A stretch of DNA of 64,000 bases from NCBI RefSeq assembly GCF_002007645.1, contig NZ_CP019791.1, positions 558,001-622,000 on the forward strand. The letters run 5' to 3'. Position numbers and translations under genes: made by a program. This DNA comes from Anaerohalosphaera lusitana. Lineage in GTDB: Bacteria > Planctomycetota > Phycisphaerae > Sedimentisphaerales > Anaerohalosphaeraceae. The stretch's first letter is position 1; the number at the start of each line of letters is the position of its first letter. Under the pieces are notes generated by a model that made no database searches, was not told the DNA's origin, and saw nothing but the letters and a program-made list of their open reading frames with translations. Below, in pieces: positions 1 through 64,000 of this stretch.

Positions 1-477
1 GCACTAGTACAAAACGAACCAGGCGTTCTCGCACACGTTTCCGGCATGTTTGCAGCAAGGGCGTTCAATATTGACTCGCTCGCTGTCGGCCGAACGGATG
101 ACCCGAAACTGAGCCGAATGACCATCGTTGTCGTCGGCGATGACCGCATGGTAGAACAGGTCCGCAAGCAACTTGCGAAGATCGTCTCAGTAGTGAAGGT
201 CCAGGACTTCGCAGGCAAGGATACCGTTGCACGCGATCTGATGCTGCTGTCGGTAGCGGCGCCTGCGGAAAAACGGCCTGAGATTTTCGCCCTCATCGAG
301 ATGTTCAACGCAAAAGTTGTAGACATTGGACCAAAATTTGTTATGGTAGAGGTTTCTGGTCCCGAAGCTAAGATCGAGGCTTTCATCGAAGCATGCAAAC
401 CATACGGCGTCAAAAATGTTGCTCGTACCGGTACCATCGCAATGCCGAGACAGCCGCGATCGAATTCTCAGGAATAA
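1..477 (+). CDS. ilvN: acetolactate synthase small (regulatory) subunit, 5'-truncated by the window edge
   Basis: The frame is open from base 1, so the start codon lies outside the window. The visible protein begins ALVQNEPGVLAHVSGMF, the start of the N-terminal ACT domain typical of IlvN/IlvH, and continues through FNIDSLAVG, also characteristic of the family. The small subunit binds branched-chain amino acids and regulates the catalytic subunit IlvB at the first common step of valine, leucine and isoleucine synthesis. About 159 residues are visible, close to a full small subunit, so only a few residues are missing. ilvC follows 33 bases downstream, the usual ilvBNC operon order. Confidence 0.93.
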   Translation, partial: ALVQNEPGVLAHVSGMFAARAFNIDSLAVGRTDDPKLSRMTIVVVGDDRMVEQVRKQLAKIVSVVKVQDFAGKDTVARDLMLLSVAAPAEKRPEIFALIEMFNAKVVDIGPKFVMVEVSGPEAKIEAFIEACKPYGVKNVARTGTIAMPRQPRSNSQE

Positions 478-510
478 CTCAGACAATCTTTGAAAAGGAG
501 TAGCACTGAA

Positions 511-1512
511 ATGGCAAACATATACTACGAAAACGAAGCACCTATCGATGCGCTTAAAGGCAAGAAGGTCGCCGTCATCGGCTACGGCTCACAGGGCCAC
601 GGCCATTCGCAGAATCTGCGTGACAGCGGCATCGACGTAGCAGTCGCCGAACTCGAAGGCACGGACAATTTCAACCTCGCCAAAGAGCACGGCTTTAACC
701 CGACCGACATCAAGACAGCTATCGACGGCGCGGCGCTGATAATCATTACGCTGCCCGATGAGGTCCAGGCGAAGGTTTACAATTCGGACATCGCTCCGAA
801 CCTCCAGCCCGGTCAGACACTTGGTTTCTGTCATGGCTTTAACATCATCTTCGGCTACATCCAGCCGCCTGAGAATACCAACGTTGTAATGATCGCCCCG
901 AAGGGTCCGGGCCACCTCGTTCGTGCTGAGTACGAAAAAGGCGGCGGCGTACCTTGTCTGATCGCTGTCGAACAGGACGCGACAGGCGATGCAAAAGACG
1001 TGGCTCTGGCATGGGCGAACGGCATCGGCGGTGCTCGCGCGGGCATCATCGAGACCACCTTCAAGGAAGAGACCGAAACCGATCTGTTCGGCGAACAGGT
1101 TGTTCTCTGCGGCGGCCTGACCGCTCTGATCAAGGCGGGTTTTGAAACTCTCGTTGATGCAGGCTATCAGCCCGAGATCGCATATTTCGAATGCCTCCAT
1201 GAAGTCAAGCTCATCGTCGACCTGATGTATCAGGGCGGTCTGAGCTACATGCGGTACTCGATTTCGAACACTGCTGAGTATGGCGATCTGTCACGCGGGT
1301 CACGGATCATAACGGATGAAACCAAGGCCGAGATGAAGAAGATCCTCTCGGAGATCCAGACTGGCGAATTTGCAAAGGAATGGGTCGCAGAGTACCAGGG
1401 CGGCATGAAGAAGTTCAACGAGCTTTACGAAAAGGACTACACTTCGAAGCTCGAGACCGTCGGCAGAAAGCTTCGCTCCATGATGAAGTGGATCGACGCT
1501 AAGGAAGTATAA
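511..1512 (+). CDS. ilvC: ketol-acid reductoisomerase (class I)
   Basis: 333 residues, the usual size of a class I (short) KARI. The enzyme converts acetolactate or acetohydroxybutyrate to the dihydroxy acid using NAD(P)H and Mg2+. The N-terminal Rossmann motif [17 protein letters not shown] lies near residue 23, and the metal-binding knotted domain carries DLFGEQ and the C-terminal LRSMMKWI signature. I place the start at ATG 511 because AAAGGAG lies at 494-500. A longer reading from TTG at 490 adds seven residues but has no ribosome binding site. It sits directly after ilvN and is closed by a terminator at 1528-1558. Confidence 0.97.
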
Positions 1513-1527
1513 GGTACAGTACTACAA

Positions 1528-1558
1528 AGGCCCGGCATGATCTTGTCGGGCCTCTTTT
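1528..1558 (+). terminator. Rho-independent terminator after ilvC
   Basis: Inverted repeat AGGCCCG (1528-1534) / CGGGCCT (1547-1553) followed by CTTTT, 15 bases after the ilvC stop. Confidence 0.85.
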
Positions 1559-1592
1559 AATCTGCTCAAACTGTTTTTAGGAAGGGGCCCAA

Positions 1593-2315
1593 ATGAGGTC
1601 GATAAGTTTGATCCTGATCGCCGTCACCTGCACCGTAATGCTTGCAGGCTGTCAGAACATCGAAAAAGAAAATCAGATTTTCAGCCGGTACTACATGACC
1701 GAACTCAAAACCAGCACCTCGGCTGATGTCCTTCCAATGATCGCCCAGGACCGCGAGCTCACCAGCCAGAGCGAATCCGTCATCGTTGCCTGGGACCAGA
1801 AGAAGAACCACGACCGCATCTGGTTCAACATGGTCGCATTTGATGAAGACGAACTTACCGCTGTACGCAAGTACGCATTCAACACCAACGAAACACCACA
1901 GGGCATCTACGATCTATTCCCCACTCAGAACATTCGCTTCGATGCGAGCATGGTTCTCTCTGAAGACGTACTGGGCGAACCGTACAACACCGAAGATGCC
2001 AGACGCATTGCCTTTATAGAAGCTCTGGACGATAATTTCGACAGCGATATCGCAGCAGTACGTCAGGACAGCGAAACGCTCGAAGCGGGCTATATGCTCA
2101 TAAAGCAGGTGCTAAATACGATCCTGCACAAGCTCGACAACTCGCCCGCACTCGCCCAGCGGCTCTCTGATCCTGCAGGCATGGAGTTCGACCACATGAA
2201 CTTCGATGAGGGCAAAGTCAGAATGACCACCGAAGGCGACATCATGAAATTCAAAGTTAAGATCGGCTCCTACGTAAAAGACTTCGAAGAACACCCAGAC
2301 GTAAAAAGCATGTAG
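1593..2315 (+). CDS. putative lipoprotein, function unknown
   Basis: 240 residues. The N-terminus is a lipoprotein signal: charged MRS, a hydrophobic stretch and the lipobox LAGC with Cys at about residue 20, so the mature protein should be anchored by lipid in a membrane. The rest is soluble and acidic with no motif I recognise. A GGAAGG-type ribosome binding site precedes ATG 1593. The gene has its own strong terminator (2341-2375) and is separated from ilvC by another, so it is probably a single-gene transcript. Confidence 0.7.
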   Translation: MRSISLILIAVTCTVMLAGCQNIEKENQIFSRYYMTELKTSTSADVLPMIAQDRELTSQSESVIVAWDQKKNHDRIWFNMVAFDEDELTAVRKYAFNTNETPQGIYDLFPTQNIRFDASMVLSEDVLGEPYNTEDARRIAFIEALDDNFDSDIAAVRQDSETLEAGYMLIKQVLNTILHKLDNSPALAQRLSDPAGMEFDHMNFDEGKVRMTTEGDIMKFKVKIGSYVKDFEEHPDVKSM

Positions 2316-2340
2316 CAAAGCACAGCGACCATCGAATACC

Positions 2341-2375
2341 AAAGGGCGGCCATCAAAAGATGCCGCCCTTTTTCT
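2341..2375 (+). terminator. Rho-independent terminator after the lipoprotein gene
   Basis: AAAGGGCGGC / GCCGCCCTTT stem with a short loop and a T-rich tail. A second perfect inverted repeat, TGCGGAAC / GTTCCGCA (2381-2402), lies just beyond it. Confidence 0.88.
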
Positions 2376-2440
2376 TATCATGCGGAACGGAAGTGTTCCG
2401 CATATTCCTTTGGCTGGTAATCTTTCAAAGATATTCAAGT

Positions 2441-2478
2441 AAAAAAGGCCTTTCTAAGCTTCCTTGCGCGAAAGGCCC
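2441..2478 (-). terminator. Rho-independent terminator for the ATP-cone gene
   Basis: Read on the minus strand: GGCCTTTC, a 15-base loop, GAAAGGCC and then six T. It lies about 200 bases beyond the stop of the ATP-cone gene, leaving a long 3' untranslated region. Confidence 0.75.
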
Positions 2479-2677
2479 TCGATTTACATAAGAAGCATCC
2501 AGACGGTACATCGATCCGGCATATTTCGGCACCTGTCCGTTTTCCATTCGTCCCGGCTGACCGGCCAAATCGACAAGCAGCTTCCCTTCTGCAACCGCCT
2601 GAATACGACCATCCCTGGCCTGCTTCTAAATAACTTTTCCATTCTCCGCCATCATGTCCCGACGGCCAAACCACCAT

Positions 2678-3235
2678 CTATCCGGCCATCGCCTCCAGTC
2701 GATCCCGGGCGCCTATCATCGCTTCGAGATCCGCCAGTACGATCTGCCTTATCAAGCCCTTGCGAATGCGGCTGAGCCCGAGTCCGAAGACTTTCTCTTC
2801 TACAGACCCCGCAACTGCGCGGGCAAGCCGCACATTCAGGCCATCCTGGCCAACGAGGTCCGCAACGATCCGTGACTTGTCCCAGGAACTTATCCCTGTT
2901 CCGGGTATGGCGCCCCCACAGCTTCCGTTCTCGCCGATAACTTCTATTCTGCGCCTTCTGAGCTGCCGATCCGTTCTGTGTTCGGCCAGCAACTCGGCGG
3001 CCTTTCGGTTGCCGGTGCCCACCAGCACCGAAATCACCATCGAATGGATCTGACCGCTTGTCAGCGGATTCCGCCCGCAGTTGTAAACATGAAACGTCAC
3101 CGCTTCTGCCAACTGCTCAGCGGCGAAAATATCTGCCTGGCCTGCACCTGTGATCGCCCGGTTCAAACTTCCGAGCACCTTCGTGTGCAGATAATCCTCC
3201 AGACTTCCGTCCGCCTTGACGACCATAACGTGCAT
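2678..3235 (-). CDS. stand-alone ATP-cone domain protein
   Basis: 185 residues. Residues 1-95 read as an ATP-cone: VVKADGSLEDYLHTKV at the start, then alternating helices ending in a VxVLVGTGNRKAAELL-like segment. ATP-cones sense ATP/dATP in ribonucleotide reductase and in the repressor NrdR. This protein carries the cone without a reductase or zinc ribbon. The rest is helical and unrecognised. AGGAG lies nine bases before ATG 3235. nrdR lies 237 bases upstream on the same strand, suggesting a shared role in dNTP-dependent regulation, but that is inference from position. Confidence 0.7.
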   Translation of the reverse strand: MHVMVVKADGSLEDYLHTKVLGSLNRAITGAGQADIFAAEQLAEAVTFHVYNCGRNPLTSGQIHSMVISVLVGTGNRKAAELLAEHRTDRQLRRRRIEVIGENGSCGGAIPGTGISSWDKSRIVADLVGQDGLNVRLARAVAGSVEEKVFGLGLSRIRKGLIRQIVLADLEAMIGARDRLEAMAG

Positions 3236-3472
3236 TGGTCAACGCTCCTGAATAACTGTTTTTATTTCCGCAAAAACAGTTCCAGACAAAGCCTTGAAAC
3301 CACAGCAAAACTGACGAGCAATCGCAAAACACTTTCTGAAAAGCTCCTGTGATCACCAAGAAGAACTACTAAACAAAGTCCATCATATCACCCCGGTTGA
3401 ATTGGCCCTCCCGGCCTATCTCCCGCGCTCGTCTCAATAGAACATCTTTAAAAATTGTCCTAAAGCTTTATG

Positions 3473-4009
3473 CTAAAACAATTTCGGCTGCTTGGAATTC
3501 GGCTCATCCGACTTTTCCTCGTCTTCTGTCGCAGCCTTCTCGCCTTCTTCCATCATCTGGCGAAACTCTTCAAACAGCTCACCAGCGTCCTTAAAGTCCA
3601 TATAAACGCTTGCAAACCGGATGTAAGCCACTTTATCGATCTGGCGCAGATGACGCATTGCGCTTTCGCCGATAAAAATAGAAGAGACCTCCTTGTCAAA
3701 CCGCCTGAATATTTCCTCTTCGACCTTGTCCGCCAGATCCTGAATGGCATCCGCCGAGACGGGCCGCTTGTAACATGCTTTCAGCAAACCACTTATGAGC
3801 TTTTCGCGATCATACGGCACCCGCGATCTATCTCGCTTGACCACCGTAAGCTTAAATCCCTCGGCGATCTTCTCATAAGTCGTGAACCGTCGATTGCACG
3901 CAAGACATTCCCTTCTCCTGCGTATAATACGGCCGCCTTCGCTGCTGCGCGAATCTATGACCTTGTCCTCGTTTTCCTTACAGAAAGGGCATCGCACGGC
4001 CTGGCCCAC
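3473..4009 (-). CDS. nrdR: transcriptional repressor NrdR
   Basis: 178 residues. The N-terminal zinc ribbon has C7-P-F-C10 and C35-L-A-C38 with RRRREC and NRRFTTYE, exactly the NrdR signature. It is followed by an ATP-cone (VVKRDRSRVPYDREKL onward). NrdR binds ATP or dATP and represses ribonucleotide reductase genes. The C-terminal 25 residues are an acidic, low-complexity tail beyond the usual length of about 150. No reductase gene is in the window. The promoter should lie in 4010-4240. Confidence 0.95.
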   Translation of the reverse strand: MGQAVRCPFCKENEDKVIDSRSSEGGRIIRRRRECLACNRRFTTYEKIAEGFKLTVVKRDRSRVPYDREKLISGLLKACYKRPVSADAIQDLADKVEEEIFRRFDKEVSSIFIGESAMRHLRQIDKVAYIRFASVYMDFKDAGELFEEFRQMMEEGEKAATEDEEKSDEPNSKQPKLF

Positions 4010-4242
4010 CCAAAAAATCGCATTTTCTCACAATCGATTGCGTACCTCTGCACGATATCTGGTACGAGCTCAATGTTAAAGCCCATATATTGTACGTCAA
4101 GGGAAATCCCCCATCTTTTTCCGCGTAAAAAGCCCGACAACCTGTGAATTGTTGTTTTTAGTCTCCGCAACTCATTGCACTGCAACAGGTAACAGCGAAA
4201 CTAACAAAAAACTAACAGGCCCGATAAAATTTGATCTGGCGC

Positions 4243-4273
4243 AATAAAAAGGCCCTCGCGCTATGCGAGAGCC
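4243..4273 (-). terminator. Rho-independent terminator ending the candidate RNA
   Basis: On the minus strand GGCTCTCGC / GCGAGGGCC closes a short loop and is followed by TTTTTATT. Confidence 0.8.
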
Positions 4274-4610
4274 TCTCTATTTATAACTGGAAGGCCCAAA
4301 GCCCGGTTTCAAAGTGGAACCCGGCCCGGCACCGATCAAAATCGGAGCCAGCGTTCGCCCGGTTTCCGAACCGCAGCCTTCCCCCCAGAACTTCCACGGA
4401 CTCTCCTCAGGTAAAGAGTCCGAAAGTCACTTAATTGCAATAAAAACCGCCGCTGCCGACCCGAAGGTCGACTCGCGGCTGTTATCCCCCCAAATAGCTT
4501 CTCGGCCGGTCTTTAGTGTTTTTTTCAGGCCGCTGCGGAGAATTCTCTCCGATCCGATCGCCCGCAAGGTTTAATAAAGCCGCCTTACGACGACTTATGA
4601 CCGTCCACTA
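4243..4610 (-). ncRNA. candidate structured non-coding RNA, family not recognised
   Basis: A 370-base stretch with no convincing ORF but many stable hairpins when read on the minus strand: CGGAGA/TCTCCG (4536-4551), CGACC-TTCG-GGTCG (4457-4470, nested in a GCCGC/GCGGC stem), GGACTCT/AGAGTCC (4398-4421), and a closing hairpin with a T-run (4243-4273). A possible promoter (TTGGAG, 17 bases, TATGTT) lies just upstream near 4610-4650. I looked for the conserved parts of tmRNA, RNase P RNA, SRP RNA and the cobalamin riboswitch and did not find them. It could be an independent RNA or a long leader for something downstream, although the terminator separates it from nrdR. Confidence 0.5.
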
Positions 4611-4714
4611 AAAACATAATAAATGATTGCTGTTGCTCCAAATCCTGCCGGCCGAAAAATGCTACGATAACTCAAACTCATTACTGTCAATGAACTTCCC
4701 AGTGCCGATCCTCA

Positions 4715-4795
4715 TCACAACGGCATTCCATCAGGATACAGCACCCGAACAATCACGTTGACAATTTTGTCCATCACCATTTTTACCAGCTTCAT
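4715..4795 (-). CDS. 26-residue small protein with a strong ribosome binding site
   Basis: ATG at 4795 is preceded by AGGAGG with a five-base gap, one of the best Shine-Dalgarno matches in the window. The product starts MKLVKMVMDKIVNVIVRVL and ends YPDGMPL: an amphipathic helix of Val/Ile/Leu/Met alternating with Lys, Asp and Arg. It was found by reading the gap by eye. It could be a membrane-associated peptide or a leader peptide; there is no evidence for a specific function. Confidence 0.45.
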   Translation of the reverse strand: MKLVKMVMDKIVNVIVRVLYPDGMPL

Positions 4796-5239
4796 CACGA
4801 CCTCCTAAGCCAAAAAAAGCTACTCACTCTACGACTCTCGCGGAATCCTGTATCAACTGAAAATGTTTTTCTCCGATTCTGAACCCGGCGGTCCTCTGCC
4901 AGCCATAAAGACTCGCTTGCATAACATCAAAGTGATCAGACTATCCATATATCCCCTTTCGCTCGAATTCTGAATTTCTTTTACCGATCAGAATTCTCGG
5001 TGGTCTGGATGTCCATCTCATTATCACACCCCATTAACTTAACTCATCCTTCAACTAACAATTTACCAGAAAGCCCGCTTGACAATCAAGAAATTGTTAA
5101 GTAAATGTTAACGAGCAATGGTTCTGCGATAAGCTGCTACCCTCAATCCCGTATGCCAGCAGCAAGACCCCTGTTTTTATCGGCTCTGCCTGCCCTGGAT
5201 AATTTGTCTGAACGCTCAGATTTTTTCGCAAAGCGCGCA
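4796..5239. other. non-coding stretch
   Basis: No credible gene. It holds a perfect nine-base inverted repeat (see 4965-4996) and should contain the promoter for the minus-strand small ORF. Confidence 0.5.
4965..4996. repeat. perfect inverted repeat
   Basis: GAATTCTGA (4965-4973) and TCAGAATTC (4988-4996) with a 14-base spacer. It is AT-rich and lacks a T-run, so it could be an operator rather than a terminator. Confidence 0.5.
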
Positions 5240-5283
5240 GAAAAGGTGCCCGCTGAAACGCACATTCGCCCCAGCAGGCACCT
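5240..5283 (-). terminator. Rho-independent terminator for the M48 peptidase gene
   Basis: Minus-strand stem AGGTGCCTGCTG / CAGCGGGCACCT followed by TTTTCTG, 33 bases beyond the stop codon. Confidence 0.82.
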
Positions 5284-5315
5284 GGCTTAGCTGTAACATG
5301 TCCAATCGGGTGTGC

Positions 5316-6107
5316 CTAAAGATTATTCAGTACATACCGCTGATAATCCGCCTCACCCCGCTTGACATCGCTGTAACGCATACCCCTGATCCTGTCCTCC
5401 AGGATCGCCTGCCGATTCGCAGGTGCCGGGTGCGTTGACAAAAACTCGAATCCGCCCCCGCCCAGCTGTTCCAGCATAATCATCGTCTCCAGCAGTCCCT
5501 GCGGATCATAACCTGCCCGCAGCATGTAATCCATGCCGTACGTATCTGCCTCGATCTCGTCCTCTCTGCTGTATCTCAACTGCAGCAGTTGTCCGCCCAG
5601 ATCCGCAGCGGTCAGCGCTCCTGCCGGCGCATCGGTTGCGCTGCCGATACCCTGCAGCAGCAGGTCGAAACCTATCTGCCTGCTTATCGCCTGCGAGCTG
5701 TGCCTTATCGTCACATGTGCAACCTCGTGCGCAAGGATCCCCGCAAGCTGAGCCTCGTCGTCAATATTCCGTAACATACCCTCCGTAATGAAGATATGGC
5801 CGCCGGGCAGGGCCGAAGCATTCACCGACTTATCCCGGACGGCAGTAAACTCGAAATCTTCGCCAGCCAGATGCGTTTGCCGCACAATACTGCTGCCCAC
5901 GCTGTCTATGTAGTTCTGCAATTGCGTGTTCTGTATGGCCCCGCCAAGCTGCTTTTCCACCTCCGGCGCATATTCCTCACCAATACGTTTCTCCTCTTCC
6001 GAGGACACGAACATGAGTTCTCGCTCACCCGTAACAGGATTGGTGGAACATCCAGTGATTATGCCCGAAAACGCAACCATTAGCATTGAAAATAGCATCT
6101 TTCGCAT
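5316..6107 (-). CDS. M48 family zinc metallopeptidase lipoprotein
   Basis: 263 residues. A lipoprotein signal ends in ITGC with Cys20, followed by STNPVTGERELMFVS, typical of BepA/LoiP-like M48 proteins. The zinc site is HEVAH (H127, E128, H131), with the third ligand expected at the Glu in EDEIEAD (about residue 186). Such enzymes degrade or help fold outer-membrane proteins in the periplasm. It has the core peptidase domain but lacks the TPR domain of BepA. The gene is monocistronic, with its terminator at 5240-5283 and a divergent promoter region shared with the Rnf operon. Confidence 0.93.
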   Translation of the reverse strand: MRKMLFSMLMVAFSGIITGCSTNPVTGERELMFVSSEEEKRIGEEYAPEVEKQLGGAIQNTQLQNYIDSVGSSIVRQTHLAGEDFEFTAVRDKSVNASALPGGHIFITEGMLRNIDDEAQLAGILAHEVAHVTIRHSSQAISRQIGFDLLLQGIGSATDAPAGALTAADLGGQLLQLRYSREDEIEADTYGMDYMLRAGYDPQGLLETMIMLEQLGGGGFEFLSTHPAPANRQAILEDRIRGMRYSDVKRGEADYQRYVLNNL

Positions 6108-6157
6108 CTGATCTTACCTCCCGGCCGCAAAACTCGGCGCTGTCTGAAAATTTTAAC

Positions 6158-6186
6158 TTGAAAGTTCACCTCATATTAATTATAAG
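6158..6186 (+). promoter_or_regulatory. probable promoter of the Rnf operon
   Basis: TTGAAA (6158-6163), a 17-base spacer and TATAAG (6181-6186), 30 bases before the first ATG of the operon. Confidence 0.6.
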
Positions 6187-6215
6187 CTCGACTTTAGGCC
6201 TGAGGACATATAAAA

Positions 6216-6533
6216 ATGACACAGGATAAGTTTTGCTCCAATTGCCCTAACAAACACGATTGCAAAAGCATCTATGAAGCAATGGGCAATACCAAAGGAG
6301 AGTCCGTCGTGCTCAAGGTCATTGTCGCCTTCCTGCTCCCCATAATAATATTTATCGCAGCATTGATGTTATCGCAGGAACTGCTGGCTGACAAGCTTGA
6401 CGGACAAAAAACGGAGGCGGTTGTTCCCGCACTCATCGCATTGGGAGCAACCCTTACATGGATAACGGTTATTTACGTGATTAATACGATCCTGGCCAGA
6501 AGGTCAGGCCGGAGTTCATCGCAAGGAGATTAA
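6216..6533 (+). CDS. small membrane protein with Cys motif, first gene of the Rnf operon
   Basis: 105 residues. The N-terminus has three cysteines in CSNCPNKHDC, which could bind a metal or an iron-sulfur cluster. Two hydrophobic segments follow (about residues 32-53 and 67-90), with a basic C-terminus. It ends two bases before rnfC and its last codons contain the rnfC ribosome binding site, so the two are probably co-translated. In other bacteria an RseC-like membrane protein often sits in rnf loci; this has a similar layout but I cannot claim homology. Confidence 0.65.
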   Translation: MTQDKFCSNCPNKHDCKSIYEAMGNTKGESVVLKVIVAFLLPIIIFIAALMLSQELLADKLDGQKTEAVVPALIALGATLTWITVIYVINTILARRSGRSSSQGD

Positions 6534-6535
6534 AA

Positions 6536-7903
6536 ATTTCTAGCTCGACCAAAAAATCATTCCCGGGCGGAGTACACCCTGCGGACCAGAAAGAACTGAC
6601 CGCCGATAGCGCGATCCAGCAGATCGCACCTCCAAAACAGGTTGCAATTCTGTTAAGCCAGCACATCGGCGCACCAAACCATCCGACAGTCAAAAAACGT
6701 GACACCGTCGAGATCGGCCAGGTGATTGGCACAACCGACGCTTTTGTTTCCTCGCCCGTCCACTCGCCCGTTAACGGAACGGTAAAAGATATCGCTTTGC
6801 GCTCGCATCCGGTTCTTGGACGTACCGAGGCGATCGTCATCGACACCGACGAAGAAAACCCGGGCATTAAAACTCCTGTTGCGGATAGATTCGATGCTTC
6901 CTTCGACGAAAACAAATTCACCGCACAGCAGATCGGTGACGCGATCAAAAACGCAGGCATCGTGGGCATGGGCGGTGCAGGTTTCCCGACACGCGTAAAG
7001 GTCGAGCCTGACACAGAACCCAAAAAGCACACGATGCTAATAAACGCCTGTGAGTGCGAACCATATATAACATGTGACTACCGCGTGATGCTCGAATGGA
7101 CATACCAGTTCATCGCGGGCATAAAGCTCGCCAAAAAGATCTCAGGGTGCAAACGTGTCTGCATCGGCGTGGAAGACAACAAGACCGAGGCTCTGCAGGT
7201 ACTCAAAGAAGCCATCGAAAAGGCCTCGCCTGATTTCGAGCTGATCCCTTTGCAGACAAAATACCCGCAGGGCGGCGAAAAACAGTTGATCAAAGCGGTC
7301 CTCGATCAGGACGTACCGCTTGGCGGTATCCCGCCGCAGATCGGACTGCTGGTCATGAACGTTGCGACATGTGCAGCGATCGCCGAAGCTGTCGTACTCG
7401 ATCAGCCGTTGACACATCGCGCACTGACTGTCACGGGCCACGGCATCAACTCGCCTGGCAACTTCTATGTGCCCATCGGCACACCCATCCAGGAGATCAT
7501 CGACCTGTGCGGCGGCCTGAAGGACTCGGCTGTGAAAGTCATTTTGGGCGGGCCGATGATGGGCTTTGCTGTCGGCGACCTTTCGACCCCGGTCACAAAG
7601 ACCTGCGGCTCGATACTCGTCCTCTCGAAAGACGAAATCTCGAAAGCGAAGTTCGAACGCAAACAAACGCCCTGCATACGCTGCGGTCGATGCCTTGAGG
7701 TCTGCCCAGCGAACATAAACCCGACAAAGATCGCTCATTCAGTCAAGCACAACATGCTCGACCTGGCTGAGCAGTATCACATGGCCGCGTGCATCGAGTG
7801 CGGTTGCTGCAGCTACATCTGCCCAGCCAACATCGAAATAACGGGTCACATAAAAACTGGCAAGGTCCTCAAGGCCCGACAGCAAAAAAAAATGCCTAAG
7901 TAA
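6536..7903 (+). CDS. rnfC: Rnf complex subunit C, apparent AUU start
   Basis: 455 residues. RnfC is the peripheral subunit that carries electrons between NAD(H) and the rest of the complex. FPGGVHPADQKEL, the conserved N-terminus, starts at residue 9. Two 4Fe-4S motifs are near the C-terminus (CIRCGRCLEVCP and CIECGCCSYICP). The conserved N-terminus lies upstream of the first GTG (6722), and the frame back to its stop at 6482 contains no ATG, GTG or TTG before it. AAGGAG (6523-6528) lies seven bases before ATT 6536, so AUU is the only good initiator. Five more rnf genes follow in order D, G, E, A, B. Confidence 0.9.
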   Translation: MSSSTKKSFPGGVHPADQKELTADSAIQQIAPPKQVAILLSQHIGAPNHPTVKKRDTVEIGQVIGTTDAFVSSPVHSPVNGTVKDIALRSHPVLGRTEAIVIDTDEENPGIKTPVADRFDASFDENKFTAQQIGDAIKNAGIVGMGGAGFPTRVKVEPDTEPKKHTMLINACECEPYITCDYRVMLEWTYQFIAGIKLAKKISGCKRVCIGVEDNKTEALQVLKEAIEKASPDFELIPLQTKYPQGGEKQLIKAVLDQDVPLGGIPPQIGLLVMNVATCAAIAEAVVLDQPLTHRALTVTGHGINSPGNFYVPIGTPIQEIIDLCGGLKDSAVKVILGGPMMGFAVGDLSTPVTKTCGSILVLSKDEISKAKFERKQTPCIRCGRCLEVCPANINPTKIAHSVKHNMLDLAEQYHMAACIECGCCSYICPANIEITGHIKTGKVLKARQQKKMPK

Positions 7904-7955
7904 CTGCCAAATCCGGCAAATCAACTGGTAACCCGAAATTAGGACACTGGTTCAA

Positions 7956-9008
7956 ATGCACGAAAATCTGACAGTATCACCAGCTCCGCATATCAGCAAG
8001 GCGCACTCGACGCAGTCGGTCATGCTCGACGTCCTCATAGGTCTGGCGCCTGCGGTAATCGCAGCAATAATCTACTTCCGCATCGAGGCTGCGGCGGTCA
8101 TTATCACCTGCACCATCGCCTGCATCGCTGCCGAGTGGATCTCGAACAAAATGCTCCGTCGTCCGTCTTCCATCGGCGACCTATCGGCAGTGGTAACCGC
8201 CGTGATCCTGGCACTTTCGCTGCCGCCGACTATCCCGCTTTGGGGCGCGGCTGTTGGAAGTGCGTTCGGTATCTTTATCGCCAAAATGGTATTCGGCGGA
8301 CTCGGCGCAAACGTTTTCAACCCCGCAATGGCTGCTCGTGCGTTCATGGCTGCATCGCTCGGCGGACTGATGACCACATGGACCGTTCCTGCAACTGTCG
8401 ATGCACAGTTGGCGACCAACGAACCTGCGGCTATGGCGAAGATCTCGGCCGCAAACGAAGTCGCTGAAGACGGCACGACAGAAGCCATCACTCAGGCAAC
8501 ACCGCTGGCCTGGTCAAAGAACGCACAAAAGGGTGAAGTCGACGCATCCATTGTTAACAAACTGATCGAAGCGACCTTCACCGGAACTACGGGCGGCTGT
8601 CTGGGCGAAACATCGTCACTTGCCCTCATTCTCGGAGGCATATACCTGCTTATAAAACGCACCATCAGCTTTCACATACCCGCTGCCGTTCTGCTTTCGG
8701 CATTCGCCGCCGCCGCCATTGGCTGGTTCGCGGCTCCAGAACAGTATGCAAACCCGGTCTTCCACATAACTTCAGGCGGCATGCTAATCTGTGCTTTCTT
8801 CATCGCCACCGATCCTGTCACCGCGCCGCTGACAAAGCTGGGCATGTGGATCTTCGGCATAGGCGTGGGCGTCGTCATCATGCTCATCCGACTCGTCGGC
8901 GAATACCCCGAAGGCGTGATGTATGCCGTTCTGCTGATGAACGCGTTTACGCCGCTGATCGACCGTTTCTGTAAACTCACTCCAGCAGGAGGAAAAGCAA
9001 ATGCGTAA
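7956..9008 (+). CDS. rnfD: Rnf complex subunit D
   Basis: 350 residues, integral membrane with about nine hydrophobic segments. GGLGANVFNPAMAARAF and TGGCLGETS are RnfD/NqrB signatures. RnfD carries a covalently bound FMN on a threonine; the likely site is T182 in ITQATPL, matching the (S/T)xAT pattern. It overlaps rnfG by eight bases, implying translational coupling. Confidence 0.95.
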   Translation: MHENLTVSPAPHISKAHSTQSVMLDVLIGLAPAVIAAIIYFRIEAAAVIITCTIACIAAEWISNKMLRRPSSIGDLSAVVTAVILALSLPPTIPLWGAAVGSAFGIFIAKMVFGGLGANVFNPAMAARAFMAASLGGLMTTWTVPATVDAQLATNEPAAMAKISAANEVAEDGTTEAITQATPLAWSKNAQKGEVDASIVNKLIEATFTGTTGGCLGETSSLALILGGIYLLIKRTISFHIPAAVLLSAFAAAAIGWFAAPEQYANPVFHITSGGMLICAFFIATDPVTAPLTKLGMWIFGIGVGVVIMLIRLVGEYPEGVMYAVLLMNAFTPLIDRFCKLTPAGGKANA

Positions 9009-9618
9009 CATAAAATTCTTCTTCCGACAGAGCTGGCTTGTTATCGTCGCATCCTTTGCGTTCGGCGGACTCCTGGCGCTTACAAACGCCGCACTGCAAC
9101 CGCGCATCCAGGCCAATCTCATTGCGAAATTCAACCGAACGGCCGGCAACCTCCTGCCTGATGCGAAAAACTTCGAAGTTCCCCAAGCTTTCGAGGACCT
9201 CGAAAAGATCAAAACCGACTCAGGCGACGAACTCAGCATACAGATTAAAAAAGCAATCGATGCCGAGGGTAATCTCGTAGGCTGGGCGTTCACCGCGAAG
9301 GGCCCTGGCTTTGCAGATATGATCGAGCTGGTCATCGCAACAGGTCCGAAGCTGGAATCGATCAAGGGTTTCGGCGTTCTAAAGAGTAACGAAACACCCG
9401 GTTTCGGCGATCAGATCAACAACGACTTCTACCAGGACCAGTTCCACGGTGCACCGACGGCCAGCCTTGAACTGAGCAAGATCGGCGACGCGTCGAAGAT
9501 CGACAACACTATTGTCGCGATCACTGGTGCAACCGTGACCAGCGATGCGGTCGTGAACATATTCAACACGTACCTCCCGGAAGTGAAAGAGCTGCTCGCA
9601 GAGAATCAGCAGATATAA
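9001..9618 (+). CDS. rnfG: Rnf complex subunit G (FMN-binding)
   Basis: 205 residues: one N-terminal membrane helix (residues 12-30) and a periplasmic FMN-binding domain. The covalent FMN site is T178 in ITGATVTS. GFGVLKSNETPGFGD is the family's conserved loop. It accepts electrons within the ion-pumping complex. An ApbE-type flavin transferase would be needed, and none is in the window. Confidence 0.95.
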   Translation: MRNIKFFFRQSWLVIVASFAFGGLLALTNAALQPRIQANLIAKFNRTAGNLLPDAKNFEVPQAFEDLEKIKTDSGDELSIQIKKAIDAEGNLVGWAFTAKGPGFADMIELVIATGPKLESIKGFGVLKSNETPGFGDQINNDFYQDQFHGAPTASLELSKIGDASKIDNTIVAITGATVTSDAVVNIFNTYLPEVKELLAENQQI

Positions 9619-9658
9619 ACGACGCTAAAGAAAACCATAAAACCCTAAAGGTTCGAAA

Positions 9659-10291
9659 ATGGCAAACGATACGAACACCAAAATGAAAGTCTTCTCCGCC
9701 GGGTTCTGGCGCGAGAATCCCGTACTCATCCTCCTGCTCGGCATGTGTCCGACACTGGCGGTAACGACCGGCGTTAACGCATCGCTGACGATGGGCCTGA
9801 CCGTGATCTTCGTTCTCACCTGTGCGAACATCGTGGTCTCTCTCATGCGAAACCTGCTCAAGCCGCACATCCGCATTTTGATGTTTACGCTGACGATATC
9901 CACCTTCGTGACGATCGCGGACCTGGTGCTCAAGGCGTATTTGCCGGACATGTCCGACAAGCTCGGTCCTTACATCCCGCTGATCATCGTTAACTGCCTG
10001 ATCATCTGCCGGGCCGAGGCTTGTGCAAGCAAATCGCCCATCGGCACCTCGATCATCGACGCACTCGGTATGGGTCTGGGCTTCACGGCAACTCTTGTCG
10101 CACTCGGCGCGATCCGCGAACTGTTCGGCACAGGCAAGCTCATGGGCTTCGAGATACTTCACACCACCGCCAACGGCGGCTGGTACACACCATGGGCAGG
10201 CATGATCATGCCGGTCGGTGCCTTCGTCACGCTGGGCCTGATGCTTGCGGGCGTGAACCTCGTGAACCGAAAACTTGAATCGAAAAAATAA
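9659..10291 (+). CDS. rnfE: Rnf complex subunit E
   Basis: 210 residues with six membrane segments, the normal RnfE layout. It contains NPVLILLLGMCPTLAVT at the N-terminus and INCLIICRAEA-like Cys motifs that in RnfA/E help bind an iron-sulfur centre in the membrane (seen here as VNCLIICRAEACASK). It is related in sequence to rnfA, two genes apart, and the pair forms the channel-like core. Confidence 0.95.
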   Translation: MANDTNTKMKVFSAGFWRENPVLILLLGMCPTLAVTTGVNASLTMGLTVIFVLTCANIVVSLMRNLLKPHIRILMFTLTISTFVTIADLVLKAYLPDMSDKLGPYIPLIIVNCLIICRAEACASKSPIGTSIIDALGMGLGFTATLVALGAIRELFGTGKLMGFEILHTTANGGWYTPWAGMIMPVGAFVTLGLMLAGVNLVNRKLESKK

Positions 10292-10324
10292 GCGAATCGC
10301 AAACGTACATATAAAAGGATAGCC

Positions 10325-10915
10325 ATGGATACCCTGCAAACCTTAATACTCGGCTTTCTCGGCGTCGTAATCGTAAACAACCTGGTACTCACGAAGTTCC
10401 TCGGCATCTGCCCGTTCCTGGGCGTGTCCGGGCGAATCGACATGGCCTTCGGCATGGGCCTGGCAGTGACGTTCGTGGTCACTCTTGCCGGCACGCTGAC
10501 CTGGATCATCGACCACGGCTTGCTCATGCGGTACGAAAGCCTCGTCGTACTTCGCTACGTCGCGTTCATCCTTGTCATCGCATCCGCCGTGCAGCTCGTT
10601 GAAATGTATGTCCGTAAATTCTTCCCGCCGCTGTACCAGAGCTTTGGCATATTCCTGCCGCTGATTACCACGAACTGTGCGATCCTCGGGCTGTGCCTGT
10701 TCCTCAACCTCTGGGCGGTAGAAAGCCTTCTCGAAGCAGTCGTACTCAGCTTTGGTGCGGGCATTGGCTTTACACTCGCTATCTGCATCATGGCAGGTAT
10801 CCGTGAAAATCTGCTCCTTGCCGACGTGCCCGAATGTATGAAAGGCGCACCGATAACACTCGTGACCGCTGGTCTACTAACCCTGGCATTCATGGGCTTC
10901 GCTGGCATGATATAA
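10325..10915 (+). CDS. rnfA: Rnf complex subunit A
   Basis: 196 residues, six membrane segments. NNLVLTKFLGICPFLGVS near residue 18 and TTNCAILG in the middle are the RnfA signatures, each with the Cys that coordinates the intramembrane cluster. ATG 10325 follows AAAGGATAGCC. Confidence 0.96.
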   Translation: MDTLQTLILGFLGVVIVNNLVLTKFLGICPFLGVSGRIDMAFGMGLAVTFVVTLAGTLTWIIDHGLLMRYESLVVLRYVAFILVIASAVQLVEMYVRKFFPPLYQSFGIFLPLITTNCAILGLCLFLNLWAVESLLEAVVLSFGAGIGFTLAICIMAGIRENLLLADVPECMKGAPITLVTAGLLTLAFMGFAGMI

Positions 10916-10990
10916 ACCGAAACACAAACAACTGTTTACCGACCGCCCGAGCCGGCGGCAAAGCAAACTGAAAATATACCGGGAACAAAA

Positions 10991-11863
10991 ATGACGATCA
11001 CAACTGTTATTTTCGCTGGATTGATAATGCTCGCCCTGGGCAGCGTTTTCGCCCTCGTACTCCTAATCGCGAGCATAAAACTCAAAGTCGAAGTAGATCC
11101 GAAGATCGAACAGGTGCACGCCGCTCTGCCCGGCATTGACTGCGGTGCCTGCGGCTACGCCGGCTGTGCCTCATACGCAGAAGCGGTAGTAAACGACCCG
11201 GACGAACTCGGCAAGTGCTCGCCGGGCGGCCCGGACTGCAAGTCCAAGATCGCCGCTATTCTCAACCTGCAGGTCTCAGGCGGCGGCGCACCCCAGCGGC
11301 CAATCGTTCACTGCCGTGCACATTACGGTGACAAAACTTATTACGCAAAATACCAGGGCGTAGACTCCTGCACCTCGGCCAACGCCGTCCCCAACGTCCA
11401 GGCCTGCCGCTTCGGCTGCCTCTCGTTCGGCGACTGCACACGCGCATGCAAGTTCGATGCGCTGCACATCATCGACGGCCTGGCAACTGTCGACTACGAA
11501 AAATGCACCGGCTGCGCAGCCTGCGTAAAAGCCTGCCCCCGCGACCTCATCGAGATGGTTCCCTTCTCACAGGAAAATATGCTCACCGTCGCCTGCTCCT
11601 CACAGGAGTCCGGCAAGGATACTCGCGGTATGTGCAAAGTCGGCTGCATCGCCTGCCGCATGTGCACCAAGCAGTCCGATCTGTTTGAAATGACGGGCAA
11701 TCTTGCACGCATGAAATACGAAGATTACGAACCATCCGAAAAGACCGACACTGCCGAGAAAAAGTGCCCAACCAACGTCATAGTCTACCGCGGCAAAACC
11801 GCACCGGCCCCAAGAGCCGCAGGCGAAAAGGCCCAAAAACCCAAACCCAAAACCGAAGCATAA
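10991..11863 (+). CDS. rnfB: Rnf complex subunit B (ferredoxin-oxidising iron-sulfur protein)
   Basis: 290 residues. A membrane helix (residues 8-28) is followed by the RnfB-specific cluster motif CGACGYAGCASYAEA, then several ferredoxin-like motifs including CRFGCLSFGDCTRAC, CTGCAACVKACP and CKVGCIACRMC. RnfB is the entry point for electrons from reduced ferredoxin. The C-terminus is a basic, proline-rich tail. It is the last gene of the operon; the following 340 bases hold no gene. Confidence 0.95.
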   Translation: MTITTVIFAGLIMLALGSVFALVLLIASIKLKVEVDPKIEQVHAALPGIDCGACGYAGCASYAEAVVNDPDELGKCSPGGPDCKSKIAAILNLQVSGGGAPQRPIVHCRAHYGDKTYYAKYQGVDSCTSANAVPNVQACRFGCLSFGDCTRACKFDALHIIDGLATVDYEKCTGCAACVKACPRDLIEMVPFSQENMLTVACSSQESGKDTRGMCKVGCIACRMCTKQSDLFEMTGNLARMKYEDYEPSEKTDTAEKKCPTNVIVYRGKTAPAPRAAGEKAQKPKPKTEA

Positions 11864-12208
11864 TCGGTCCTACCGTTTTGCCAAGCTGTCGCGGTGGAAA
11901 AGCCCTTCAGTGTCTCACTCGCTTAGAAACTCAGGCAAGTCGATTGGGGGTAGGCTTGCGAAGATGACCTGGCGGGGGGTGTAGGTTTATTTTTTACTAT
12001 CTTTGTTCCTGTTTGCAGCAACTGCTCCAATTCTACGATTGCTGCGCCCATCTTTAACGAATATCAAAAAACTGAATGCTTTTGTTCAACACAAGATTTT
12101 TGTGGCGGGTCCGTCATGACATGTGGAGGTGTTGCGGCGAGGCGGGATAAAAAGTTTATTCTGATGCTGGCGTTTTTAGGGTTTTTCTGCTATAAGGAGG
12201 CCTTGTGT
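11864..12208. other. non-coding stretch at a strand-composition switch; possible replication origin
   Basis: No gene seen on either strand. To the left the plus strand carries more C than G even where genes run on the minus strand (nrdR, the M48 gene). To the right it carries more G than C, again even where genes are on the minus strand (glyA). The change falls within this gap. The part at 11985-12110 is AT-rich. This is the pattern expected at a bidirectional origin, but I see no clear DnaA-box cluster and no dnaA gene. Confidence 0.45.
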
Positions 12209-12304
12209 ATGCGTTCATATTTGCCTTTTGGTAATGGACTTGCATCAAATGGGTGCTGGTTTTGCGGTGTGCGTAAGCTGGCTGGTTATTTTGGTTTAAT
12301 TTGA
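12209..12304 (+). CDS. 31-residue small ORF coupled to the phosphoesterase gene
   Basis: ATG 12209 lies eight bases after a perfect AAGGAGG. The product starts MRSYLPFGNGLASNG, has a CWFC motif and ends YFGLI. Its stop is eight bases before the likely ATG of the phosphoesterase, whose own ribosome binding site is weak, so it may act as a translational coupler or leader peptide. It was found by eye. Confidence 0.4.
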   Translation: MRSYLPFGNGLASNGCWFCGVRKLAGYFGLI

Positions 12305-12312
12305 AGATAGCG

Positions 12313-13089
12313 ATGTTTGCAGTAATAAGCGATATACATTCGAATATTGAAGCATTGACGGCGGTGCTGGATGATATCAAGTCCAAGGGGATCGAAAAGA
12401 TTTATTGCCTTGGGGATATTGTCGGCTATGGGCCGAATCCGAAGGAATGTCTGGATCTGATCATCGAGAAGACGGAATTCGCGGTCCAGGGAAACCATGA
12501 TTACGCGGTTTTGTATGAGCCGACGAACTTCAATACCGGTGCTGAGATGGCTGCTCACTGGACGCGGAATTTTCTTGAAGAGGAAAAGGATGCGGCGAAT
12601 CGTGAGAAGTGGTGGAACTTTCTCGGTGAGCAGATAATGCGCCGCAGCAAGCGGATGAAGCTGGGCGATGTGGACGCTCATATCGACTTTGTGCATGCGT
12701 CACCGAGGCGGCCGATCAACGAGTATGTGTTTCCGGATGATGTGTTTACGCTGCCGGGGAAGATAAACGGGCTGTTCGATATGGTGGAGCATATCTGCTT
12801 TATCGGGCATACGCATCTGCCGGGGGTGTTCCTGGAGGACCCGGACTTTTATACGCCTGACGAACTTGGGGAGTATTACCCGGTGATCCCGGATGAGAAG
12901 GCGATCATCAATGTCGGCTCGGTTGGGCAACCCAGAGACAGGGACAATCGTGCGAGCTATGCCTATGTGAAGGAGAACGAGGTGTATTTCGTGCGGGTGG
13001 AATATGATTATGAGAAGACAGCGAAGAAGATCTATGAGATAGATCAGCTTGACGATTTTGAGGGTGAGAGGCTGTACGAGGGGAAGTAA
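12313..13089 (+). CDS. calcineurin-like metallophosphoesterase
   Basis: 258 residues. The metal-binding motifs of the calcineurin-like superfamily are in order: DIHSN, GDIVGYGP, GNHDYA and, near the C-terminus, GHTHLP. This fits the small bacterial subgroup related to YfcE/DR1281-type phosphodiesterases. The substrate cannot be told. TTG 12301 would add four residues; ATG 12313 is preferred because it sits directly at the conserved AVISDIHSN. Confidence 0.9.
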   Translation: MFAVISDIHSNIEALTAVLDDIKSKGIEKIYCLGDIVGYGPNPKECLDLIIEKTEFAVQGNHDYAVLYEPTNFNTGAEMAAHWTRNFLEEEKDAANREKWWNFLGEQIMRRSKRMKLGDVDAHIDFVHASPRRPINEYVFPDDVFTLPGKINGLFDMVEHICFIGHTHLPGVFLEDPDFYTPDELGEYYPVIPDEKAIINVGSVGQPRDRDNRASYAYVKENEVYFVRVEYDYEKTAKKIYEIDQLDDFEGERLYEGK

Positions 13090-13227
13090 AAAGCAGTTTT
13101 TTGAACGACTTCTCGCGATTTGGCGGCTTAGGGGGAGCGGGGCTGCTGAGTCGTCGGCTTTGGAAATTGAGCGGTTTGGTTTTAGACGTGCCGGCGTGAG
13201 TCGGGCGGTTTTATAAGGGATAAAGAG

Positions 13228-15276
13228 ATGAAATTGAAGATATTTGCAGCGGCGTTTATTCTGGCATTTGCGGGTTATTGCGGGTTCGAGGTTTATCAGT
13301 CTGGATTGTTCGTGGAGGGTGAGCAGGCGGGCGGTGTTATACGGCTTGCGGCTGAGGAAGCGGCCGGCGATACGGATGCGAGCGATGGGACGGATGTTGC
13401 AGGTGAAATAGATTCTGCTGAAGAGCAGACCGTGCTGCAGGCGGAAGAAAGGCTGCCGGAGCTGGTGGCGATCAACCGGGGGACGGTTACACGCGAGCTT
13501 GGGTCGCTGGATCCGCAGAGCGGGTATGAGTATAAGCTCGAGCTGACGAGTAAGGGGGCGGCGATCGCGAGTGCGACGATGAGCGGGTTCGACGATCGGA
13601 ATGCGGACGATCCGCAGCCGCTGCGTTTGCTTGAGCCGGTTGAGACAGGACGCGGTACGAAGCGCACGTTTTCCAATGGTCTGGTGATCGACTGGGGTGA
13701 CCGTTCGTTTCCGCTGGACAGGCTGAATTGGCAGGCGGGGGAAGTTGTGACGGCGGAAGACGGGTCGCAGTCGGTGAGTTTCGAGGCGATTGTAGGTACC
13801 GGTGTTGTGGATGCACAGGGCGGGGGGAAGACTGTCGAGACGCCTTTGTTGAAGGTGGTTAAGACATATACCGTGATGCCGGGGCTGTATCATATGGAAT
13901 GTGATGTTGCGCTGGAGAATCTGAGCGGGACGCCTTACCGTGCGATGCTGCGGGTGCAGGGGCCGACGGGAATGCCCCGCGAAGCGGTTCGGATGGAGAT
14001 GCGGAAGGTGTTCGGAGCGTATGTTTCGCCGACGGGCAAGGTCGAGTCGATATACAAGGAAAAGAAGGATATCGAGAAGGCGATCGAAAAGGGTGAGAAG
14101 GACAAGCTTTCGCTGACGGCACCGGAAGAGACGAACTTCTTGTGGGGGGCGACTACGAACAAGTATTTTGCAGCTATCCTGCGGCCCGTGCCTGTTGAGG
14201 GACAGAATTATGTGCCGGGTGCTGAGGCAGGTCGAGCACAGTTCTACCTTGAGAAGGGTGACGCGGCGGAAGCGGGCGGCGAGTATCTGAGCTTTGATAT
14301 GAATTCGGTTTCTGGTGAGCTTGCGGCGGCAGGAAGTGAAGGCGCGAGCGATGTGCTGAGTTATCAGCTTTATATCGGGCCGAAGGATAAAGATGTTTTT
14401 ACGGACAATGCGCTGTATCGCGAGCTGGCGTATTTTCAGACGATCAGCTTTCGGACGTGCTGCTGTCCGCAGGCGATAATCAGTCCGCTGTCGTTCGGTG
14501 TCATGTGGCTGATGAAGACGATGTATTCGCTAATGGGGCCGTTGGGCAACTACGGTATTGTGATCATTATCTTTGTGGGGCTGGTGCGGCTGGCGCTGCA
14601 TCCGATCACGAAGAAGAGCCAGGTTTCGATGATGAAGATGCAGAAGCTTGGTCCAAAGATGGAAGAGCTGAAAAAGAAGTACGGCGACAACAAGCAGGAG
14701 CTGCAAAAGCGGACGATGGAGCTTTATCGCGAGATGGGCGTGTCGCCGGTGAGCGGTATGCTGCCGATCTTTTTACAGATGCCGATCTGGATTGCGCTGT
14801 ACAGTGCTATTTATGCGAACGTCGAATTGCGTGGTGCGGCATTTCTGCCGGTGTGGATCACGGACCTTTCGGCGCCGGATGCGCTATTTAGTTTTCCGGC
14901 GATCACTATTCCGCTGATTGGTGCGGAGTTGAGTTCGTTCAATCTGCTGCCGGTGCTGCTCGGCGTTGCGATGTTCCTGCAGCAGAAGATGATGCCGCAC
15001 CAGTCGCGTGAGGGAGTGAATCCGCAGGTGGCTCAACAGCAGAAGATGATGATGTGGATGATGCCTGCGATGATGCTGATATTCCTTTACAAGGCGCCGA
15101 GCGGGCTGAACCTGTATATCATGACAAGTGTGTTTGCGGGTGTTTGGGAGCAGAAGGTCATCCGCAAGCACATCAAGGAAAAGGAAGAGCTGGAGGCGCA
15201 GGGCAAGGTTCCTGTGACGAGCAAGACAGGCGGTAAGGTGAAGAAGAAAAAGCCGAAGCCGTGGATCAAGCAATAG
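13228..15276 (+). CDS. yidC: membrane protein insertase YidC
   Basis: 682 residues. It has an N-terminal membrane anchor, a long periplasmic domain (about residues 50-400) and the C-terminal 60KD-inner-membrane-protein domain with five membrane segments. Typical signatures are GPLGNYGIVIIIF, LQMPIWIALY and APSGLNLYIMTS. It inserts proteins into the inner membrane alone or with Sec. The tail is basic (KVKKKKPKPWIKQ). A CCC triplet of cysteines at the domain junction is unusual. The gene sits close to the composition switch, and yidC is often near the origin in bacteria. Confidence 0.96.
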   Translation: MKLKIFAAAFILAFAGYCGFEVYQSGLFVEGEQAGGVIRLAAEEAAGDTDASDGTDVAGEIDSAEEQTVLQAEERLPELVAINRGTVTRELGSLDPQSGYEYKLELTSKGAAIASATMSGFDDRNADDPQPLRLLEPVETGRGTKRTFSNGLVIDWGDRSFPLDRLNWQAGEVVTAEDGSQSVSFEAIVGTGVVDAQGGGKTVETPLLKVVKTYTVMPGLYHMECDVALENLSGTPYRAMLRVQGPTGMPREAVRMEMRKVFGAYVSPTGKVESIYKEKKDIEKAIEKGEKDKLSLTAPEETNFLWGATTNKYFAAILRPVPVEGQNYVPGAEAGRAQFYLEKGDAAEAGGEYLSFDMNSVSGELAAAGSEGASDVLSYQLYIGPKDKDVFTDNALYRELAYFQTISFRTCCCPQAIISPLSFGVMWLMKTMYSLMGPLGNYGIVIIIFVGLVRLALHPITKKSQVSMMKMQKLGPKMEELKKKYGDNKQELQKRTMELYREMGVSPVSGMLPIFLQMPIWIALYSAIYANVELRGAAFLPVWITDLSAPDALFSFPAITIPLIGAELSSFNLLPVLLGVAMFLQQKMMPHQSREGVNPQVAQQQKMMMWMMPAMMLIFLYKAPSGLNLYIMTSVFAGVWEQKVIRKHIKEKEELEAQGKVPVTSKTGGKVKKKKPKPWIKQ

Positions 15277-15307
15277 AGGAATTGATGATGGTCGATGTGA
15301 ATTCTAG

Positions 15308-15344
15308 AGGGCTGCTGCGAATGATCGCGCGGCCCTTTTTCTTT
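15308..15344 (+). terminator. Rho-independent terminator after yidC
   Basis: GGGCTGC / GCGGCCC stem with an inner TGCG/CGC pairing, followed by TTTTTCTTTG. Confidence 0.82.
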
Positions 15345-15529
15345 GTTGTGAGATGATGTTGGTGTGCCTTTGTCATTCGTATATTAAGCGCCGCTCGCGT
15401 TTTTTGAGTTTATGTGTTATTGAGCATCATCTTTTTAATGCCCGGTTGATCGTTAAGTGTTTGGAGGCAGGGGTTGCTCTGCAAAGTTAGTTTTATTTAG
15501 CAGGCTTGTAACTATGAAAGGGAACTGAA

Positions 15530-15796
15530 GTGAGCAGAGAGAAGAAGGTTATGCTGAGCGGGGCGGGGGTTAGCTGTGCTTTGGGGTTGGTAACGATCGG
15601 GCCGCCGGATCTTATTTCGCAGTGGTTTTATGCGACGGTTTCGGTGGCGGTCTATTTTATGTATGTGGGTGTTTTGCGGGTGGTGCTGGGCAGGATCACC
15701 GGGATTAAGCAGGCGGTTATCTTTGCTGTGATGGGCGTGCTGACAGCATATGCAGGGACGTGGGGTTTCTTATGGATCATGCGGGGAGTGGGTTGA
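15530..15796 (+). CDS. small membrane protein, unknown
   Basis: 88 residues with about three hydrophobic segments (residues 8-25, 32-52, 60-84). I choose GTG 15530 after AAAGGGAA. No motif is recognised. It overlaps the next gene, so the two are likely co-expressed. It is the first of a six-gene run (15.5-19 kb) of unrecognised membrane or secreted proteins on one strand. Confidence 0.5.
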   Translation: MSREKKVMLSGAGVSCALGLVTIGPPDLISQWFYATVSVAVYFMYVGVLRVVLGRITGIKQAVIFAVMGVLTAYAGTWGFLWIMRGVG

Positions 15797-16335
15797 TATG
15801 GTTGGAAAAGCATGTGATGTATAAAAATCTTGTCAATAATAAGCTTGCCAAGCAAGTGTTGTTCTGGGCCGGGTTTGTTGGGGTGTGGTTTGTATACGCC
15901 TTTTTTATGGATGCGGTGGTTGGCAGGCCCTTGGATCGTGGCGACACAGCAATTGCGATGAGGCGCTTCACCGGGGTTGTGCTAGCGGGTATGCTGGCGT
16001 ATCTGGTTTGGGTTTATAAAACTTGGCAGCGTGACAGATTCTGGCGGTTTGACGTTGCGGGAATGATGCTGGTCTGTGGATTGTTTGGAGTTGGCATATT
16101 TTACAAGACCGAAATGATGACCGTATTGGGTTTTATTAGTTTTTTCGTTTTATCAGACTTCAGGTTCATCAGAGAATTAAAGCGGGACAGGCATCTGGCG
16201 GGAAGTAAGAACATTCGGGAGCGGGTGGGATACTGGATAACGGTTGTTAATACCGTACTGATCGCTTTGATGATCATTATGTTGTCGGCAGTGGGTTTTG
16301 TTATGCTTGTGTATGTGCTAGGGATGGGGAAGTGA
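15772..16335 (+). CDS. multi-pass membrane protein, unknown
   Basis: 187 residues from ATG 15772, overlapping the preceding gene by 25 bases. Four to five hydrophobic segments (for example WAGFVGVWFVYAFF and ALMIIMLSAVGFVMLVYVL) are separated by basic loops. The start is uncertain: ATG 15817 (MYKNLVNN) with GGAAAAG upstream is equally plausible and would avoid the overlap. No family recognised. Confidence 0.5.
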   Translation: MDHAGSGLIWLEKHVMYKNLVNNKLAKQVLFWAGFVGVWFVYAFFMDAVVGRPLDRGDTAIAMRRFTGVVLAGMLAYLVWVYKTWQRDRFWRFDVAGMMLVCGLFGVGIFYKTEMMTVLGFISFFVLSDFRFIRELKRDRHLAGSKNIRERVGYWITVVNTVLIALMIIMLSAVGFVMLVYVLGMGK

Positions 16336-16363
16336 ATGGTGTTTGGTTTGAAGGTGAGGATTT

Positions 16364-16774
16364 ATGGCTGGGCCTGAGCTTGATGGTCGTGATGAGTTGG
16401 TGTATTACTTTTTTCCGCCGGGAGCTGCGGTGGCGGGGCTGGTGTCGGTTATGGCGTTTGCCTGGCTGGGCTGGTACGGGGTGAATGAGGTTTTGTTTTT
16501 TGCGTGGCCTGCGGGGCTGGTCTGGTGGGTGATCCATGTGCTCAGGCGTAACTGGCGGATGGCGGGACAGACGTATTTTCTGTTGTGGGCGTGGGTTTTG
16601 CTGTCGTATGTGGGGGCGATCGTGATGACGATCGTACTGCATTATTTGGGATGGGATGAGGAAAGGCGATCGCTTGTGAGTCAGCGTTTTGGGGTCGGTA
16701 TGCTGGCGGTGCTGGCTTTGATGGGGGTAGTGCAGTTTTATATTCGCAGGCGGTGGTGGGGTGAGGATGAATAG
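16364..16774 (+). CDS. membrane protein, unknown
   Basis: 136 residues, four hydrophobic segments, tryptophan-rich (WLGWYG, WWVIHV, WAWVLL). ATG 16364 has GGTGAGGA upstream. The C-terminus ends RRRWWGEDE. The similar size and layout to its neighbours suggests a related set. No family recognised. Confidence 0.5.
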   Translation: MAGPELDGRDELVYYFFPPGAAVAGLVSVMAFAWLGWYGVNEVLFFAWPAGLVWWVIHVLRRNWRMAGQTYFLLWAWVLLSYVGAIVMTIVLHYLGWDEERRSLVSQRFGVGMLAVLALMGVVQFYIRRRWWGEDE

Positions 16775-16832
16775 AAGGTCGGGATGAAGAAAACAGGATT
16801 TCTAACAACATTCAATAGACGGAGGTTTTGTT

Positions 16833-18092
16833 ATGCGGTTGGAGCGGATTTTTGTTTGCGGTGTTTTTATTTTGTGCTGTCTGGTTGGCGGGATTTGTTT
16901 TGGCGGGGAGGATGTTGAGGCGGGCAGTGCGGCGGAGCGGTTTGAGGAGGCGCTTGGGGAGGTAGACCCTGATGCTGGTGATGATGAGATGGTCGAGCAG
17001 ATGAAGGAGGCGATGGGGGTTGAGAGTGACGAGGAGATGTTTGGAGTGATGCTGGAGGCTATGCGTGAGTCGGCGGACAGGATCGAGGATGGTGCTGAGA
17101 AGCTGGCTCGGAGGCGTGAGCGGCTGATCGATACTTATCGCGGTGAGCTGGCGGAGCTTGAGAAGATACTGCGGGCGGAGGAGGATGAGTGCGAGAAGGC
17201 GTTGCGGCTGGTGGATAAGAAGCGGGCTGAGTTGAAAGAGACTGCGGACAGGCGGGGCAAGGAGTCGAAGAGCAAGAGAGAGCTGGCGAGGCAGATTTAT
17301 GCGCTGGGTCTTGAGGTGCTTGCGGATCGTATCGAGTTTATGCTCGGGGTCAGGCAGGTGTGTGAGGATGAGTGCGGTGACGCGGTGACGGAGTGGGTCG
17401 AGGATCGGCTGGTCGGTCTGCGGTTTGTTTATATCGAGCGGCTCGGGATGAATGTGACGGATATACTGAAGGCTGACCGGGAATCGGGGGATGTTTTGCG
17501 TGAGAGTGCATTTTTGCCTTCGTATATGACGCATTGGCGGGAAGTCGATTTCGGGGAGGCTATGCCGGAGCTGTATGAGAGCAGGCGGCGGATGCCGAAG
17601 GGGGGGCCGGGTATGATTGGCCTGATGCCTGGCGGGATGTTCGGAGGCAAGCGTCCGATCCGGCCGAGTGTTTACGGCTGGGCAGGCGGGGGAGCGAATA
17701 TGCATTACTGTGTGGAGAAGGGAAAGGTGGGGCAGTTCGTGCGGGATGTGCGGGAGTTTTGTGAGGAGGCTGGGTATGAGGCGCTTGAGTTCGATTTGTG
17801 TGTGCCGGAGATGGAGGGGAGTGCGGATGCGGCTTGGATCGGTGGGCCCGGTGAGGCGGAGGCGTGGAACCAGTTCTGGTATGATGATGCTGGGCGCGTG
17901 TTCGGTGTGAGTGTGATGCGAAGCGAGGAGAAGGGCAACGAGGTGAGGTGGGTTTATCTGCCGCGGGAGAAGGTGGAGGCTGTGATGGATTATCTGCGGC
18001 TTGAGGATGGGGAGTATGAGGTTGACGAAGAGCGGATGGAGGCGGGGGATTTTTATCGGCTGCGCGACGTGACTGACAGTGAGTGGTTTTGA
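16833..18092 (+). CDS. secreted coiled-coil protein, unknown
   Basis: 419 residues. A signal peptide (ERIFVCGVFILCCLVGGICFG) has a cleavage region near residue 24. Residues 35-170 are acidic and basic heptad-like helices, likely a coiled coil. A Gly/Met-rich linker follows (MPKGGPGMIGLMPGGMFGG, about residue 260), then a compact C-terminal domain. A strong GGAGG precedes the start. Codon use is extremely G-rich, as in the whole cluster. Function is unknown. Confidence 0.55.
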   Translation: MRLERIFVCGVFILCCLVGGICFGGEDVEAGSAAERFEEALGEVDPDAGDDEMVEQMKEAMGVESDEEMFGVMLEAMRESADRIEDGAEKLARRRERLIDTYRGELAELEKILRAEEDECEKALRLVDKKRAELKETADRRGKESKSKRELARQIYALGLEVLADRIEFMLGVRQVCEDECGDAVTEWVEDRLVGLRFVYIERLGMNVTDILKADRESGDVLRESAFLPSYMTHWREVDFGEAMPELYESRRRMPKGGPGMIGLMPGGMFGGKRPIRPSVYGWAGGGANMHYCVEKGKVGQFVRDVREFCEEAGYEALEFDLCVPEMEGSADAAWIGGPGEAEAWNQFWYDDAGRVFGVSVMRSEEKGNEVRWVYLPREKVEAVMDYLRLEDGEYEVDEERMEAGDFYRLRDVTDSEWF

Positions 18093-18116
18093 GATCGTTT
18101 TGCGGGAGGCAGGAAG

Positions 18117-18530
18117 ATGGTTAGGATACCCAATAGTTTGTGGGGATATTTTTGGTATATGGTTCTGCTGACTGTTGCGGTGTTGATCGTAGCTATGCTG
18201 CTGAACTTGGGGGTGGATCCTGTTGCGGTGCCGGTGGTGACGGTAGTGAATGAGGCGGGGGGTGAGGTGCGGGGTGTGGAGCTGGTTTGTGGGGAGAAGG
18301 CTGAAGGAAGGCTTGTAATGGATTCTAAGCACGTTGGTGAACTGGCGGCGGGTGAACAGGCGGACGTGGTGATAGTGCCGCGGGAGAAATTTTCGTTGGC
18401 GGTGCGCTGGCAAGCAACGGACGGCGAGGAGTTTGAACGTGAGGTGGGCGAGGGCTTGGTGCCTGGTGAAATTGACAGAATAGAGATTGTGCTGAAGGCG
18501 GATGGTGAGGTGGATATGGAGATGGATTAA
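18117..18530 (+). CDS. single-pass membrane protein with an extracytoplasmic beta-rich domain, unknown
   Basis: 137 residues. One membrane helix (residues 11-30) is followed by about 100 residues rich in Val and Gly with alternating charge, suggesting a small beta-sandwich. GGAGGCAGGAAG precedes the start. It overlaps the region upstream of the next gene closely, consistent with an operon. Confidence 0.5.
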   Translation: MVRIPNSLWGYFWYMVLLTVAVLIVAMLLNLGVDPVAVPVVTVVNEAGGEVRGVELVCGEKAEGRLVMDSKHVGELAAGEQADVVIVPREKFSLAVRWQATDGEEFEREVGEGLVPGEIDRIEIVLKADGEVDMEMD

Positions 18531-18549
18531 GGTTCGTAAGGAGCAGGTC

Positions 18550-18951
18550 ATGGCGGTTGATAGGGTTCGGGTTGCGGTTTGGTCGGTTGCGGGGATTGTC
18601 GTGTTGTATTTTATCGCTGGGAGCAGTTGTTGGTGTTATGTGTTCAGTCCGACGCCTAGGGATTTTGCGGAGCGGATTGTTTGCGGGTCCAACCAGAAGG
18701 GGATACATGCGGCGGTGGTGGAGTACCGGGATGAGCATGGGGAGCTGCCGGGGTCGGCTGAGGTGCTTGTTGAGGAGGGGTATTTTGGTGAGGATGTGCT
18801 GGTGTGTCCGACAAGCGGTCAGGGGTACGAGTATGAGCGGGACAGCTTTGGCGAGTCGGATGAGGTGCTGATATTCTGTGATACGGATCATGGCGGTGAG
18901 AAGGTGCAGACGATGGGAGACGGGGAGGTGGTGATGGAGGCGGTGGAGTGA
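18550..18951 (+). CDS. H-X9-DG-type membrane-anchored protein
   Basis: 133 residues from ATG 18550, which has AAGGAG six bases upstream. One membrane helix (residues 7-28) is followed by a CGSNQKGIHAAVVEY segment and, near the end, H-G-G-E-K-V-Q-T-M-G-D-G: a histidine, nine residues, then DG. That matches the H-X9-DG motif common in planctomycete proteins that are processed like pseudopilins. The usual GFTLVE cleavage site is missing, so it may be a diverged pseudopilin or a relic. Confidence 0.5.
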   Translation: MAVDRVRVAVWSVAGIVVLYFIAGSSCWCYVFSPTPRDFAERIVCGSNQKGIHAAVVEYRDEHGELPGSAEVLVEEGYFGEDVLVCPTSGQGYEYERDSFGESDEVLIFCDTDHGGEKVQTMGDGEVVMEAVE

Positions 18952-19055
18952 GGTTTGACTGCATTTGGTTTTAGAAGACGCTGGCAGGTTAAATTTTGAG
19001 TCGCATCACTTTTTCGTTAGATAACGAAAGCAGTGAGGAGCAGCGGATGAGTTTT

Positions 19056-19550
19056 TCAGTGTCTTCGACGCAGGGTTAATGTACCGATTGTGAGGAGTGC
19101 GAGGGTTGCGGGTTCGGGGACTACGTGTATGTCGGTTTGATATTCCTCGGTTGAGCCTTCGACCCAGTATCGCGCTCCTGCGAAGTCTTCGGGCACGAGG
19201 TCCGGGGAAATATGCGCCCATGCTTCGAGTGGTTCGTTAAATCCAAGCATTTCAGCAAGTACTGACAAGAAGTCTAAGCTCGGCCAGTCTAATATGACCC
19301 TTCTGACCGAATAGGAGTTAACTGAGTCGACTTGGGGCTTAGAGCTTTTTAGACCAGTATCTTCATTGGTTGTTTCATGGAAATCTAAAGCGATTCTTGT
19401 GACATTAGCACCATCATCGTCGACCAGTACCAAGCCTGAAAAAGAATCATACTGTATCAGGGGTATGCCGTCGCCGGTGATGAGGTTTGCGGATGCGGTT
19501 GTGGTCGCAAATAATGCGAAAGTGATGAGGGTCAGGGTTTTGAATTTCAT
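19056..19550 (-). CDS. PEP-CTERM sorting domain protein
   Basis: 164 residues. It has a signal peptide (LTLITFALFATTTASA) and a C-terminal VPEPATLALLTIGTLTLRRRH, a textbook PEP-CTERM signal (PEP motif, hydrophobic segment, basic tail) recognised by exosortase. The middle has no family I know. No exosortase gene is in the window. Proteins of this type are exported to the cell surface or matrix. Confidence 0.85.
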   Translation of the reverse strand: MKFKTLTLITFALFATTTASANLITGDGIPLIQYDSFSGLVLVDDDGANVTRIALDFHETTNEDTGLKSSKPQVDSVNSYSVRRVILDWPSLDFLSVLAEMLGFNEPLEAWAHISPDLVPEDFAGARYWVEGSTEEYQTDIHVVPEPATLALLTIGTLTLRRRH

Positions 19551-19924
19551 GGTTTGCCTTTCTCAAAGACAGTAATTATGCCTGATGATAGTAAGGTGGA
19601 GTGAGAGTGTCAAGAAGTTTAGGGTGTTTTAGTTTACGTATTATATATAATCACACAGGGTGTTAAATATGTCGGTGCAGAGAATCAGATGGGTCAATAA
19701 TGAGTAAGAAGCACGCTTTTTAATGCTGTTTACGTTTGGGGGCGAGTCGAAGGTGTGGATCGCTCTGTTGTTAGGCGGGGTGAATAAATTCTTTCATGTT
19801 GGGGGCGTTGTTGGTAAAATAGGCAGGTGCGTTTGGTGTGCCCGGGGGCATTTTTGGGTTTTTGTTTCGGGTTTTCGGGTGCCGGAATTTGGACTTTTTT
19901 CTTTCTCATTACAGGAGATTTGCG
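19551..19924. other. non-coding stretch between divergent genes
   Basis: No ORF with a plausible start. It should hold the promoters of the PEP-CTERM gene (minus) and the Gly/Met-rich gene (plus); I could not fix either with confidence. Confidence 0.4.
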
Positions 19925-21658
19925 ATGTTTGGGGCATTTCGAGGATATCGGAGCGTTTTCGTGATAGTTATGCTGGCGATCTTTGCGGGCGGTTTGTTTG
20001 CTGCGCCGAATGACAGGGGGCAGAGGCGAGGGCCTGGTCAGATGCCTGGAATGCTGCCGCCTGGTATGGGTGGTCCCGGTGAAATGGGGCCTGGTGGTCA
20101 CGGAATGCGTGGGCACGGACAGGGTGGTTACAGCGGTGCGCTTGGGCAGGTGCTGAAAGAGGTACTCCAGACGGTCAATGCGGGCGGTGAGCTGAGCAAG
20201 GAAAAGCAGCTCGAGGTCCGGCAGACGCTGCAGCAGGAAAGAGAGCAGCGGCGGAGCGTGGAGTATCAGCTTTTGGAAGCGTGGTCGAATTATTTTGCGG
20301 GGGATATGAAGGGCGCGTATCGCGGTGCGCTGATGGCGAACAAGGCTGATCCGGAGAGTGCGGATGCGCAGCGGACGCTGGTTGCGACTGCGGTTATGTC
20401 GGGCAGCAAACAGTATATGCAGAACGCGATGAAGCAGGTCGGCGGCGAGATCGGTGACGGCGGGATGCTGGACCTGGATCTTGCGGGCTTGAACGCGGCG
20501 ATGATCGGTCAGAAGGTCGGGCCGATCCAGGCGGTGTGCATGAACTCTACGCAGTTTATGTATCCCGGCAAGGGCAATCTTTGCATGATGGTGTGGCAGC
20601 TCGAGGAGAAGGTACAGGTTCAGCCGGGCGGAATGGGTCAAGTTGCCGGCGGTGAGCCTAACAGTATGGGCGGCTCGGATGATGACGATCGCGGTGGGTC
20701 GCGGCGGAATCAGAACGGTCGGCGCGGTTACGGCGGGGGTCATGGTACGCCCGGTATGATGCCGCCTGGTATGGGTAGCAACGGTCACGGATACGGCGGC
20801 GGATATGGCGGTCGCGGTCAGATGACGAATTTCGATGAGCAGATGATGGAGTTTCGCAACCTGTTCGTGCGGTATGCGGGCAATGGTGATGTCGCGTTTG
20901 TGGGAGTGAATACGGACAGTGCGGTGAACAGCGGGAAGGTTGCCGCGGAGCTGGTGAGCAAGGCGTGGCCGTGGGCGCAGGTGATGGCTGAGCGGGGCGG
21001 GCTTGGTGAGTATGCACAGATGAGCGTGGACCCGGATAAGCCGATGATGGTGCTGACGGACAAGCGGGGCGTTGTGACGTATGCGGGGCCGGCGAGCGGA
21101 TTTTTGCCGAAGTCGATGATGACGTCGATGGAGGTTCAGCCGGTGGCGTTCGGGTCGGGCACGGGCGGAGCCGGGCAGATCGATGCGGCTGTCGCGCAGC
21201 AGATGCAGGCGGTATCGCAGATGAGTGAGGAAGAGCAGCAGGGTCTGCTGGGCAGGATGATGGGCGCGATGGGCGGTGAAGGTCAGCAGGGCCAGGCGGC
21301 CGGTCGTGAGCAGTCTCGCGAGCAACAGCGGGGAAGTCAGATGCAGAATGAGCAGCGGGGTGGGCAGCAGCAACAAGCGCAACAACAGGCTGGGCAGGCC
21401 GGCGAGCTTTCGGTGGCGCAGGAGTATGATGCCGGGAAGCTGCTGAGGCAGGCGCAGGTGCAGCTTGGCGGGACGAGTCCCGGGAGCATTCTGCGGATGT
21501 CGCGAAAGCGGTCGGAGCGGGGGATCAAGTACTGCCGGGAGATATTGCAGAAGTATCCGAGAACGAAGTATGCGGACGAGGCACGGAATCTGCTGCGGAA
21601 GGTTCCGGATCGGTATAAGGATGCGTTCAATGTGACGGATGAGGAGATGGGGTTGTAG
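19925..21658 (+). CDS. secreted Gly/Met/Gln-rich protein with a redoxin-like core
   Basis: 577 residues from ATG 19925, chosen because AGGAG lies at 19913-19917 and a signal peptide (VFVIVMLAIFAGGLFA) follows directly. Segments in order: a low-complexity GP/GM-rich stretch (30-70), a helical region (80-170), a region ending AAMIGQKVGPIQAV, a Gly/Arg/Asn-rich insert (240-300), then VAFVGVNTDS ... MMVLTDKRGVVTYAGP, which resembles the second half of a thioredoxin-like fold. A Gln-rich run follows, then a TPR-like end (GIKYCREILQKYPRTKYADEARNLL). No redox CxxC is seen, so an enzymatic role is doubtful. Confidence 0.55.
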   Translation: MFGAFRGYRSVFVIVMLAIFAGGLFAAPNDRGQRRGPGQMPGMLPPGMGGPGEMGPGGHGMRGHGQGGYSGALGQVLKEVLQTVNAGGELSKEKQLEVRQTLQQEREQRRSVEYQLLEAWSNYFAGDMKGAYRGALMANKADPESADAQRTLVATAVMSGSKQYMQNAMKQVGGEIGDGGMLDLDLAGLNAAMIGQKVGPIQAVCMNSTQFMYPGKGNLCMMVWQLEEKVQVQPGGMGQVAGGEPNSMGGSDDDDRGGSRRNQNGRRGYGGGHGTPGMMPPGMGSNGHGYGGGYGGRGQMTNFDEQMMEFRNLFVRYAGNGDVAFVGVNTDSAVNSGKVAAELVSKAWPWAQVMAERGGLGEYAQMSVDPDKPMMVLTDKRGVVTYAGPASGFLPKSMMTSMEVQPVAFGSGTGGAGQIDAAVAQQMQAVSQMSEEEQQGLLGRMMGAMGGEGQQGQAAGREQSREQQRGSQMQNEQRGGQQQQAQQQAGQAGELSVAQEYDAGKLLRQAQVQLGGTSPGSILRMSRKRSERGIKYCREILQKYPRTKYADEARNLLRKVPDRYKDAFNVTDEEMGL

Positions 21659-21778
21659 GGCATTGATTGCCGAGACGGCTGTGAAGGCGTGATGAGTTTT
21701 ACGGCTGTCGATCGGTTATATGTTATGAATTATAAAGGCGGGTCCGGTTGGCGGGCTCGTCTTTTTTGGGAGGTTGAG

Positions 21779-22200
21779 ATGTCTTACGTTGAAAAGCTTG
21801 GAGTGCCGGACATAAGCTTAGGGGGTCTGCAGGTGTGGTTCCATGGGGCGGACTTGAGAACTGGCTGAACGTCACCGTACACTGTGGAGAAAATGGCGCA
21901 AGTGTCAGGGTTAGCGGCGACATCATTCATTCAACTGAGCTTATGACATTTCTGGTAGGCATCGAACGGCTTAGCAAGACGGTAAAGGGCCAAGTCGAGA
22001 TGGCGTGCATGGAACCTTATCTGTCCGTGGTTTTGAAAGCAGGAGATTGCGGGCACATTGAAATCCAGGTAGATATTACCCCCGATCCAGCAAAACAGAA
22101 GCACAGTTTCATTTTCGAGATCGACCAGAGCTATCTGCCGAAGCTGATCACGGACTGCAAAAAGGTTCTTGAGGAATACCCTATGATCGGGAAGCCGTAA
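21779..22200 (+). pseudogene. frameshifted small gene, unknown family
   Basis: ATG 21779 follows GGGAGGTTGAG and opens MSYVEKLGVPDISLGGL, then reaches a stop after 29 residues. A second frame, open from 21835, continues as ENWLNVTVHCGENGASV and runs 110 residues to the stop at 22200. The two pieces join naturally around QVWFHG and NWLNVT, so the gene has lost bases there. The second frame starts at a weak GTG with no ribosome binding site. The intact protein would be about 135 residues, soluble. The function of the family is unknown to me. Confidence 0.55.
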
Positions 22201-22224
22201 GTGTTTGACGTTTTCTGGATGCGA

Positions 22225-22542
22225 CTAGAGTGTATCATCTAGTCTGTTTAGAATTTGCTTTGCGAGTTGGCGGACTTGCTGCCAGTCAGGGCTGGTCTTT
22301 AGGGCCTCGTGAGAGCATTGGTTTTGACTATTGTTAAGACGGGCAACTTTTGCTTTGAGCAGTTTTATGGCTTGGTAGGTCTCAGTGGTGAGAAGGCCAT
22401 CTTCAACGAGGATGTCCAGGTTGTCGGATGCATCCATAAATTCCCAGACCAGTTCTTGCACTTGCATGCCGTCGAGATACTCTATCTGCTTGTCCGCCGG
22501 GGCGGCGAGGTTTTGTAATGTTTCTAGCAATTGGGTCAGCAT
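22225..22542 (-). CDS. small helical protein, unknown
   Basis: 105 residues, all predicted helical and acidic (QELVWEFMDASDNLDILVEDG), with no signal peptide. It lies between the frameshifted gene and the oxidoreductase gene, four bases downstream of the latter on the same strand. No family recognised. Confidence 0.5.
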   Translation of the reverse strand: MLTQLLETLQNLAAPADKQIEYLDGMQVQELVWEFMDASDNLDILVEDGLLTTETYQAIKLLKAKVARLNNSQNQCSHEALKTSPDWQQVRQLAKQILNRLDDTL

Positions 22543-22546
22543 CTGT

Positions 22547-23581
22547 CTATGGCCGGACTAGTTTTAGGATTCTTTGGGTGGGTTCTGGCATTGCGGTGCG
22601 GGCTGAGACGTAGGCGGATTCTATTAGGGACATGGTTTCTATTATGGGGTGGTATGTTGGTTCGGTTGGGGGTTTTGGGGGGTTGGTTATGCTGTGTGCG
22701 AACTCGGTGAGCATTGTTTCGAGTGAGTTGTCGGGCTGCTGGATGTAGTTGTACTGTTCGAGTATTTCGCCCTGGTTGTCGAAGAGGGTCATCGAGTCGG
22801 GGGTGGCTTTTATGTAGTTTTCTTTGCTGTGGATGCGGAGCATCAGTGCGGGCGGGCCGAGCACTCGGCTTGCGGTTACGTTGGCAAGGAGCGTGTCGGA
22901 AAATTTCATTGTGATCAGCGCGGTGTCCTCGGTGGTGGAGAGCCGCTGTTTGCGGTCGGGTGCGTGAGAGGTTAGCAGGGTGTAAATCTGCTGGGGGATG
23001 TCGAAGATGTCGACGACGCGTTCGAGCAGTTCGTAGCATTTCTGGAGGATGACGCCGCCGCCTGCGAGTTGCGGGTCGGCGAGCCAGCGTTCGTTGGGCT
23101 CTAGCTGCTGTGCGGGGAGGTGGCAGACCGCTGTGATAAGGTGGAACTTTTCGCGGCCCTGTGCGCGGATGTATTCTTTTACCTTGCGAAAGCCCGGCGC
23201 AACGCGGATGCGTGATGCCACGTCGAATTTGACCTTCTGCTTTTCGGCGGTTCGGATCATGTCGGCGGCCTGCTCGAAGTCGAGAGCAGGCGGAAGGAGC
23301 TTTAATATATTGCAGTTGTTCTTGATCGCGACGCGCAGGTGTTCGCGGCATAGGTGCATGGGTTCTGCGACGAGGAGCACCTGCAGGTCCGGCTGGATGA
23401 CGAGCTGGCGGTAGTCGTTGTGCGGCTGGCAGTCGTAGATAGCCGCGATCTTCTGGGCCTGTTCGCCGTCGCTGTCGGCTACTGCGCGAAGCTCGAACAG
23501 AGAGGTTCTGTCCGCGGCTTCGAGCAGCTTGACACCGACGGGCGAAAGTCCCATGATGGCGGTCTTTAGTTTTTCAGCCAT
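22547..23581 (-). CDS. Gfo/Idh/MocA-family oxidoreductase
   Basis: 344 residues. It has an N-terminal Rossmann fold (LKTAIMGLSPVGVKLLEA, VADSDGEQAQKIAA) and a C-terminal alpha/beta domain, the layout of NAD(P)-dependent sugar or inositol dehydrogenases. The usual EKP motif near residue 95 is replaced by LKLLPP, and the glycine motif is degenerate, so cofactor binding or catalysis may be altered. The substrate is unknown. Confidence 0.82.
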   Translation of the reverse strand: MAEKLKTAIMGLSPVGVKLLEAADRTSLFELRAVADSDGEQAQKIAAIYDCQPHNDYRQLVIQPDLQVLLVAEPMHLCREHLRVAIKNNCNILKLLPPALDFEQAADMIRTAEKQKVKFDVASRIRVAPGFRKVKEYIRAQGREKFHLITAVCHLPAQQLEPNERWLADPQLAGGGVILQKCYELLERVVDIFDIPQQIYTLLTSHAPDRKQRLSTTEDTALITMKFSDTLLANVTASRVLGPPALMLRIHSKENYIKATPDSMTLFDNQGEILEQYNYIQQPDNSLETMLTEFAHSITNPPKPPTEPTYHPIIETMSLIESAYVSARTAMPEPTQRILKLVRP

Positions 23582-23596
23582 TCGATTTCGACTCGA

Positions 23597-24019
23597 CTAG
23601 ATAGCGATGTTCTTGTTGTCGTCTTCGGTTTTGTCCGCCATGGAGTAGCCGTCGTCCTGGCGGGAGTGGTTGACGCCTAGCTTTTGCTGATAGAGCTTGT
23701 AGACGTCGTCGGCGTCGAGGCCGAGGCACTGTGCGAGCGAGATCCAGAAGAAGAGCATGTCGGTGACCTCGACGCGTGCGTTCTGCAGGTCGTGGATCTT
23801 GAAGCGTTCGCCTTTTTTGGCCTCTTTGCACCAGTGCTTCCAGTAAGTGCTGTCGCGGAGCTCTTCGAGCTCGTTGCTCATTGCGGCGATGTAGTTGTTT
23901 AGCCATTCGCCGGCGTACTGGGGGTCCCAGTTTTCGCGGAGGGCCTTTGCGTCGAAGCCGGTTCGCTTGTTTAGCTCGGCCTGTTTTTCGAATAATTCTT
24001 TAAGCATGGGTTTTCCCAT
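23597..24019 (-). CDS. dimeric (all-alpha) dUTPase-like nucleotide pyrophosphohydrolase
   Basis: 140 residues. FEKQAELNKRTGFD at the start and the Mg-binding helices with E-L-E-E-L-R-D (residues 50-56) and E84/D87 (VEVTDMLFFW) match the type 2 dUTPase family related to MazG. The enzyme hydrolyses dUTP to dUMP and keeps uracil out of DNA. It lies between the oxidoreductase gene and glyA on the same strand. MLKELF (ATG 24007) is an alternative start. Confidence 0.85.
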   Translation of the reverse strand: MGKPMLKELFEKQAELNKRTGFDAKALRENWDPQYAGEWLNNYIAAMSNELEELRDSTYWKHWCKEAKKGERFKIHDLQNARVEVTDMLFFWISLAQCLGLDADDVYKLYQQKLGVNHSRQDDGYSMADKTEDDNKNIAI

Positions 24020-24045
24020 TTGAATACCGATTTTCAGTTCCGCTG

Positions 24046-25302
24046 TTACGCGGGGTTTACGAAGTTCGCTGGCACGGGGAAGTCGTCGCAGAGCTGTTTG
24101 ACCTGTTTGTGTACCTTTTCGATCACTTCATCGTTTTCGACGTTGTGAGTAATCTCATTTATCCATTCGGCGATCTGCTCCATTTGTTCTTCCTTGAAGC
24201 CGCGAGTTGTGACTGCAGGTGTGCCCATCCGGATGCCGCTGGGGTTGAAGGGCTTTGCAGGGTCGTTGGGGATCGTGTTGTAGTTGGTTACGATGCCTGC
24301 GCGGTCGAGTGCCTTTGCGAGGGGCTTGCCGAGGATGTTCTTCGGTCGCAGGTCGATGAGGACGAGGTGGTTGTCGGTTCCGCCTGATACGACATCGAAG
24401 CCGAGCTCGACGAGTTTTTCGGCGAAGCGTTTTGCGTTTTTTACGACCTGCTGACCGTACTGTTTAAATTCGGGCGTTGCAGCTTCGCGGAGTGCGACGG
24501 CGATCGCTGAGATCGTGTGCATGTGCGGGCCGCCCTGCATGCCCGGGAATACGGCCTTGTTGATCTTAGCTGCGTGTTCTTCTTTGCAGAGGATCAGGGC
24601 GCCGCGCGGGCCGCGAAGGCTTTTGTGTGTTGTTGTGGTTACCGCGTCCGAATGCGGCACGGGGTTGGGGTGTGCGCCTGCTGCGACGAGGCCTGCTACG
24701 TGTGCCATGTCGCAGACGTGTGCTGCGCCGACCTTTTTGGCGATCTCGTTGAAGCGTGCGTAGTCGATGTGTCTGCTGTAGGCGGTCGCGCCTGAGACGA
24801 TGACCTTGGGTTTGCATTCGAGGGCGAGCTTTTCGATCTGGTCGTAGTCGATCAGGTCGGAATCGTCCTCAAGGGTGTAGTGTACCGCGTTGAAGAATTT
24901 GCCTGTGACGGAGACCTTCCAGCCGTGGGTGAGGTGGCCGCCGAAGGGCAGAGAGAGGGCGAGGATGGTGTCGCCTGGGTCCGCGAATGCGGTGTAGACG
25001 GCTACGTTGGCGACGGAGCCGGAGTATGGCTGGACGCAAGCGTGTTCTGCGCCGAAGACCTGTTTTGCGCGTTCGATGGCGAGGTTTTCGATCTTGTCGG
25101 TGACCTGCTGGCCTTCGTAGTAGCGTTTGCCGGGGTAGCCTTCGGAGTATTTGTTGGTCATGCAGCTTCCGGTTGCTTCGCGGACAGCCATCGAGACGTA
25201 GTTTTCCGAGGGGATCAGGCGGATCGAGTCCTGCTGACGTGTTTCTTCTTCGTTGAGAAGGTTGTATATCTCTGGGTCGTGTGTTTTGAGCCTATCGTAC
25301 AT
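24046..25302 (-). CDS. glyA: serine hydroxymethyltransferase
   Basis: 418 residues from ATG 25302, chosen because AGGAGG precedes it by four bases; an upstream ATG would add 12 residues without a site. The PLP lysine is K227 in TTTTHKSLRGPRG. Other hallmarks are IPSENYVS and YSEGYPGKRYYEG. The enzyme interconverts serine and glycine and supplies 5,10-methylene-tetrahydrofolate. The coding strand here is the C-rich one, so the plus strand is strongly G-rich despite the minus orientation. Confidence 0.97.
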   Translation of the reverse strand: MYDRLKTHDPEIYNLLNEEETRQQDSIRLIPSENYVSMAVREATGSCMTNKYSEGYPGKRYYEGQQVTDKIENLAIERAKQVFGAEHACVQPYSGSVANVAVYTAFADPGDTILALSLPFGGHLTHGWKVSVTGKFFNAVHYTLEDDSDLIDYDQIEKLALECKPKVIVSGATAYSRHIDYARFNEIAKKVGAAHVCDMAHVAGLVAAGAHPNPVPHSDAVTTTTHKSLRGPRGALILCKEEHAAKINKAVFPGMQGGPHMHTISAIAVALREAATPEFKQYGQQVVKNAKRFAEKLVELGFDVVSGGTDNHLVLIDLRPKNILGKPLAKALDRAGIVTNYNTIPNDPAKPFNPSGIRMGTPAVTTRGFKEEQMEQIAEWINEITHNVENDEVIEKVHKQVKQLCDDFPVPANFVNPA

Positions 25303-25683
25303 TGTGCCTCCTGGTACAGTTTTCGATTGTGTTTTCAATTCAGACCGGCATTTAAGGTGAAATCAATCGGAGCTTAAAGGACAAAACCGCAAAAAACTCC
25401 GTTTTAGGGGACAATTTTTGGTTCCCGATCGTCGATATAGTTGTGGCGTCTTGTGTGTTTTCGGGGCCGGTATCAAACAGGTGGTAATTATACAGGTTGC
25501 GAAGGAGATTCAAAGTTATTTTTCGCAGGGACGGACGACAAGAGGTCCGGAGAGAGAATAGCTGAAAAAGGTAGTTTTGGCAGTCGGTAGTCGGTGTCCT
25601 GTTCTATATAACAGTTGACAGGCGCGGGTTGGTGGGCTTATCATAAGTTGTTTTATTTATGTAATTTGGAGCAAGTTTTAGCT
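25303..25683. other. divergent promoter region
   Basis: Apart from the plus-strand promoter at 25615-25644, no gene or repeat is seen. Confidence 0.5.
25615..25644 (+). promoter_or_regulatory. promoter of the TPR gene
   Basis: TTGACA (25615-25620), an 18-base spacer and TATCAT (25639-25644). It overlaps the longer upstream reading frame, which argues for the ATG at 25684. Confidence 0.65.
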
Positions 25684-27078
25684 ATGGCAGGTACGCAAAC
25701 GGGTGATGATCTGGAAAAAGCTTTAGCGTTCTTTGAACGTGCTGAGGAAGTTGCGGCCTCTGATAATTTCGATTATGCGATCGAGATGTATCTTGAGGGG
25801 TTACGGCGGGCTCCCGATGCGCTTGAGCAGGGGCATTTGCCTTTGAGGCAGCTTGCACTGAAAAGGCAGGCTCGCGGGGGCAAAAAGCCGACTGTTGTGG
25901 AAAAAATGAAGCATATGGGGGGCAAGACGCCGGTCGAGGAGCTGGTCAACGCGTCGTATCTGTTCGCGAAGGATCCTGATAATACGCACTATGCGGAGAC
26001 GCTGCTCAAGGCGGCTGTCAAGGGGAACTACCGCAGGACGGCGGAGTGGATCGCTCAGCTCGTGTTCGAGGCGAATCGGGCCAGCGAGAAACCTTCTTTT
26101 GCAACTTATATGCTTTTGAAGGACTGTTATATTAAGCTGCAGCAGTTCGGGATGGCGGTTTCGGCATGCAGGCACGGTGTGCAGATGAAGCCTAACGACG
26201 AGGCGCTGCAGTTGGAACTGCGGAACTTGTCGGCGCAGATGACTATGCAGAAGGGCAAGTATAACGGCAAGGGTGATTTTACCGGATCGATCAAGGACAG
26301 GGAAAGGCAGCAGGAGTTGATCGAGGCGGAGAGGCCGAGGCATTCAGAGGATAAAAAGAAGGAGGTGGTCAACCAGGCGCGGGCTGCATACAAGGAGAAT
26401 CCGGATAGCGTGGATAACATTGTTTCGCTTGCCGATGCGATGTTTGGGCTTGGTACGGCGCAGGGGCATAACGATGCAATTCTCTTTCTGAAAAGGGCTT
26501 ACGAGAAGAAAGGCGAGTTTGCGATCAAAAAACGGTGGCACGAGCTGAAGATGAGGCGGCTTCGGATCCTGATACAGTTGGCGAAGACGAAGGCCAAGCA
26601 GGAGCCGGAGAACGCGAAACGGCGTCAAGATGTGATGGCGCTGGCGGAGCAGTATAATAAGGAAGAGTTGCGTTACTGGGAAGCGTGCGTGGAGCACTAT
26701 CCGACGGACCTGAGGATGAAGTATGATTATGGTATCTGTCTTATCAAGAACGGGCTGTATGATGAGGCAATTCCGGTGCTTCAGGAGGCCCAGCGGGAGC
26801 CGGGTAAGCGGGTCGCGGCGATGGATGAGACGGGATTGTGCTTCTTTTTGAAGGGCTGGTACCAGGATGCGATAGATATTTTTCAGGAAGCGTTCAGGCT
26901 TTGCGAGGTCAGGGACAGCGACCTGGCAAAAGACATAAGATACAATCTGGCAAGGAGTTATGAAGAGGATGGGCAATCTGAAAAGGCTCTGGAATACTAT
27001 CGAAAGCTCGCTCAGTTAGATTTTAAATACAAAGATGTCAGCCAAAGGGTTGAAAATCTCAGAAAATCTGGTAAATAG
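25684..27078 (+). CDS. TPR-repeat protein
   Basis: 464 residues, soluble, no signal peptide. Helical repeats run throughout, clearest as DNFDYAIEMYLEGLRRAPDA near the start and NGLYDEAIPVLQEAQ / KGWYQDAIDIFQEAF / QSEKALEYYRKLAQLD near the end. A charged middle (residues 215-260) is rich in Lys and Glu. Such proteins scaffold other proteins; the partner is unknown. GGAG at 25668 lies 12 bases from the start. rpsT follows after 98 bases. Confidence 0.8.
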   Translation: MAGTQTGDDLEKALAFFERAEEVAASDNFDYAIEMYLEGLRRAPDALEQGHLPLRQLALKRQARGGKKPTVVEKMKHMGGKTPVEELVNASYLFAKDPDNTHYAETLLKAAVKGNYRRTAEWIAQLVFEANRASEKPSFATYMLLKDCYIKLQQFGMAVSACRHGVQMKPNDEALQLELRNLSAQMTMQKGKYNGKGDFTGSIKDRERQQELIEAERPRHSEDKKKEVVNQARAAYKENPDSVDNIVSLADAMFGLGTAQGHNDAILFLKRAYEKKGEFAIKKRWHELKMRRLRILIQLAKTKAKQEPENAKRRQDVMALAEQYNKEELRYWEACVEHYPTDLRMKYDYGICLIKNGLYDEAIPVLQEAQREPGKRVAAMDETGLCFFLKGWYQDAIDIFQEAFRLCEVRDSDLAKDIRYNLARSYEEDGQSEKALEYYRKLAQLDFKYKDVSQRVENLRKSGK

Positions 27079-27176
27079 ATAGGTTCGGACTCCGGTGCGC
27101 GTGCGGCGGAGCACTGTTTTGAGACAACCTCTCAGTGAAATGAGTATATATAGTTGGAACGTTTTAGGAGTTAACA

Positions 27177-27443
27177 GTGGCGCATTCTTTATCGGCCAAA
27201 AAAAGAGTCAGGCAGAACGCTAAGAGAAACGCGAGAAATCGCGGTCGCAAGGGAGCCTTGAGAAAGCAGATCAAGACATTCGAGGTACTTGTTAAGGAAG
27301 GCGATGCCGCAAAGGCACAAGAGCAGTATAAACTTGTGGAAAAGCTGCTGGACAAGCTGTCCTGCACTCCCACACTGCACAAGAACACGGCTTCAAGGAT
27401 GAAGAGTCGTCTTGCCAAGCAGCTCAACACGCTTGCGAGTTAA
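27177..27443 (+). CDS. rpsT: 30S ribosomal protein S20
   Basis: 88 residues, very basic. MAHSLSAKKRVRQNAKRNARNR is the conserved start and LHKNTASRMKSRLAKQLN the conserved end of S20, which binds 16S rRNA early in 30S assembly. The start is GTG 27177 with TAGGAG six bases upstream. Confidence 0.97.
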   Translation: MAHSLSAKKRVRQNAKRNARNRGRKGALRKQIKTFEVLVKEGDAAKAQEQYKLVEKLLDKLSCTPTLHKNTASRMKSRLAKQLNTLAS

Positions 27444-27470
27444 CCCTTAGCGGGGTTTTGTAGAAATTGG

Positions 27471-27509
27471 AGGCGTCTGGCCGATTATACGGTTAGGCGC
27501 CTTTTTTTA
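27471..27509 (+). terminator. Rho-independent terminator after rpsT
   Basis: Imperfect AGGCG...CGCCT stem followed by seven T, 20 bases before rnr. Confidence 0.82.
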
Positions 27510-27529
27510 TTCAATTTTAGGTATATTGT

Positions 27530-29755
27530 ATGATAGAAGCACTTAAAAAGCAGATCCTTAAATATATGAGCCGGCGTGACTATGTGCCGACGCCTCCGGA
27601 CAAGATGCGCAAGGCGATGTCTGTGCCGGAGAATCTGGAATATGAGTTTGAGGATGCTTTCAAGGAGCTTCGTGAATCCGGCAAACTGGTGGTGGGCAGC
27701 GGCAATGTCGCGCGTCTGCCTGCGATGGGCGGCAGGGTGAAGGGAACTTTTCAGGCGAATCCGAAGGGGTTCGGGTTCGTGATACCGGACGAGGCGAATC
27801 GGTATGGCGATCTGTTCATTCCGACTGAGAACCGTGCGAACGCGATGTCGGGCGATAAAGTGATCGCAAAGCCTATGAAGCGAGGCAGGAGGCAGGGCGA
27901 GATACGGTATGCGGGCATTATCGTGAAGGTGCTCGAACGCGGGACCAAGCGGGTCGTGGGTAATTTGCGGAAGGTGGGAGATGAGTGGCAGGTGATGCCG
28001 GACGGGTCGGATTATGTCGATCCGGTGATAATTGACGATGTGGGGGCGAAGAATGCGCGTGAGAACGACAAGGTCGTCGTGGATATTATCGTGTATCCGA
28101 CGTTTACAGAGCTTGCGCGGGGTGCGATCGTGGAGGTGCTGGGACGTGCGGGACAGTATGACGCGGAGATAAAGGCGACGATAGAGCAGTATGACCTGCC
28201 GGAGGAATTTACCGAGGAGCATCTGGACCAGGCCCGGGATGCGGCGGCGAAGTTTGCCGAGACCGCGGACGGGGGGCGTGAGGATATTACGGATACTGTG
28301 CTGGTGACGATCGATCCGCCTGATGCGCGGGATTTTGACGATGCGATCAGCCTGAAGCGATTGGGCGACGAAACGTGGGTGCTGGGGATACATATTGCGG
28401 ACGTGAGCACGTTCGTGGGGATGGATTCACCGCTGGATGTTGAGGCGAAGGAGCGGGGAAACAGCGTTTATCTGCCGGGGAAGGTAATCCCGATGCTTCC
28501 TGAGATACTCAGTAACGGGATATGTTCGCTGCAGCCGGGGCAGAAGAGGTACGCGAAGAGCGTGTATGTTACGTATGACCGGGACGGCAATGTTCAGGGG
28601 CGGGAATTTGCGAACAGCCTGATCGAAAGCAGCGAGAGGCTGACATATGAGCAGGCTGACAAGATAATCAAGGGCGATACATGCGGATTCTCGGCGGAGG
28701 TCGTTGCGCTGGTGAAGGATATGGAGGTGCTGGCGCGGGCGATCGAGGCAAGGCGGAAAAAGGCGGGCATGCTGCATCTGGATCTGCCGGAGACGGAGCT
28801 GGAACTGAACGAGGAGGGGCAGGTGGTGGACGCTCATCCGGCGGACGACAGCTACCCGCATACGATAATCGAGATGTTCATGGTGGAGGCGAACGAGGCG
28901 GTGGCGTCGCTGCTGGACCGGTTCGATGTGCCTTTTATCAGGCGTATTCACCCGGATCCGGAGCCGGCGAAGGCAAAAGAGCTGTCGCGGTTCGTGAAGA
29001 TATGCGGCTTCAAACTGCCGAAAAAGCTGGATCGATCGGAGATGCAGGACCTGCTGGAGGCAGTGAAGGGGACAAGTTACGAGTTTGCGATTAATATGCA
29101 TGTGCTGCGGAGTCTGCAGAAGGCGGAGTATTCGCCGCTGCATATTGGGCATTTTGCGTTGGCGTCGAAGCATTACTGCCATTTTACGAGCCCGATCAGG
29201 CGGTATGCGGATCTGACGGTGCATCGGCTGCTGCAGTGTTATCTGGAGAACCGGCTGAATCAGATCGGGCTGGAAGAAGTTCTGCCGCCGGGCGAACTTA
29301 CGGAACTCGGCAGTCATATAAGCTTTACGGAGCAGCAGGCTGCGAGAGCTGAGGACGACTTGAAGACTGTGCTGATCCTGGAGATGCTCAGCAGTCGGCT
29401 CGGCGATGAGATCGACGGGGTGGTGAGCGGTCTGACCGGGTTCGGGATATTCGTGCAGTGCCAGAAATACGGGGTCGAGGGACTGGTGGATTTCGGTGAT
29501 CTGGGGATGGATTACTGGAAATTCGATCAGAAGAACCAGGCAGTTGTGGGCAAGCATACCGGCAAGGCCGTGCGGGTTGGTGATTCGATGCGTGCGAAGA
29601 TCGTGGCTGTGGATGTGCCTGCGAGGAGGCTCACGCTGGCGCCGGTGAAGATGCTGGTAACGGAAAGGCCGAAGCAGAAGTTCAGTAATGGCGGTAAAAA
29701 GGGCAGAAAAGGGCGCCGAAAGGGGCGACGCAAGAAGAGCAAGGGTCGGCGGTAG
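27530..29755 (+). CDS. rnr: ribonuclease R
   Basis: 741 residues. Order of domains: helix-turn-helix-like N-terminus, cold-shock OB folds (FQANPKGFGFVIPD near residue 77), the RNB catalytic domain with DPPDARDFDDA (metal-binding aspartates, about residues 263-273), an S1 domain (VVSGLTGFGIFVQ) and a Lys/Arg-rich tail (KKGRKGRRKGRRKKSKGRR). It is a processive 3'-5' exoribonuclease that can degrade structured RNA. Confidence 0.96.
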   Translation: MIEALKKQILKYMSRRDYVPTPPDKMRKAMSVPENLEYEFEDAFKELRESGKLVVGSGNVARLPAMGGRVKGTFQANPKGFGFVIPDEANRYGDLFIPTENRANAMSGDKVIAKPMKRGRRQGEIRYAGIIVKVLERGTKRVVGNLRKVGDEWQVMPDGSDYVDPVIIDDVGAKNARENDKVVVDIIVYPTFTELARGAIVEVLGRAGQYDAEIKATIEQYDLPEEFTEEHLDQARDAAAKFAETADGGREDITDTVLVTIDPPDARDFDDAISLKRLGDETWVLGIHIADVSTFVGMDSPLDVEAKERGNSVYLPGKVIPMLPEILSNGICSLQPGQKRYAKSVYVTYDRDGNVQGREFANSLIESSERLTYEQADKIIKGDTCGFSAEVVALVKDMEVLARAIEARRKKAGMLHLDLPETELELNEEGQVVDAHPADDSYPHTIIEMFMVEANEAVASLLDRFDVPFIRRIHPDPEPAKAKELSRFVKICGFKLPKKLDRSEMQDLLEAVKGTSYEFAINMHVLRSLQKAEYSPLHIGHFALASKHYCHFTSPIRRYADLTVHRLLQCYLENRLNQIGLEEVLPPGELTELGSHISFTEQQAARAEDDLKTVLILEMLSSRLGDEIDGVVSGLTGFGIFVQCQKYGVEGLVDFGDLGMDYWKFDQKNQAVVGKHTGKAVRVGDSMRAKIVAVDVPARRLTLAPVKMLVTERPKQKFSNGGKKGRKGRRKGRRKKSKGRR

Positions 29756-29812
29756 AAGTGCGCTATAAAGGTCGAATTCTTGTGATGGATGGTTTGTCGG
29801 GGAGTTCGTTTC

Positions 29813-29841
29813 TTGACAATGGGGTGTCGGTTTGACATACT
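29813..29841 (+). promoter_or_regulatory. probable promoter of efp
   Basis: TTGACA (29813-29818), 17 bases, CATACT (29836-29841), about 145 bases before the efp start, implying a long leader. Confidence 0.5.
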
Positions 29842-29985
29842 TGCGGCGTTAAGTAGATGCTATATCAGGGATTTAGCCGATTTTTGTTATGTCGCTTGGG
29901 ATGGCGGCGGGACTGGCTGGCGTGTGCCTGGTAGAGGAAATAGAAAGCAGTGTTTTTAATATTTGTATGTATCGGAGTATAACCC

Positions 29986-30540
29986 ATGAAAGCATCTGAC
30001 ATGAAAAAGGGTCAGACCGTCACGGTGGATGACAAGCTGTATGTCGTCGTGGATTATCAACACGTCAAGCTCGGCAAGGGCGGGGCGGTTTATCAGACGA
30101 AGCTCAAGGGTCTGGAAGACGGCGGGACCCGGAATATCCGTCTGCGGGCCGACGAGAATGTCGAAGAGGCTTATCTCGACAAGAGGAATTATGAGTATCT
30201 GTATTCGTCGGCTGATGAGCATGTGCTGATGGACACGGAGAATTTCGAGCAGATCATGCTGGATGATGACGCGTTCGGTGACGGGCCGAAATATCTAAAG
30301 CCCAATGAGCAGCTCAAGGTGAGCATGTATGAGGGTCGGCCGGTGGTTGTCGAGCTGCCGAACACGGTTGATCTGGAAGTTACCGAGACCGCGCCGGAGA
30401 TCAAGGGTGCGACGGCGACGAATCAGTACAAGCCTGCGACGGTCGAGACCGGTTACGAGCTGCAGGTTCCGCCTTTTATCAAGGTGGGCGATGTGGTTCG
30501 TGTCGACACCCGCAGCGGTGAGTACGTTACGCGGGTTTAG
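29986..30540 (+). CDS. efp: elongation factor P
   Basis: 184 residues, normal length: a KOW-like domain I and two OB domains. It rescues ribosomes stalled on polyproline. The loop that reaches the peptidyl-transferase centre is KLGKGGA, with K31 at the tip, the residue modified in many bacteria. The usual proline before GKGG is a leucine here. No modification enzyme gene is nearby. Confidence 0.95.
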   Translation: MKASDMKKGQTVTVDDKLYVVVDYQHVKLGKGGAVYQTKLKGLEDGGTRNIRLRADENVEEAYLDKRNYEYLYSSADEHVLMDTENFEQIMLDDDAFGDGPKYLKPNEQLKVSMYEGRPVVVELPNTVDLEVTETAPEIKGATATNQYKPATVETGYELQVPPFIKVGDVVRVDTRSGEYVTRV

Positions 30541-30947
30541 GACGTGATGCTCTTTGTGATAATTTAATATTGCTCTGCGATTGGACGGTTTGCGGCTGGC
30601 GTATAAACAAGGAGTCGCTTCGCGAGGTTTTTTTTAAGCTGGATCCCGGATCGAAGTCCGGGATGACAACTTTGGGTGCCGCTCGTGTTTTGTTGGCTGC
30701 ATGCGTTTGGTAGATGAGCTGTTGTTTTTGCTTGCGGGTGCGGTTGGCGTTTCGTTCACTGGATCCCAATTTGAGATGACAGAGGTGCGCTGGATGTTTT
30801 GGGCGTTCATGCGTGCTCGTCGTGTTCTCTGGGTCCGCCTGAGGCGGATGACAATGCGGTGCGGTTACCGATGTTTGTGCGATGGTTGGTTGCGGGGTAT
30901 TTTGATTTCGATTTTGAAAATTGGTTTAGATACGGTGCTTGAATACG
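30541..30947. other. non-coding stretch with degenerate short repeats
   Basis: No gene. It contains three copies of a short palindrome-like element (see 30639-30853). Confidence 0.55.
30639..30853. repeat. three degenerate copies of a GGATCC...GGATGACA element
   Basis: Copy 1 at 30639-30668 starts CTGGATCCCGGAT and ends GTCCGGGATGACA, folding as CCCGGA/TCCGGG. Copy 2 (30759-30781) and copy 3 (30827-30853) keep the ends CTGGATCC / GATGACA and CTGGGTCC / GGATGACA with altered centres. Similar short palindromes are scattered in many bacterial genomes. Confidence 0.65.
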
Positions 30948-33900
30948 ATGCCTATTGCTAAGATAAGTTCTGCTTTACAGAAGATATTCGGTTCACGGAA
31001 TGAGCGCGTGCTTAAGAGGCATTGGCGTCTGGCTGAGCGGGTCAAGGAGCTGGAGCCGCAGTTTCAGCAAATGAGCGACGGTGAGCTCAGTGCGCAGACG
31101 CAGAAGTTCAAGGACCGGCTTGCGGCGGGTGAGCGGACTGAGGAGATATTGCCGGAGGCGTTCGCGACGATACGTGAGACGTCGGACCGGCATCTTGGGT
31201 TTCGCAATGCGCTGCTGGATCAGTACGAGTTTGACGCGTCGAAGCTGGACGGGCATACGCGGAAGATATATGACGAGCTGAAGGCGAAGGTAGACGAAGG
31301 TGCGGATGTGCATGATCTGGATGTGCCGGTGGAGTTCAACGCGGTGATCCGGGAGCTGTATCCGGAGTCTCGGCCGCCGTTTCGGTTCAGGCATTTCGAT
31401 GTGCAGGTGATCGGCGGACATGTTCTGTACGAGGGTTCGATCGCTGAGATGGCGACGGGTGAGGGTAAGACGCTGGTGGCAACTCTGGCGGCTTACGTTG
31501 TGCATCTGACGGGACAAAAGGTTCACGTGATCACGGTTAACGATTATCTTGCGAAACGTGATGCGGACTGGATGCGTCCGGTGTTTGCGGCGATGGGTCT
31601 GACCGTCGGTGCGATACAGGGGGATATGGATACGTCGGGGGCGGCAAGGCGCGAGCAGTACGAATGTGACATTACATACGGAACGAACAACGAGTTCGGA
31701 TTCGATTATCTGCGCGACAATATGAAGACATCGCTGGATCGGATGGCGCAGGGGCCGTTGGAGTATTCACTGATCGATGAGGTGGACTCGATCCTGATCG
31801 ACGAGGCGAGGACGCCTTTGATCATTTCCGGGCCGGCGGTTGACGATGTGAATCGGTATCGCAAGGCGGACAGTGTGGCGCGGGAGCTTATGCGTCTGCA
31901 GAGCGGGCGTATGAATCTCAAGTCGCGAGCCGATGCGGCGGAGCGGAAGCTGGCGAATGCCCAGGGTGAATATTCCGAGGCGAAAAAGGCCAAGGATGAT
32001 GCGCGAATGCAGAAGGCGCAGAAGGTGGTCGACGAGACCCAAGAAGAGATCCAGCAACTCGAGGCGCAGGTCGAGCAGACGACGGAATACTTTGAGATCG
32101 AGTATGATCGCAAGGCTGTGCATCTGACGCATGACGGAATCAGTGCGGCGCAGGACATTGCGGGGGTCGGCTCGTTCTATACTGGTTCGAATATCGAATG
32201 GCCTCACATGCTGGAGCAGTCGCTGCGGGCGCATGTGGTGTTCGAGCGCGAGAAGGATTACGTTGTCAAGGACAACAAGGTCGTGATCGTAGACGAGTTC
32301 ACGGGGCGGCTTATGGAAGGTCGGCAGTGGTCGGACGGATTGCACCAGGCGGTCGAGGCGAAGGAAGGCGTGAAGATCAAGGAGGAGAGTCAGACGCTGG
32401 CGACTATCACGCTGCAGAACTTTTTCAAGTTGTATGATCAGATCGCGGGCATGACGGGTACGGCTATAACTGAGGCTGGGGAGTTTCTGAGTATTTACGG
32501 GTTGGACGTGGTTGTGATACCGACGAATCGGCCCCTAGTTCGTGATGACCGGCAAGATCTGATCTACAAGTCGATGGCGGAGAAGTTCAACGCGATCGTC
32601 GATGAGATATACGAGGTGAGCAGTGCGGGTCGGCCTGTGCTGGTTGGTACGATCAGTATCGAGAAGAGTGAGGCGATATCGCGGGCACTGACGAAGAAGT
32701 ACAATGTCGATCACGAGGTGCTTAACGCCAAGCAGCATGCTCGTGAGGCTGTGATCGTAGAGAAGGCCGGCTGTCAGCATAAAAGGCGTGACGGCAAGGC
32801 GGTTGGTAACGTGACGATCGCGACGAACATGGCGGGGCGTGGTACGGATATTAAGCTTGGGCCGGGCGTGGCGGAGATCGGCGGGCTGCATATTGTCGGT
32901 ACCGAACGGCACGAGGCGAGACGGATCGACAATCAGCTTCGCGGTCGTGCGGGTCGGCAGGGCGACAAGGGTTCGAGTCAGTTTTTCCTGTGCTTTGATG
33001 ACGATCTGATGCGGCTGTTCGCGCCGGAGTGGACGGTCAAGGCGCTGGCGTGGATCGGCTGGGAAGAAGGGCAGCCGATCTATCACGGCAGGATCAGCAA
33101 GGGGATCGAGAAGGCGCAAAAGAAGGTTGAGGAGCGGAACTTCGAACAGCGTAAGAGTCTGCTGGATTATGACGAGGTCATGGACTATCAGCGGAAGATC
33201 TTTTATAAGCGGCGCAGGCAGCTTCTGAGGGGCGAGGGGCTCAAGTCACTGATAATGGAGATGATCGAAAGGCAGATCGACACGGGCAGCGCGAATATGC
33301 TCAGCGAGGAGTATCGCTGGAACTGCGCGGTCGAGTGGGCGCGGTCGCAGTTCGGTGTTGATCTTGCGGTGCGGGATATCGAAGGCAGTAAACCTGAGGA
33401 GATCGAAGAGGTTATCAAAGAGCTTGCCAAGAAGAACGTTGCGAATGAGATTTCGCTTTCGCTTGGTGAATACCTGGAGGACTATTCTGACAAGGCGACG
33501 TGGAAGGTTGATTCGCTTTGCAAGTGGGCGATGAGCAAGTTCGATGCGAATCTGTCCGCGAACAAGCTGCGGGACATGGAGGTGGAAGATATCGAGCGGT
33601 CTGTTATCGATGCGGCGTGTGCGCAGGTCGAGAACCAGGATTATTCGCAACTCGGTGAGTTTCTCGAAGAGGGATTCGGCGTGCGGCTGTTTGCGCAGTG
33701 GGTCGGTTCCAAGTTCGATATCAAGGTTGATGTGGAAGAGCTTGAAGGGCTCAAGGCGGACGAGGTGAAGGCCAAGCTCAACGAACGTGTTGCGGAGAAG
33801 TATGAGCAGCGTGAGATCGAATACCCGGTCGAGTTTGCGATGAATATGGTGTTTGGCGGGGCGGAGGTGAATATCTACGGCTTCGAGAAGCTGGCTGAGT

Positions 33901-34625
33901 GGGCTAACAAGCGGTATGGCTGTGAGCTGGAAGCGGAGAAACTCGGTGAGATGAAGCCGAAGGAAATTTACGAGATGCTGGTCGAATACAGCGATTCATA
34001 TCATAAGGGTCGGCTCGAAGAAGAGATCAATGGTAAAATAGACGGCGGCGCGGATGCGTCGGAAGTTGCGGCCTGGGCGAAGGAACGGTTCGATGCTGAT
34101 GTCGATGTCGACGAGCAGACGAGTATAGAGGCGATTCGCGAGAAGGTGCTGGAGGCTGGTCGCGGGTTCCTGCGTAAAGAGCTGACGGATCTGGAGAAGT
34201 ATGTGCTGCTGCAGATCTATGACGGGACGTGGAAGGATCATCTGTATTCGATGGACCATCTCAAGGAGAGCATCTTCCTGCGTGCGTTTGCGGAGAAGGA
34301 CCCGAAGATCGAGTACAAGCGTGAAGGTTTCCGGATGTTCAACGAGATGCTGGAGCAGATCGAGGACAAGGTGACGGATGTGATCTTGAAGGTGCGGCTG
34401 ACGCCGAAGACACAGCAGCGTCGGTCCGTATGGAACGTGAGCAATACGAGCCACGACTCGGTCGGGCAGTTCTCTATGGCACAGAAGCAGAGGGCGGCAG
34501 CTCAGGCACCGCAGGGCGAGGTGAAGGTCAAGACGATCGTAACAGATGAGCGGAAGGTTGGCAGGAACGAGCCGTGTCCGTGCGGCAGCGGAAAGAAGTA
34601 TAAGAAGTGCTGCGGGCGTGGGTAG
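30948..34625 (+). CDS. secA: preprotein translocase ATPase SecA, enlarged form
   Basis: 1225 residues, against about 900 in E. coli. The motor is intact: MATGEGKTLVA (Walker A), IDEVDSILIDEA, TNMAGRGTDIKLG, HEARRIDNQLRGRAGRQGD. The C-terminal zinc motif CPCGSGKKYKKCC, which contacts SecB and the membrane, is present. Two insertions explain the length: a charged coiled-coil (about residues 310-385) in the preprotein cross-linking domain, and roughly 300 residues in the helical scaffold region (nucleotides about 33290-34190) made of five diverged units of about 60 residues with a W-A-x3-[FY] motif. A TTG start at 30939 would add three residues. SecA drives export of signal-peptide proteins. Confidence 0.95.
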   Translation: MPIAKISSALQKIFGSRNERVLKRHWRLAERVKELEPQFQQMSDGELSAQTQKFKDRLAAGERTEEILPEAFATIRETSDRHLGFRNALLDQYEFDASKLDGHTRKIYDELKAKVDEGADVHDLDVPVEFNAVIRELYPESRPPFRFRHFDVQVIGGHVLYEGSIAEMATGEGKTLVATLAAYVVHLTGQKVHVITVNDYLAKRDADWMRPVFAAMGLTVGAIQGDMDTSGAARREQYECDITYGTNNEFGFDYLRDNMKTSLDRMAQGPLEYSLIDEVDSILIDEARTPLIISGPAVDDVNRYRKADSVARELMRLQSGRMNLKSRADAAERKLANAQGEYSEAKKAKDDARMQKAQKVVDETQEEIQQLEAQVEQTTEYFEIEYDRKAVHLTHDGISAAQDIAGVGSFYTGSNIEWPHMLEQSLRAHVVFEREKDYVVKDNKVVIVDEFTGRLMEGRQWSDGLHQAVEAKEGVKIKEESQTLATITLQNFFKLYDQIAGMTGTAITEAGEFLSIYGLDVVVIPTNRPLVRDDRQDLIYKSMAEKFNAIVDEIYEVSSAGRPVLVGTISIEKSEAISRALTKKYNVDHEVLNAKQHAREAVIVEKAGCQHKRRDGKAVGNVTIATNMAGRGTDIKLGPGVAEIGGLHIVGTERHEARRIDNQLRGRAGRQGDKGSSQFFLCFDDDLMRLFAPEWTVKALAWIGWEEGQPIYHGRISKGIEKAQKKVEERNFEQRKSLLDYDEVMDYQRKIFYKRRRQLLRGEGLKSLIMEMIERQIDTGSANMLSEEYRWNCAVEWARSQFGVDLAVRDIEGSKPEEIEEVIKELAKKNVANEISLSLGEYLEDYSDKATWKVDSLCKWAMSKFDANLSANKLRDMEVEDIERSVIDAACAQVENQDYSQLGEFLEEGFGVRLFAQWVGSKFDIKVDVEELEGLKADEVKAKLNERVAEKYEQREIEYPVEFAMNMVFGGAEVNIYGFEKLAEWANKRYGCELEAEKLGEMKPKEIYEMLVEYSDSYHKGRLEEEINGKIDGGADASEVAAWAKERFDADVDVDEQTSIEAIREKVLEAGRGFLRKELTDLEKYVLLQIYDGTWKDHLYSMDHLKESIFLRAFAEKDPKIEYKREGFRMFNEMLEQIEDKVTDVILKVRLTPKTQQRRSVWNVSNTSHDSVGQFSMAQKQRAAAQAPQGEVKVKTIVTDERKVGRNEPCPCGSGKKYKKCCGRG

Positions 34626-34722
34626 CAGTTTTAACCGGGAGAAAAACAGTTCTGAAAATCGTATCAAAATATATTTCCTGAAAAATGCTTGACTTGGGAG
34701 TGGAGAATTAGTAAGTTGCTGC

Positions 34723-34739
34723 TAATGATAATCGTTATC
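34723..34739. promoter_or_regulatory. Fur box upstream of fur
   Basis: TAATGATAATCGTTATC, close to the Fur consensus, 140 bases before the fur start and just after a possible TTGACT -35 element (34689-34694). It suggests autoregulation by iron. Confidence 0.75.
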
Positions 34740-34880
34740 AATAAGCAGGTTCACTGCTGAATTTCTGTTTTCAGGCGAGTTTGCTTGTTCTGATCGAAGC
34801 GTAGAGTCTCGATCAGGGTTCTCGCTCAAAACCGAAATTGTCTTGATGTTATTTATACTTACTTTGGATGAGGAATTTTT

Positions 34881-35330
34881 GTGGGCCGATTGCTTGAGGA
34901 ATCGAAAGTACGGTTTGATGAATATCTTAGAGATAAGAACCTGCGGCGTTCTGCTCGGCGGGATAAGGTTGTCGATGCGTTTTTGCGGACTGAGCGGCAT
35001 TTGAGTATACAGGAACTGTATGATCTGGTTCGCAAGAAAGACAAGGACATCGGATATGCGACGGTTGCTCGGGCAGTGGGACTCATGACCGAGGCCGGGC
35101 TTTGCAGGGAGGTCGATTTTGGTGAGGGACTGACGCGGTATGAGCATGAGTATGGGCATGAGCATCATGATCATCTTGTTTGTACGGGCTGCGGAGCCTT
35201 TGTAGAAATATACAGCCCTAAGCTGGAGCGGCTGCAGGCTAAGCTGGTGGAAGAGCATGGTTATGTGGAAGAGTCGCATAAGCTGAATATTTTCGGGATA
35301 TGTCCGAAATGTCAGAAAAAGCAGAAGTAG
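34881..35330 (+). CDS. fur: ferric uptake regulator (Fur family)
   Basis: 149 residues from GTG 34881. It has a winged-helix N-terminus (RRDKVVDAFLRTERHLSIQELYDLV) and a C-terminal dimerisation domain with the metal site HEHHDH and two Cys pairs (CTGC and CPKC), as in Fur/Zur/PerR. Five nearby boxes match the iron-responsive Fur consensus, so Fur is the most likely specificity. After its TAG stop the same frame continues with a strongly basic 13-residue stretch (GKARKKKSKKRKR) before TGA. Confidence 0.88.
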   Translation: MGRLLEESKVRFDEYLRDKNLRRSARRDKVVDAFLRTERHLSIQELYDLVRKKDKDIGYATVARAVGLMTEAGLCREVDFGEGLTRYEHEYGHEHHDHLVCTGCGAFVEIYSPKLERLQAKLVEEHGYVEESHKLNIFGICPKCQKKQK

Positions 35331-35422
35331 GGCAAGGCTAGGAAAAAGAAGAGCAAGAAGCGCAAACGGTGAATGACTGTAAGATTTTGATGCGGCAATC
35401 TGCGCATTTCTTTTTAGCTGAC

Positions 35423-35440
35423 GTAATGATAATGATTATC
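35423..35440. promoter_or_regulatory. Fur box
   Basis: GTAATGATAATGATTATC, a near-consensus site 93 bases after the fur stop. Confidence 0.75.
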
Positions 35441-35802
35441 AAGATCGATGCATTGTGAGTCTTGAAGGTTTTTGTGTGTATTAAATTTTGCCGATGTAGA
35501 TTTTGAAAATTGCGGCATTGCCTGGGGTTCAGGGTGATATTATGTCGGCAGGGTCGCGAGGCGATTGTTTATCGATTTCGCCAGGGTTGATATGCGAATT
35601 ATATATGATAGTTAGGGCCGCTTCATGGTCCCTTATGTATGCCTGACGGAGTATTATGCTGTAGCAGTATAGTTGCAATTTTAGCCACTGCTAATCTAGC
35701 GATCAGTTTATTTTTGGTGGTCTCGGCGTTGCCGTGCAAGGAGTTCAATGCATGTATTTGAGATATTGTCCTGGTTCAATATGTAGGCATAAGAACCAAT
35801 GA

Positions 35803-35821
35803 AAATGATAATCATAGTCAT
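35803..35821. promoter_or_regulatory. Fur box
   Basis: AAATGATAATCATAGTCAT, an imperfect palindrome around ATGATAATCAT. Confidence 0.65.
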
Positions 35822-35979
35822 TATGTTGCAGTCCTGCTGATAGCAACTCCGTGATGGACATAAAACGCTGTGCCAGTGTGCCGGGCATGGAAAACGCGGG
35901 TTGAAAAGATGTTTAGGGCGGCTTTAGAATTCATTCTTTGAGTTTATATAAATTACACCGGCATGAAATTTAATAGCCA

Positions 35980-36001
35980 GATGATAATGATATCCATAAT
36001 C
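35980..36001. promoter_or_regulatory. Fur box
   Basis: GATGATAATGATATCC then ATAATC; the left half-site matches well, the right half is weaker. Confidence 0.6.
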
Positions 36002-36109
36002 GCGCAGCGGATTTTAACAGGCTTATGATTTAGAAGCTGTATGTTTTTTTGCTGTAGCGGGAAGCTTTCAGCAATAATTTGTCGCAGATTGTTGTTTTGC
36101 TTTTATTTA

Positions 36110-36134
36110 GATAATGATAATGATAATCAAAATC
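36110..36134. promoter_or_regulatory. Fur box upstream of the porin gene
   Basis: GATAATGATAATGATAATC followed by AAAATC: three overlapping GATAAT hexamers plus an inverted half-site, about 180 bases before the porin start. Confidence 0.78.
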
Positions 36135-36314
36135 GTTCCACGTTGTGCTTTGCCTACTGAGAAAAATAGGGTTTTATGATGAACCTGATTTGATGAAGTG
36201 ATTTTGAAGATGATTCGTGTTGTTGACGTTTTAGTTGTTTAGAGCGTTTTCTTTGTGAGTGATAATTTTAGCTTTTGTGTTTTATTGTTTTGTATTTTGT
36301 GAAAGGATTTCAGG

Positions 36315-37619
36315 ATGGTGTGTTTTGTTAACAAGTTGTATTTAGTTGCAGTTACTGGGCTGGTATTATTTGCCGGCGGAGTTTCGGCGGAGCAGGGTGA
36401 CAGTGATATTTCGGCGAAGCTGGAGCGTATGGAGGCCGAGATAGCTGAGCTCAAGTCGCGTCTGGCACAAAAGGATGAGAGCGATGCTGAGCAGGAATCC
36501 GATATTTCGCTGCTTTCGCAGAAGCTGGATGAAGTCAGTGCGGGCGATGCTCCGTTCTATGGTTCGGCTTTCGAGAACTGGAGTTTTGGTGGATATGGTG
36601 ATGTACATGCCAACTTCAATGAGGGTGACGGAAGTGATCAGTTTGACTTTCATCGGCTGGTGCTGTACCTGGGATATGATTTCTCGGACTGGATCAAGTT
36701 TCATTCCGAGTGGGAGCTGGAGCATGCGTACGTGTCGGATGACAGCGGCGGTGAATTTCTGATCGAGCAGGCGTATTTCGATTTTCTTCTTTCGAATGAG
36801 TTCAACGTGCGTGCAGGTCGTGTGCTGACCCCATTGGGTATTCTTAACAAATGGCACGAGCCTACGCTGTTCAACGGTGTAGAACGACCCTCGTTTGCAA
36901 AGTATATAATCCCGACGACCTGGAGCAGTGACGGTATCGGTGCGTTCGGTCGACTGAGTCCGGAGTGGAGCTACGAGGCGTATGTAGTTGGCGGACTTGA
37001 CGGATCGAAGTTTGATGACGTGAAAGGTATCCGCGGCGGCAGGATCAAGGAGCGGCCCAGTCTTCACGAGCCTGCATTTACGGGTCGGGTTGACTATCGG
37101 CCTGTGGCAGGTTTCGGCGGTGGCGATCTGCGGCTTGGTGTGAGCGGATATGCCGGCGGTTTGGATAACGGCAACAAGGGCAGTAATCCGGGGATCGACG
37201 GCGACATACGGATCGCTTCTGCTGATTTCGAGTGGTCGGTCAGCAAGTTCGATTTCACCGGTGCCGTTGCTCACACGTCGATCGACGGGGCACGTGAGAT
37301 CGGTAATGGTACCGCTGAGGAGATGTTCGGCTGGTATCTCGAGGCAGGTTACCATATTTGGCCTGAGCATTGGAAGAAGGGTAAGTTCGCAAAGACCGAC
37401 ATGATCGTTTTTGCGCGATATGATGATTATGATACTCAATATCAGATGCCGTTCGGTGTGGCTGCGAATCCTGCAGGTGACAGGAACGAGATTACGCTTG
37501 GTGTTTCGTGGAAGTTGACGCCTGATTTCGTGGTCAAGGCTGATTATCAGATCCGCGAGGATGATTCAGATGAGGATCTGAATGACGGTATCAACCTGGG
37601 CATCGGGTTCACGTTCTAG
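36315..37619 (+). CDS. outer-membrane beta-barrel porin, probably iron-regulated
   Basis: 434 residues. It has a signal peptide (LVAVTGLVLFAGGVSA), then a heptad-rich coiled-coil (LERMEAEIAELKSRL, residues 34-70), then an amphipathic beta-strand domain ending in phenylalanine (LGIGFTF), the usual barrel terminus. FGGYGDVHANF and AGRVLTPLGILNKWHEP resemble phosphate-selective or carboxylate-type porins. The coiled-coil before the barrel is common where the porin forms trimers. The Fur boxes upstream suggest expression under iron limitation. Confidence 0.83.
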   Translation: MVCFVNKLYLVAVTGLVLFAGGVSAEQGDSDISAKLERMEAEIAELKSRLAQKDESDAEQESDISLLSQKLDEVSAGDAPFYGSAFENWSFGGYGDVHANFNEGDGSDQFDFHRLVLYLGYDFSDWIKFHSEWELEHAYVSDDSGGEFLIEQAYFDFLLSNEFNVRAGRVLTPLGILNKWHEPTLFNGVERPSFAKYIIPTTWSSDGIGAFGRLSPEWSYEAYVVGGLDGSKFDDVKGIRGGRIKERPSLHEPAFTGRVDYRPVAGFGGGDLRLGVSGYAGGLDNGNKGSNPGIDGDIRIASADFEWSVSKFDFTGAVAHTSIDGAREIGNGTAEEMFGWYLEAGYHIWPEHWKKGKFAKTDMIVFARYDDYDTQYQMPFGVAANPAGDRNEITLGVSWKLTPDFVVKADYQIREDDSDEDLNDGINLGIGFTF

Positions 37620-37643
37620 AATGGTTCTGTAAAGGAAGATGAT

Positions 37644-38150
37644 ATGCGTTCAACTGAGCTGCTTTTGCTGGCAGTCGCCGTGTCGGCCACCGTGTTGGTG
37701 GCCGGCTGCGGCGGTAACGAGAGTTTAGATGGATCAGTAGTGTCGATGGAAGGTCTGACCGCTGAGCCGGTCGAGCTGGAGGGGGCCGTCGGCCGAGGGC
37801 GGACCAGGATCGAAGAGCTTGTGCGACTGCGTGACGAAGCGGGAAAGATCAAGGGCTACGCTGCTGTGGCGGTTGTGCGGTCAAAGTCGGGCAGGTTCCC
37901 GATACGAGTGCGCCTGGATGAAAGCGGGTGCGTGGAGTCGGCTGAGGTCCTGAGCTATCCATACGACCGGGGCAGCGGGGTTATACTGCCAACGTTTACG
38001 GGCCAGTTCGAGGGCCGGTGCTCGCCTGAGCAGCTTACCATGGGCCAGGAAATTCAGGCTGTCACGGGTGCGACGGTATCGTGTGGCGCGATGGCAGAGG
38101 GTGTGATAGATGTGATGTCGATGGTGCGAAAAATCAAATCCCAACGCTAA
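37644..38150 (+). CDS. FMN-binding domain lipoprotein
   Basis: 168 residues. A lipobox (VAGC, Cys22) follows an N-terminal hydrophobic segment. The FMN-binding domain ends with QAVTGATVSCGAM, with T144 as the probable covalent FMN site, as in RnfG and NqrC. It begins 24 bases after the porin gene and is probably co-transcribed with it. A flavin carried outside the inner membrane next to an iron-regulated porin suggests ferric iron reduction or extracellular electron transfer, but that is inference. Confidence 0.82.
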   Translation: MRSTELLLLAVAVSATVLVAGCGGNESLDGSVVSMEGLTAEPVELEGAVGRGRTRIEELVRLRDEAGKIKGYAAVAVVRSKSGRFPIRVRLDESGCVESAEVLSYPYDRGSGVILPTFTGQFEGRCSPEQLTMGQEIQAVTGATVSCGAMAEGVIDVMSMVRKIKSQR

Positions 38151-38491
38151 CGTTCTTCTTCGGCTTGTTGTTCCTTTACTCGTAGGTACTCCTCGCGCAC
38201 TTGAGCCATTGAACAACCATCTTTTGTTTTCCAAGCATCCCAGCCATTAGTTGTTGTTCTTTCACTGCCCGCGTCTTGAATACAAGCGATAGCTGCATAT
38301 GAAAGGCTGGAGAAGTTTTGACCCAAGGTGGTGATGCTGCCGTCTTCCAGGACTATGGCTTTGTAAGTCTTTCGCTCCATGCCGCGTGGAGCATATCTGA
38401 AATACAATTTTTGTCTAACTTGCAGTAAGTCGGCATCGATCAGATCAGATACTGAGACGTCATAAGTCTTAATGCCTGACCTTTTTTCCAT
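38147..38491 (-). pseudogene. RAMA-like (modified-DNA reader) fragment, probably 5'-truncated
   Basis: 114 residues from ATG 38491. VSDLIDADLLQVRQKLYFRY, VLEDGSITTLGQNFSSLSYAA and TTNGWDAWKT follow the pattern of the RAMA domain found at the end of restriction and DNA-modification-sensing proteins. The same frame stays open about 110 bases further upstream and reads as coding (PFCDPQIIAYEIPEEF), yet has no start codon there and runs into a hairpin at 38602-38638. I read it as the tail of a larger gene whose front is lost. Its 3' end overlaps the FMN lipoprotein gene by four bases. Confidence 0.5.
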
Positions 38492-38601
38492 GCGCTCTTC
38501 AGCCGTATCTAATGCGGGTCTAAATTCTTCGGGAATTTCATAGGCAATTATCTGCGGGTCACAAAATGGAAGCGTTTTGGTACTTAGGATAGGCGCAAAA
38601 A

Positions 38602-38638
38602 GAAAACATCGAGCTGCTTATCGCGGCTCGATGTTTTC
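38602..38638. terminator. bidirectional terminator-like hairpin
   Basis: 13-base perfect stem GAAAACATCGAGC / GCTCGATGTTTTC with an 11-base loop and T-rich flanks on both strands. It probably ends the porin-lipoprotein transcript. Confidence 0.7.
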
Positions 38639-38891
38639 CGGAGGGGAGAAAACTGTATTCATTTGTAGTATCGGCGGAGGGGGTTTGAAAACTTTATAAA
38701 AATTTGTGCGTCCGATAAAAAATTCTGAGAAATGTGCCGAGCATGGGGGGCGAGCCCGTCTGGGATGTTTGTGCGGGATCGATTATGGGCCTTGAAACAC
38801 ATTTTGAGTGGATTTGGGGCGGTATGTTGGTGCTGCCTGGGCAGAGATTGGCAATTTTTATGCAAAAACAAGAAAATAAGGGCAGATAGGA

Positions 38892-38921
38892 TTGACTACT
38901 AGGTAGTAGTTTTGGTATAAT
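38892..38921 (+). promoter_or_regulatory. promoter with a palindrome in its spacer
   Basis: TTGACT (38892-38897), an 18-base spacer, TATAAT (38916-38921). The perfect inverted repeat CTACTA-GG-TAGTAG (38896-38909) overlaps the -35 and spacer, a typical position for a repressor operator. It is 95 bases before the PEP-CTERM gene. Confidence 0.7.
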
Positions 38922-39015
38922 AAGCCTAGCGAAAATGACATGCGGCCCGGTCCCGGCGGTTTGTGTGGATCGGCGGATACGGGTTGCGATTTGAAATTGG
39001 AAAAGGAGGTGCAAG

Positions 39016-39654
39016 ATGAGAACGACAGCAGTGGTTCTGGCGCTTCTGATGATGATGACGGGGGCAACTTCGCAGGCGGGTGTGATCGAGTATCAGCACA
39101 TGGGTAAAAGTAGCGATGTCATTATGCATTTTGCCGCAGGCGTTTACGACGGTGAGACGATCCCGGTCGGCGAGATAATCGTTAATCTGGACGGGGTGCC
39201 GACTTCGGTATTCTGTGTCGATGCGACCGGCGATATGCTCGGTTCGGCGTTCAATACTAGTACGGTGACTCCAGGGGCTTTCGCGGGAGCGGCAGGTGAA
39301 AAGGCAGCATATCTGCTGGACAAGCATTTCACGAACGGCATCAGTGACGTCGACGCGGCTGGGTTGCAGATAGCGATCTGGGAAGTGCTTCACGAGAGCA
39401 GCAATACGCTAGAGGTTGATTACAATTCAGCGTCAGCGGGTGATTTCAGCATAGAGAACGTTGGTAGCGATGATGTGATCGCTTCGGCAGATGCATACCT
39501 GGCGGACTTGGTGAATTTCGCCCCGGTGAGCGGTGTCGAGGTGCAGAAGGTTGAAGAAGGATCGGATAGACAGGACGTTATGCTGGTTCCCGAGCCGATG
39601 TCGGTAGCGCTGCTTGGTATCGGCGGTTTGTGGCTGGGGAGACGCCGGTCCTAA
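39016..39654 (+). CDS. PEP-CTERM protein with a Cys-Gln thioester-like motif
   Basis: 212 residues. A signal peptide ends near ATSQAG. FCVD contains C67, and GLQIAIWEVLHE contains Q118 four residues before W122. This pair (aromatic-Cys, then Gln-x3-Trp) is the signature of thioester domains, which form an internal Cys-Gln bond and bind surfaces covalently. The C-terminus VPEPMSVALLGIGGLWLGRRRS is a PEP-CTERM sorting signal. GGAGG precedes the start by seven bases, and a strong promoter lies upstream. Function as a surface adhesin is inference. Confidence 0.8.
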   Translation: MRTTAVVLALLMMMTGATSQAGVIEYQHMGKSSDVIMHFAAGVYDGETIPVGEIIVNLDGVPTSVFCVDATGDMLGSAFNTSTVTPGAFAGAAGEKAAYLLDKHFTNGISDVDAAGLQIAIWEVLHESSNTLEVDYNSASAGDFSIENVGSDDVIASADAYLADLVNFAPVSGVEVQKVEEGSDRQDVMLVPEPMSVALLGIGGLWLGRRRS

Positions 39655-39676
39655 CGACAAAATGGAGAGTGTGAAT

Positions 39677-39729
39677 GCACGGCCTGAAGTGCCCTTAAGC
39701 GGGCAGAAGTCTTGGGCCGTGCTTTTTTT
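39677..39729 (+). terminator. Rho-independent terminator after the PEP-CTERM gene
   Basis: GCACGGCC / GGCCGTGC outer stem with an inner TGCCC/GGGCA hairpin, then a run of T. Confidence 0.88.
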
Positions 39730-39793
39730 ATGCGCGCGTTGCGAGTCGGTGGTTTTTCTCAGACGAATATATTTTGATTTGTTGGGCGTTCTT

Positions 39794-42700
39794 TTATTCG
39801 AGAACAACCACGGATTGATCGATCGCGGGAGCGGTTGCAGGGAAACGCACATTTTCGCCGGATCCGAATTCCGCATCGATGTGGTATTCGAAATCTTTAT
39901 CCATGGTAGGGAACTTCGCTTTGTATACGCCGCGGGCGACATGAGTGAGCGGCAGGGTGTTGTAGTCTGACGCGCCTAGCGGGCGCCAGCGGACGGTTGG
40001 ATTTTGCGGTTTGTCTTTTGCGAGGATGATGACCTTGAGTTCGAAACGTTCATTCGCGTTTATGTTTGAGCGCAGGGCGGGGACGAAGATTCTCGGCGAG
40101 CCCTGGTACTTGCCTGTAATGTTGGCGGTTTCGGGCAGCGGTCGGCCGAGGAGCTTTTCGAGTTTTTCGTCGTGCAGGTTCACGAAGTTCAGGTTTCGGC
40201 TGTTGTGCTGTTCGAGGTTCGCTATCGTGCCGAGTTCGCCGGGCGTGTATGTTGCGGCGAGCTGGTAGGTCATCATTTGTTCCCAGAGGCGCGCGAGTTT
40301 AATGCGGATGGGGAGGACGCGTTGGGCGGCTAGGGTTTTCTGTTCAGTTTTATCGTTTTCGTTTGCGGCTGAGTTTACAGCTTTGTCAAGTTCTCCGCGG
40401 GTGCAGCTCAGTTCACCCATGGCGCGAAGGTACTTGAAACTGTTGAGCCAGTAGTCGAAGCGGGCGAGATTGCCCTTGCCTTTTATGCGGGTTCGCAGGT
40501 CGGACATTTTGTCGACGAATGCATAATCTTTTTGGGCTTCGGACCAGGGAGTCTGGTCGACGCGGATGCCGCCGGGGCCAGCGATCCAGACGTTGGTGAG
40601 CGGAATATTTCGCGGCCAGGCAGATGGAAACGAGTACGCTTCAAGCGGACCGCCCGAGTCGAGTTCGGTAAAGATGGCGGCGAGTTCCCGGGCGGCTTCT
40701 GGGCCGAATTCAGATTTACACCAGTCGCGGTAGAAGTCTTCGCAGGGCAGGTCGCGTGCGGTGAGCGGTCCCGCGGAGGGATTGCGTATCTTGCCTAGGT
40801 CGGCCTGATAGTCCTGCCATTTGCCGTTGCCGCAATTGATCTTGCGGGTGTAAGCCTTGCCCTCGATCTGATTGAGGTCGGCTGTTTTGCCTTCGATGAC
40901 GATGCCTGCGATGAATGGGAATTCGACGACGGGATCGAAGGTGATGTCGAGAATGCCGTTGGTTACTTTGACATCTGAGACGACGAGATCATATGTGCCC
41001 AGATGGCCGGCCTTTTTGAATACGTCGAGATTTTCGGCGACTTTTTCGCCCATCACGCTGACGTTAAAAACGCGTTTACCGGGCTCGCGGTAGTGCACTT
41101 CGCAGAACTTGAGAGTGACGTTGTACTTGCCGTTGGGGACGAGCAGGCGGTAGTAGCTGAGATTGTAACGGCACGTCTGGTAGACAGGATCCGCGTCGGT
41201 GCCGGTTATCTCGTTCGGGGCGTAGTTGGCGGCCTGGCCTCCGGAGTGGCCTTCTTTGAGCTCGATCTTTTCGGTTGGGACGACAGGTTCTTCTTCGGGT
41301 AGCCAGTCCTGCCGCCAGCCTGCGTCGGCCAGGGTTGTGAAATTCGGGGAGAGTATGCGGGTGCGCCAGTGGATGCCCATGAGTCCGGTGCAGCCGTAAT
41401 CGCGTGCGTCGGCAGCGTCGCGGCGGAGGCGCCCGACCCAGAGCTGCGGGCTGAGCATCGCGGTGTCGTCTTCGAGCCAGGGGATGGCCCATTTGGGACG
41501 GTTTTCAATTTTTGCAAAGCCGTCATTGAGGCGGGATGCTCCGAGCCAGCTCGTGATGGAGCTTATTGGGACATCTTTTGCGAGCGACCTGTCGAAGAGC
41601 GTGGGGTTTTGGGCGGGGCCCATTGCCCAGCCGCAGGTTGCGAAATTAAAAGGCTCGTCGAGCTTTTTGATCGCTTTGCTCATCATGCCGAATTCGCTGA
41701 TCGTTTTGTCCACGACAGGTTGGTCGACGGGGTTGAGCCAGCCTTCGGAGGTCCATGCCCAGTAGTAGTCGAGCGGGTGGGCATGGCTGATGCGCGTCAT
41801 CATGCCTTCGTAGATCTTTCGCATTGTCGCGGGTGCGTCGGGGTCCATGCCTTTTTGCCGCAGACGTTCTTTGAGTTTGTCGGGGATGTGCAGAGGCGTT
41901 TCGGTGCCGATAGCGGTTTTGACGCCTAGCTGCTGAGCGTAGCTGAAGACGTCGTCGAACATTTTTCCGGTGCGGTTGAAAACTTCGTTCGATGTTTCGG
42001 GTGTGAGGTTGCGGTATACGTGGCCGGCCATGCAGTCGGGGCCGAAGTTGTCCGTTTCGAAGAGTCGGCTCGTGCCGGCGGAGAAATCGGATGTCTGCGC
42101 TGCGGAGTAACCCCACCAGCGTTTTGGAGAGCCGGAGTCTTCGCCGTAGCCGTTGAGGCGTTCGGTCGTGTGGTACGAGGCGGGGTAGGAGGCGCGGACT
42201 GTGCCGTCGGGGTTGACGTCTTCGGGCAGGCCCATCCAGACGGTGGGTTCGGGACCCCAGGGGACATTTGGATAGCAGTGCAGGCCGATGAAATTCATTT
42301 TCATTTTGACCATCTGGCTGATGTAGAATTTGTAGTCGTCGGCGTTCCACCAGTCAGGGCCTTCGGGGAAGTCGTGGAAGGGAAGGATGCCGCGCAATTC
42401 GAAAAGGGGGCTCGCTGTTTTGTCTATGTCGGGCAGGTAGAAATCGATTTTCTCATCGGGGATCGTGTCGCCGTGGATGTTGAATCTGACGCCGAAGTGT
42501 TCGATGAAGTTGTATGCGCCGTAAAGTGCTCCGAGGGGGTCGCCGCCGCAGATAAGGACGATCTTTCGGTCGTCGGCGGTCAGTGTTTTTATGGCATAAT
42601 CCTGGGGTTTTAGTTTGGCTGCCTTGTCGAATGAAATCTTGTCTAGCAGGTTGCTGTCTTTTGTTGCGATGACGATCAGGTCGTTGTCACCGGGGATGGA

Positions 42701-42916
42701 TTTGACGGTTTTGAGTTTTAGCAGTTCGTCGGTGCGCAGGTAGATATATCGTCTGATCTCTTTAGCGGCGAGTTGCTGTTTAAGGTCTGCTCCGGAAGGG
42801 TAGCATATTAAGGCGGGGCCGGTTTTAGCGGGCTTGTCATCGGCAACGGCTGAGGTGAGGATAGATAGAATGCAAAACAGTATCAGCAGCGATTTGGCTG
42901 TTGTTCGTCCGGTCAT
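39794..42916 (-). CDS. large secreted glycoside-hydrolase-like protein with a malectin domain
   Basis: 1040 residues from ATG 42916 (GGAG upstream, then a signal peptide SLLILFCILSILTSAVA). The N-terminal 120 residues look like the chitobiase/glucuronidase N-terminal domain that precedes many TIM-barrel hydrolases (LAAKEIRRYIYLRT, GALYGAYNFIEHFGVRF). A barrel-like region follows (ELRGILPFHDFPEGPDWW, MNFIGLHCYPN). About residues 600-700 form a malectin-type carbohydrate-binding domain (YRLLVPNGKYNVTLKFCEVHY). Helical and beta-sandwich regions end the protein. The probable role is plant or algal polysaccharide breakdown. The catalytic residues cannot be named. Confidence 0.75.
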   Translation of the reverse strand: MTGRTTAKSLLILFCILSILTSAVADDKPAKTGPALICYPSGADLKQQLAAKEIRRYIYLRTDELLKLKTVKSIPGDNDLIVIATKDSNLLDKISFDKAAKLKPQDYAIKTLTADDRKIVLICGGDPLGALYGAYNFIEHFGVRFNIHGDTIPDEKIDFYLPDIDKTASPLFELRGILPFHDFPEGPDWWNADDYKFYISQMVKMKMNFIGLHCYPNVPWGPEPTVWMGLPEDVNPDGTVRASYPASYHTTERLNGYGEDSGSPKRWWGYSAAQTSDFSAGTSRLFETDNFGPDCMAGHVYRNLTPETSNEVFNRTGKMFDDVFSYAQQLGVKTAIGTETPLHIPDKLKERLRQKGMDPDAPATMRKIYEGMMTRISHAHPLDYYWAWTSEGWLNPVDQPVVDKTISEFGMMSKAIKKLDEPFNFATCGWAMGPAQNPTLFDRSLAKDVPISSITSWLGASRLNDGFAKIENRPKWAIPWLEDDTAMLSPQLWVGRLRRDAADARDYGCTGLMGIHWRTRILSPNFTTLADAGWRQDWLPEEEPVVPTEKIELKEGHSGGQAANYAPNEITGTDADPVYQTCRYNLSYYRLLVPNGKYNVTLKFCEVHYREPGKRVFNVSVMGEKVAENLDVFKKAGHLGTYDLVVSDVKVTNGILDITFDPVVEFPFIAGIVIEGKTADLNQIEGKAYTRKINCGNGKWQDYQADLGKIRNPSAGPLTARDLPCEDFYRDWCKSEFGPEAARELAAIFTELDSGGPLEAYSFPSAWPRNIPLTNVWIAGPGGIRVDQTPWSEAQKDYAFVDKMSDLRTRIKGKGNLARFDYWLNSFKYLRAMGELSCTRGELDKAVNSAANENDKTEQKTLAAQRVLPIRIKLARLWEQMMTYQLAATYTPGELGTIANLEQHNSRNLNFVNLHDEKLEKLLGRPLPETANITGKYQGSPRIFVPALRSNINANERFELKVIILAKDKPQNPTVRWRPLGASDYNTLPLTHVARGVYKAKFPTMDKDFEYHIDAEFGSGENVRFPATAPAIDQSVVVLE

Positions 42917-43109
42917 AACACAACTCCACTCGATTTCATAAGGAAGTATCGGATCGGGCAAATCGTTCCTGGGATATCCGCTATTCGGATGGATCAGGTG
43001 CCAATATACTGCCCGCTTACGCCTGCAGCAATTATACGGAAGTATGCGCTGCATGTCCAGCGTTGAAGCTGATATGATAAGAACAGGTTTTGTGCCAGGG
43101 AAGATCTGA

Positions 43110-43322
43110 TCAGTTTTTACGAAGCCACTGTGTGCGGAAGTGGTTGCGGAGCTTATCGGTGAAGTTCAGGCCCATCTTGCGGGTAGAGGTGCGGAAGTCG
43201 GCTTTTTGCAGGTCACTTTGTGTGGGTTTGGGTTTGCGGGTGAACAAAGGGCCTAGCAGGCCGATCAAGCCGCCAAGTAGCAGGCCTTTTTTCGTTCGAT
43301 TTTTGCTGCTGTAGATCTTCAT
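43110..43322 (-). CDS. small membrane-anchored basic protein, unknown
   Basis: 70 residues from ATG 43322. A short hydrophobic Gly/Leu segment (GLLLGGLIGLLGPLF) follows a basic N-terminus, and the rest is basic and helical. The ribosome binding site (AAGCGGA) is weak. It lies just downstream of the next gene on the same strand. Confidence 0.4.
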   Translation of the reverse strand: MKIYSSKNRTKKGLLLGGLIGLLGPLFTRKPKPTQSDLQKADFRTSTRKMGLNFTDKLRNHFRTQWLRKN

Positions 43323-43338
43323 GCGATCCGCTTTCGAA

Positions 43339-43917
43339 CTATCTCTGTACTGCCTCACCTGTTTTGGCGAACAGTTCTTCGGCTGGTCTGTCCTGGCGGT
43401 CTGGTGCGTGGAGCTGGGTGCTTTCGATGATCTGCGGTCCGCGGCTGCGGTATTCGATCAGTGCGCTGACGCCGCCGGTGACCTGGCCGGTGGTTCTGTA
43501 GTCGCAGTCGATCAGCCAGGAACTGAATTCGTCGTTGTGCTCGGCTGGGAAGATCAGGGCCGTGACGTATGTCTGTGCGTCGAGTTTTGCAAGCTGCACA
43601 ACCGCTCTTGCGGGGGCCGGGTGCGTTTGCGTGTCTTCAATGAGCCGGTCGTACTGTTTGCGGGCGATCTTCTCGTTGTGAGCGTAGAAGAACATCCCCA
43701 TTTCCAGGTGGAACGTCTCGGCTGGGACGCCTTTGAGCTCCATTTGGCCGTCGGGATATGCCCTGCGTATCTTGTAGACCTTGACGTTTGCGTACTGTTC
43801 GCTTTCGAGTATCTGCGCGACTTCGTCGGCGGTATAGCCGATGGACGAGTGGTCGCCGTAGTCGATTATGTACAGGCCTTTATATTTTGTCGGGTTTTCG
43901 ACATGAGCGAGTTTCAT
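43339..43917 (-). CDS. conserved soluble protein, unknown
   Basis: 192 residues, no signal peptide. It opens MKLAHVENPTKYKGLYIIDYGDHSSIGYTADEV, alternating alpha and beta. I recognise no family. It begins nine bases downstream of tyrS, with an AGAGG site, so it is likely in the tyrS transcript. Confidence 0.6.
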   Translation of the reverse strand: MKLAHVENPTKYKGLYIIDYGDHSSIGYTADEVAQILESEQYANVKVYKIRRAYPDGQMELKGVPAETFHLEMGMFFYAHNEKIARKQYDRLIEDTQTHPAPARAVVQLAKLDAQTYVTALIFPAEHNDEFSSWLIDCDYRTTGQVTGGVSALIEYRSRGPQIIESTQLHAPDRQDRPAEELFAKTGEAVQR

Positions 43918-43926
43918 CGTAACCTC

Positions 43927-45135
43927 TTAATTGACAACAAGTTTTGCAAATTTACGTTTTCCGACCCTGACTATCATATCGTCAGTGGGGGTGACCGGAT
44001 ACTGGGGGTCGGTGATCTTTTCGCCGTCGATGCTGACGGCTGACTGTTTTATCATACGTTTGGCCTCGCCGCCGCTGTTCACAAGATTGCAGTGCTGAAG
44101 CAATTTTGCCAGAGTAATTTCGTCGGCAGGGGTGCGGACCTGGGGCATATCGTCCGGGACCTGCTTCTGGGCGAAGAGCTTTTCAAATGCTTCGGCGGCC
44201 TTGGTCGCTTCTTCGGCGTCGTAGAACTGCTCAACGATGGCCTTTCCGAGCAGGACCTTGGCTTCCTTAGGATGTGTCTTTGCAGGGTCGGTTAGCTCGG
44301 CTATTTTGTCTTTTGGTACATCGGTCAGCAGGGTGAAGTAGTTTTCCATGAGGTCGTCGCCGATCGACATGACCTTGCCGAACATGTCGGCCGGTGCGTC
44401 GGTTACTCCGATGTAGTTGCCCTTGGATTTGCTCATTTTCTGAACGCCGTCGAGACCCACCAGGATCGGCATGGTGATGACGATCTGGGGCGGCTGGCCG
44501 TCATTTCGCTGAAGGGTTCGGCCGACGAGGTTGTTGAACGTCTGGTCGGTGCCGCCGAGCTCGACATCGGATTTGATGGCGACGGAGTCCTGGCCCTGCA
44601 TGAGCGGGTAGAGGAACTCATGTATGCCGATTGCGTCGCCTTTTTTGTAGCGGATGTCAAATGTGTCGCGTTCGAGCATGCGGGCTACTGTCATCGAGGC
44701 GGTGAGTTTTATCACGTCTGCCAGTGCCAGGTCGGCGAGCCATTCGCTGTTGTAGCGGATCTCGCACTTATCGGGGCTGGTGTCGAGGATGCGGCCCGCC
44801 TGGTCGAAGTATGTCTGGGCGTTGGATTTGATCTCTTCGCCTGTGAGCATCGGGCGCGTTGTGTTCTGGCCGGTTGGGTCGCCTATACGCGCGGTGTAGT
44901 CGCCGATAATGAGTACGGCTTTGTGGCCTAAGTCCTGGAACTGGCGTAGTTTACGGAGCACGACGGTGTGGCCGAGGTGGATGTCCGGGGCGGTCGGGTC
45001 CATGCCGAGCTTTATCCGGAGCTGTTTGCCCTCTTTGGCGGCCTCGGTGAGGCGCTGGGCCAGTTCGGATTCGCGGTAAATTTCCACCGTGCCGCGTTTG
45101 AGCAGCTCTATCTGTTGTGCGATCGGGTCTTGCAT
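43927..45135 (-). CDS. tyrS: tyrosyl-tRNA synthetase
   Basis: 402 residues, class I synthetase. ATP-binding HLGH is at residues 53-56 and KMSKS at 233-237, followed by a C-terminal S4-type RNA-binding domain (LVNSGGEAKRMIKQSAVSIDG). It charges tRNA-Tyr. AGAGGAAACA precedes the start. Confidence 0.96.
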   Translation of the reverse strand: MQDPIAQQIELLKRGTVEIYRESELAQRLTEAAKEGKQLRIKLGMDPTAPDIHLGHTVVLRKLRQFQDLGHKAVLIIGDYTARIGDPTGQNTTRPMLTGEEIKSNAQTYFDQAGRILDTSPDKCEIRYNSEWLADLALADVIKLTASMTVARMLERDTFDIRYKKGDAIGIHEFLYPLMQGQDSVAIKSDVELGGTDQTFNNLVGRTLQRNDGQPPQIVITMPILVGLDGVQKMSKSKGNYIGVTDAPADMFGKVMSIGDDLMENYFTLLTDVPKDKIAELTDPAKTHPKEAKVLLGKAIVEQFYDAEEATKAAEAFEKLFAQKQVPDDMPQVRTPADEITLAKLLQHCNLVNSGGEAKRMIKQSAVSIDGEKITDPQYPVTPTDDMIVRVGKRKFAKLVVN

Positions 45136-45351
45136 TGTTTCCTCTTACCTGCTTATTGACGTAAGGTTGTGATTATAAAGAAGTTGGCATTATAACGAAG
45201 GCAGGGTGCGGGGGCAAGCGATAAGAGGAGTTAATGCGGTTGGAAATTCAGCCAGCGGTGAGGCCGAAAAGGTGGTTTGTCAGTGGATGGCGGGAGCCTT
45301 GTGTGACTCCCGCCGTTCGGGTGATGGTGGTTGTGGTTTGTTTGTTTGGGT

Positions 45352-46107
45352 TTAGAACAGCGTTGCGGATCTCCACCAGTCGTGGTATTTGTCGCGGAAC
45401 TGTTCTTCTGTTGGGAACGGGTAGAAGAGCATGTTCTGCTGATCGCCCAGGTAGAAGCCGGAGGCGACCATGCGGTAGGGCACGTGCTGGGGAAAGATGC
45501 GGTCGACGGTCTTGGTGTTTTTGTCTTTGCCCAGGTTTGCGAGGCAGTCGCGCAGATGTTCTATGTTTTTGTACGGCAGGTCGCGGACCGAGCCGTTGCA
45601 GTCTTCGGCGAGGTCACCAAGACGCAGGTCGACGAAGCATATCTTCGGGACCGAGAAGCCTGTGGAGGGGTCGGTGATGAATTTGCGGAAGTCCGGCGGA
45701 TGCAGGTTGCTGGCGATCAGCGGATGGACCGGCGCGAGCTCCTGGTAAAGATGGTATTTCGCGTCGAATGAAGGGACGGAAGCTTGGGGGAGTTTGAGGA
45801 CTCGGCCGTCATTTGTCACGAGGTAGATGTCCTTGACCGCGTCGAGCGGGATGTGTTCGAGGACGCGGTAGATCGAGACGTATACCGAGTGCTTGGGCTC
45901 GCCGTTGTCGTGGGGCTTGCACTTTTCGCGGGCGGCGTCGAGGTCGAAGTAGTCGCTTTTAAAGTCCTTGTCGAGCTCGAAGAAGATGGCGTGTTCCTTG
46001 GAGCGTTTCTGCGTGCCCACGGCCAGATACGTGCCGAATTCCTCCGGCCCCAGCATGCTCATCACGAGTGATTCGGGTATGACCGAAAGGTAAAGGTAAG
46101 TGTCCAT
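45352..46107 (-). CDS. conserved protein, unknown
   Basis: 251 residues from ATG 46107, which has GGGAGGG five bases upstream; a longer reading to 46203 lacks a site. No signal peptide, mixed alpha/beta (MDTYLYLSVIPESLVMSMLGPEEFGTYLAVG at the start). I recognise no family. It has its own transcript, judging by the gaps on both sides. Confidence 0.6.
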   Translation of the reverse strand: MDTYLYLSVIPESLVMSMLGPEEFGTYLAVGTQKRSKEHAIFFELDKDFKSDYFDLDAAREKCKPHDNGEPKHSVYVSIYRVLEHIPLDAVKDIYLVTNDGRVLKLPQASVPSFDAKYHLYQELAPVHPLIASNLHPPDFRKFITDPSTGFSVPKICFVDLRLGDLAEDCNGSVRDLPYKNIEHLRDCLANLGKDKNTKTVDRIFPQHVPYRMVASGFYLGDQQNMLFYPFPTEEQFRDKYHDWWRSATLF

Positions 46108-46429
46108 GATCCCTCCCATCAATTGGAAACCTCTTTTGGTTTTTCGCGAAGCCGACCGTACCGCGGCAGCCTCAAATGCCTCTATTGTTCCAGTATCGCA
46201 CACTTTCGGCCGACGGCAAGGTTAAAAATCTGCGGAATTCACGGAAACTTTTTTGAGGATTTCACGGCAGACAGGTTGGTGATAAAGCTGTTCCTGGAAG
46301 CTGAGCGGATAAAACATGGCAAAAACGAACGATTTTCTTGTTTTTGATAAGGCAATTCGGTATAATCCGTACGTGTTTATTCATGTTTTCGTATTTGCGG
46401 AGTTTTTACCTGTTCGGAGGAAGTTATCG
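46108..46429. other. promoter region of the first GLUG gene
   Basis: No gene. It contains the duplicated promoter block (46311-46430). Confidence 0.5.
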
Positions 46430-46430
46430 A
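46311..46430 (+). repeat. duplicated promoter block, copy 1
   Basis: 119 bases nearly identical to 51142-51261. Both copies run up to the ATG of a GLUG gene and include the -35, -10 and CGGAGG ribosome binding site. The similarity continues into the coding region. Confidence 0.9.
46338..46366 (+). promoter_or_regulatory. promoter of GLUG gene 1
   Basis: TTGTTT (46338-46343), 17 bases, TATAAT (46361-46366), conserved in the second copy. Confidence 0.7.
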
Positions 46431-49400
46431 TGCAGCTAATTGCCAAATTTCTAGTTGTCGCAGTAGTCTTTACAACTTCAGTTAACGCTTTCCCCGCCTT
46501 GCCCGGCAGCGGAACGGCGGCCGACCCCTGGCGGATAGAGTCGCGGGCGGATTTCGACGAGTTCGCGGCAGATAGCAGCTATTGGGCAGGACATACGCGA
46601 CTTGAGACGGATATTGATCTGGCGGGGACGGTTTATACGCAGGCGGTTATTGCGCCGGATGACGGGCAGCTTGACGATCAGTTTGGTGCTATTGCTTTTA
46701 CCGGTAATTTCAATGGTGCTAACCATACCATTGAGAATCTAAACCTTGGTGCTGCTCACTGGGACTACGTTGGTCTGTTCGGAAAGATTGAGGGAGCAGA
46801 TGCAGAGATCAAGAATATCAATTTACAAGGATGCAATGTCAGCGGCTACGAAGTTGTAGGAGCATTGTGTGCTTCAAATGACGGTGGCACTATCAGCTAT
46901 TGCCGGGTAGATGTAGACATTCGCCAAGCTCATAAGCCTGTTGGCGGCTTGTGTGGCAAGAATAGTGGGCTGATCATTGGCTGCAAAGTACAAGGCAGTG
47001 TAAGTTCATATACTGAAGATGTGGCGGGTGTCTGTGGACGCAATTACGGTTCGATCAGGATGTGTTTGTCAACGGTAAGCGTCAGCGGAGAAAATTCAGT
47101 CGGTGGTATCTGCGGTTCAAATTATGGCGAGATACAGACGTGTTATTCGTCAGGCGATATAGAGGGTTATTCATTCATTGGCGGTTTGTGCGGTTCAAAC
47201 AGTGGAACAATAACCGACTGTTACTCTTCGGGGCATGTTGAATCAGCATATGAAAAAGATGGTGGTCTTTGCGGTTATAACTTTGTCGAAAAAAATATCG
47301 TTGCCAGCTTTTGGGATGTGGAAACTTCGGGCCTGGTAAATAGTTTCGGCGGCAAAGGCCTGAGTACGCAGGAAATGAAATCGCTTTATAATTTTCAAAA
47401 TGCGGGGTGGTCGGATTCAGGGTGGGTCATGAGTGATGGAGAGGATTACCCTCGACTTGTCTGGGAAAGTCGGGGTTATCCAGCAGTTCCAGAAGCTGTA
47501 ATACCTCTGGCTGGTTCGGGGACTTCGGAAGATCCGTACCAGATCTGCGGGCCTTCAGATTTAGCCTGCTTAAGTACCTACGCAGTTGTTTTAAATTCAC
47601 ACATTCAACTGATGTCTGATATTGACATGCAGGGAGTTCCTTTAAGGCCCATTGGCGAGCTTGGTACATTTAGCGGTGTTTTTGATGGTAATGGCCATAA
47701 TCTAATGAATGTGACCATTGAGCAGGTTGGTAAGAATTCAGTAGGATTATTCGACGATATTGGGCCGGAAGGGCAAGTAAAGGAGGTGACTGTCGAGAAT
47801 GCCACAATAACCGGCAACAATAACTGTGGTGTCATATGTGGGGCAAACAGAGGCTTGGTAAGAAACTGCGTCACCAGTGGAACTGTGACGGGAAATGATA
47901 ACGTTGGAGGACTTTGTGGCAACGCTTACGATGGTACGATCAGTGATTGTAGCTCTACCGGCGAAATAAATGGCGGAATTTCGGTGGGCGGCTTGTGTGG
48001 AAATACTACCGCTGAAATTGTTAACTGCTATGCGGAAGGTCATGTAAACGGCAGTAAATTAGTCGGAGGATTTTGTGGGTGCAATTATGGGACAATAAGA
48101 AGCTCGCATTCAAATTCTACCGTCACAGGTAATGAGAATGTGGGTGGTTTTTGCGGATTAACTAGTGGTTTTGATTCGGTGAGGGACTGCTACGCAAACG
48201 GTTTGGTTACAGGTAACCGCGATGTAGCTGGTTTTTCTGCCTCCTCGGGATACATCTATAATAGCTACTCTACATGTGAGGTGACAGGGGCCGAACTGGT
48301 TTATGGATTTTGTGACGGGAGCAGAATAAACACTCAGGATTGTTTCTGGGACATTGAGAGTTCAGGGGTCGAGGATACGAATGGTGGTGGACAGGGTTTG
48401 ACCACGGCAGATTTGCAAAACCGGTCAACATTTGAGAATGCGGGTTGGACGTTTTGCAACCTACAAAAAGGTGCACCAGGCTGGTTCATACCCAAAAATG
48501 GCTACCCAATACATAATTGGGAGGTGCCAGATACAACCCAGGTTCCGGTGAATGACGGGACGTGGTCCGAAGTACAGAATCGATTGTCTGATGCGGGATT
48601 TAGTGTCGAAACAGTATATGTGGATAGCAAAACTGTGCCTGAGGGGCAGATGACCGGGTTATCGGTACTTGGGGGAGGATATATAGAAGCTTCAATGCCA
48701 ATAAAGATATATATTTCAAAAGGCAATAATGGGGATGGTACCGTAGATGCTCCATATGGTATAGCATGCCAAGCGGACTTGGAAGCGGTCAATAATGATA
48801 TGACAGCCAATTATAGAATGGTCTCTGATATTTTCATGAATTATGAAACCCTGTACACATCGGCTGTCATTGCGGCTGATGCGGATGGATGTACCGAACA
48901 GTTTGACGGGGAGGCATTTACGGGTTCTTTTGATGGGAATGGTTATTCGGTTTACTTCCTGAAAATTTCAGAAGAATCAAATTATCTTGGCTTGTTCGGA
49001 TTCATAGCTTTGTCCGGCCGAGTAGATAACCTCGGTATTGATTACGCACTTATTGGGGGCAAGCACGAAGGGACCTTTATTGGGGGCTTATGCGGGTTGA
49101 ATGAAGGCACGGTAAGCAATTGTCATTCTAGCGGTAAAGTATGGATTGGCGTTACTTTGGGTGGGCTTTGCGGAATAAATAAAGGTCTTATCGAGAAAAG
49201 TAGTTCCACTGCGAGAGTAATCACATCTGATCCGCGTAACGGCGGGTTGTGTGGACTGAACGAGGGTACTATAAACAACTGTTTTGCTACTGGTGCAGTT
49301 GATGGTTACAGTTTTACAGGAGGCCTTTGCGGACTCAATAAGGGAACCATTACTAAAAGCTATACATCTGGTTTAGTGGAGAACACCCTGAGAGGTCCTT

Positions 49401-50305
49401 ATATCGGTGGGTTCTGCGGACATAATAGCTCTGATGGCAATATTGCAGACTGTTACGCCACAGGTTCCGTGATTACATTTTATGATCATACAGGCGGTTT
49501 TTGCGGAAGGAATCAGGGACTTATCAAGTGGTCCTTTGCTAATGTAAATGTATCTGGGCGCTCAAAAGTGGGGGGATTTTGCGGGTCAAACAGCAATAGT
49601 GAAATAAGAAACTGCTATGCAACAGGCCTTGTTACAGGTGACAAATACGTCGGCGGTTTTTGCGGCTATAATTTAAATGACGCCAGTATTGCAGCAAGCT
49701 ATTTTGATGGTGAAGTCTCAGCAGATTACGATTATGCTGGTGGGTTTTGTGCACTAAACCTGTCAGATATTAATAACTGTTATGCCAGTGGATCAGTTTC
49801 TGGGGAAGATTTAGTTGGGGGTTTCTGTGCACTTAATGATGGCGGGAATATCTCAAAATCTTATTCGGCTTGTAGTTTGACCGGAGATCGCAAGGGAGGT
49901 TTCTGCGTAGGCAATCTCGGTACGACATTCGCTAATTTCTGGAACGTTGAGATGGTGGACTCAGCTTTTAGTATTGGTGGGATCGGTTTAACTACTGCCG
50001 AGATGCAGACGCGGTCTACTTTTACGGATGCTGGCTGGGATTTTGTTGGGGAGAATGCCAATGGGACGGCGGACGTCTGGCGGATGTGTGTTGACGGGGT
50101 GGATTATCCGCGGTTGTGGTGGGAGTTTGCTGCTGGGGATTTTGCCTGCCCGGACGGTGTGAGTTTCAGTGACTATGCCCTGCTAGCGGATACGTGGCTG
50201 CTGTCGGAAGGTCAGCCGGGCTTTGACAGCAGGAGCGATCTCGATGCGGACGGCACGGTAGGTCTTGGCGATCTGACCGTGTTTGTGGAGAACTGGCTTG
50301 AATAG
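46430..50305 (+). CDS. secreted GLUG-repeat protein with PASTA-like and dockerin-like domains (paralog 1)
   Basis: 1291 residues. ATG 46430 is supported by CGGAGG and an immediate signal peptide (IAKFLVVAVVFTTSVNAFPA). Segments in order: a conserved N-terminal block (WRIESRADFDEFAADSS), a first GLUG array (repeats of GGLCG.N.G.I..CY..G.V.G), a PASTA-like segment (about residues 700-760; VPVNDGTWSEVQNRLSDAGF ... IKIYISKG), a second GLUG array, and a C-terminal dockerin-like EF-hand (DLDADGTVGLGDL then WLE). The GLUG repeats probably form a beta-helix. Such proteins may be part of a surface complex. Anchoring or binding partners are unknown. Confidence 0.85.
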   Translation: MQLIAKFLVVAVVFTTSVNAFPALPGSGTAADPWRIESRADFDEFAADSSYWAGHTRLETDIDLAGTVYTQAVIAPDDGQLDDQFGAIAFTGNFNGANHTIENLNLGAAHWDYVGLFGKIEGADAEIKNINLQGCNVSGYEVVGALCASNDGGTISYCRVDVDIRQAHKPVGGLCGKNSGLIIGCKVQGSVSSYTEDVAGVCGRNYGSIRMCLSTVSVSGENSVGGICGSNYGEIQTCYSSGDIEGYSFIGGLCGSNSGTITDCYSSGHVESAYEKDGGLCGYNFVEKNIVASFWDVETSGLVNSFGGKGLSTQEMKSLYNFQNAGWSDSGWVMSDGEDYPRLVWESRGYPAVPEAVIPLAGSGTSEDPYQICGPSDLACLSTYAVVLNSHIQLMSDIDMQGVPLRPIGELGTFSGVFDGNGHNLMNVTIEQVGKNSVGLFDDIGPEGQVKEVTVENATITGNNNCGVICGANRGLVRNCVTSGTVTGNDNVGGLCGNAYDGTISDCSSTGEINGGISVGGLCGNTTAEIVNCYAEGHVNGSKLVGGFCGCNYGTIRSSHSNSTVTGNENVGGFCGLTSGFDSVRDCYANGLVTGNRDVAGFSASSGYIYNSYSTCEVTGAELVYGFCDGSRINTQDCFWDIESSGVEDTNGGGQGLTTADLQNRSTFENAGWTFCNLQKGAPGWFIPKNGYPIHNWEVPDTTQVPVNDGTWSEVQNRLSDAGFSVETVYVDSKTVPEGQMTGLSVLGGGYIEASMPIKIYISKGNNGDGTVDAPYGIACQADLEAVNNDMTANYRMVSDIFMNYETLYTSAVIAADADGCTEQFDGEAFTGSFDGNGYSVYFLKISEESNYLGLFGFIALSGRVDNLGIDYALIGGKHEGTFIGGLCGLNEGTVSNCHSSGKVWIGVTLGGLCGINKGLIEKSSSTARVITSDPRNGGLCGLNEGTINNCFATGAVDGYSFTGGLCGLNKGTITKSYTSGLVENTLRGPYIGGFCGHNSSDGNIADCYATGSVITFYDHTGGFCGRNQGLIKWSFANVNVSGRSKVGGFCGSNSNSEIRNCYATGLVTGDKYVGGFCGYNLNDASIAASYFDGEVSADYDYAGGFCALNLSDINNCYASGSVSGEDLVGGFCALNDGGNISKSYSACSLTGDRKGGFCVGNLGTTFANFWNVEMVDSAFSIGGIGLTTAEMQTRSTFTDAGWDFVGENANGTADVWRMCVDGVDYPRLWWEFAAGDFACPDGVSFSDYALLADTWLLSEGQPGFDSRSDLDADGTVGLGDLTVFVENWLE

Positions 50306-50357
50306 TTTTTCGATCGGCGGCAACTGATCTTGCGTGCGGCAATTTGCAGTAATATAG

Positions 50358-50405
50358 AAACGGCTGCGGTTCCTTTTGGTGGGATACTGCAGCCGTTTTT
50401 TGTTT
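50358..50405 (+). terminator. Rho-independent terminator after GLUG gene 1
   Basis: AAACGGCTGC / GCAGCCGTTT with a 21-base loop and TTTTTTGTTTT. Confidence 0.85.
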
Positions 50406-50452
50406 TAGATTTGAAGAGCCGCCCGGGTTTGGTTCGGGTCGGGCTGTAAAAG

Positions 50453-50995
50453 CTACCAGCGGTCGCCCTGGAGGTTTACGTCGCCGGGCGGGAATTCTTT
50501 TGACTTGAGGGGGTAGAACATGCGGTGGCGTTCTGTTGGGACCTCGAGTTCTTCGCCCTGGTGGATGTGCATGAATTTGCGTGGGGAAATTTCGATCCAG
50601 CCGGTGCGTTCGTAGACTTTTTTGATGGGGGTGATCACGAAGAGCATGCCGAAGTCGAAGCCGAGCCTGTCTGCCTCTTCCATCGCTACTCGCATGACCC
50701 TGTCGGAATAGCCCTTGCCGCGGTGTGCGGGGGCCACGTAGACATTGCCGATGCCCGCGACGTTGACCGGTGCTCCGCCGACGTCGATGGTGCGGTCCAT
50801 GACCTGGACGTGTGCGACGGGGTCGCCGTCAATTTCGAGCACGACGGTGTAAAAGGGCACGTTCCGGCGGAGTGTGCGGGAGCGGAGGAAGTCGTCGTGA
50901 CGGTGCGGGAAGGCATCGGCGAGATACTGGCGGATGCGGGCGTCGATGTCGGCCGGCATATCGTTTTCGCGGTAAATGTTTATTTCTTCGGTCAT
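50453..50995 (-). CDS. GNAT-family acetyltransferase (paralog 1)
   Basis: 180 residues from ATG 50995, with GGAG upstream. The GNAT acetyl-CoA loop is YVAPAHRGKGYSDRVM. The protein ends FPPGDVNLQGDRW, a tail shared with the second copy at 54459. It faces GLUG gene 1 tail to tail. The substrate is unknown. Confidence 0.82.
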   Translation of the reverse strand: MTEEINIYRENDMPADIDARIRQYLADAFPHRHDDFLRSRTLRRNVPFYTVVLEIDGDPVAHVQVMDRTIDVGGAPVNVAGIGNVYVAPAHRGKGYSDRVMRVAMEEADRLGFDFGMLFVITPIKKVYERTGWIEISPRKFMHIHQGEELEVPTERHRMFYPLKSKEFPPGDVNLQGDRW

Positions 50996-51141
50996 TTTCG
51001 GTTCTCCAACCTCAGTTTGCAAAGCTTTTGCGTTCTATTGATCCAGTAAAACATACAAATCAATCGACAGAACGCAAATATAATTACGAAAAATCGGGAT
51101 TGGTAGTTCGCCGCAGGTGAGAAGATATGTCCTGGAACCAG

Positions 51142-51261
51142 AAAACATGGCAAAAACGAACGATTTTCTTGTTTTTGTTGAGGCAATTCGGTATAATCCG
51201 TACGTGTTTATTCATGTTTCGCGAGTTTGCAACATTTTACCTGTTCGGAGGAAGTTATCGA
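51142..51261 (+). repeat. duplicated promoter block, copy 2
   Basis: The partner of 46311-46430, of equal length up to the ATG. Differences cluster in the region between the -10 and the ribosome binding site. Confidence 0.9.
51169..51197 (+). promoter_or_regulatory. promoter of GLUG gene 2
   Basis: TTGTTT (51169-51174), 17 bases, TATAAT (51192-51197). Confidence 0.7.
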
Positions 51262-53714
51262 TGCAGCTCATTGCCAGATTTCTAGTTGTCGCAGCAGTAT
51301 TTACAATTTCAGCTAACGCTTTCGCCGCCTTGCCCGGCAGCGGAACGGAGGCCGACCCGTGGCGAATAGAATCGCGGGCGGACTTTGACGAGTTTGCGGC
51401 AGATTCGAGCTACTGGGCCGGGCATACGCGGCTGGATACGGATATTGATCTGGCGGGAACGGTTTATGATAGGGCGGTGATCGCTCCGGACACAGATCGC
51501 TCTGTGGCTGACTTTCAGGGGACGCCTTTTACCGGTTTTTTTGACGGTCATTCTTACAAGTTAATTAACTTGAGATTTTCTTACAGCTATAACTGGGGTC
51601 TGTTCGGTCTGATCGGATCGTCAGGAACAGTCCGAAATCTGCATTTGGAAAATGTGGACGGCACTGGGTATAGCCGGGCGGGAGGCTTATGTTCAATAAA
51701 CGAAGGAGCAATTAAATCTTGTTACGTCAGCGGTAGAATAGAAGGTAGCAACCAGGTAGGCGGCATCTGCGGGATCAACAGAGGGACGATTCTAGAAAGT
51801 TCTGCTCAATGCACAGTACGTGGCCGACTCTCTGAGGCAGGCGGAATCTGTGGTAAAAATGACGGGGGTACTATAAAAGCCTGCTATGCACTGGGCGATG
51901 TCGAAGGTGGGGAGAAGGTAGGCGGGCTTTGCGGAGGCAATTATTACGGAAGCACTAATGGGATCATAGTGGACAGCTACGCAAGCGGTGATGTTGTCGG
52001 CGAAAGTAATGTGGGTGGGCTTTGCGGGGCCAATGGGGACTATATCAAAAACTGTTTTGCGTCGGGCAACGTCAAGGGCTTGCTGAAGGTCGGCGGATTG
52101 TGCGGTCTAAATGCTGGGTCAATCACTGGGAGTTATGCGACAGGCAAGGTCGAAACAGACGAAATTGCAGGAGGGTTGTGCGGAGTAAATAATGGCAATC
52201 TCCGGGCCTGCTACTCAACAGGTACTGTCACTGGGACAGTGGACATCGGCGGGCTCTGTGGACAGCACAACGGATACCCAATTAGTGACTGCTTCTGGGA
52301 CGTTGAAACATCCGGGATAACTACCAGTGCAGGCGGAATCGGGAAATCGACTGCTGAAATGAAAAGCCTGGCGACATATTTTGAAAGCGTGTGGTGGGAA
52401 TTCGCAGATTTTGAGACAGGCCTGTCCGGGTGGTATCTGCCTGAAGGTGACTATCCGAAGTTTGCATGGCAGAATACTGATGCTGCGGAGGTGACTGACG
52501 TAACAGGATTGACTTTGGCCCAGGCCCAGACAAAGCTAGCAGAAGCCGGTTTGACCGTCGGCAGCACGCAATATGTCGGCAGCATGACAATTGAGCCGGA
52601 CATAGTTGCGGGTGTATCGGCTTCGATCAAAGGATACGTCAGCAAATCGCTTCCGATTGACATTTATGTTTCATCAGGCAGCAATGGCGATGGTTCGCAG
52701 GCGAATCCATACGAGCTGGCGTGCCAGGCGGATCTCGATTCTGTCATTGATTTTGCGGCTTGCTATATGATGACTGCGGATGTGTTCATGGAAAACGGTT
52801 TTCGCTATCCCGATCCTGTTCTGAACGATCAATTTGCGGGACACTTCTATGGGAATAGCTACAAGATTCATAATTTAGATATGAATACTGACTACGGCGG
52901 GTTGTTTTCATCAATAGACAGCAGCGGGGTCGTAAAAGATCTCTCGCTGGCAGCATGCAGGATAGGATGGGAGACCGTTGGCGGCGTTTGCAGCGTTAAT
53001 TGGGGTGTTATCGAAAACTGTTATGTGAGCGGCACCATAAGAGGAAATGTTTTGGGTGGTTTATGCCGAGCAAACGCTGGAGTCATTCGAAACTGTGCTG
53101 CTAGTGTCAAGATGACTAGTTATGAGACTTATGCTGGAGGCATTTGTGGTACCAACTATGGAGAGATCGAGGACAGCTACGTGGAAGGGCAGATAGAATG
53201 TAAACCCCGCACGAATGAAATAGGGGGTTTGTGTATGCGTAACGAGGGCAGCATCATCAATTGTTTCAGTGCCGTAGCTCTTGCGAATGGCCTCGAGATG
53301 GGCGGTTTGTGTACTTCTGACAACGGGACTGTTACGGGCAGTTTCTGGGATGTTGAGGCTTCGGGGATTACGACCAGTGCCGGCGGGGTTGGTTTAACTA
53401 CTGCCGAGATGCAGATGCGGGCTACGTTTACAGACGCTGGTTGGGATTTTGTTGGGGAGGATGCTAATGGGACGGAGGATGTTTGGCGGATTTGTGTTGA
53501 TGGTGTGGATTATCCAGGGTTGTGGTGGGAGTTTGCTTCTGGGGATTTTGCCTGTCCGGACGGGGTGAGTTTCAGTGACTATGCATTGCTCGCGGATACG
53601 TGGCTGCTGTCAAAAGGGCAGCCGGGGTTTGACGGCAGGTGCGATCTCGATGCCAACGGCACGGTCGGGCTTCCGGATCTGAGAGTATTTGCGGAGAACT
53701 GGTTGGATGATTAG
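51261..53714 (+). CDS. secreted GLUG-repeat protein with PASTA-like and dockerin-like domains (paralog 2)
   Basis: 817 residues, with the same order of parts as paralog 1 but shorter GLUG arrays: signal peptide, WRIESRADFDEFAADSS block, GLUG array, PASTA-like segment (VTGLTLAQAQTKLAEAGLTV ... IDIYVSSG, about residues 415-475), a second short array, then the dockerin-like end (DLDANGTVGLPDL). The first 60 and last 95 residues are nearly identical to paralog 1, whereas the repeats differ in number and sequence. That is the pattern of duplication followed by repeat expansion or loss. Confidence 0.85.
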   Translation: MQLIARFLVVAAVFTISANAFAALPGSGTEADPWRIESRADFDEFAADSSYWAGHTRLDTDIDLAGTVYDRAVIAPDTDRSVADFQGTPFTGFFDGHSYKLINLRFSYSYNWGLFGLIGSSGTVRNLHLENVDGTGYSRAGGLCSINEGAIKSCYVSGRIEGSNQVGGICGINRGTILESSAQCTVRGRLSEAGGICGKNDGGTIKACYALGDVEGGEKVGGLCGGNYYGSTNGIIVDSYASGDVVGESNVGGLCGANGDYIKNCFASGNVKGLLKVGGLCGLNAGSITGSYATGKVETDEIAGGLCGVNNGNLRACYSTGTVTGTVDIGGLCGQHNGYPISDCFWDVETSGITTSAGGIGKSTAEMKSLATYFESVWWEFADFETGLSGWYLPEGDYPKFAWQNTDAAEVTDVTGLTLAQAQTKLAEAGLTVGSTQYVGSMTIEPDIVAGVSASIKGYVSKSLPIDIYVSSGSNGDGSQANPYELACQADLDSVIDFAACYMMTADVFMENGFRYPDPVLNDQFAGHFYGNSYKIHNLDMNTDYGGLFSSIDSSGVVKDLSLAACRIGWETVGGVCSVNWGVIENCYVSGTIRGNVLGGLCRANAGVIRNCAASVKMTSYETYAGGICGTNYGEIEDSYVEGQIECKPRTNEIGGLCMRNEGSIINCFSAVALANGLEMGGLCTSDNGTVTGSFWDVEASGITTSAGGVGLTTAEMQMRATFTDAGWDFVGEDANGTEDVWRICVDGVDYPGLWWEFASGDFACPDGVSFSDYALLADTWLLSKGQPGFDGRCDLDANGTVGLPDLRVFAENWLDD

Positions 53715-53730
53715 TGCTGCCACCTGTCTG

Positions 53731-54030
53731 TCAAAATTGACTTATCTTTATGTCGCCCTCGGGCATGTGGGCGATCAGTTCGAGTTTGCCGCCCAGAGCC
53801 TCGATTAGCCTTCGCAGCGTGCTTATCTGCATGTCACGCTGTGACTCCAACTTGGAAAGGCTTGGCTGTTTGATTCCCATGCTTTTGGCGAGATTTTCCT
53901 GCGTGATGCCTGTTTCTTTTCGGATCTCGGCCAAGAGCATCTGAGCCATTTCTTCCCTGGCTCGGGCCTTAGCTCGTTTGACGCTTTCAGGATCCATACG
54001 TTTTTCGAGTTCTGAAAATTTACGTGCCAC
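53731..54030 (-). CDS. higA: XRE-type antitoxin (HigA-like)
   Basis: 99 residues. A helix-turn-helix (RKETGITQENLAKSMGIKQPSLSKLESQRD) sits in the C-terminal half. GTG 54030 comes three bases after the toxin stop, with GGGGTGAA as ribosome binding site inside the toxin end. Toxin first, antitoxin second is the HigBA order. It should bind and neutralise the toxin and repress the promoter. Confidence 0.85.
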   Translation of the reverse strand: MARKFSELEKRMDPESVKRAKARAREEMAQMLLAEIRKETGITQENLAKSMGIKQPSLSKLESQRDMQISTLRRLIEALGGKLELIAHMPEGDIKISQF

Positions 54031-54033
54031 GGT

Positions 54034-54384
54034 TCACCCCTTTTTCTTTATATCATTCAAGTGCCGATCATAAATTTGGTCAGCCTTGTTGATAAGTTGC
54101 TGGTAAAATCTACTGTTTCCCTTTTTGTCGCCGCCCAGCAGCAGTACTGCGTATCGTCTCGGATCGAAAGCATAAAAAGTACGCAGAGGTCTGCCCTTGC
54201 TTTGAGTTCTTAGTTCCTTCATATTCTTGTGTTTGGAACCCTTGACTGTGTCGGCATAAGGCCGGGCAAGATGCGGACCAAGATTCCTGAGCAACTCGAC
54301 ACTGACCAGAACATCTTCCTGTTGCTTGACGTCCAGAGTTTGCCACCATTTCTCAAATTCGTCTGTGAACTCCACTTCCCACAT
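54034..54384 (-). CDS. higB: RelE/HigB-type mRNA interferase toxin
   Basis: 116 residues. EFTDEFEKWWQTLDVKQQEDV at the start and HKNMKELRTQSKGRPLRTFYAFDPRR in the middle match the HigB branch of the RelE family, which cuts mRNA on the ribosome. The antitoxin gene follows on the same transcript. The best promoter places the transcript start at or next to the ATG, so the toxin may be made from a leaderless mRNA. Confidence 0.87.
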   Translation of the reverse strand: MWEVEFTDEFEKWWQTLDVKQQEDVLVSVELLRNLGPHLARPYADTVKGSKHKNMKELRTQSKGRPLRTFYAFDPRRYAVLLLGGDKKGNSRFYQQLINKADQIYDRHLNDIKKKG

Positions 54385-54390
54385 ACTTAT

Positions 54391-54418
54391 ATTATAGCTT
54401 TCAATGTATATTCGTCAA
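54391..54418 (-). promoter_or_regulatory. promoter of the toxin-antitoxin operon
   Basis: On the minus strand TTGACG (54418-54413), a 16-base spacer and TATAAT (54396-54391). Only six bases separate the -10 from ATG 54384. Confidence 0.7.
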
Positions 54419-54458
54419 GGGCTATATTTTGTTCAGTGTACATTTGGCGAAAATGCTT

Positions 54459-55007
54459 TCACCAGCGGTTTGTTTGCAGGTTTATGGGGCCCGGGGGAAA
54501 GGTGGTCTTGTTTAGTGGGTAGTATAGGCGGTGGCGGTTTGGGGGGATCTGTTTTTTTGTGCCGTGGTCGATGTAGGTGATGGGTGCGGGCGGGATATCT
54601 TGCCAGCCGTTGCGTAGGTAGGTGTTTACGACGTGCCCCTGGCAGAAGAGCATGCCGAAGTCGAAGCCGAGTTTCATTGCGTGCTGCATCGCAGTATCGA
54701 GCATTCTGCCCGCAAGGCCCTGCTTGCGGAAGGGCGAGTCGACGCAGACGTTTGCGATGCCCGCGACGCGGAAGGGCTCACCGCCAGCGGTGATGGTGCG
54801 GTCGACGGCTGCCAGGTGCGCGATGGGTAGAGTGCCTGCGAGGATCACGACTGTGAAGGCCGGTGTGTTGTCGCCGAGGATGCGGGAGCGGCTGAACAGG
54901 GGCTTGCGGTGCGGGAAGCAACGTGAGAGCAGTTCGCGAATGGCCGTATCAAGGTCGCGGTCGATCCGGTCCTCGTTGAGTATTAGCGTTCGGGGTCGGT
55001 CAGTCAT
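54459..55007 (-). CDS. GNAT-family acetyltransferase (paralog 2)
   Basis: 182 residues from ATG 55007. It aligns along its length with the protein at 50453-50995: FPHR...RSR near residue 30, VDRTI..GG.P..VAGI.NV in the middle, GFDFGMLF, and a FPPGPINLQTNRW tail. The acetyl-CoA loop is FRKQGLAGRML. Its start overlaps the membrane protein gene before it by eight bases, so it is translated in the hldD operon. Confidence 0.82.
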   Translation of the reverse strand: MTDRPRTLILNEDRIDRDLDTAIRELLSRCFPHRKPLFSRSRILGDNTPAFTVVILAGTLPIAHLAAVDRTITAGGEPFRVAGIANVCVDSPFRKQGLAGRMLDTAMQHAMKLGFDFGMLFCQGHVVNTYLRNGWQDIPPAPITYIDHGTKKQIPPNRHRLYYPLNKTTFPPGPINLQTNRW

Positions 55008-55455
55008 TTCGCCTGGGCAGAAATTCTTCGATGATGCGGGTTGTGTGACGTGCACGTACGATTTCACCGACGGTGGTGGTGATCGCGATGGCTGCTGAGA
55101 ACAGGACCAGTGCGATGACCGCGCCGGTGGCGGCAGCGCCGAAGGCGAGTCTCTGTATCATTTCCGGCTGGGGCTGGTTCTTTATCAGCTCGTTGAGCGT
55201 CTGCGGCAGCAGGGCTGCAGCCAGTGTCGTCGCTGAGCCCGCGATTGCGATTATGATGATCGCGATGATGACGAACCACTTGAGATTCGACTTGCTGCGA
55301 AAATGCTGCAGGAGCAGTTCAGCCTGCGGGCGGGTGAGTTCGCCAAGCGTTAGGTGCGAGCGCGCGAGGAACCTGTCTGCCGCCTTGAGGACGCTGGCCG
55401 GGTACTTCTTTTCGAGTGCGTGTTCGGTCGTTTTGTCTTTTGCTTGGTGGGGCAT
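55000..55455 (-). CDS. membrane protein, unknown, in the hldD operon
   Basis: 151 residues with two hydrophobic segments (LKWFVIIAIIIIAIAGSATTLAAALL and AAATGAVIALVLFSAAIAITTTV) joined by a polar loop. It starts two bases after hldD and overlaps the next start. No family recognised. The operon links it to surface glycan synthesis or modification. Confidence 0.6.
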   Translation of the reverse strand: MPHQAKDKTTEHALEKKYPASVLKAADRFLARSHLTLGELTRPQAELLLQHFRSKSNLKWFVIIAIIIIAIAGSATTLAAALLPQTLNELIKNQPQPEMIQRLAFGAAATGAVIALVLFSAAIAITTTVGEIVRARHTTRIIEEFLPRRND

Positions 55456-55457
55456 GA

Positions 55458-56432
55458 TCAGGCTCCGAGGAACTCATCCTTTTGGAGATAGTTCTGCACG
55501 TAGTCAGTTATGGCGTCTTCGAGGGAGGTGGGGTCGAGCTTATAGTCTGCGTGCGAGAGCTTCTGCATGTCGGCCTGGGTGAAGTACTGGTATTTTTCGC
55601 GGAGGTGGTCGGGCATGTCGATGAATTCGATTTTCGGTTTCTTATCCATTGCGGCGAAGACGGCGTTTGCCAGGTCCACCCATGTGCGGGCGTTGCCGGT
55701 GCCGACGTTGTAAAGGCCGTTGACGTCGGGGTTTGCCAGGAAGAAGAGGGTCATATCGACGGCGTCCTTGATGTAGACGAAGTCACGTCTCTGTTCGCCG
55801 TCCGCGTAGTCGGGGTGGTATGACTTGAAGAGCTTGACCTGGTCCGTGTCGCGGATCTGTTCGTAGGCCTTGATGATGAAGCTGCGCATGCTTCCCTTGT
55901 GGTATTCGTTGGGGCCGAAGACGTTGAAGTATTTCAGGCCGACGATATTTTCGAGCACGCCTGTGCGTTTGGCCCAGAGGTCGAAAAGCTGTTTGGAATA
56001 GCCGTACATGTTGAGCGGCTTGAGGTCCTCGATCGTATCTTCGTCGTCGGTGAACCCGAGCTCGCCATTGCCGTAAGTTGCTGCGCTGGAAGCATATATG
56101 AAGCGGATGCCTTCTTCGACGGCCCAGTTGGCGAGGACCTTGGTGCATTCGTAGTTGTTGCGGACGAGATACGAGCAGTCAGTTTCCCAGGTATCCGAGC
56201 AAGCTCCCATGTGTAGAATGGCCTGGACGGGCCAGTCGATATCGCCTGCTGCGAGCATGTCGTAGAAGTCGTCGGCCTCGACGTAGTCGGCGAAACGGAG
56301 TTTGCGAAGATTCTTCCACTTTTCGTCAGATTCCAGGCGGTCGACGATGAGGATGTCATTCTGGTTCTGTGCATTGAGTTCGGCGACAAGCGCTGAGCCG
56401 ATGAAGCCTGCGCCTCCAGTAACTATTATCAT
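55458..56432 (-). CDS. hldD: ADP-L-glycero-D-manno-heptose 6-epimerase
   Basis: 324 residues, extended SDR fold. GGAGFIG (residues 6-12) binds NADP, and Y143-G-Y-S-K147 is the catalytic pair. CSDTWETD and NVFGPNEYHKG are HldD signatures. It makes the heptose precursor of the LPS inner core, evidence for a Gram-negative-type outer membrane. It heads a three-gene operon with the membrane protein and GNAT paralog 2. Confidence 0.95.
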   Translation of the reverse strand: MIIVTGGAGFIGSALVAELNAQNQNDILIVDRLESDEKWKNLRKLRFADYVEADDFYDMLAAGDIDWPVQAILHMGACSDTWETDCSYLVRNNYECTKVLANWAVEEGIRFIYASSAATYGNGELGFTDDEDTIEDLKPLNMYGYSKQLFDLWAKRTGVLENIVGLKYFNVFGPNEYHKGSMRSFIIKAYEQIRDTDQVKLFKSYHPDYADGEQRRDFVYIKDAVDMTLFFLANPDVNGLYNVGTGNARTWVDLANAVFAAMDKKPKIEFIDMPDHLREKYQYFTQADMQKLSHADYKLDPTSLEDAITDYVQNYLQKDEFLGA

Positions 56433-56542
56433 GATGGTCTACCCCGCAAAAGCGTATAAAAGTGTACAATATACGGTCAGAGTAACGAAAACCGGGTGAT
56501 AAGTCAATCTCAAACAGGCATGAGCAGCCATGAGTGCGCATG

Positions 56543-56569
56543 AAAAAGGGCCGGTTTTTGGCCGGCCCC
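56543..56569 (-). terminator. Rho-independent terminator of the 31-residue small ORF
   Basis: Minus-strand GGGCCGG / CCGGCCC with a seven-base loop and TTTTTC. Confidence 0.8.
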
Positions 56570-56595
56570 AGGGAAAGTCGCCGATTTCCCCCCGT

Positions 56596-56691
56596 TTAGC
56601 ACAGAGCAATATAGCTTGCTGCTGCTAGGATGAGAATCTTCTTCTTAGTCATGATAAACGGGATCCAGTGTTTCTGATAGAACTTCTTCAT
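56596..56691 (-). CDS. 31-residue small membrane protein
   Basis: ATG 56691 follows GAGGGAG with a suitable gap. The product starts MKKFYQKHWIPFIMTKKKILILAAASYIALC and ends there: a basic N-terminus, aromatic residues, then a hydrophobic segment long enough to cross or insert in the membrane. It is followed by its own terminator (56543-56569). Both signals together make it more than a chance ORF. It was found by eye. Confidence 0.55.
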   Translation of the reverse strand: MKKFYQKHWIPFIMTKKKILILAAASYIALC

Positions 56692-56894
56692 CGTTTTCTC
56701 CCTCATAACGAATACAGTTTTTCACCCGTCCTACGAAGCCAGGAGCCTCATCAGACGCTTTAATTATAGCATAAAAAATGGGTGAAAACAACTTCGTATG
56801 GGAAGAAAGCTGCGCAAGTGCATATCAGACAGTGACTTATAGATCCACTGCTGCGGGGAGTTTTTTGGTGAATTTGTCAAAAATGCTGCGTCGA

Positions 56895-57281
56895 TCAGGC
56901 TTCGGCGGCAGCTTTTTCGAGCTTGTATTCGACGATCTTGACCATGTCAGCGAATTCGATTGGCTTGGTTATATAGCCGTTAGCGCCGAGCTCGAAAGCT
57001 GCGTCGAGGTCCTCGATCTTAGATTTGCCGGTAAGCATGATAACGGGGATCTCTTTCGTCTTGCGGTTCTTCTTGAGCTTTGCCAAGACCTTCAGGCCGT
57101 CCATGTCGGGCATGGACACGTCTAGAAGGATCGCGTCTGGACGGTGTTTTTTCGCGATTTTCAGTGCTTCAGGGCCGGAATTGGCTTCCAGAACGTCGAA
57201 TGGACCCACAGAAAGGGCCATCATCGCAAGCTCAGTGAATTCTTCGTTATCATCAACGACAAGTATGGATCTTTGTGCCAT
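56895..57281 (-). CDS. single-domain response regulator (CheY-like)
   Basis: 128 residues, receiver domain only. Acidic pocket D10/D11, phospho-acceptor D54, T84 and K106 are all in place. No output domain, so it works by protein contact, as CheY or Spo0F do. No histidine kinase gene is in the window. AGGAG precedes the start. Confidence 0.92.
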   Translation of the reverse strand: MAQRSILVVDDNEEFTELAMMALSVGPFDVLEANSGPEALKIAKKHRPDAILLDVSMPDMDGLKVLAKLKKNRKTKEIPVIMLTGKSKIEDLDAAFELGANGYITKPIEFADMVKIVEYKLEKAAAEA

Positions 57282-57449
57282 TGAAATCGCTCTCCTGAAT
57301 ACGGGCGTGTATCCCGCCTTGTTTGTTCATCATGTTTCCTGTGTCTTATTAATTATGTCGGCTAAATAACAAATGACTTCACGTAATAATACGGGGGAAA
57401 AGAATATTTTGGTGTCTTAGCCACCCATAATATGGGGGGGAAGTAGGTA

Positions 57450-57486
57450 AAACAAAGGCCCAGACCGTTTCTACGGTGCTGGGCCT
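57450..57486 (-). terminator. Rho-independent terminator of the URO-D family gene
   Basis: Minus-strand GGCCCAGCACCGT / ACGGTCTGGGCC with an AGAA loop and TTTGTTTT. Confidence 0.85.
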
Positions 57487-57548
57487 AATGTATTGATAAG
57501 ACGGTAAGAACTGAAAAAAGTTGTTTCAAAGTGCCCTAAGCAAGGGTT

Positions 57549-58670
57549 CTAGTCGAGCTGGCCGAAGGTTTTCTGCTTTAGATCAAGATAGAAGATGTAG
57601 TCTTCGGGTTTGACGTTGGGCGGGCAGCGGTGGTCACAGAACGGGATGAAGCCGCCTCGTTCGACGTAGGGGATCAGCGATTCCATGTAGGATCTGATCG
57701 CGTCGGGTCCTTCGCCCAGAGCCATCTTGTCAAAACCGCCCATGATGCGAAGGTCCTTGCCGTATTCTGCGAGCAGTTCGGTGGGATGGCCGGAGCAGTT
57801 GACCTCGAACGGGAACATGGTATTGATGCCCGATTCGAGCAGGGTCGGCAGGATTGGCCGGATGTCGCCGTCGCAGTCGGTGAACCAGATGTCGATGCCG
57901 TGGGCCTTGAGTTTTTCGTTTATGCGTTTGTATCGCGGGGCGACTACTTTCTTGAAGAAATCGACAGAGACGATCGGGCCGGACTTGAAGCAGATGTCCT
58001 CCCAGCCCCATGCGAAATCGAAGTCGATATGGCCGAGTACCGCATCCAGATAATCTTCGACGAGCACGCAGCAGGTTTCGACCATGTCCTCGATCATGCC
58101 CGGGTGGTCGAAGGTCGCGTACGCAAGCCCCTCAAAGGTAAGCAGATCGCGGATCTTTCCGATCATCGAGCCGCACCAGATGCCGACGGGGAAGTCGCGG
58201 TCGGCGGGGTAGAGCTTCTTGAGGGCCTCGATGTCGGGTTTGCGGGCCGGGTCGTCTCGGCGGAGGCGTTCGTTTTTGCACTTTTTCCAGTCTTCGGGGG
58301 TTGTTATTGAGGATTTTATGAAGTGCGGGATGGTGGTCTGGTCGTTTTTTGGCACCTCGGCGAGCAGGCCGTCCTGGTTGATGATGATCTTTTTGTCTTC
58401 GGTCTCTTCTACGACCTTTTGTTCGAAGGGCGGAACCATCCAGGGGTATTCGTGCAGTTCGATGCGGTCGAAATTGAAGAATTCGTGGGCCTGCGAGTTA
58501 TCTTTGATGCCCTTTTCGACGAAGATGTCCCATTCCTTGAAGTTTTCGTCCCAGTAACCGAACTCCATGTTGAAGCAGCGGTCGAAGGGTTTGTAGTGCA
58601 TCTGGTTGTTGAACCGTTCGCGGTCGGTCATTTTGCCGGGCCATTTTTCTCGGCAGGGTTTTACTGACAT
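57549..58670 (-). CDS. uroporphyrinogen decarboxylase (URO-D) family protein
   Basis: 373 residues. TIM-barrel segments FAWGWEDICFKSGPIVS and IDIWFTDCDGDIRPILPTLLESGI follow the pattern of the URO-D/MtaA methyltransferase superfamily. The N-terminus (REKWPGKMTDRERFNNQMHYKPFDR) is typical of the branch common in planctomycetes and other environmental bacteria, where the substrate is unknown and a corrinoid methyl transfer is often suspected. It is unlikely to be the true haem enzyme HemE. AGGAG lies upstream of ATG 58670. Confidence 0.8.
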   Translation of the reverse strand: MSVKPCREKWPGKMTDRERFNNQMHYKPFDRCFNMEFGYWDENFKEWDIFVEKGIKDNSQAHEFFNFDRIELHEYPWMVPPFEQKVVEETEDKKIIINQDGLLAEVPKNDQTTIPHFIKSSITTPEDWKKCKNERLRRDDPARKPDIEALKKLYPADRDFPVGIWCGSMIGKIRDLLTFEGLAYATFDHPGMIEDMVETCCVLVEDYLDAVLGHIDFDFAWGWEDICFKSGPIVSVDFFKKVVAPRYKRINEKLKAHGIDIWFTDCDGDIRPILPTLLESGINTMFPFEVNCSGHPTELLAEYGKDLRIMGGFDKMALGEGPDAIRSYMESLIPYVERGGFIPFCDHRCPPNVKPEDYIFYLDLKQKTFGQLD

Positions 58671-58881
58671 TACACACTCTCCTGAAACTGTTGTGATATT
58701 TGAGCTTACAATATATAACCTTAGGGCTCGTGGGGCAAAAGTTTATCACAAAGTCGCCGGGGTTTGGGCTTTATTGGGCGAAGTTGTCAGATAGTGCAAA
58801 AAAACAGCAGGATGCGATGGAAAATGAAAGGTGCTCTAAATTTGTAGACCGAAAGCGGGGTTTATGCTATGCTGGATCGCT

Positions 58882-60240
58882 ATGGCAAAGAGAAAGAAAC
58901 AAAAGCAGATAAGTGTGGGTTTTGTGGCACTGGGGTGCCCAAAGAACCTTGTGGACAGCGAGAAAATGCTTGCACACGCGGGCCAGGAAGGTTTTGTGCT
59001 CAGCGGCGATCCGGACAATGCGGACGTGGTCGTGATAAATACGTGTGGTTTTATCGAGCCGGCCAAACAGGAGGCGATAGGCGCGATCTGTCAGGCGGTG
59101 GACCAGAAGAAAAAGGGGCATGTCCGCAGGGTCGTCGTTGCCGGTTGTCTTGCGCAGCGGATGGGTAAGGAGCTGCTTGATGAGGTGAAGGGCATCGACG
59201 CGATAGTCGGGCTCGATGAGCGGGACAAGATCGCGAAGGTTATCCGCAATGTGGCGGCCGGTCGCGGCAAGAAGGTGTCCGACCAGGTTAGCAGGCTGCC
59301 CGAGAAGGTCAGCGACGATCGGGGCAGGCTGCTGGTGACGCCTGGCCACTGGGCGTATCTGCGGATCAGCGAGGGCTGCAACCGCAAGTGCTCGTTCTGC
59401 ACAATACCATCGATACGCGGGATGTTCCGCAGCAAGGATGAGGATGCTGTGGTTGCTGAGGCGCAGGAGCTGGTCGAGAATGGTGCGGTCGAACTGAGCG
59501 TTATAGCGCAGGACAGCAATTATTACGGCAAGGACAAGGGCGTTGCTCACGGGCTGAGTAAGCTGCTCGATCGGCTGGAGGGAATCGAAGGACTTGACTG
59601 GATCAGGCTGATGTATCTGTACCCGGCAGGGGTGGACGACGAGTTGATCGAGCGGATCGCGGCCAGTGAGAAGGTGCTCAACTATGTCGACATGCCGATA
59701 CAGCACATAAATAACGATATCCTGCGCTCGATGAAGCGTGTGGATACAAAGGAGAAGACGGTCGCACTGGTTGAAAAGCTGCGAAAGGCGATGCCGGACG
59801 TGGTGCTGCGGACGACGGTCATTACGGGATTTCCGGGCGAGGGTGAGAAAGAATTTGAGGAGCTGCTCGATTTTATTAAATGGGCGAAGTTCGATGCGCT
59901 TGGATGTTTTCCGTTTTATCCGGAGCCGGGTACGCTGGCCGCTGAGCTGCCCGGTCAGGTGGGCGAGTCTGTTCGGCAGGAACGGGCGGACGAGATCATG
60001 CGGGTGCAGCAGGATATTGCGTTCGAGAAGTGCCGGGAGCTCATCGGAAAAGAGCTTGTGTGCCTGGTGGATGAGCCACTGGCTGAGCGCCAGCAGATCG
60101 GCCGATATTACGGGCAGGCACCGCATATCGACAGCGTGTGCATCGTGATTAACAGCGACGCGCTGCCGGGCGATTTCGTTCGTGCGAAAGTGATCGATAC
60201 GCAGGATTATGACCTGGTCGTCGAGCCGGTCCAGACGTAG
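58882..60240 (+). CDS. rimO: ribosomal protein S12 methylthiotransferase
   Basis: 452 residues. Radical-SAM cluster C166-x3-C170-x2-C173 (CNRKCSFC), N-terminal second cluster cysteines C19, C55, C89, and a C-terminal TRAM domain. VALGCPKNLVDSE, and not the MiaB form, marks it as RimO, which adds a methylthio group to an aspartate of S12. ATG 58864 would add six residues. Confidence 0.94.
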   Translation: MAKRKKQKQISVGFVALGCPKNLVDSEKMLAHAGQEGFVLSGDPDNADVVVINTCGFIEPAKQEAIGAICQAVDQKKKGHVRRVVVAGCLAQRMGKELLDEVKGIDAIVGLDERDKIAKVIRNVAAGRGKKVSDQVSRLPEKVSDDRGRLLVTPGHWAYLRISEGCNRKCSFCTIPSIRGMFRSKDEDAVVAEAQELVENGAVELSVIAQDSNYYGKDKGVAHGLSKLLDRLEGIEGLDWIRLMYLYPAGVDDELIERIAASEKVLNYVDMPIQHINNDILRSMKRVDTKEKTVALVEKLRKAMPDVVLRTTVITGFPGEGEKEFEELLDFIKWAKFDALGCFPFYPEPGTLAAELPGQVGESVRQERADEIMRVQQDIAFEKCRELIGKELVCLVDEPLAERQQIGRYYGQAPHIDSVCIVINSDALPGDFVRAKVIDTQDYDLVVEPVQT

Positions 60241-60322
60241 TTTAACGGAGCTTATAGTTGAATATCGCGGCAGTTGCGATAAACTGACATTGCTGATGTG
60301 ACATTATAATTCGGGAAATCAA

Positions 60323-60952
60323 GTGGCGGATAAGAACGACAAGCGAATAATCAAGCATGTGCCGAACGCATTGACGATGGGTCGGCTGGTGATGACGGTG
60401 GTGTTCCTGGCGATGATCATTATCGCGGGCGACAGGGAGAAGCCTGGTTCGAATTATCTGCTGGTGACGTTCATACTTTTCGTGGTGACCGGGCTGACGG
60501 ACATCGTTGACGGTAAGATCGCGCGGATGTATGACGTGACGAGCAAGTTCGGCAGGATTGCGGACCCGCTTGCGGATAAGTTTCTGGTAATCGGGGCGTT
60601 TGTTTGTTTCGCGATCGCGCAGCAGCCCCGGCTGGATGCTTTCGGCTGGTCGGAGGGTACGCTTGATGTTCTGCGGTGGGGTACGGCAGGGATAATCTTT
60701 CTGCGTGAGGTAGTGGTAACGATCCGCAGGCAGATCGCGGAATCTCGGGGGGTAAAGTTCGGTGCGATAGCGTCGGGCAAGCTGAAGATGTTTTTGCAGT
60801 CGTTTGGTATCGGTACGGTGATCATCGGTTGGGCGTACGTGGAGCGTGCCTGGGGCGACTGGTTCACGCTGGCGGTTTACGCACTGATGATCGGTGCGAC
60901 GGTCTATTCGGGTATCGAATCGATCATGAGGCCGATCAAAAAGAAGGAATAG
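60323..60952 (+). CDS. pgsA: CDP-diacylglycerol-glycerol-3-phosphate 3-phosphatidyltransferase
   Basis: 209 residues with about five membrane segments. The CDP-alcohol transferase motif is DIVDGKIARMYDVTSKFGRIADPLADK (first aspartates in DGxxAR, last in GxxxDPxxD). It makes phosphatidylglycerol phosphate. GTG 60323 start. It follows rimO by 82 bases. Confidence 0.92.
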   Translation: MADKNDKRIIKHVPNALTMGRLVMTVVFLAMIIIAGDREKPGSNYLLVTFILFVVTGLTDIVDGKIARMYDVTSKFGRIADPLADKFLVIGAFVCFAIAQQPRLDAFGWSEGTLDVLRWGTAGIIFLREVVVTIRRQIAESRGVKFGAIASGKLKMFLQSFGIGTVIIGWAYVERAWGDWFTLAVYALMIGATVYSGIESIMRPIKKKE

Positions 60953-61002
60953 CAGCGTATTGATGTATTGGGTGTCTTCCGGCGTTTTTCGGCGGCGCCG
61001 AC

Positions 61003-61665
61003 TCAGCGGATGTGATCAAGAATGGCTGCAACCACGCCTTCGATGTCCAGCTTTGTGCTGTCGATCTTCATTGCGTCGTATGCGCATTTGAGTGCGCCTA
61101 CTTTTCTGTTTTCATCCTCTGCGTCGCGGGTTTCGATCTGCTGCTGGAGTTTGTCCAGGTCGACTGTTTCGCCTGCAGCTTCAAGGTCCTTGAGGCGGCG
61201 GCGGGCGCGCTCGCGGGCATCGGCGGTCAGGAAGAATTTGTAGTCCGCGTCCGGAAAGACAACTGTACCCTGGTCACGGCCTTCGGTGACGATGCGCTGT
61301 GCTTTCTGGGCGTATTCCCTTTGCATACGGACGAGCTCTGAGCGGACGGCAGGGGAGTTGGCGATGTATTTGACGTGCGAGGTGACGTGCGAGGTGCGGA
61401 TGTCGCTGTTTACGTCCTCGCCGTCGATGCGTACGGTCATCGGCCCGTCTGTCCGTTCGAAGTCGAATTCGGTAGCGGCGATCATCGAAAGGATGGCTTG
61501 CTCGTCGTGCAGATCAACGTTCTTGCGCATCGCGGCGAACGTTACCGCGCGGTACATCGCGCCGGTGTCGAGAAAGCGTGCGTCGAGTTTTTCGGCGAGC
61601 AGTTTTGCGATGGTACTTTTGCCGCTGCCTGCAGGTCCGTCGATGGTTACGATCAGTTTGTCCAT
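61003..61665 (-). CDS. cmk: cytidylate kinase
   Basis: 220 residues. The P-loop GPAGSGKS is at residues 10-17, with FLDTGAMYRAVTFAA and GRDQGTVVFPDADYKFFL following, which are CMP/dCMP kinase signatures; the usual GRDIGT reads GRDQGT here. It phosphorylates CMP and dCMP. GGAG lies upstream of the start. Confidence 0.95.
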   Translation of the reverse strand: MDKLIVTIDGPAGSGKSTIAKLLAEKLDARFLDTGAMYRAVTFAAMRKNVDLHDEQAILSMIAATEFDFERTDGPMTVRIDGEDVNSDIRTSHVTSHVKYIANSPAVRSELVRMQREYAQKAQRIVTEGRDQGTVVFPDADYKFFLTADARERARRRLKDLEAAGETVDLDKLQQQIETRDAEDENRKVGALKCAYDAMKIDSTKLDIEGVVAAILDHIR

Positions 61666-61733
61666 TTGTGCTCCGGTTGTTTATGGCAGTGCCGGGCAAA
61701 CCGGCTTGACGATCATTCGTTTCGTGTTGGCTG

Positions 61734-63014
61734 TTAGCTGCTTTCGTCGCAGTCGCATGTGTTGACCTTTACCGCTACCAGGCTGGTATCGTCGACCTGA
61801 CTTGCCAGGCCCACGAAGCGCCTGCGGTATGCGAGCAGATTCTTGATGAGCTGGCCCGCGGAACAGTCGACGCATTTGTCGAGTACTTCGAGCATACGTT
61901 CCTTGCCCCACAATTCGCCGTCGAAGTCCATCGCGTCGATCAGGCCGTCCGTATAAAGCAGCAGACTGTCGTGGTCCTGCAGTTTGACGGTCTCGATGTC
62001 GTAGTGAGCGTCTTCGAGCACACCAAGGACCAGTCCGCCGGTGTTGAGATCGCGGGTCTTACCGCCGCGCATCAGCAGGCCCGGCTCATGGCCGCAGTTG
62101 CAGTAGGTCATTTCCATCTTGTCAATGTCAATGTAGCCGAAAAACAGCGTGATGAACTCGCCGTTGCGGCATTCCTTGTATGCGACCTTGTTGAGCTTGT
62201 CTACGATCTCACTCATAGAGCGTTTCTCGAAGGCCTTATCAGCATACGCTCGAAATGCACCTCGGAACAGGCTCATCATCATCGCAGCGGGGATGCCCTT
62301 GCCTATGACATCTGCGATGCCGATTGCGATTGTGTGATCGTTGATCTTTATGAAGTCGTACAGGTCGCCGCCGATCTCGAAGCACGGCTGATATGTCGCA
62401 GCGACATCGAGGCCGCACATCTTCGGTGCGTGATTGGGTATCATTCGCCTCTGGATGACTGCGCCGAGCCGCATCTGTTCGGACACTTTTGCGCCGCGGA
62501 TCGCTCTGCTGTAGAGTTTTGCGTTCGTGATGGCAATTGCGCACTGGGTTGCCACTAGTCGCGCGATCGCGACGGAGTCTTCGTCAAACCGTCGCGGTTC
62601 CGGGCTGTAGAGCCGGAGTACGCCGATAGGTTTATTCTTGAAGGTCATCGCGACAGTGAGCTGACTGACGAGCCCTTCGTCTGCGATGGCCTGGGGATAC
62701 TGTGACCGTCCGTCTACACGCATATCATCGAGCACGACCGCCTGTCCGGAGAAAGCTTCTTTGACGACAGGGTCCTCGCGGGTGACGGGTCCCTTGTTTC
62801 GCCAGGATTCGCTCAGGCCGTAAGTACTGCGCATGGCGAGGTCTCCGCTTTCTTCATCGAGAAGGCGGATAGAACATGCCGTGGTGCTGGTGATCTTGAC
62901 GGCGGCTTCCGCAAGTCGGTCCAGTACCTCCTGTAAACTGAAGTCGCCCGCGACCATGGTGGCCATATCAAGGATCTTGTCCAGCTCTATATTTTCGTTT
63001 GTCTTGCCTAGCAT
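61734..63014 (-). CDS. GAF-domain PP2C (SpoIIE/RsbU-type) serine phosphatase
   Basis: 426 residues. The GAF domain covers about residues 15-165 (MATMVAGDFSLQEVLDRLAEAAVKI ... GVLRLYS). The SpoIIE-type phosphatase domain has FEIGGDLYDF, IADVIGKGIPAAMMMS and LLLYTDGLIDAM, with the metal-binding aspartates present. Such proteins switch partner-switching anti-sigma cascades. The C-terminal CDCDESS is a short Cys-rich tail. No anti-sigma partner is seen in the window. Confidence 0.9.
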   Translation of the reverse strand: MLGKTNENIELDKILDMATMVAGDFSLQEVLDRLAEAAVKITSTTACSIRLLDEESGDLAMRSTYGLSESWRNKGPVTREDPVVKEAFSGQAVVLDDMRVDGRSQYPQAIADEGLVSQLTVAMTFKNKPIGVLRLYSPEPRRFDEDSVAIARLVATQCAIAITNAKLYSRAIRGAKVSEQMRLGAVIQRRMIPNHAPKMCGLDVAATYQPCFEIGGDLYDFIKINDHTIAIGIADVIGKGIPAAMMMSLFRGAFRAYADKAFEKRSMSEIVDKLNKVAYKECRNGEFITLFFGYIDIDKMEMTYCNCGHEPGLLMRGGKTRDLNTGGLVLGVLEDAHYDIETVKLQDHDSLLLYTDGLIDAMDFDGELWGKERMLEVLDKCVDCSAGQLIKNLLAYRRRFVGLASQVDDTSLVAVKVNTCDCDESS

Positions 63015-63340
63015 TCAGTTAATCTGTTGTCGCAACTACACTTATGTTTTGGCTGCGAAGCTGACTGCAGCCGATTTCGTCTAAAACAATATTCACACAA
63101 TCACTAAAATTTTATCAGAAATTGGCTCATACTTACAATTAAATCCACCTTAAATGGCAAGCTTTTTCTTCCGGGCCGGTCTATCCTTTACAGGCCGGAT
63201 GACCGAGGTTACTATTAAATCGAACGAGGTAGCTTATTGACAACAGTTATTTGCAGGTTTGGCTAAGTTTTTTGAAATGTGATCCAAAAGCCCCAAATTT
63301 GCGAATGCAGATGGGGCATTATGTCCGGAAGGAGTACTAC
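63015..63340. other. non-coding stretch
   Basis: No gene. A TTGACA at 63237-63242 may be the -35 of the acylphosphatase gene; the -10 is unclear. Confidence 0.4.
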
Positions 63341-63616
63341 ATGGCCGATACTGCCAAGAAGATCATATACAAGGGGCGTGTGCAGGGGGTTGGTTTTCGG
63401 TACACAGCCAGTAGAATTGCTGACCGGTACGAGCTCAAGGGCTACGTGAAGAACCTGCCCGACGGTTCAGTGGAAATTTTCGCCCAGGGGCATCCGGACG
63501 ACATTCAGGATTTTATCGCGGACCTGCAGGAGACATTTGCAGCGCATATACGAGATCGTGAAATGCACAAGCAGGAGCCGAGCGGCAGATACCAAGGCTT
63601 TGGCATTGCTTTTTAG
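63341..63616 (+). CDS. acyP: acylphosphatase
   Basis: 91 residues from ATG 63341 (GGAAGGAG upstream). [12 protein letters not shown] supplies the catalytic R20, and GYVKNLPDG the catalytic N38. It hydrolyses acyl phosphates such as acetyl phosphate. Confidence 0.94.
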
Positions 63617-63659
63617 ATTCGACGGGAAATAAAGAATGGAGGTTTGACGAAAGTTTTAT

Positions 63660-64000
63660 ATGCATAACGTGGTCATATTGCCGGCTTTGGGGGATAATTA
63701 CATTTATTTGTATCGTTACGACGGTCAACGAGTGTTCGTTGTAGATCCGGGGGATGCGGGGGTCGTTCTTGAGAATTTGCAAAAACATGCGCTGGACCTG
63801 ACACATGTACTGATCACGCATTCACATGGGGACCACAGCGCGGGTGCTAAAAAGCTCAAGGCCGAGACCGGCGCAACGATTTTTTCGCCGGACAGTTCAG
63901 CGATCCGCGAGACGGACTGCGATATCACCGACGGGCAGACGCTTGCGCTGCCGGGATCGCCGGTCGTTGTCATCGGAACGCCTGGGCATACCTCGTCGGC
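63660..64000 (+). CDS. metallo-beta-lactamase-fold hydrolase (glyoxalase II-like), cut at the window edge
   Basis: 113 residues are visible. The metal motif THSHGDHSAG and the second histidine in GTPGHTSS match the hydroxyacylglutathione hydrolase group. The frame is open to the last base. Confidence 0.85.
   Translation, partial: MHNVVILPALGDNYIYLYRYDGQRVFVVDPGDAGVVLENLQKHALDLTHVLITHSHGDHSAGAKKLKAETGATIFSPDSSAIRETDCDITDGQTLALPGSPVVVIGTPGHTSS

Follow-up and report, generated by a model that had tools for sequence, protein, structure and literature searches.

A switch in strand composition between rnfB and a phosphoesterase gene

The window analysed here is a stretch of 64,000 nucleotides, bases 558,001-622,000 of the single-contig, 4,250,973-bp genome of Anaerohalosphaera lusitana (family Anaerohalosphaeraceae). 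On its plus strand, rnfB (10991..11863), which encodes the ferredoxin-type Rnf subunit and has Pfam FeS and Fer4 matches, is separated by an intergenic gap (11864..12300) from a calcineurin-like phosphoesterase gene (12301..13089, plus strand) and from yidC (13228..15276, plus strand), the second gene past the gap and, as predicted, close by. A second copy of the gap was sought in the genome, and none was found. The gap contains a 30-bp fragment (11953..11982, minus strand) that weakly resembles a coding sequence at genome 382,342 (E 0.001) and is possibly what is left of a gene that decayed there. Directly before the phosphoesterase, at 12,209-12,304 of the window, lies a reading frame of 31 codons that has a strong ribosome-binding site and could be a leader peptide or a product of chance.

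The original prediction had placed in this gap a switch of the plus strand from C-rich to G-rich, and the switch is real. The cumulative GC skew of the window reaches its minimum at 11,932, and with a single change point the maximum-likelihood switch falls at 12,092 (genome 570,092; 3-nat interval 11,920-12,128), with flanks of different sign. The left flank (1..11931), whose last gene is rnfB, is weakly to moderately C-rich (about -0.01 to -0.25 per kb over the first 12 kb of the window) and forms the tail of a domain that starts at genome 421-427 kb. The right flank (12093..64000), whose first gene is the phosphoesterase, is G- and T-rich: per-kb skew is +0.25 to +0.54 at 12-19 kb of the window and remains above zero up to 61 kb, mainly at +0.1 to +0.35, so that it declines from about +0.5 by the switch to roughly +0.1 over 56-64 kb before turning negative past the right end. 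The step itself, from -0.08 to +0.38 inside one gene gap, is abrupt. Its height is between about half and two-thirds of that of a full crossing, and it comes almost wholly from the right flank, which stands at full amplitude, the left flank being only about -0.1.

The sign of the skew is held by genes of both orientations, again as predicted. At third codon positions it is -0.16 to -0.49 in the plus-strand rnf genes, +0.38 in the phosphoesterase, +0.55 in yidC and +0.52 in the serine hydroxymethyltransferase gene glyA (24046..25338), which has a plus-strand G excess despite lying on the minus strand; at fourfold sites rnfB reaches -0.60. The AT-rich core that had been proposed for the gap exists (62% AT over 12,001-12,100), but the enrichment is modest. 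A motif check on 11864-12300 agreed with the reported lack of a DnaA-box cluster: there is no DnaA box within one mismatch, and the best matches carry two.

The skew of the chromosome is a saw-tooth

Our first survey, of 40 samples of 20 kb spread around the chromosome, revealed repeated sign changes with absolute skews of 0.1-0.3. The full skew sample covers 2.05 of 4.25 Mb, with 172-272 kb and 318-1,928 kb near-gapless and the rest as scattered samples (positions in kb refer to the genome unless the window is named). Over these 2.05 Mb the skew profile is a saw-tooth, with about 14 (13-15) sharp rises from C-rich to G-rich and mostly gradual falls between them. The rises lie near 225, 367, 422, 570, 717, 829, 891, 1,063, 1,090, 1,331, 1,349, 1,470, 1,598, 1,688 and 1,836 kb, and switches like that of the window recur every 60-240 kb along the chromosome. 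The view of the window's switch as the cumulative-skew minimum expected at oriC does not survive this result, since so many comparable switches in the sampled half rule out a unique oriC at 570 kb. Sharp falls are also present, at 259, 382, 1,080 and 1,342 kb, which indicates that inversions contribute to the profile.

Transcription could in principle set such a skew, through co-oriented gene blocks or strong promoters, and several jumps do fall between divergent genes. However, at the fourfold sites of 837 genes (called by a simple script rather than by a gene finder) GC skew follows the skew of the surrounding DNA (R2 0.66) and shows no dependence on gene strand (R2 0.000), and in the window the minus-strand genes share the sign of the plus-strand ones. 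We therefore give this explanation almost no credence. Because the skew is independent of gene strand, and because T over A moves together with G over C at fourfold sites, we take it as a signature of replication.

A second alternative is that the chromosome has a single origin and that many inversions scrambled its skew, every switch including that at 570 kb being an inversion edge. The sharp falls fit this idea, as do near-identical insertion-sequence copies at 719 and 1,331 kb and a gene order much rearranged with respect to relatives. Yet inversions predict equal numbers of sharp steps up and down, whereas in the sampled part 15 steps above 0.3 go up and 5 go down; the asymmetry of the jumps (time-irreversibility, measured as skewness) was reached by 0 of 2,000 phase-randomised surrogates at each of five scales. 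The declines, moreover, are true gradients. Mean fourfold skew within domains falls steadily from +0.50 to -0.57, a mean profile that is biased because borders were picked as up-jumps; the spread of values at mid-domain is free of this bias, and genes there have intermediate, unimodal skews whose spread resembles that of the domain ends, which argues for a gradient rather than a mosaic of flipped blocks. Several crossings are also smooth across 5-10 kb. The one at 891 kb passes ftsW and murG, with successive gene values of -0.67, -0.21, +0.49 and +0.77; since these two genes are adjacent in most of 39 relatives, this crossing is no breakpoint. The crossing at 1,836 kb spans about 10 kb and eight genes, and both would be hard to explain as recombination junctions. 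Together with the location of the arrays described below, which sit at up-jumps and not at down-jumps, these observations make a single origin with scrambled skew unlikely.

Other features of the jumps were less informative. Structured RNAs or tRNAs were rejected as markers, only two tRNAs being found, near two sites, and phased T-tract chains were too few to count. No KOPS- or Chi-like word was clearly singled out among the polar octamers. Copies of an insertion-sequence-like element, about 1.2 kb long, mutually inverted and 99% identical, lie at 718.5 kb and at 1,328-1,330 kb, where they adjoin two skew jumps.

The nearest named relatives belong to the Sedimentisphaerales, one being an Anaerohalosphaeraceae bacterium, and those found are related at family level only. 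Their gene order is heavily scrambled with respect to this genome, and among them no switch is conserved: skew at family level is weaker and has no clear saw-teeth. In a complete genome of the same order (G042) skew is weak, and T/A moves opposite to replication-type skew.

An iteron array lies near most skew rises

Searching for words common to the jumps led from a marginal 10-mer to a 19-mer present at two jumps and from there to a dispersed element. The 10-mer, TTTTGACCCA, is marginal alone, since 3 of 200 random sets were equally good. The element is an array of 6-8 units ACTTTTRCCC at a spacing of 10-11 bp, roughly 80 bp in all, and it lies near most jumps. When the sequence read was scanned with the unit profile, 11 of the 12 top arrays fell no more than 5.4 kb from a skew jump, two of these 11 (at 830 kb and 1,688 kb) lying outside the training set. 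A genome-wide scan gave as its second-best array one at 889,994, in a stretch not read before and 1.7 kb from the 891-kb jump. The 11 strong arrays of the densely read part are near higher jumps than random positions are (combined probability 1e-7), as are the seven arrays not used in finding the element (1e-5). A reading frame judged by eye to be Cas9-like (886.4-889.99 kb) directly adjoins the array at 889,994.

Seen along the TTTTRCCC strand, nearly every array has its crossing 0.3-5 kb to the 3' side, an offset that may mark the place where the DNA is first unwound. Four jumps have no strong array: those at 570, 1,331 and 1,598 kb, and that at 829 kb, where a weak one is present. Conversely, an array-like stretch at 525.5 kb coincides with no jump and lies in a zone nearly free of skew, as would be expected of an origin that is young or inactive. 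Some copies of the element have about 200-300 bp in common and seem to be recent duplicates, and in others only the array is shared. Within the family one further copy of the array was seen (in the relative G003), and a weak instance occurs in one additional genome; a generic TTTTRC triplet pattern was near background in the relatives. Being nearly absent from relatives, the array is young or fast-evolving.

A dispersed 82-bp repeat follows the direction of the skew

Further evidence comes from a different, 82-bp repeat with inverted ends (GCCGCATAATTT / AAATTCTGCGGC), apparently REP- or MITE-like, which occurs at 67 places between 27 and 4,095 kb. Its orientation equals the local skew sign in all 35 testable copies. 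Along the whole genome, every plus-to-minus flip of the repeat (11/11) holds or adjoins an array (within 1 kb), and none of the 10 opposite, minus-to-plus flips does; the array-bearing flips include regions not read for skew, at 2,992, 3,575 and 3,791 kb. Since some of the repeats are neighbours of arrays, copies unlinked to an array provide the fairer test. Those more than 2 kb from any array match the skew sign in 30 of 30 cases; the nine plus-to-minus flip intervals that they define take up 12% of the genome and contain 11 of 18 arrays, against 1 of 18 in the opposite intervals, which take up 44%.

Jumps and arrays might instead be fixed, Ter-like termination sites, with diffuse initiation between them and C-rich leading strands. 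The shape of the skew alone cannot separate termini from origins, and the position of the arrays mostly on one side of the crossing would suit such sites. On the other hand, nearly all bacteria have leading strands rich in G and T, and the gene bases co-directional with the G-rich strand make up 64% and 58% on the two sides, a moderate bias; highly expressed genes were too few for an orientation test of polarity. The usual G-rich leading strand and this co-orientation favour origins over termini, and we regard the reversed polarity as very improbable.

Two DnaA proteins and a candidate initiator

The genome encodes two full-length DnaA proteins, each with an ATPase and a DNA-binding domain, from genes at 376 bp and at 470.7 kb. 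They were the only DnaA-type proteins found, and the arrays are not beside their genes. The 570-kb switch is not next to dnaA/dnaN, the nearest dnaA gene being 99 kb away. Most relatives likewise carry two DnaA. Canonical DnaA boxes are scarce, and no obvious cluster is seen among the roughly 100 places of an incomplete genome-wide listing. The DNA-binding loops of the two proteins differ (GGKNHATV versus GGRDHTTV), and the array unit TTTTRCCCM departs from the DnaA box TTWTNCACA mainly at base 7; our guess is that one of the two paralogues binds the array. In one complete relative (G037) we also observed about 10 near-identical weak DnaA-domain matches of 262 codons, which probably represent multiple copies of an IS21-type helper ATPase.

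The switch at 570 kb is most likely an inversion edge

No iteron array was found within 8 kb of the 570-kb switch. Of 38 relatives, nearly all keep the phosphoesterase-yidC pair, but in none does rnf stand before it, and the rnfB/phosphoesterase junction is absent from all 38. Several relatives have a dnaA homologue about 2 kb from the pair, and with reference to some of them the phosphoesterase and yidC are the remnant of a neighbourhood that included dnaA and a gene now at 360 kb. This dnaA-linked locus is possibly the ancestral origin neighbourhood; a DnaA-box cluster upstream of the phosphoesterase was sought in the relatives and not found.

It follows that 570 kb itself could be an active origin, compatible with multiple origins elsewhere and perhaps a remnant of the old oriC by yidC, whose array was lost or is of another kind. 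Besides the proximity of both genes to a dnaA homologue in several relatives, the correct polarity of the switch and the full amplitude of its right flank speak for it. Against it stand the lack of both array and DnaA boxes, a left flank of merely about -0.1, a junction present in no relative, and an almost exact pairing with the 1,080-kb down-jump. Among four candidates, the down-jump at about 1,080 kb is the best partner of the 570-kb jump (mismatch 0.06; next best 0.17). The skews at 570 and 1,080 kb complement each other, so that inverting the intervening 510 kb or so would make both edges continuous. Active initiation at 570 kb thus appears doubtful, although it deserves more weight than the alternatives above.

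Three properties of an inversion edge coincide at 570 kb: an abrupt change, a junction absent in relatives and a matching opposite jump. As the skew of both flanks matches the opposite jump at about 1,080 kb, the switch most likely represents one end of an inverted segment of about 510 kb (roughly 570-1,080 kb). No inverted repeat joining the edges was found in the sequence read, outside which lie 1,200 bp at the proposed 1,080-kb edge. An origin at the switch, as first proposed, accordingly retains its origin-like polarity but neither an array nor a conserved junction; the two fall-backs offered with it, an unusual origin and a recent inversion edge, were apt, and the site fits an inversion edge with its other end at about 1,080 kb.

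Discussion

Taken together, the sequence patterns make it likely that this is a multi-origin chromosome in which the 570-kb switch is a by-product of inversion; the saw-tooth, its independence of gene strand and its association with arrays and 82-bp repeats are observed, and initiation, initiator and inversion are all deduced from sequence. With about 14 zones in the sampled half, there are perhaps 20-35 overall, and on balance we think it probable that a single circular chromosome is served by about 20-35 fixed bidirectional origins, most of them defined by an array capable of being copied to new sites.

Under this model, many fixed initiation zones would copy the chromosome, most bearing an array of 6-8 phased iterons. 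The array would be recognised by an initiator, presumably one of the two full-length DnaA paralogues, which would load the helicase nearby; forks would depart from each zone in both directions, and those from neighbouring zones would converge at positions that vary. The lagging-strand template would stay exposed for long, which would make leading strands rich in G and T and produce a sharp jump at each zone and a gradual fall between zones. The inversion of about 510 kb would then have joined mid-domain DNA, on the rnf side, to origin-side DNA, on the phosphoesterase-yidC side.

If true, many fixed, sequence-marked origins in a planctomycete would allow direct tests of the coordination of multiple forks, segregation and termination in a bacterium, and of the emergence and relocation of origins. 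It would amount to a eukaryote-like replicon map in a free-living bacterium, for which the arrays and the orientation-biased 82-bp repeat supply exact test sites.

To our knowledge, the rule of one chromosome and one origin is broken among bacteria only in some cyanobacteria, in which we know of no sequence-defined origin set. For cultured members of the present planctomycete lineage, a 2018 study by Spring et al. in Environ Microbiol (20:2438) reportedly describes the lack of a canonical origin and alternative start sites; it is not known to describe saw-tooth domains, an iteron array or an orientation-biased repeat. Archaeal origins are few and usually adjoin initiator genes. The archaeon Haloarcula hispanica has a chromosome with multiple origins (PMC3936714). 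Archaeal multi-origin chromosomes resemble the one studied here in having several sequence-defined origins per circle, but here the inferred origins are far more numerous, there are two DnaA-type proteins, and the arrays lie away from dnaA.

In Synechocystis, Nostoc and Geminocystis, replication from multiple origins is DnaA-independent, and cyanobacterial initiation is reportedly asynchronous, from multiple sites, with irregular skew (PMC7198777). These too are bacterial chromosomes with more than one start site and no simple V-shaped skew. In contrast, the skew described here is strong and ordered and the sites are marked by arrays, which implies positions fixed over evolutionary time. The closest likeness in shape is to the human N-domains, or replication skew domains, which have sharp up-jumps at their borders and a gradual fall in between, a pattern interpreted as fixed zones of initiation combined with diffuse termination (PMC3320577). 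The A. lusitana chromosome has the same sharp jumps and gradual declines, but it is bacterial, its domains measure 60-240 kb instead of about 1 Mb, its skew is far stronger, and most of its borders carry a common sequence array.
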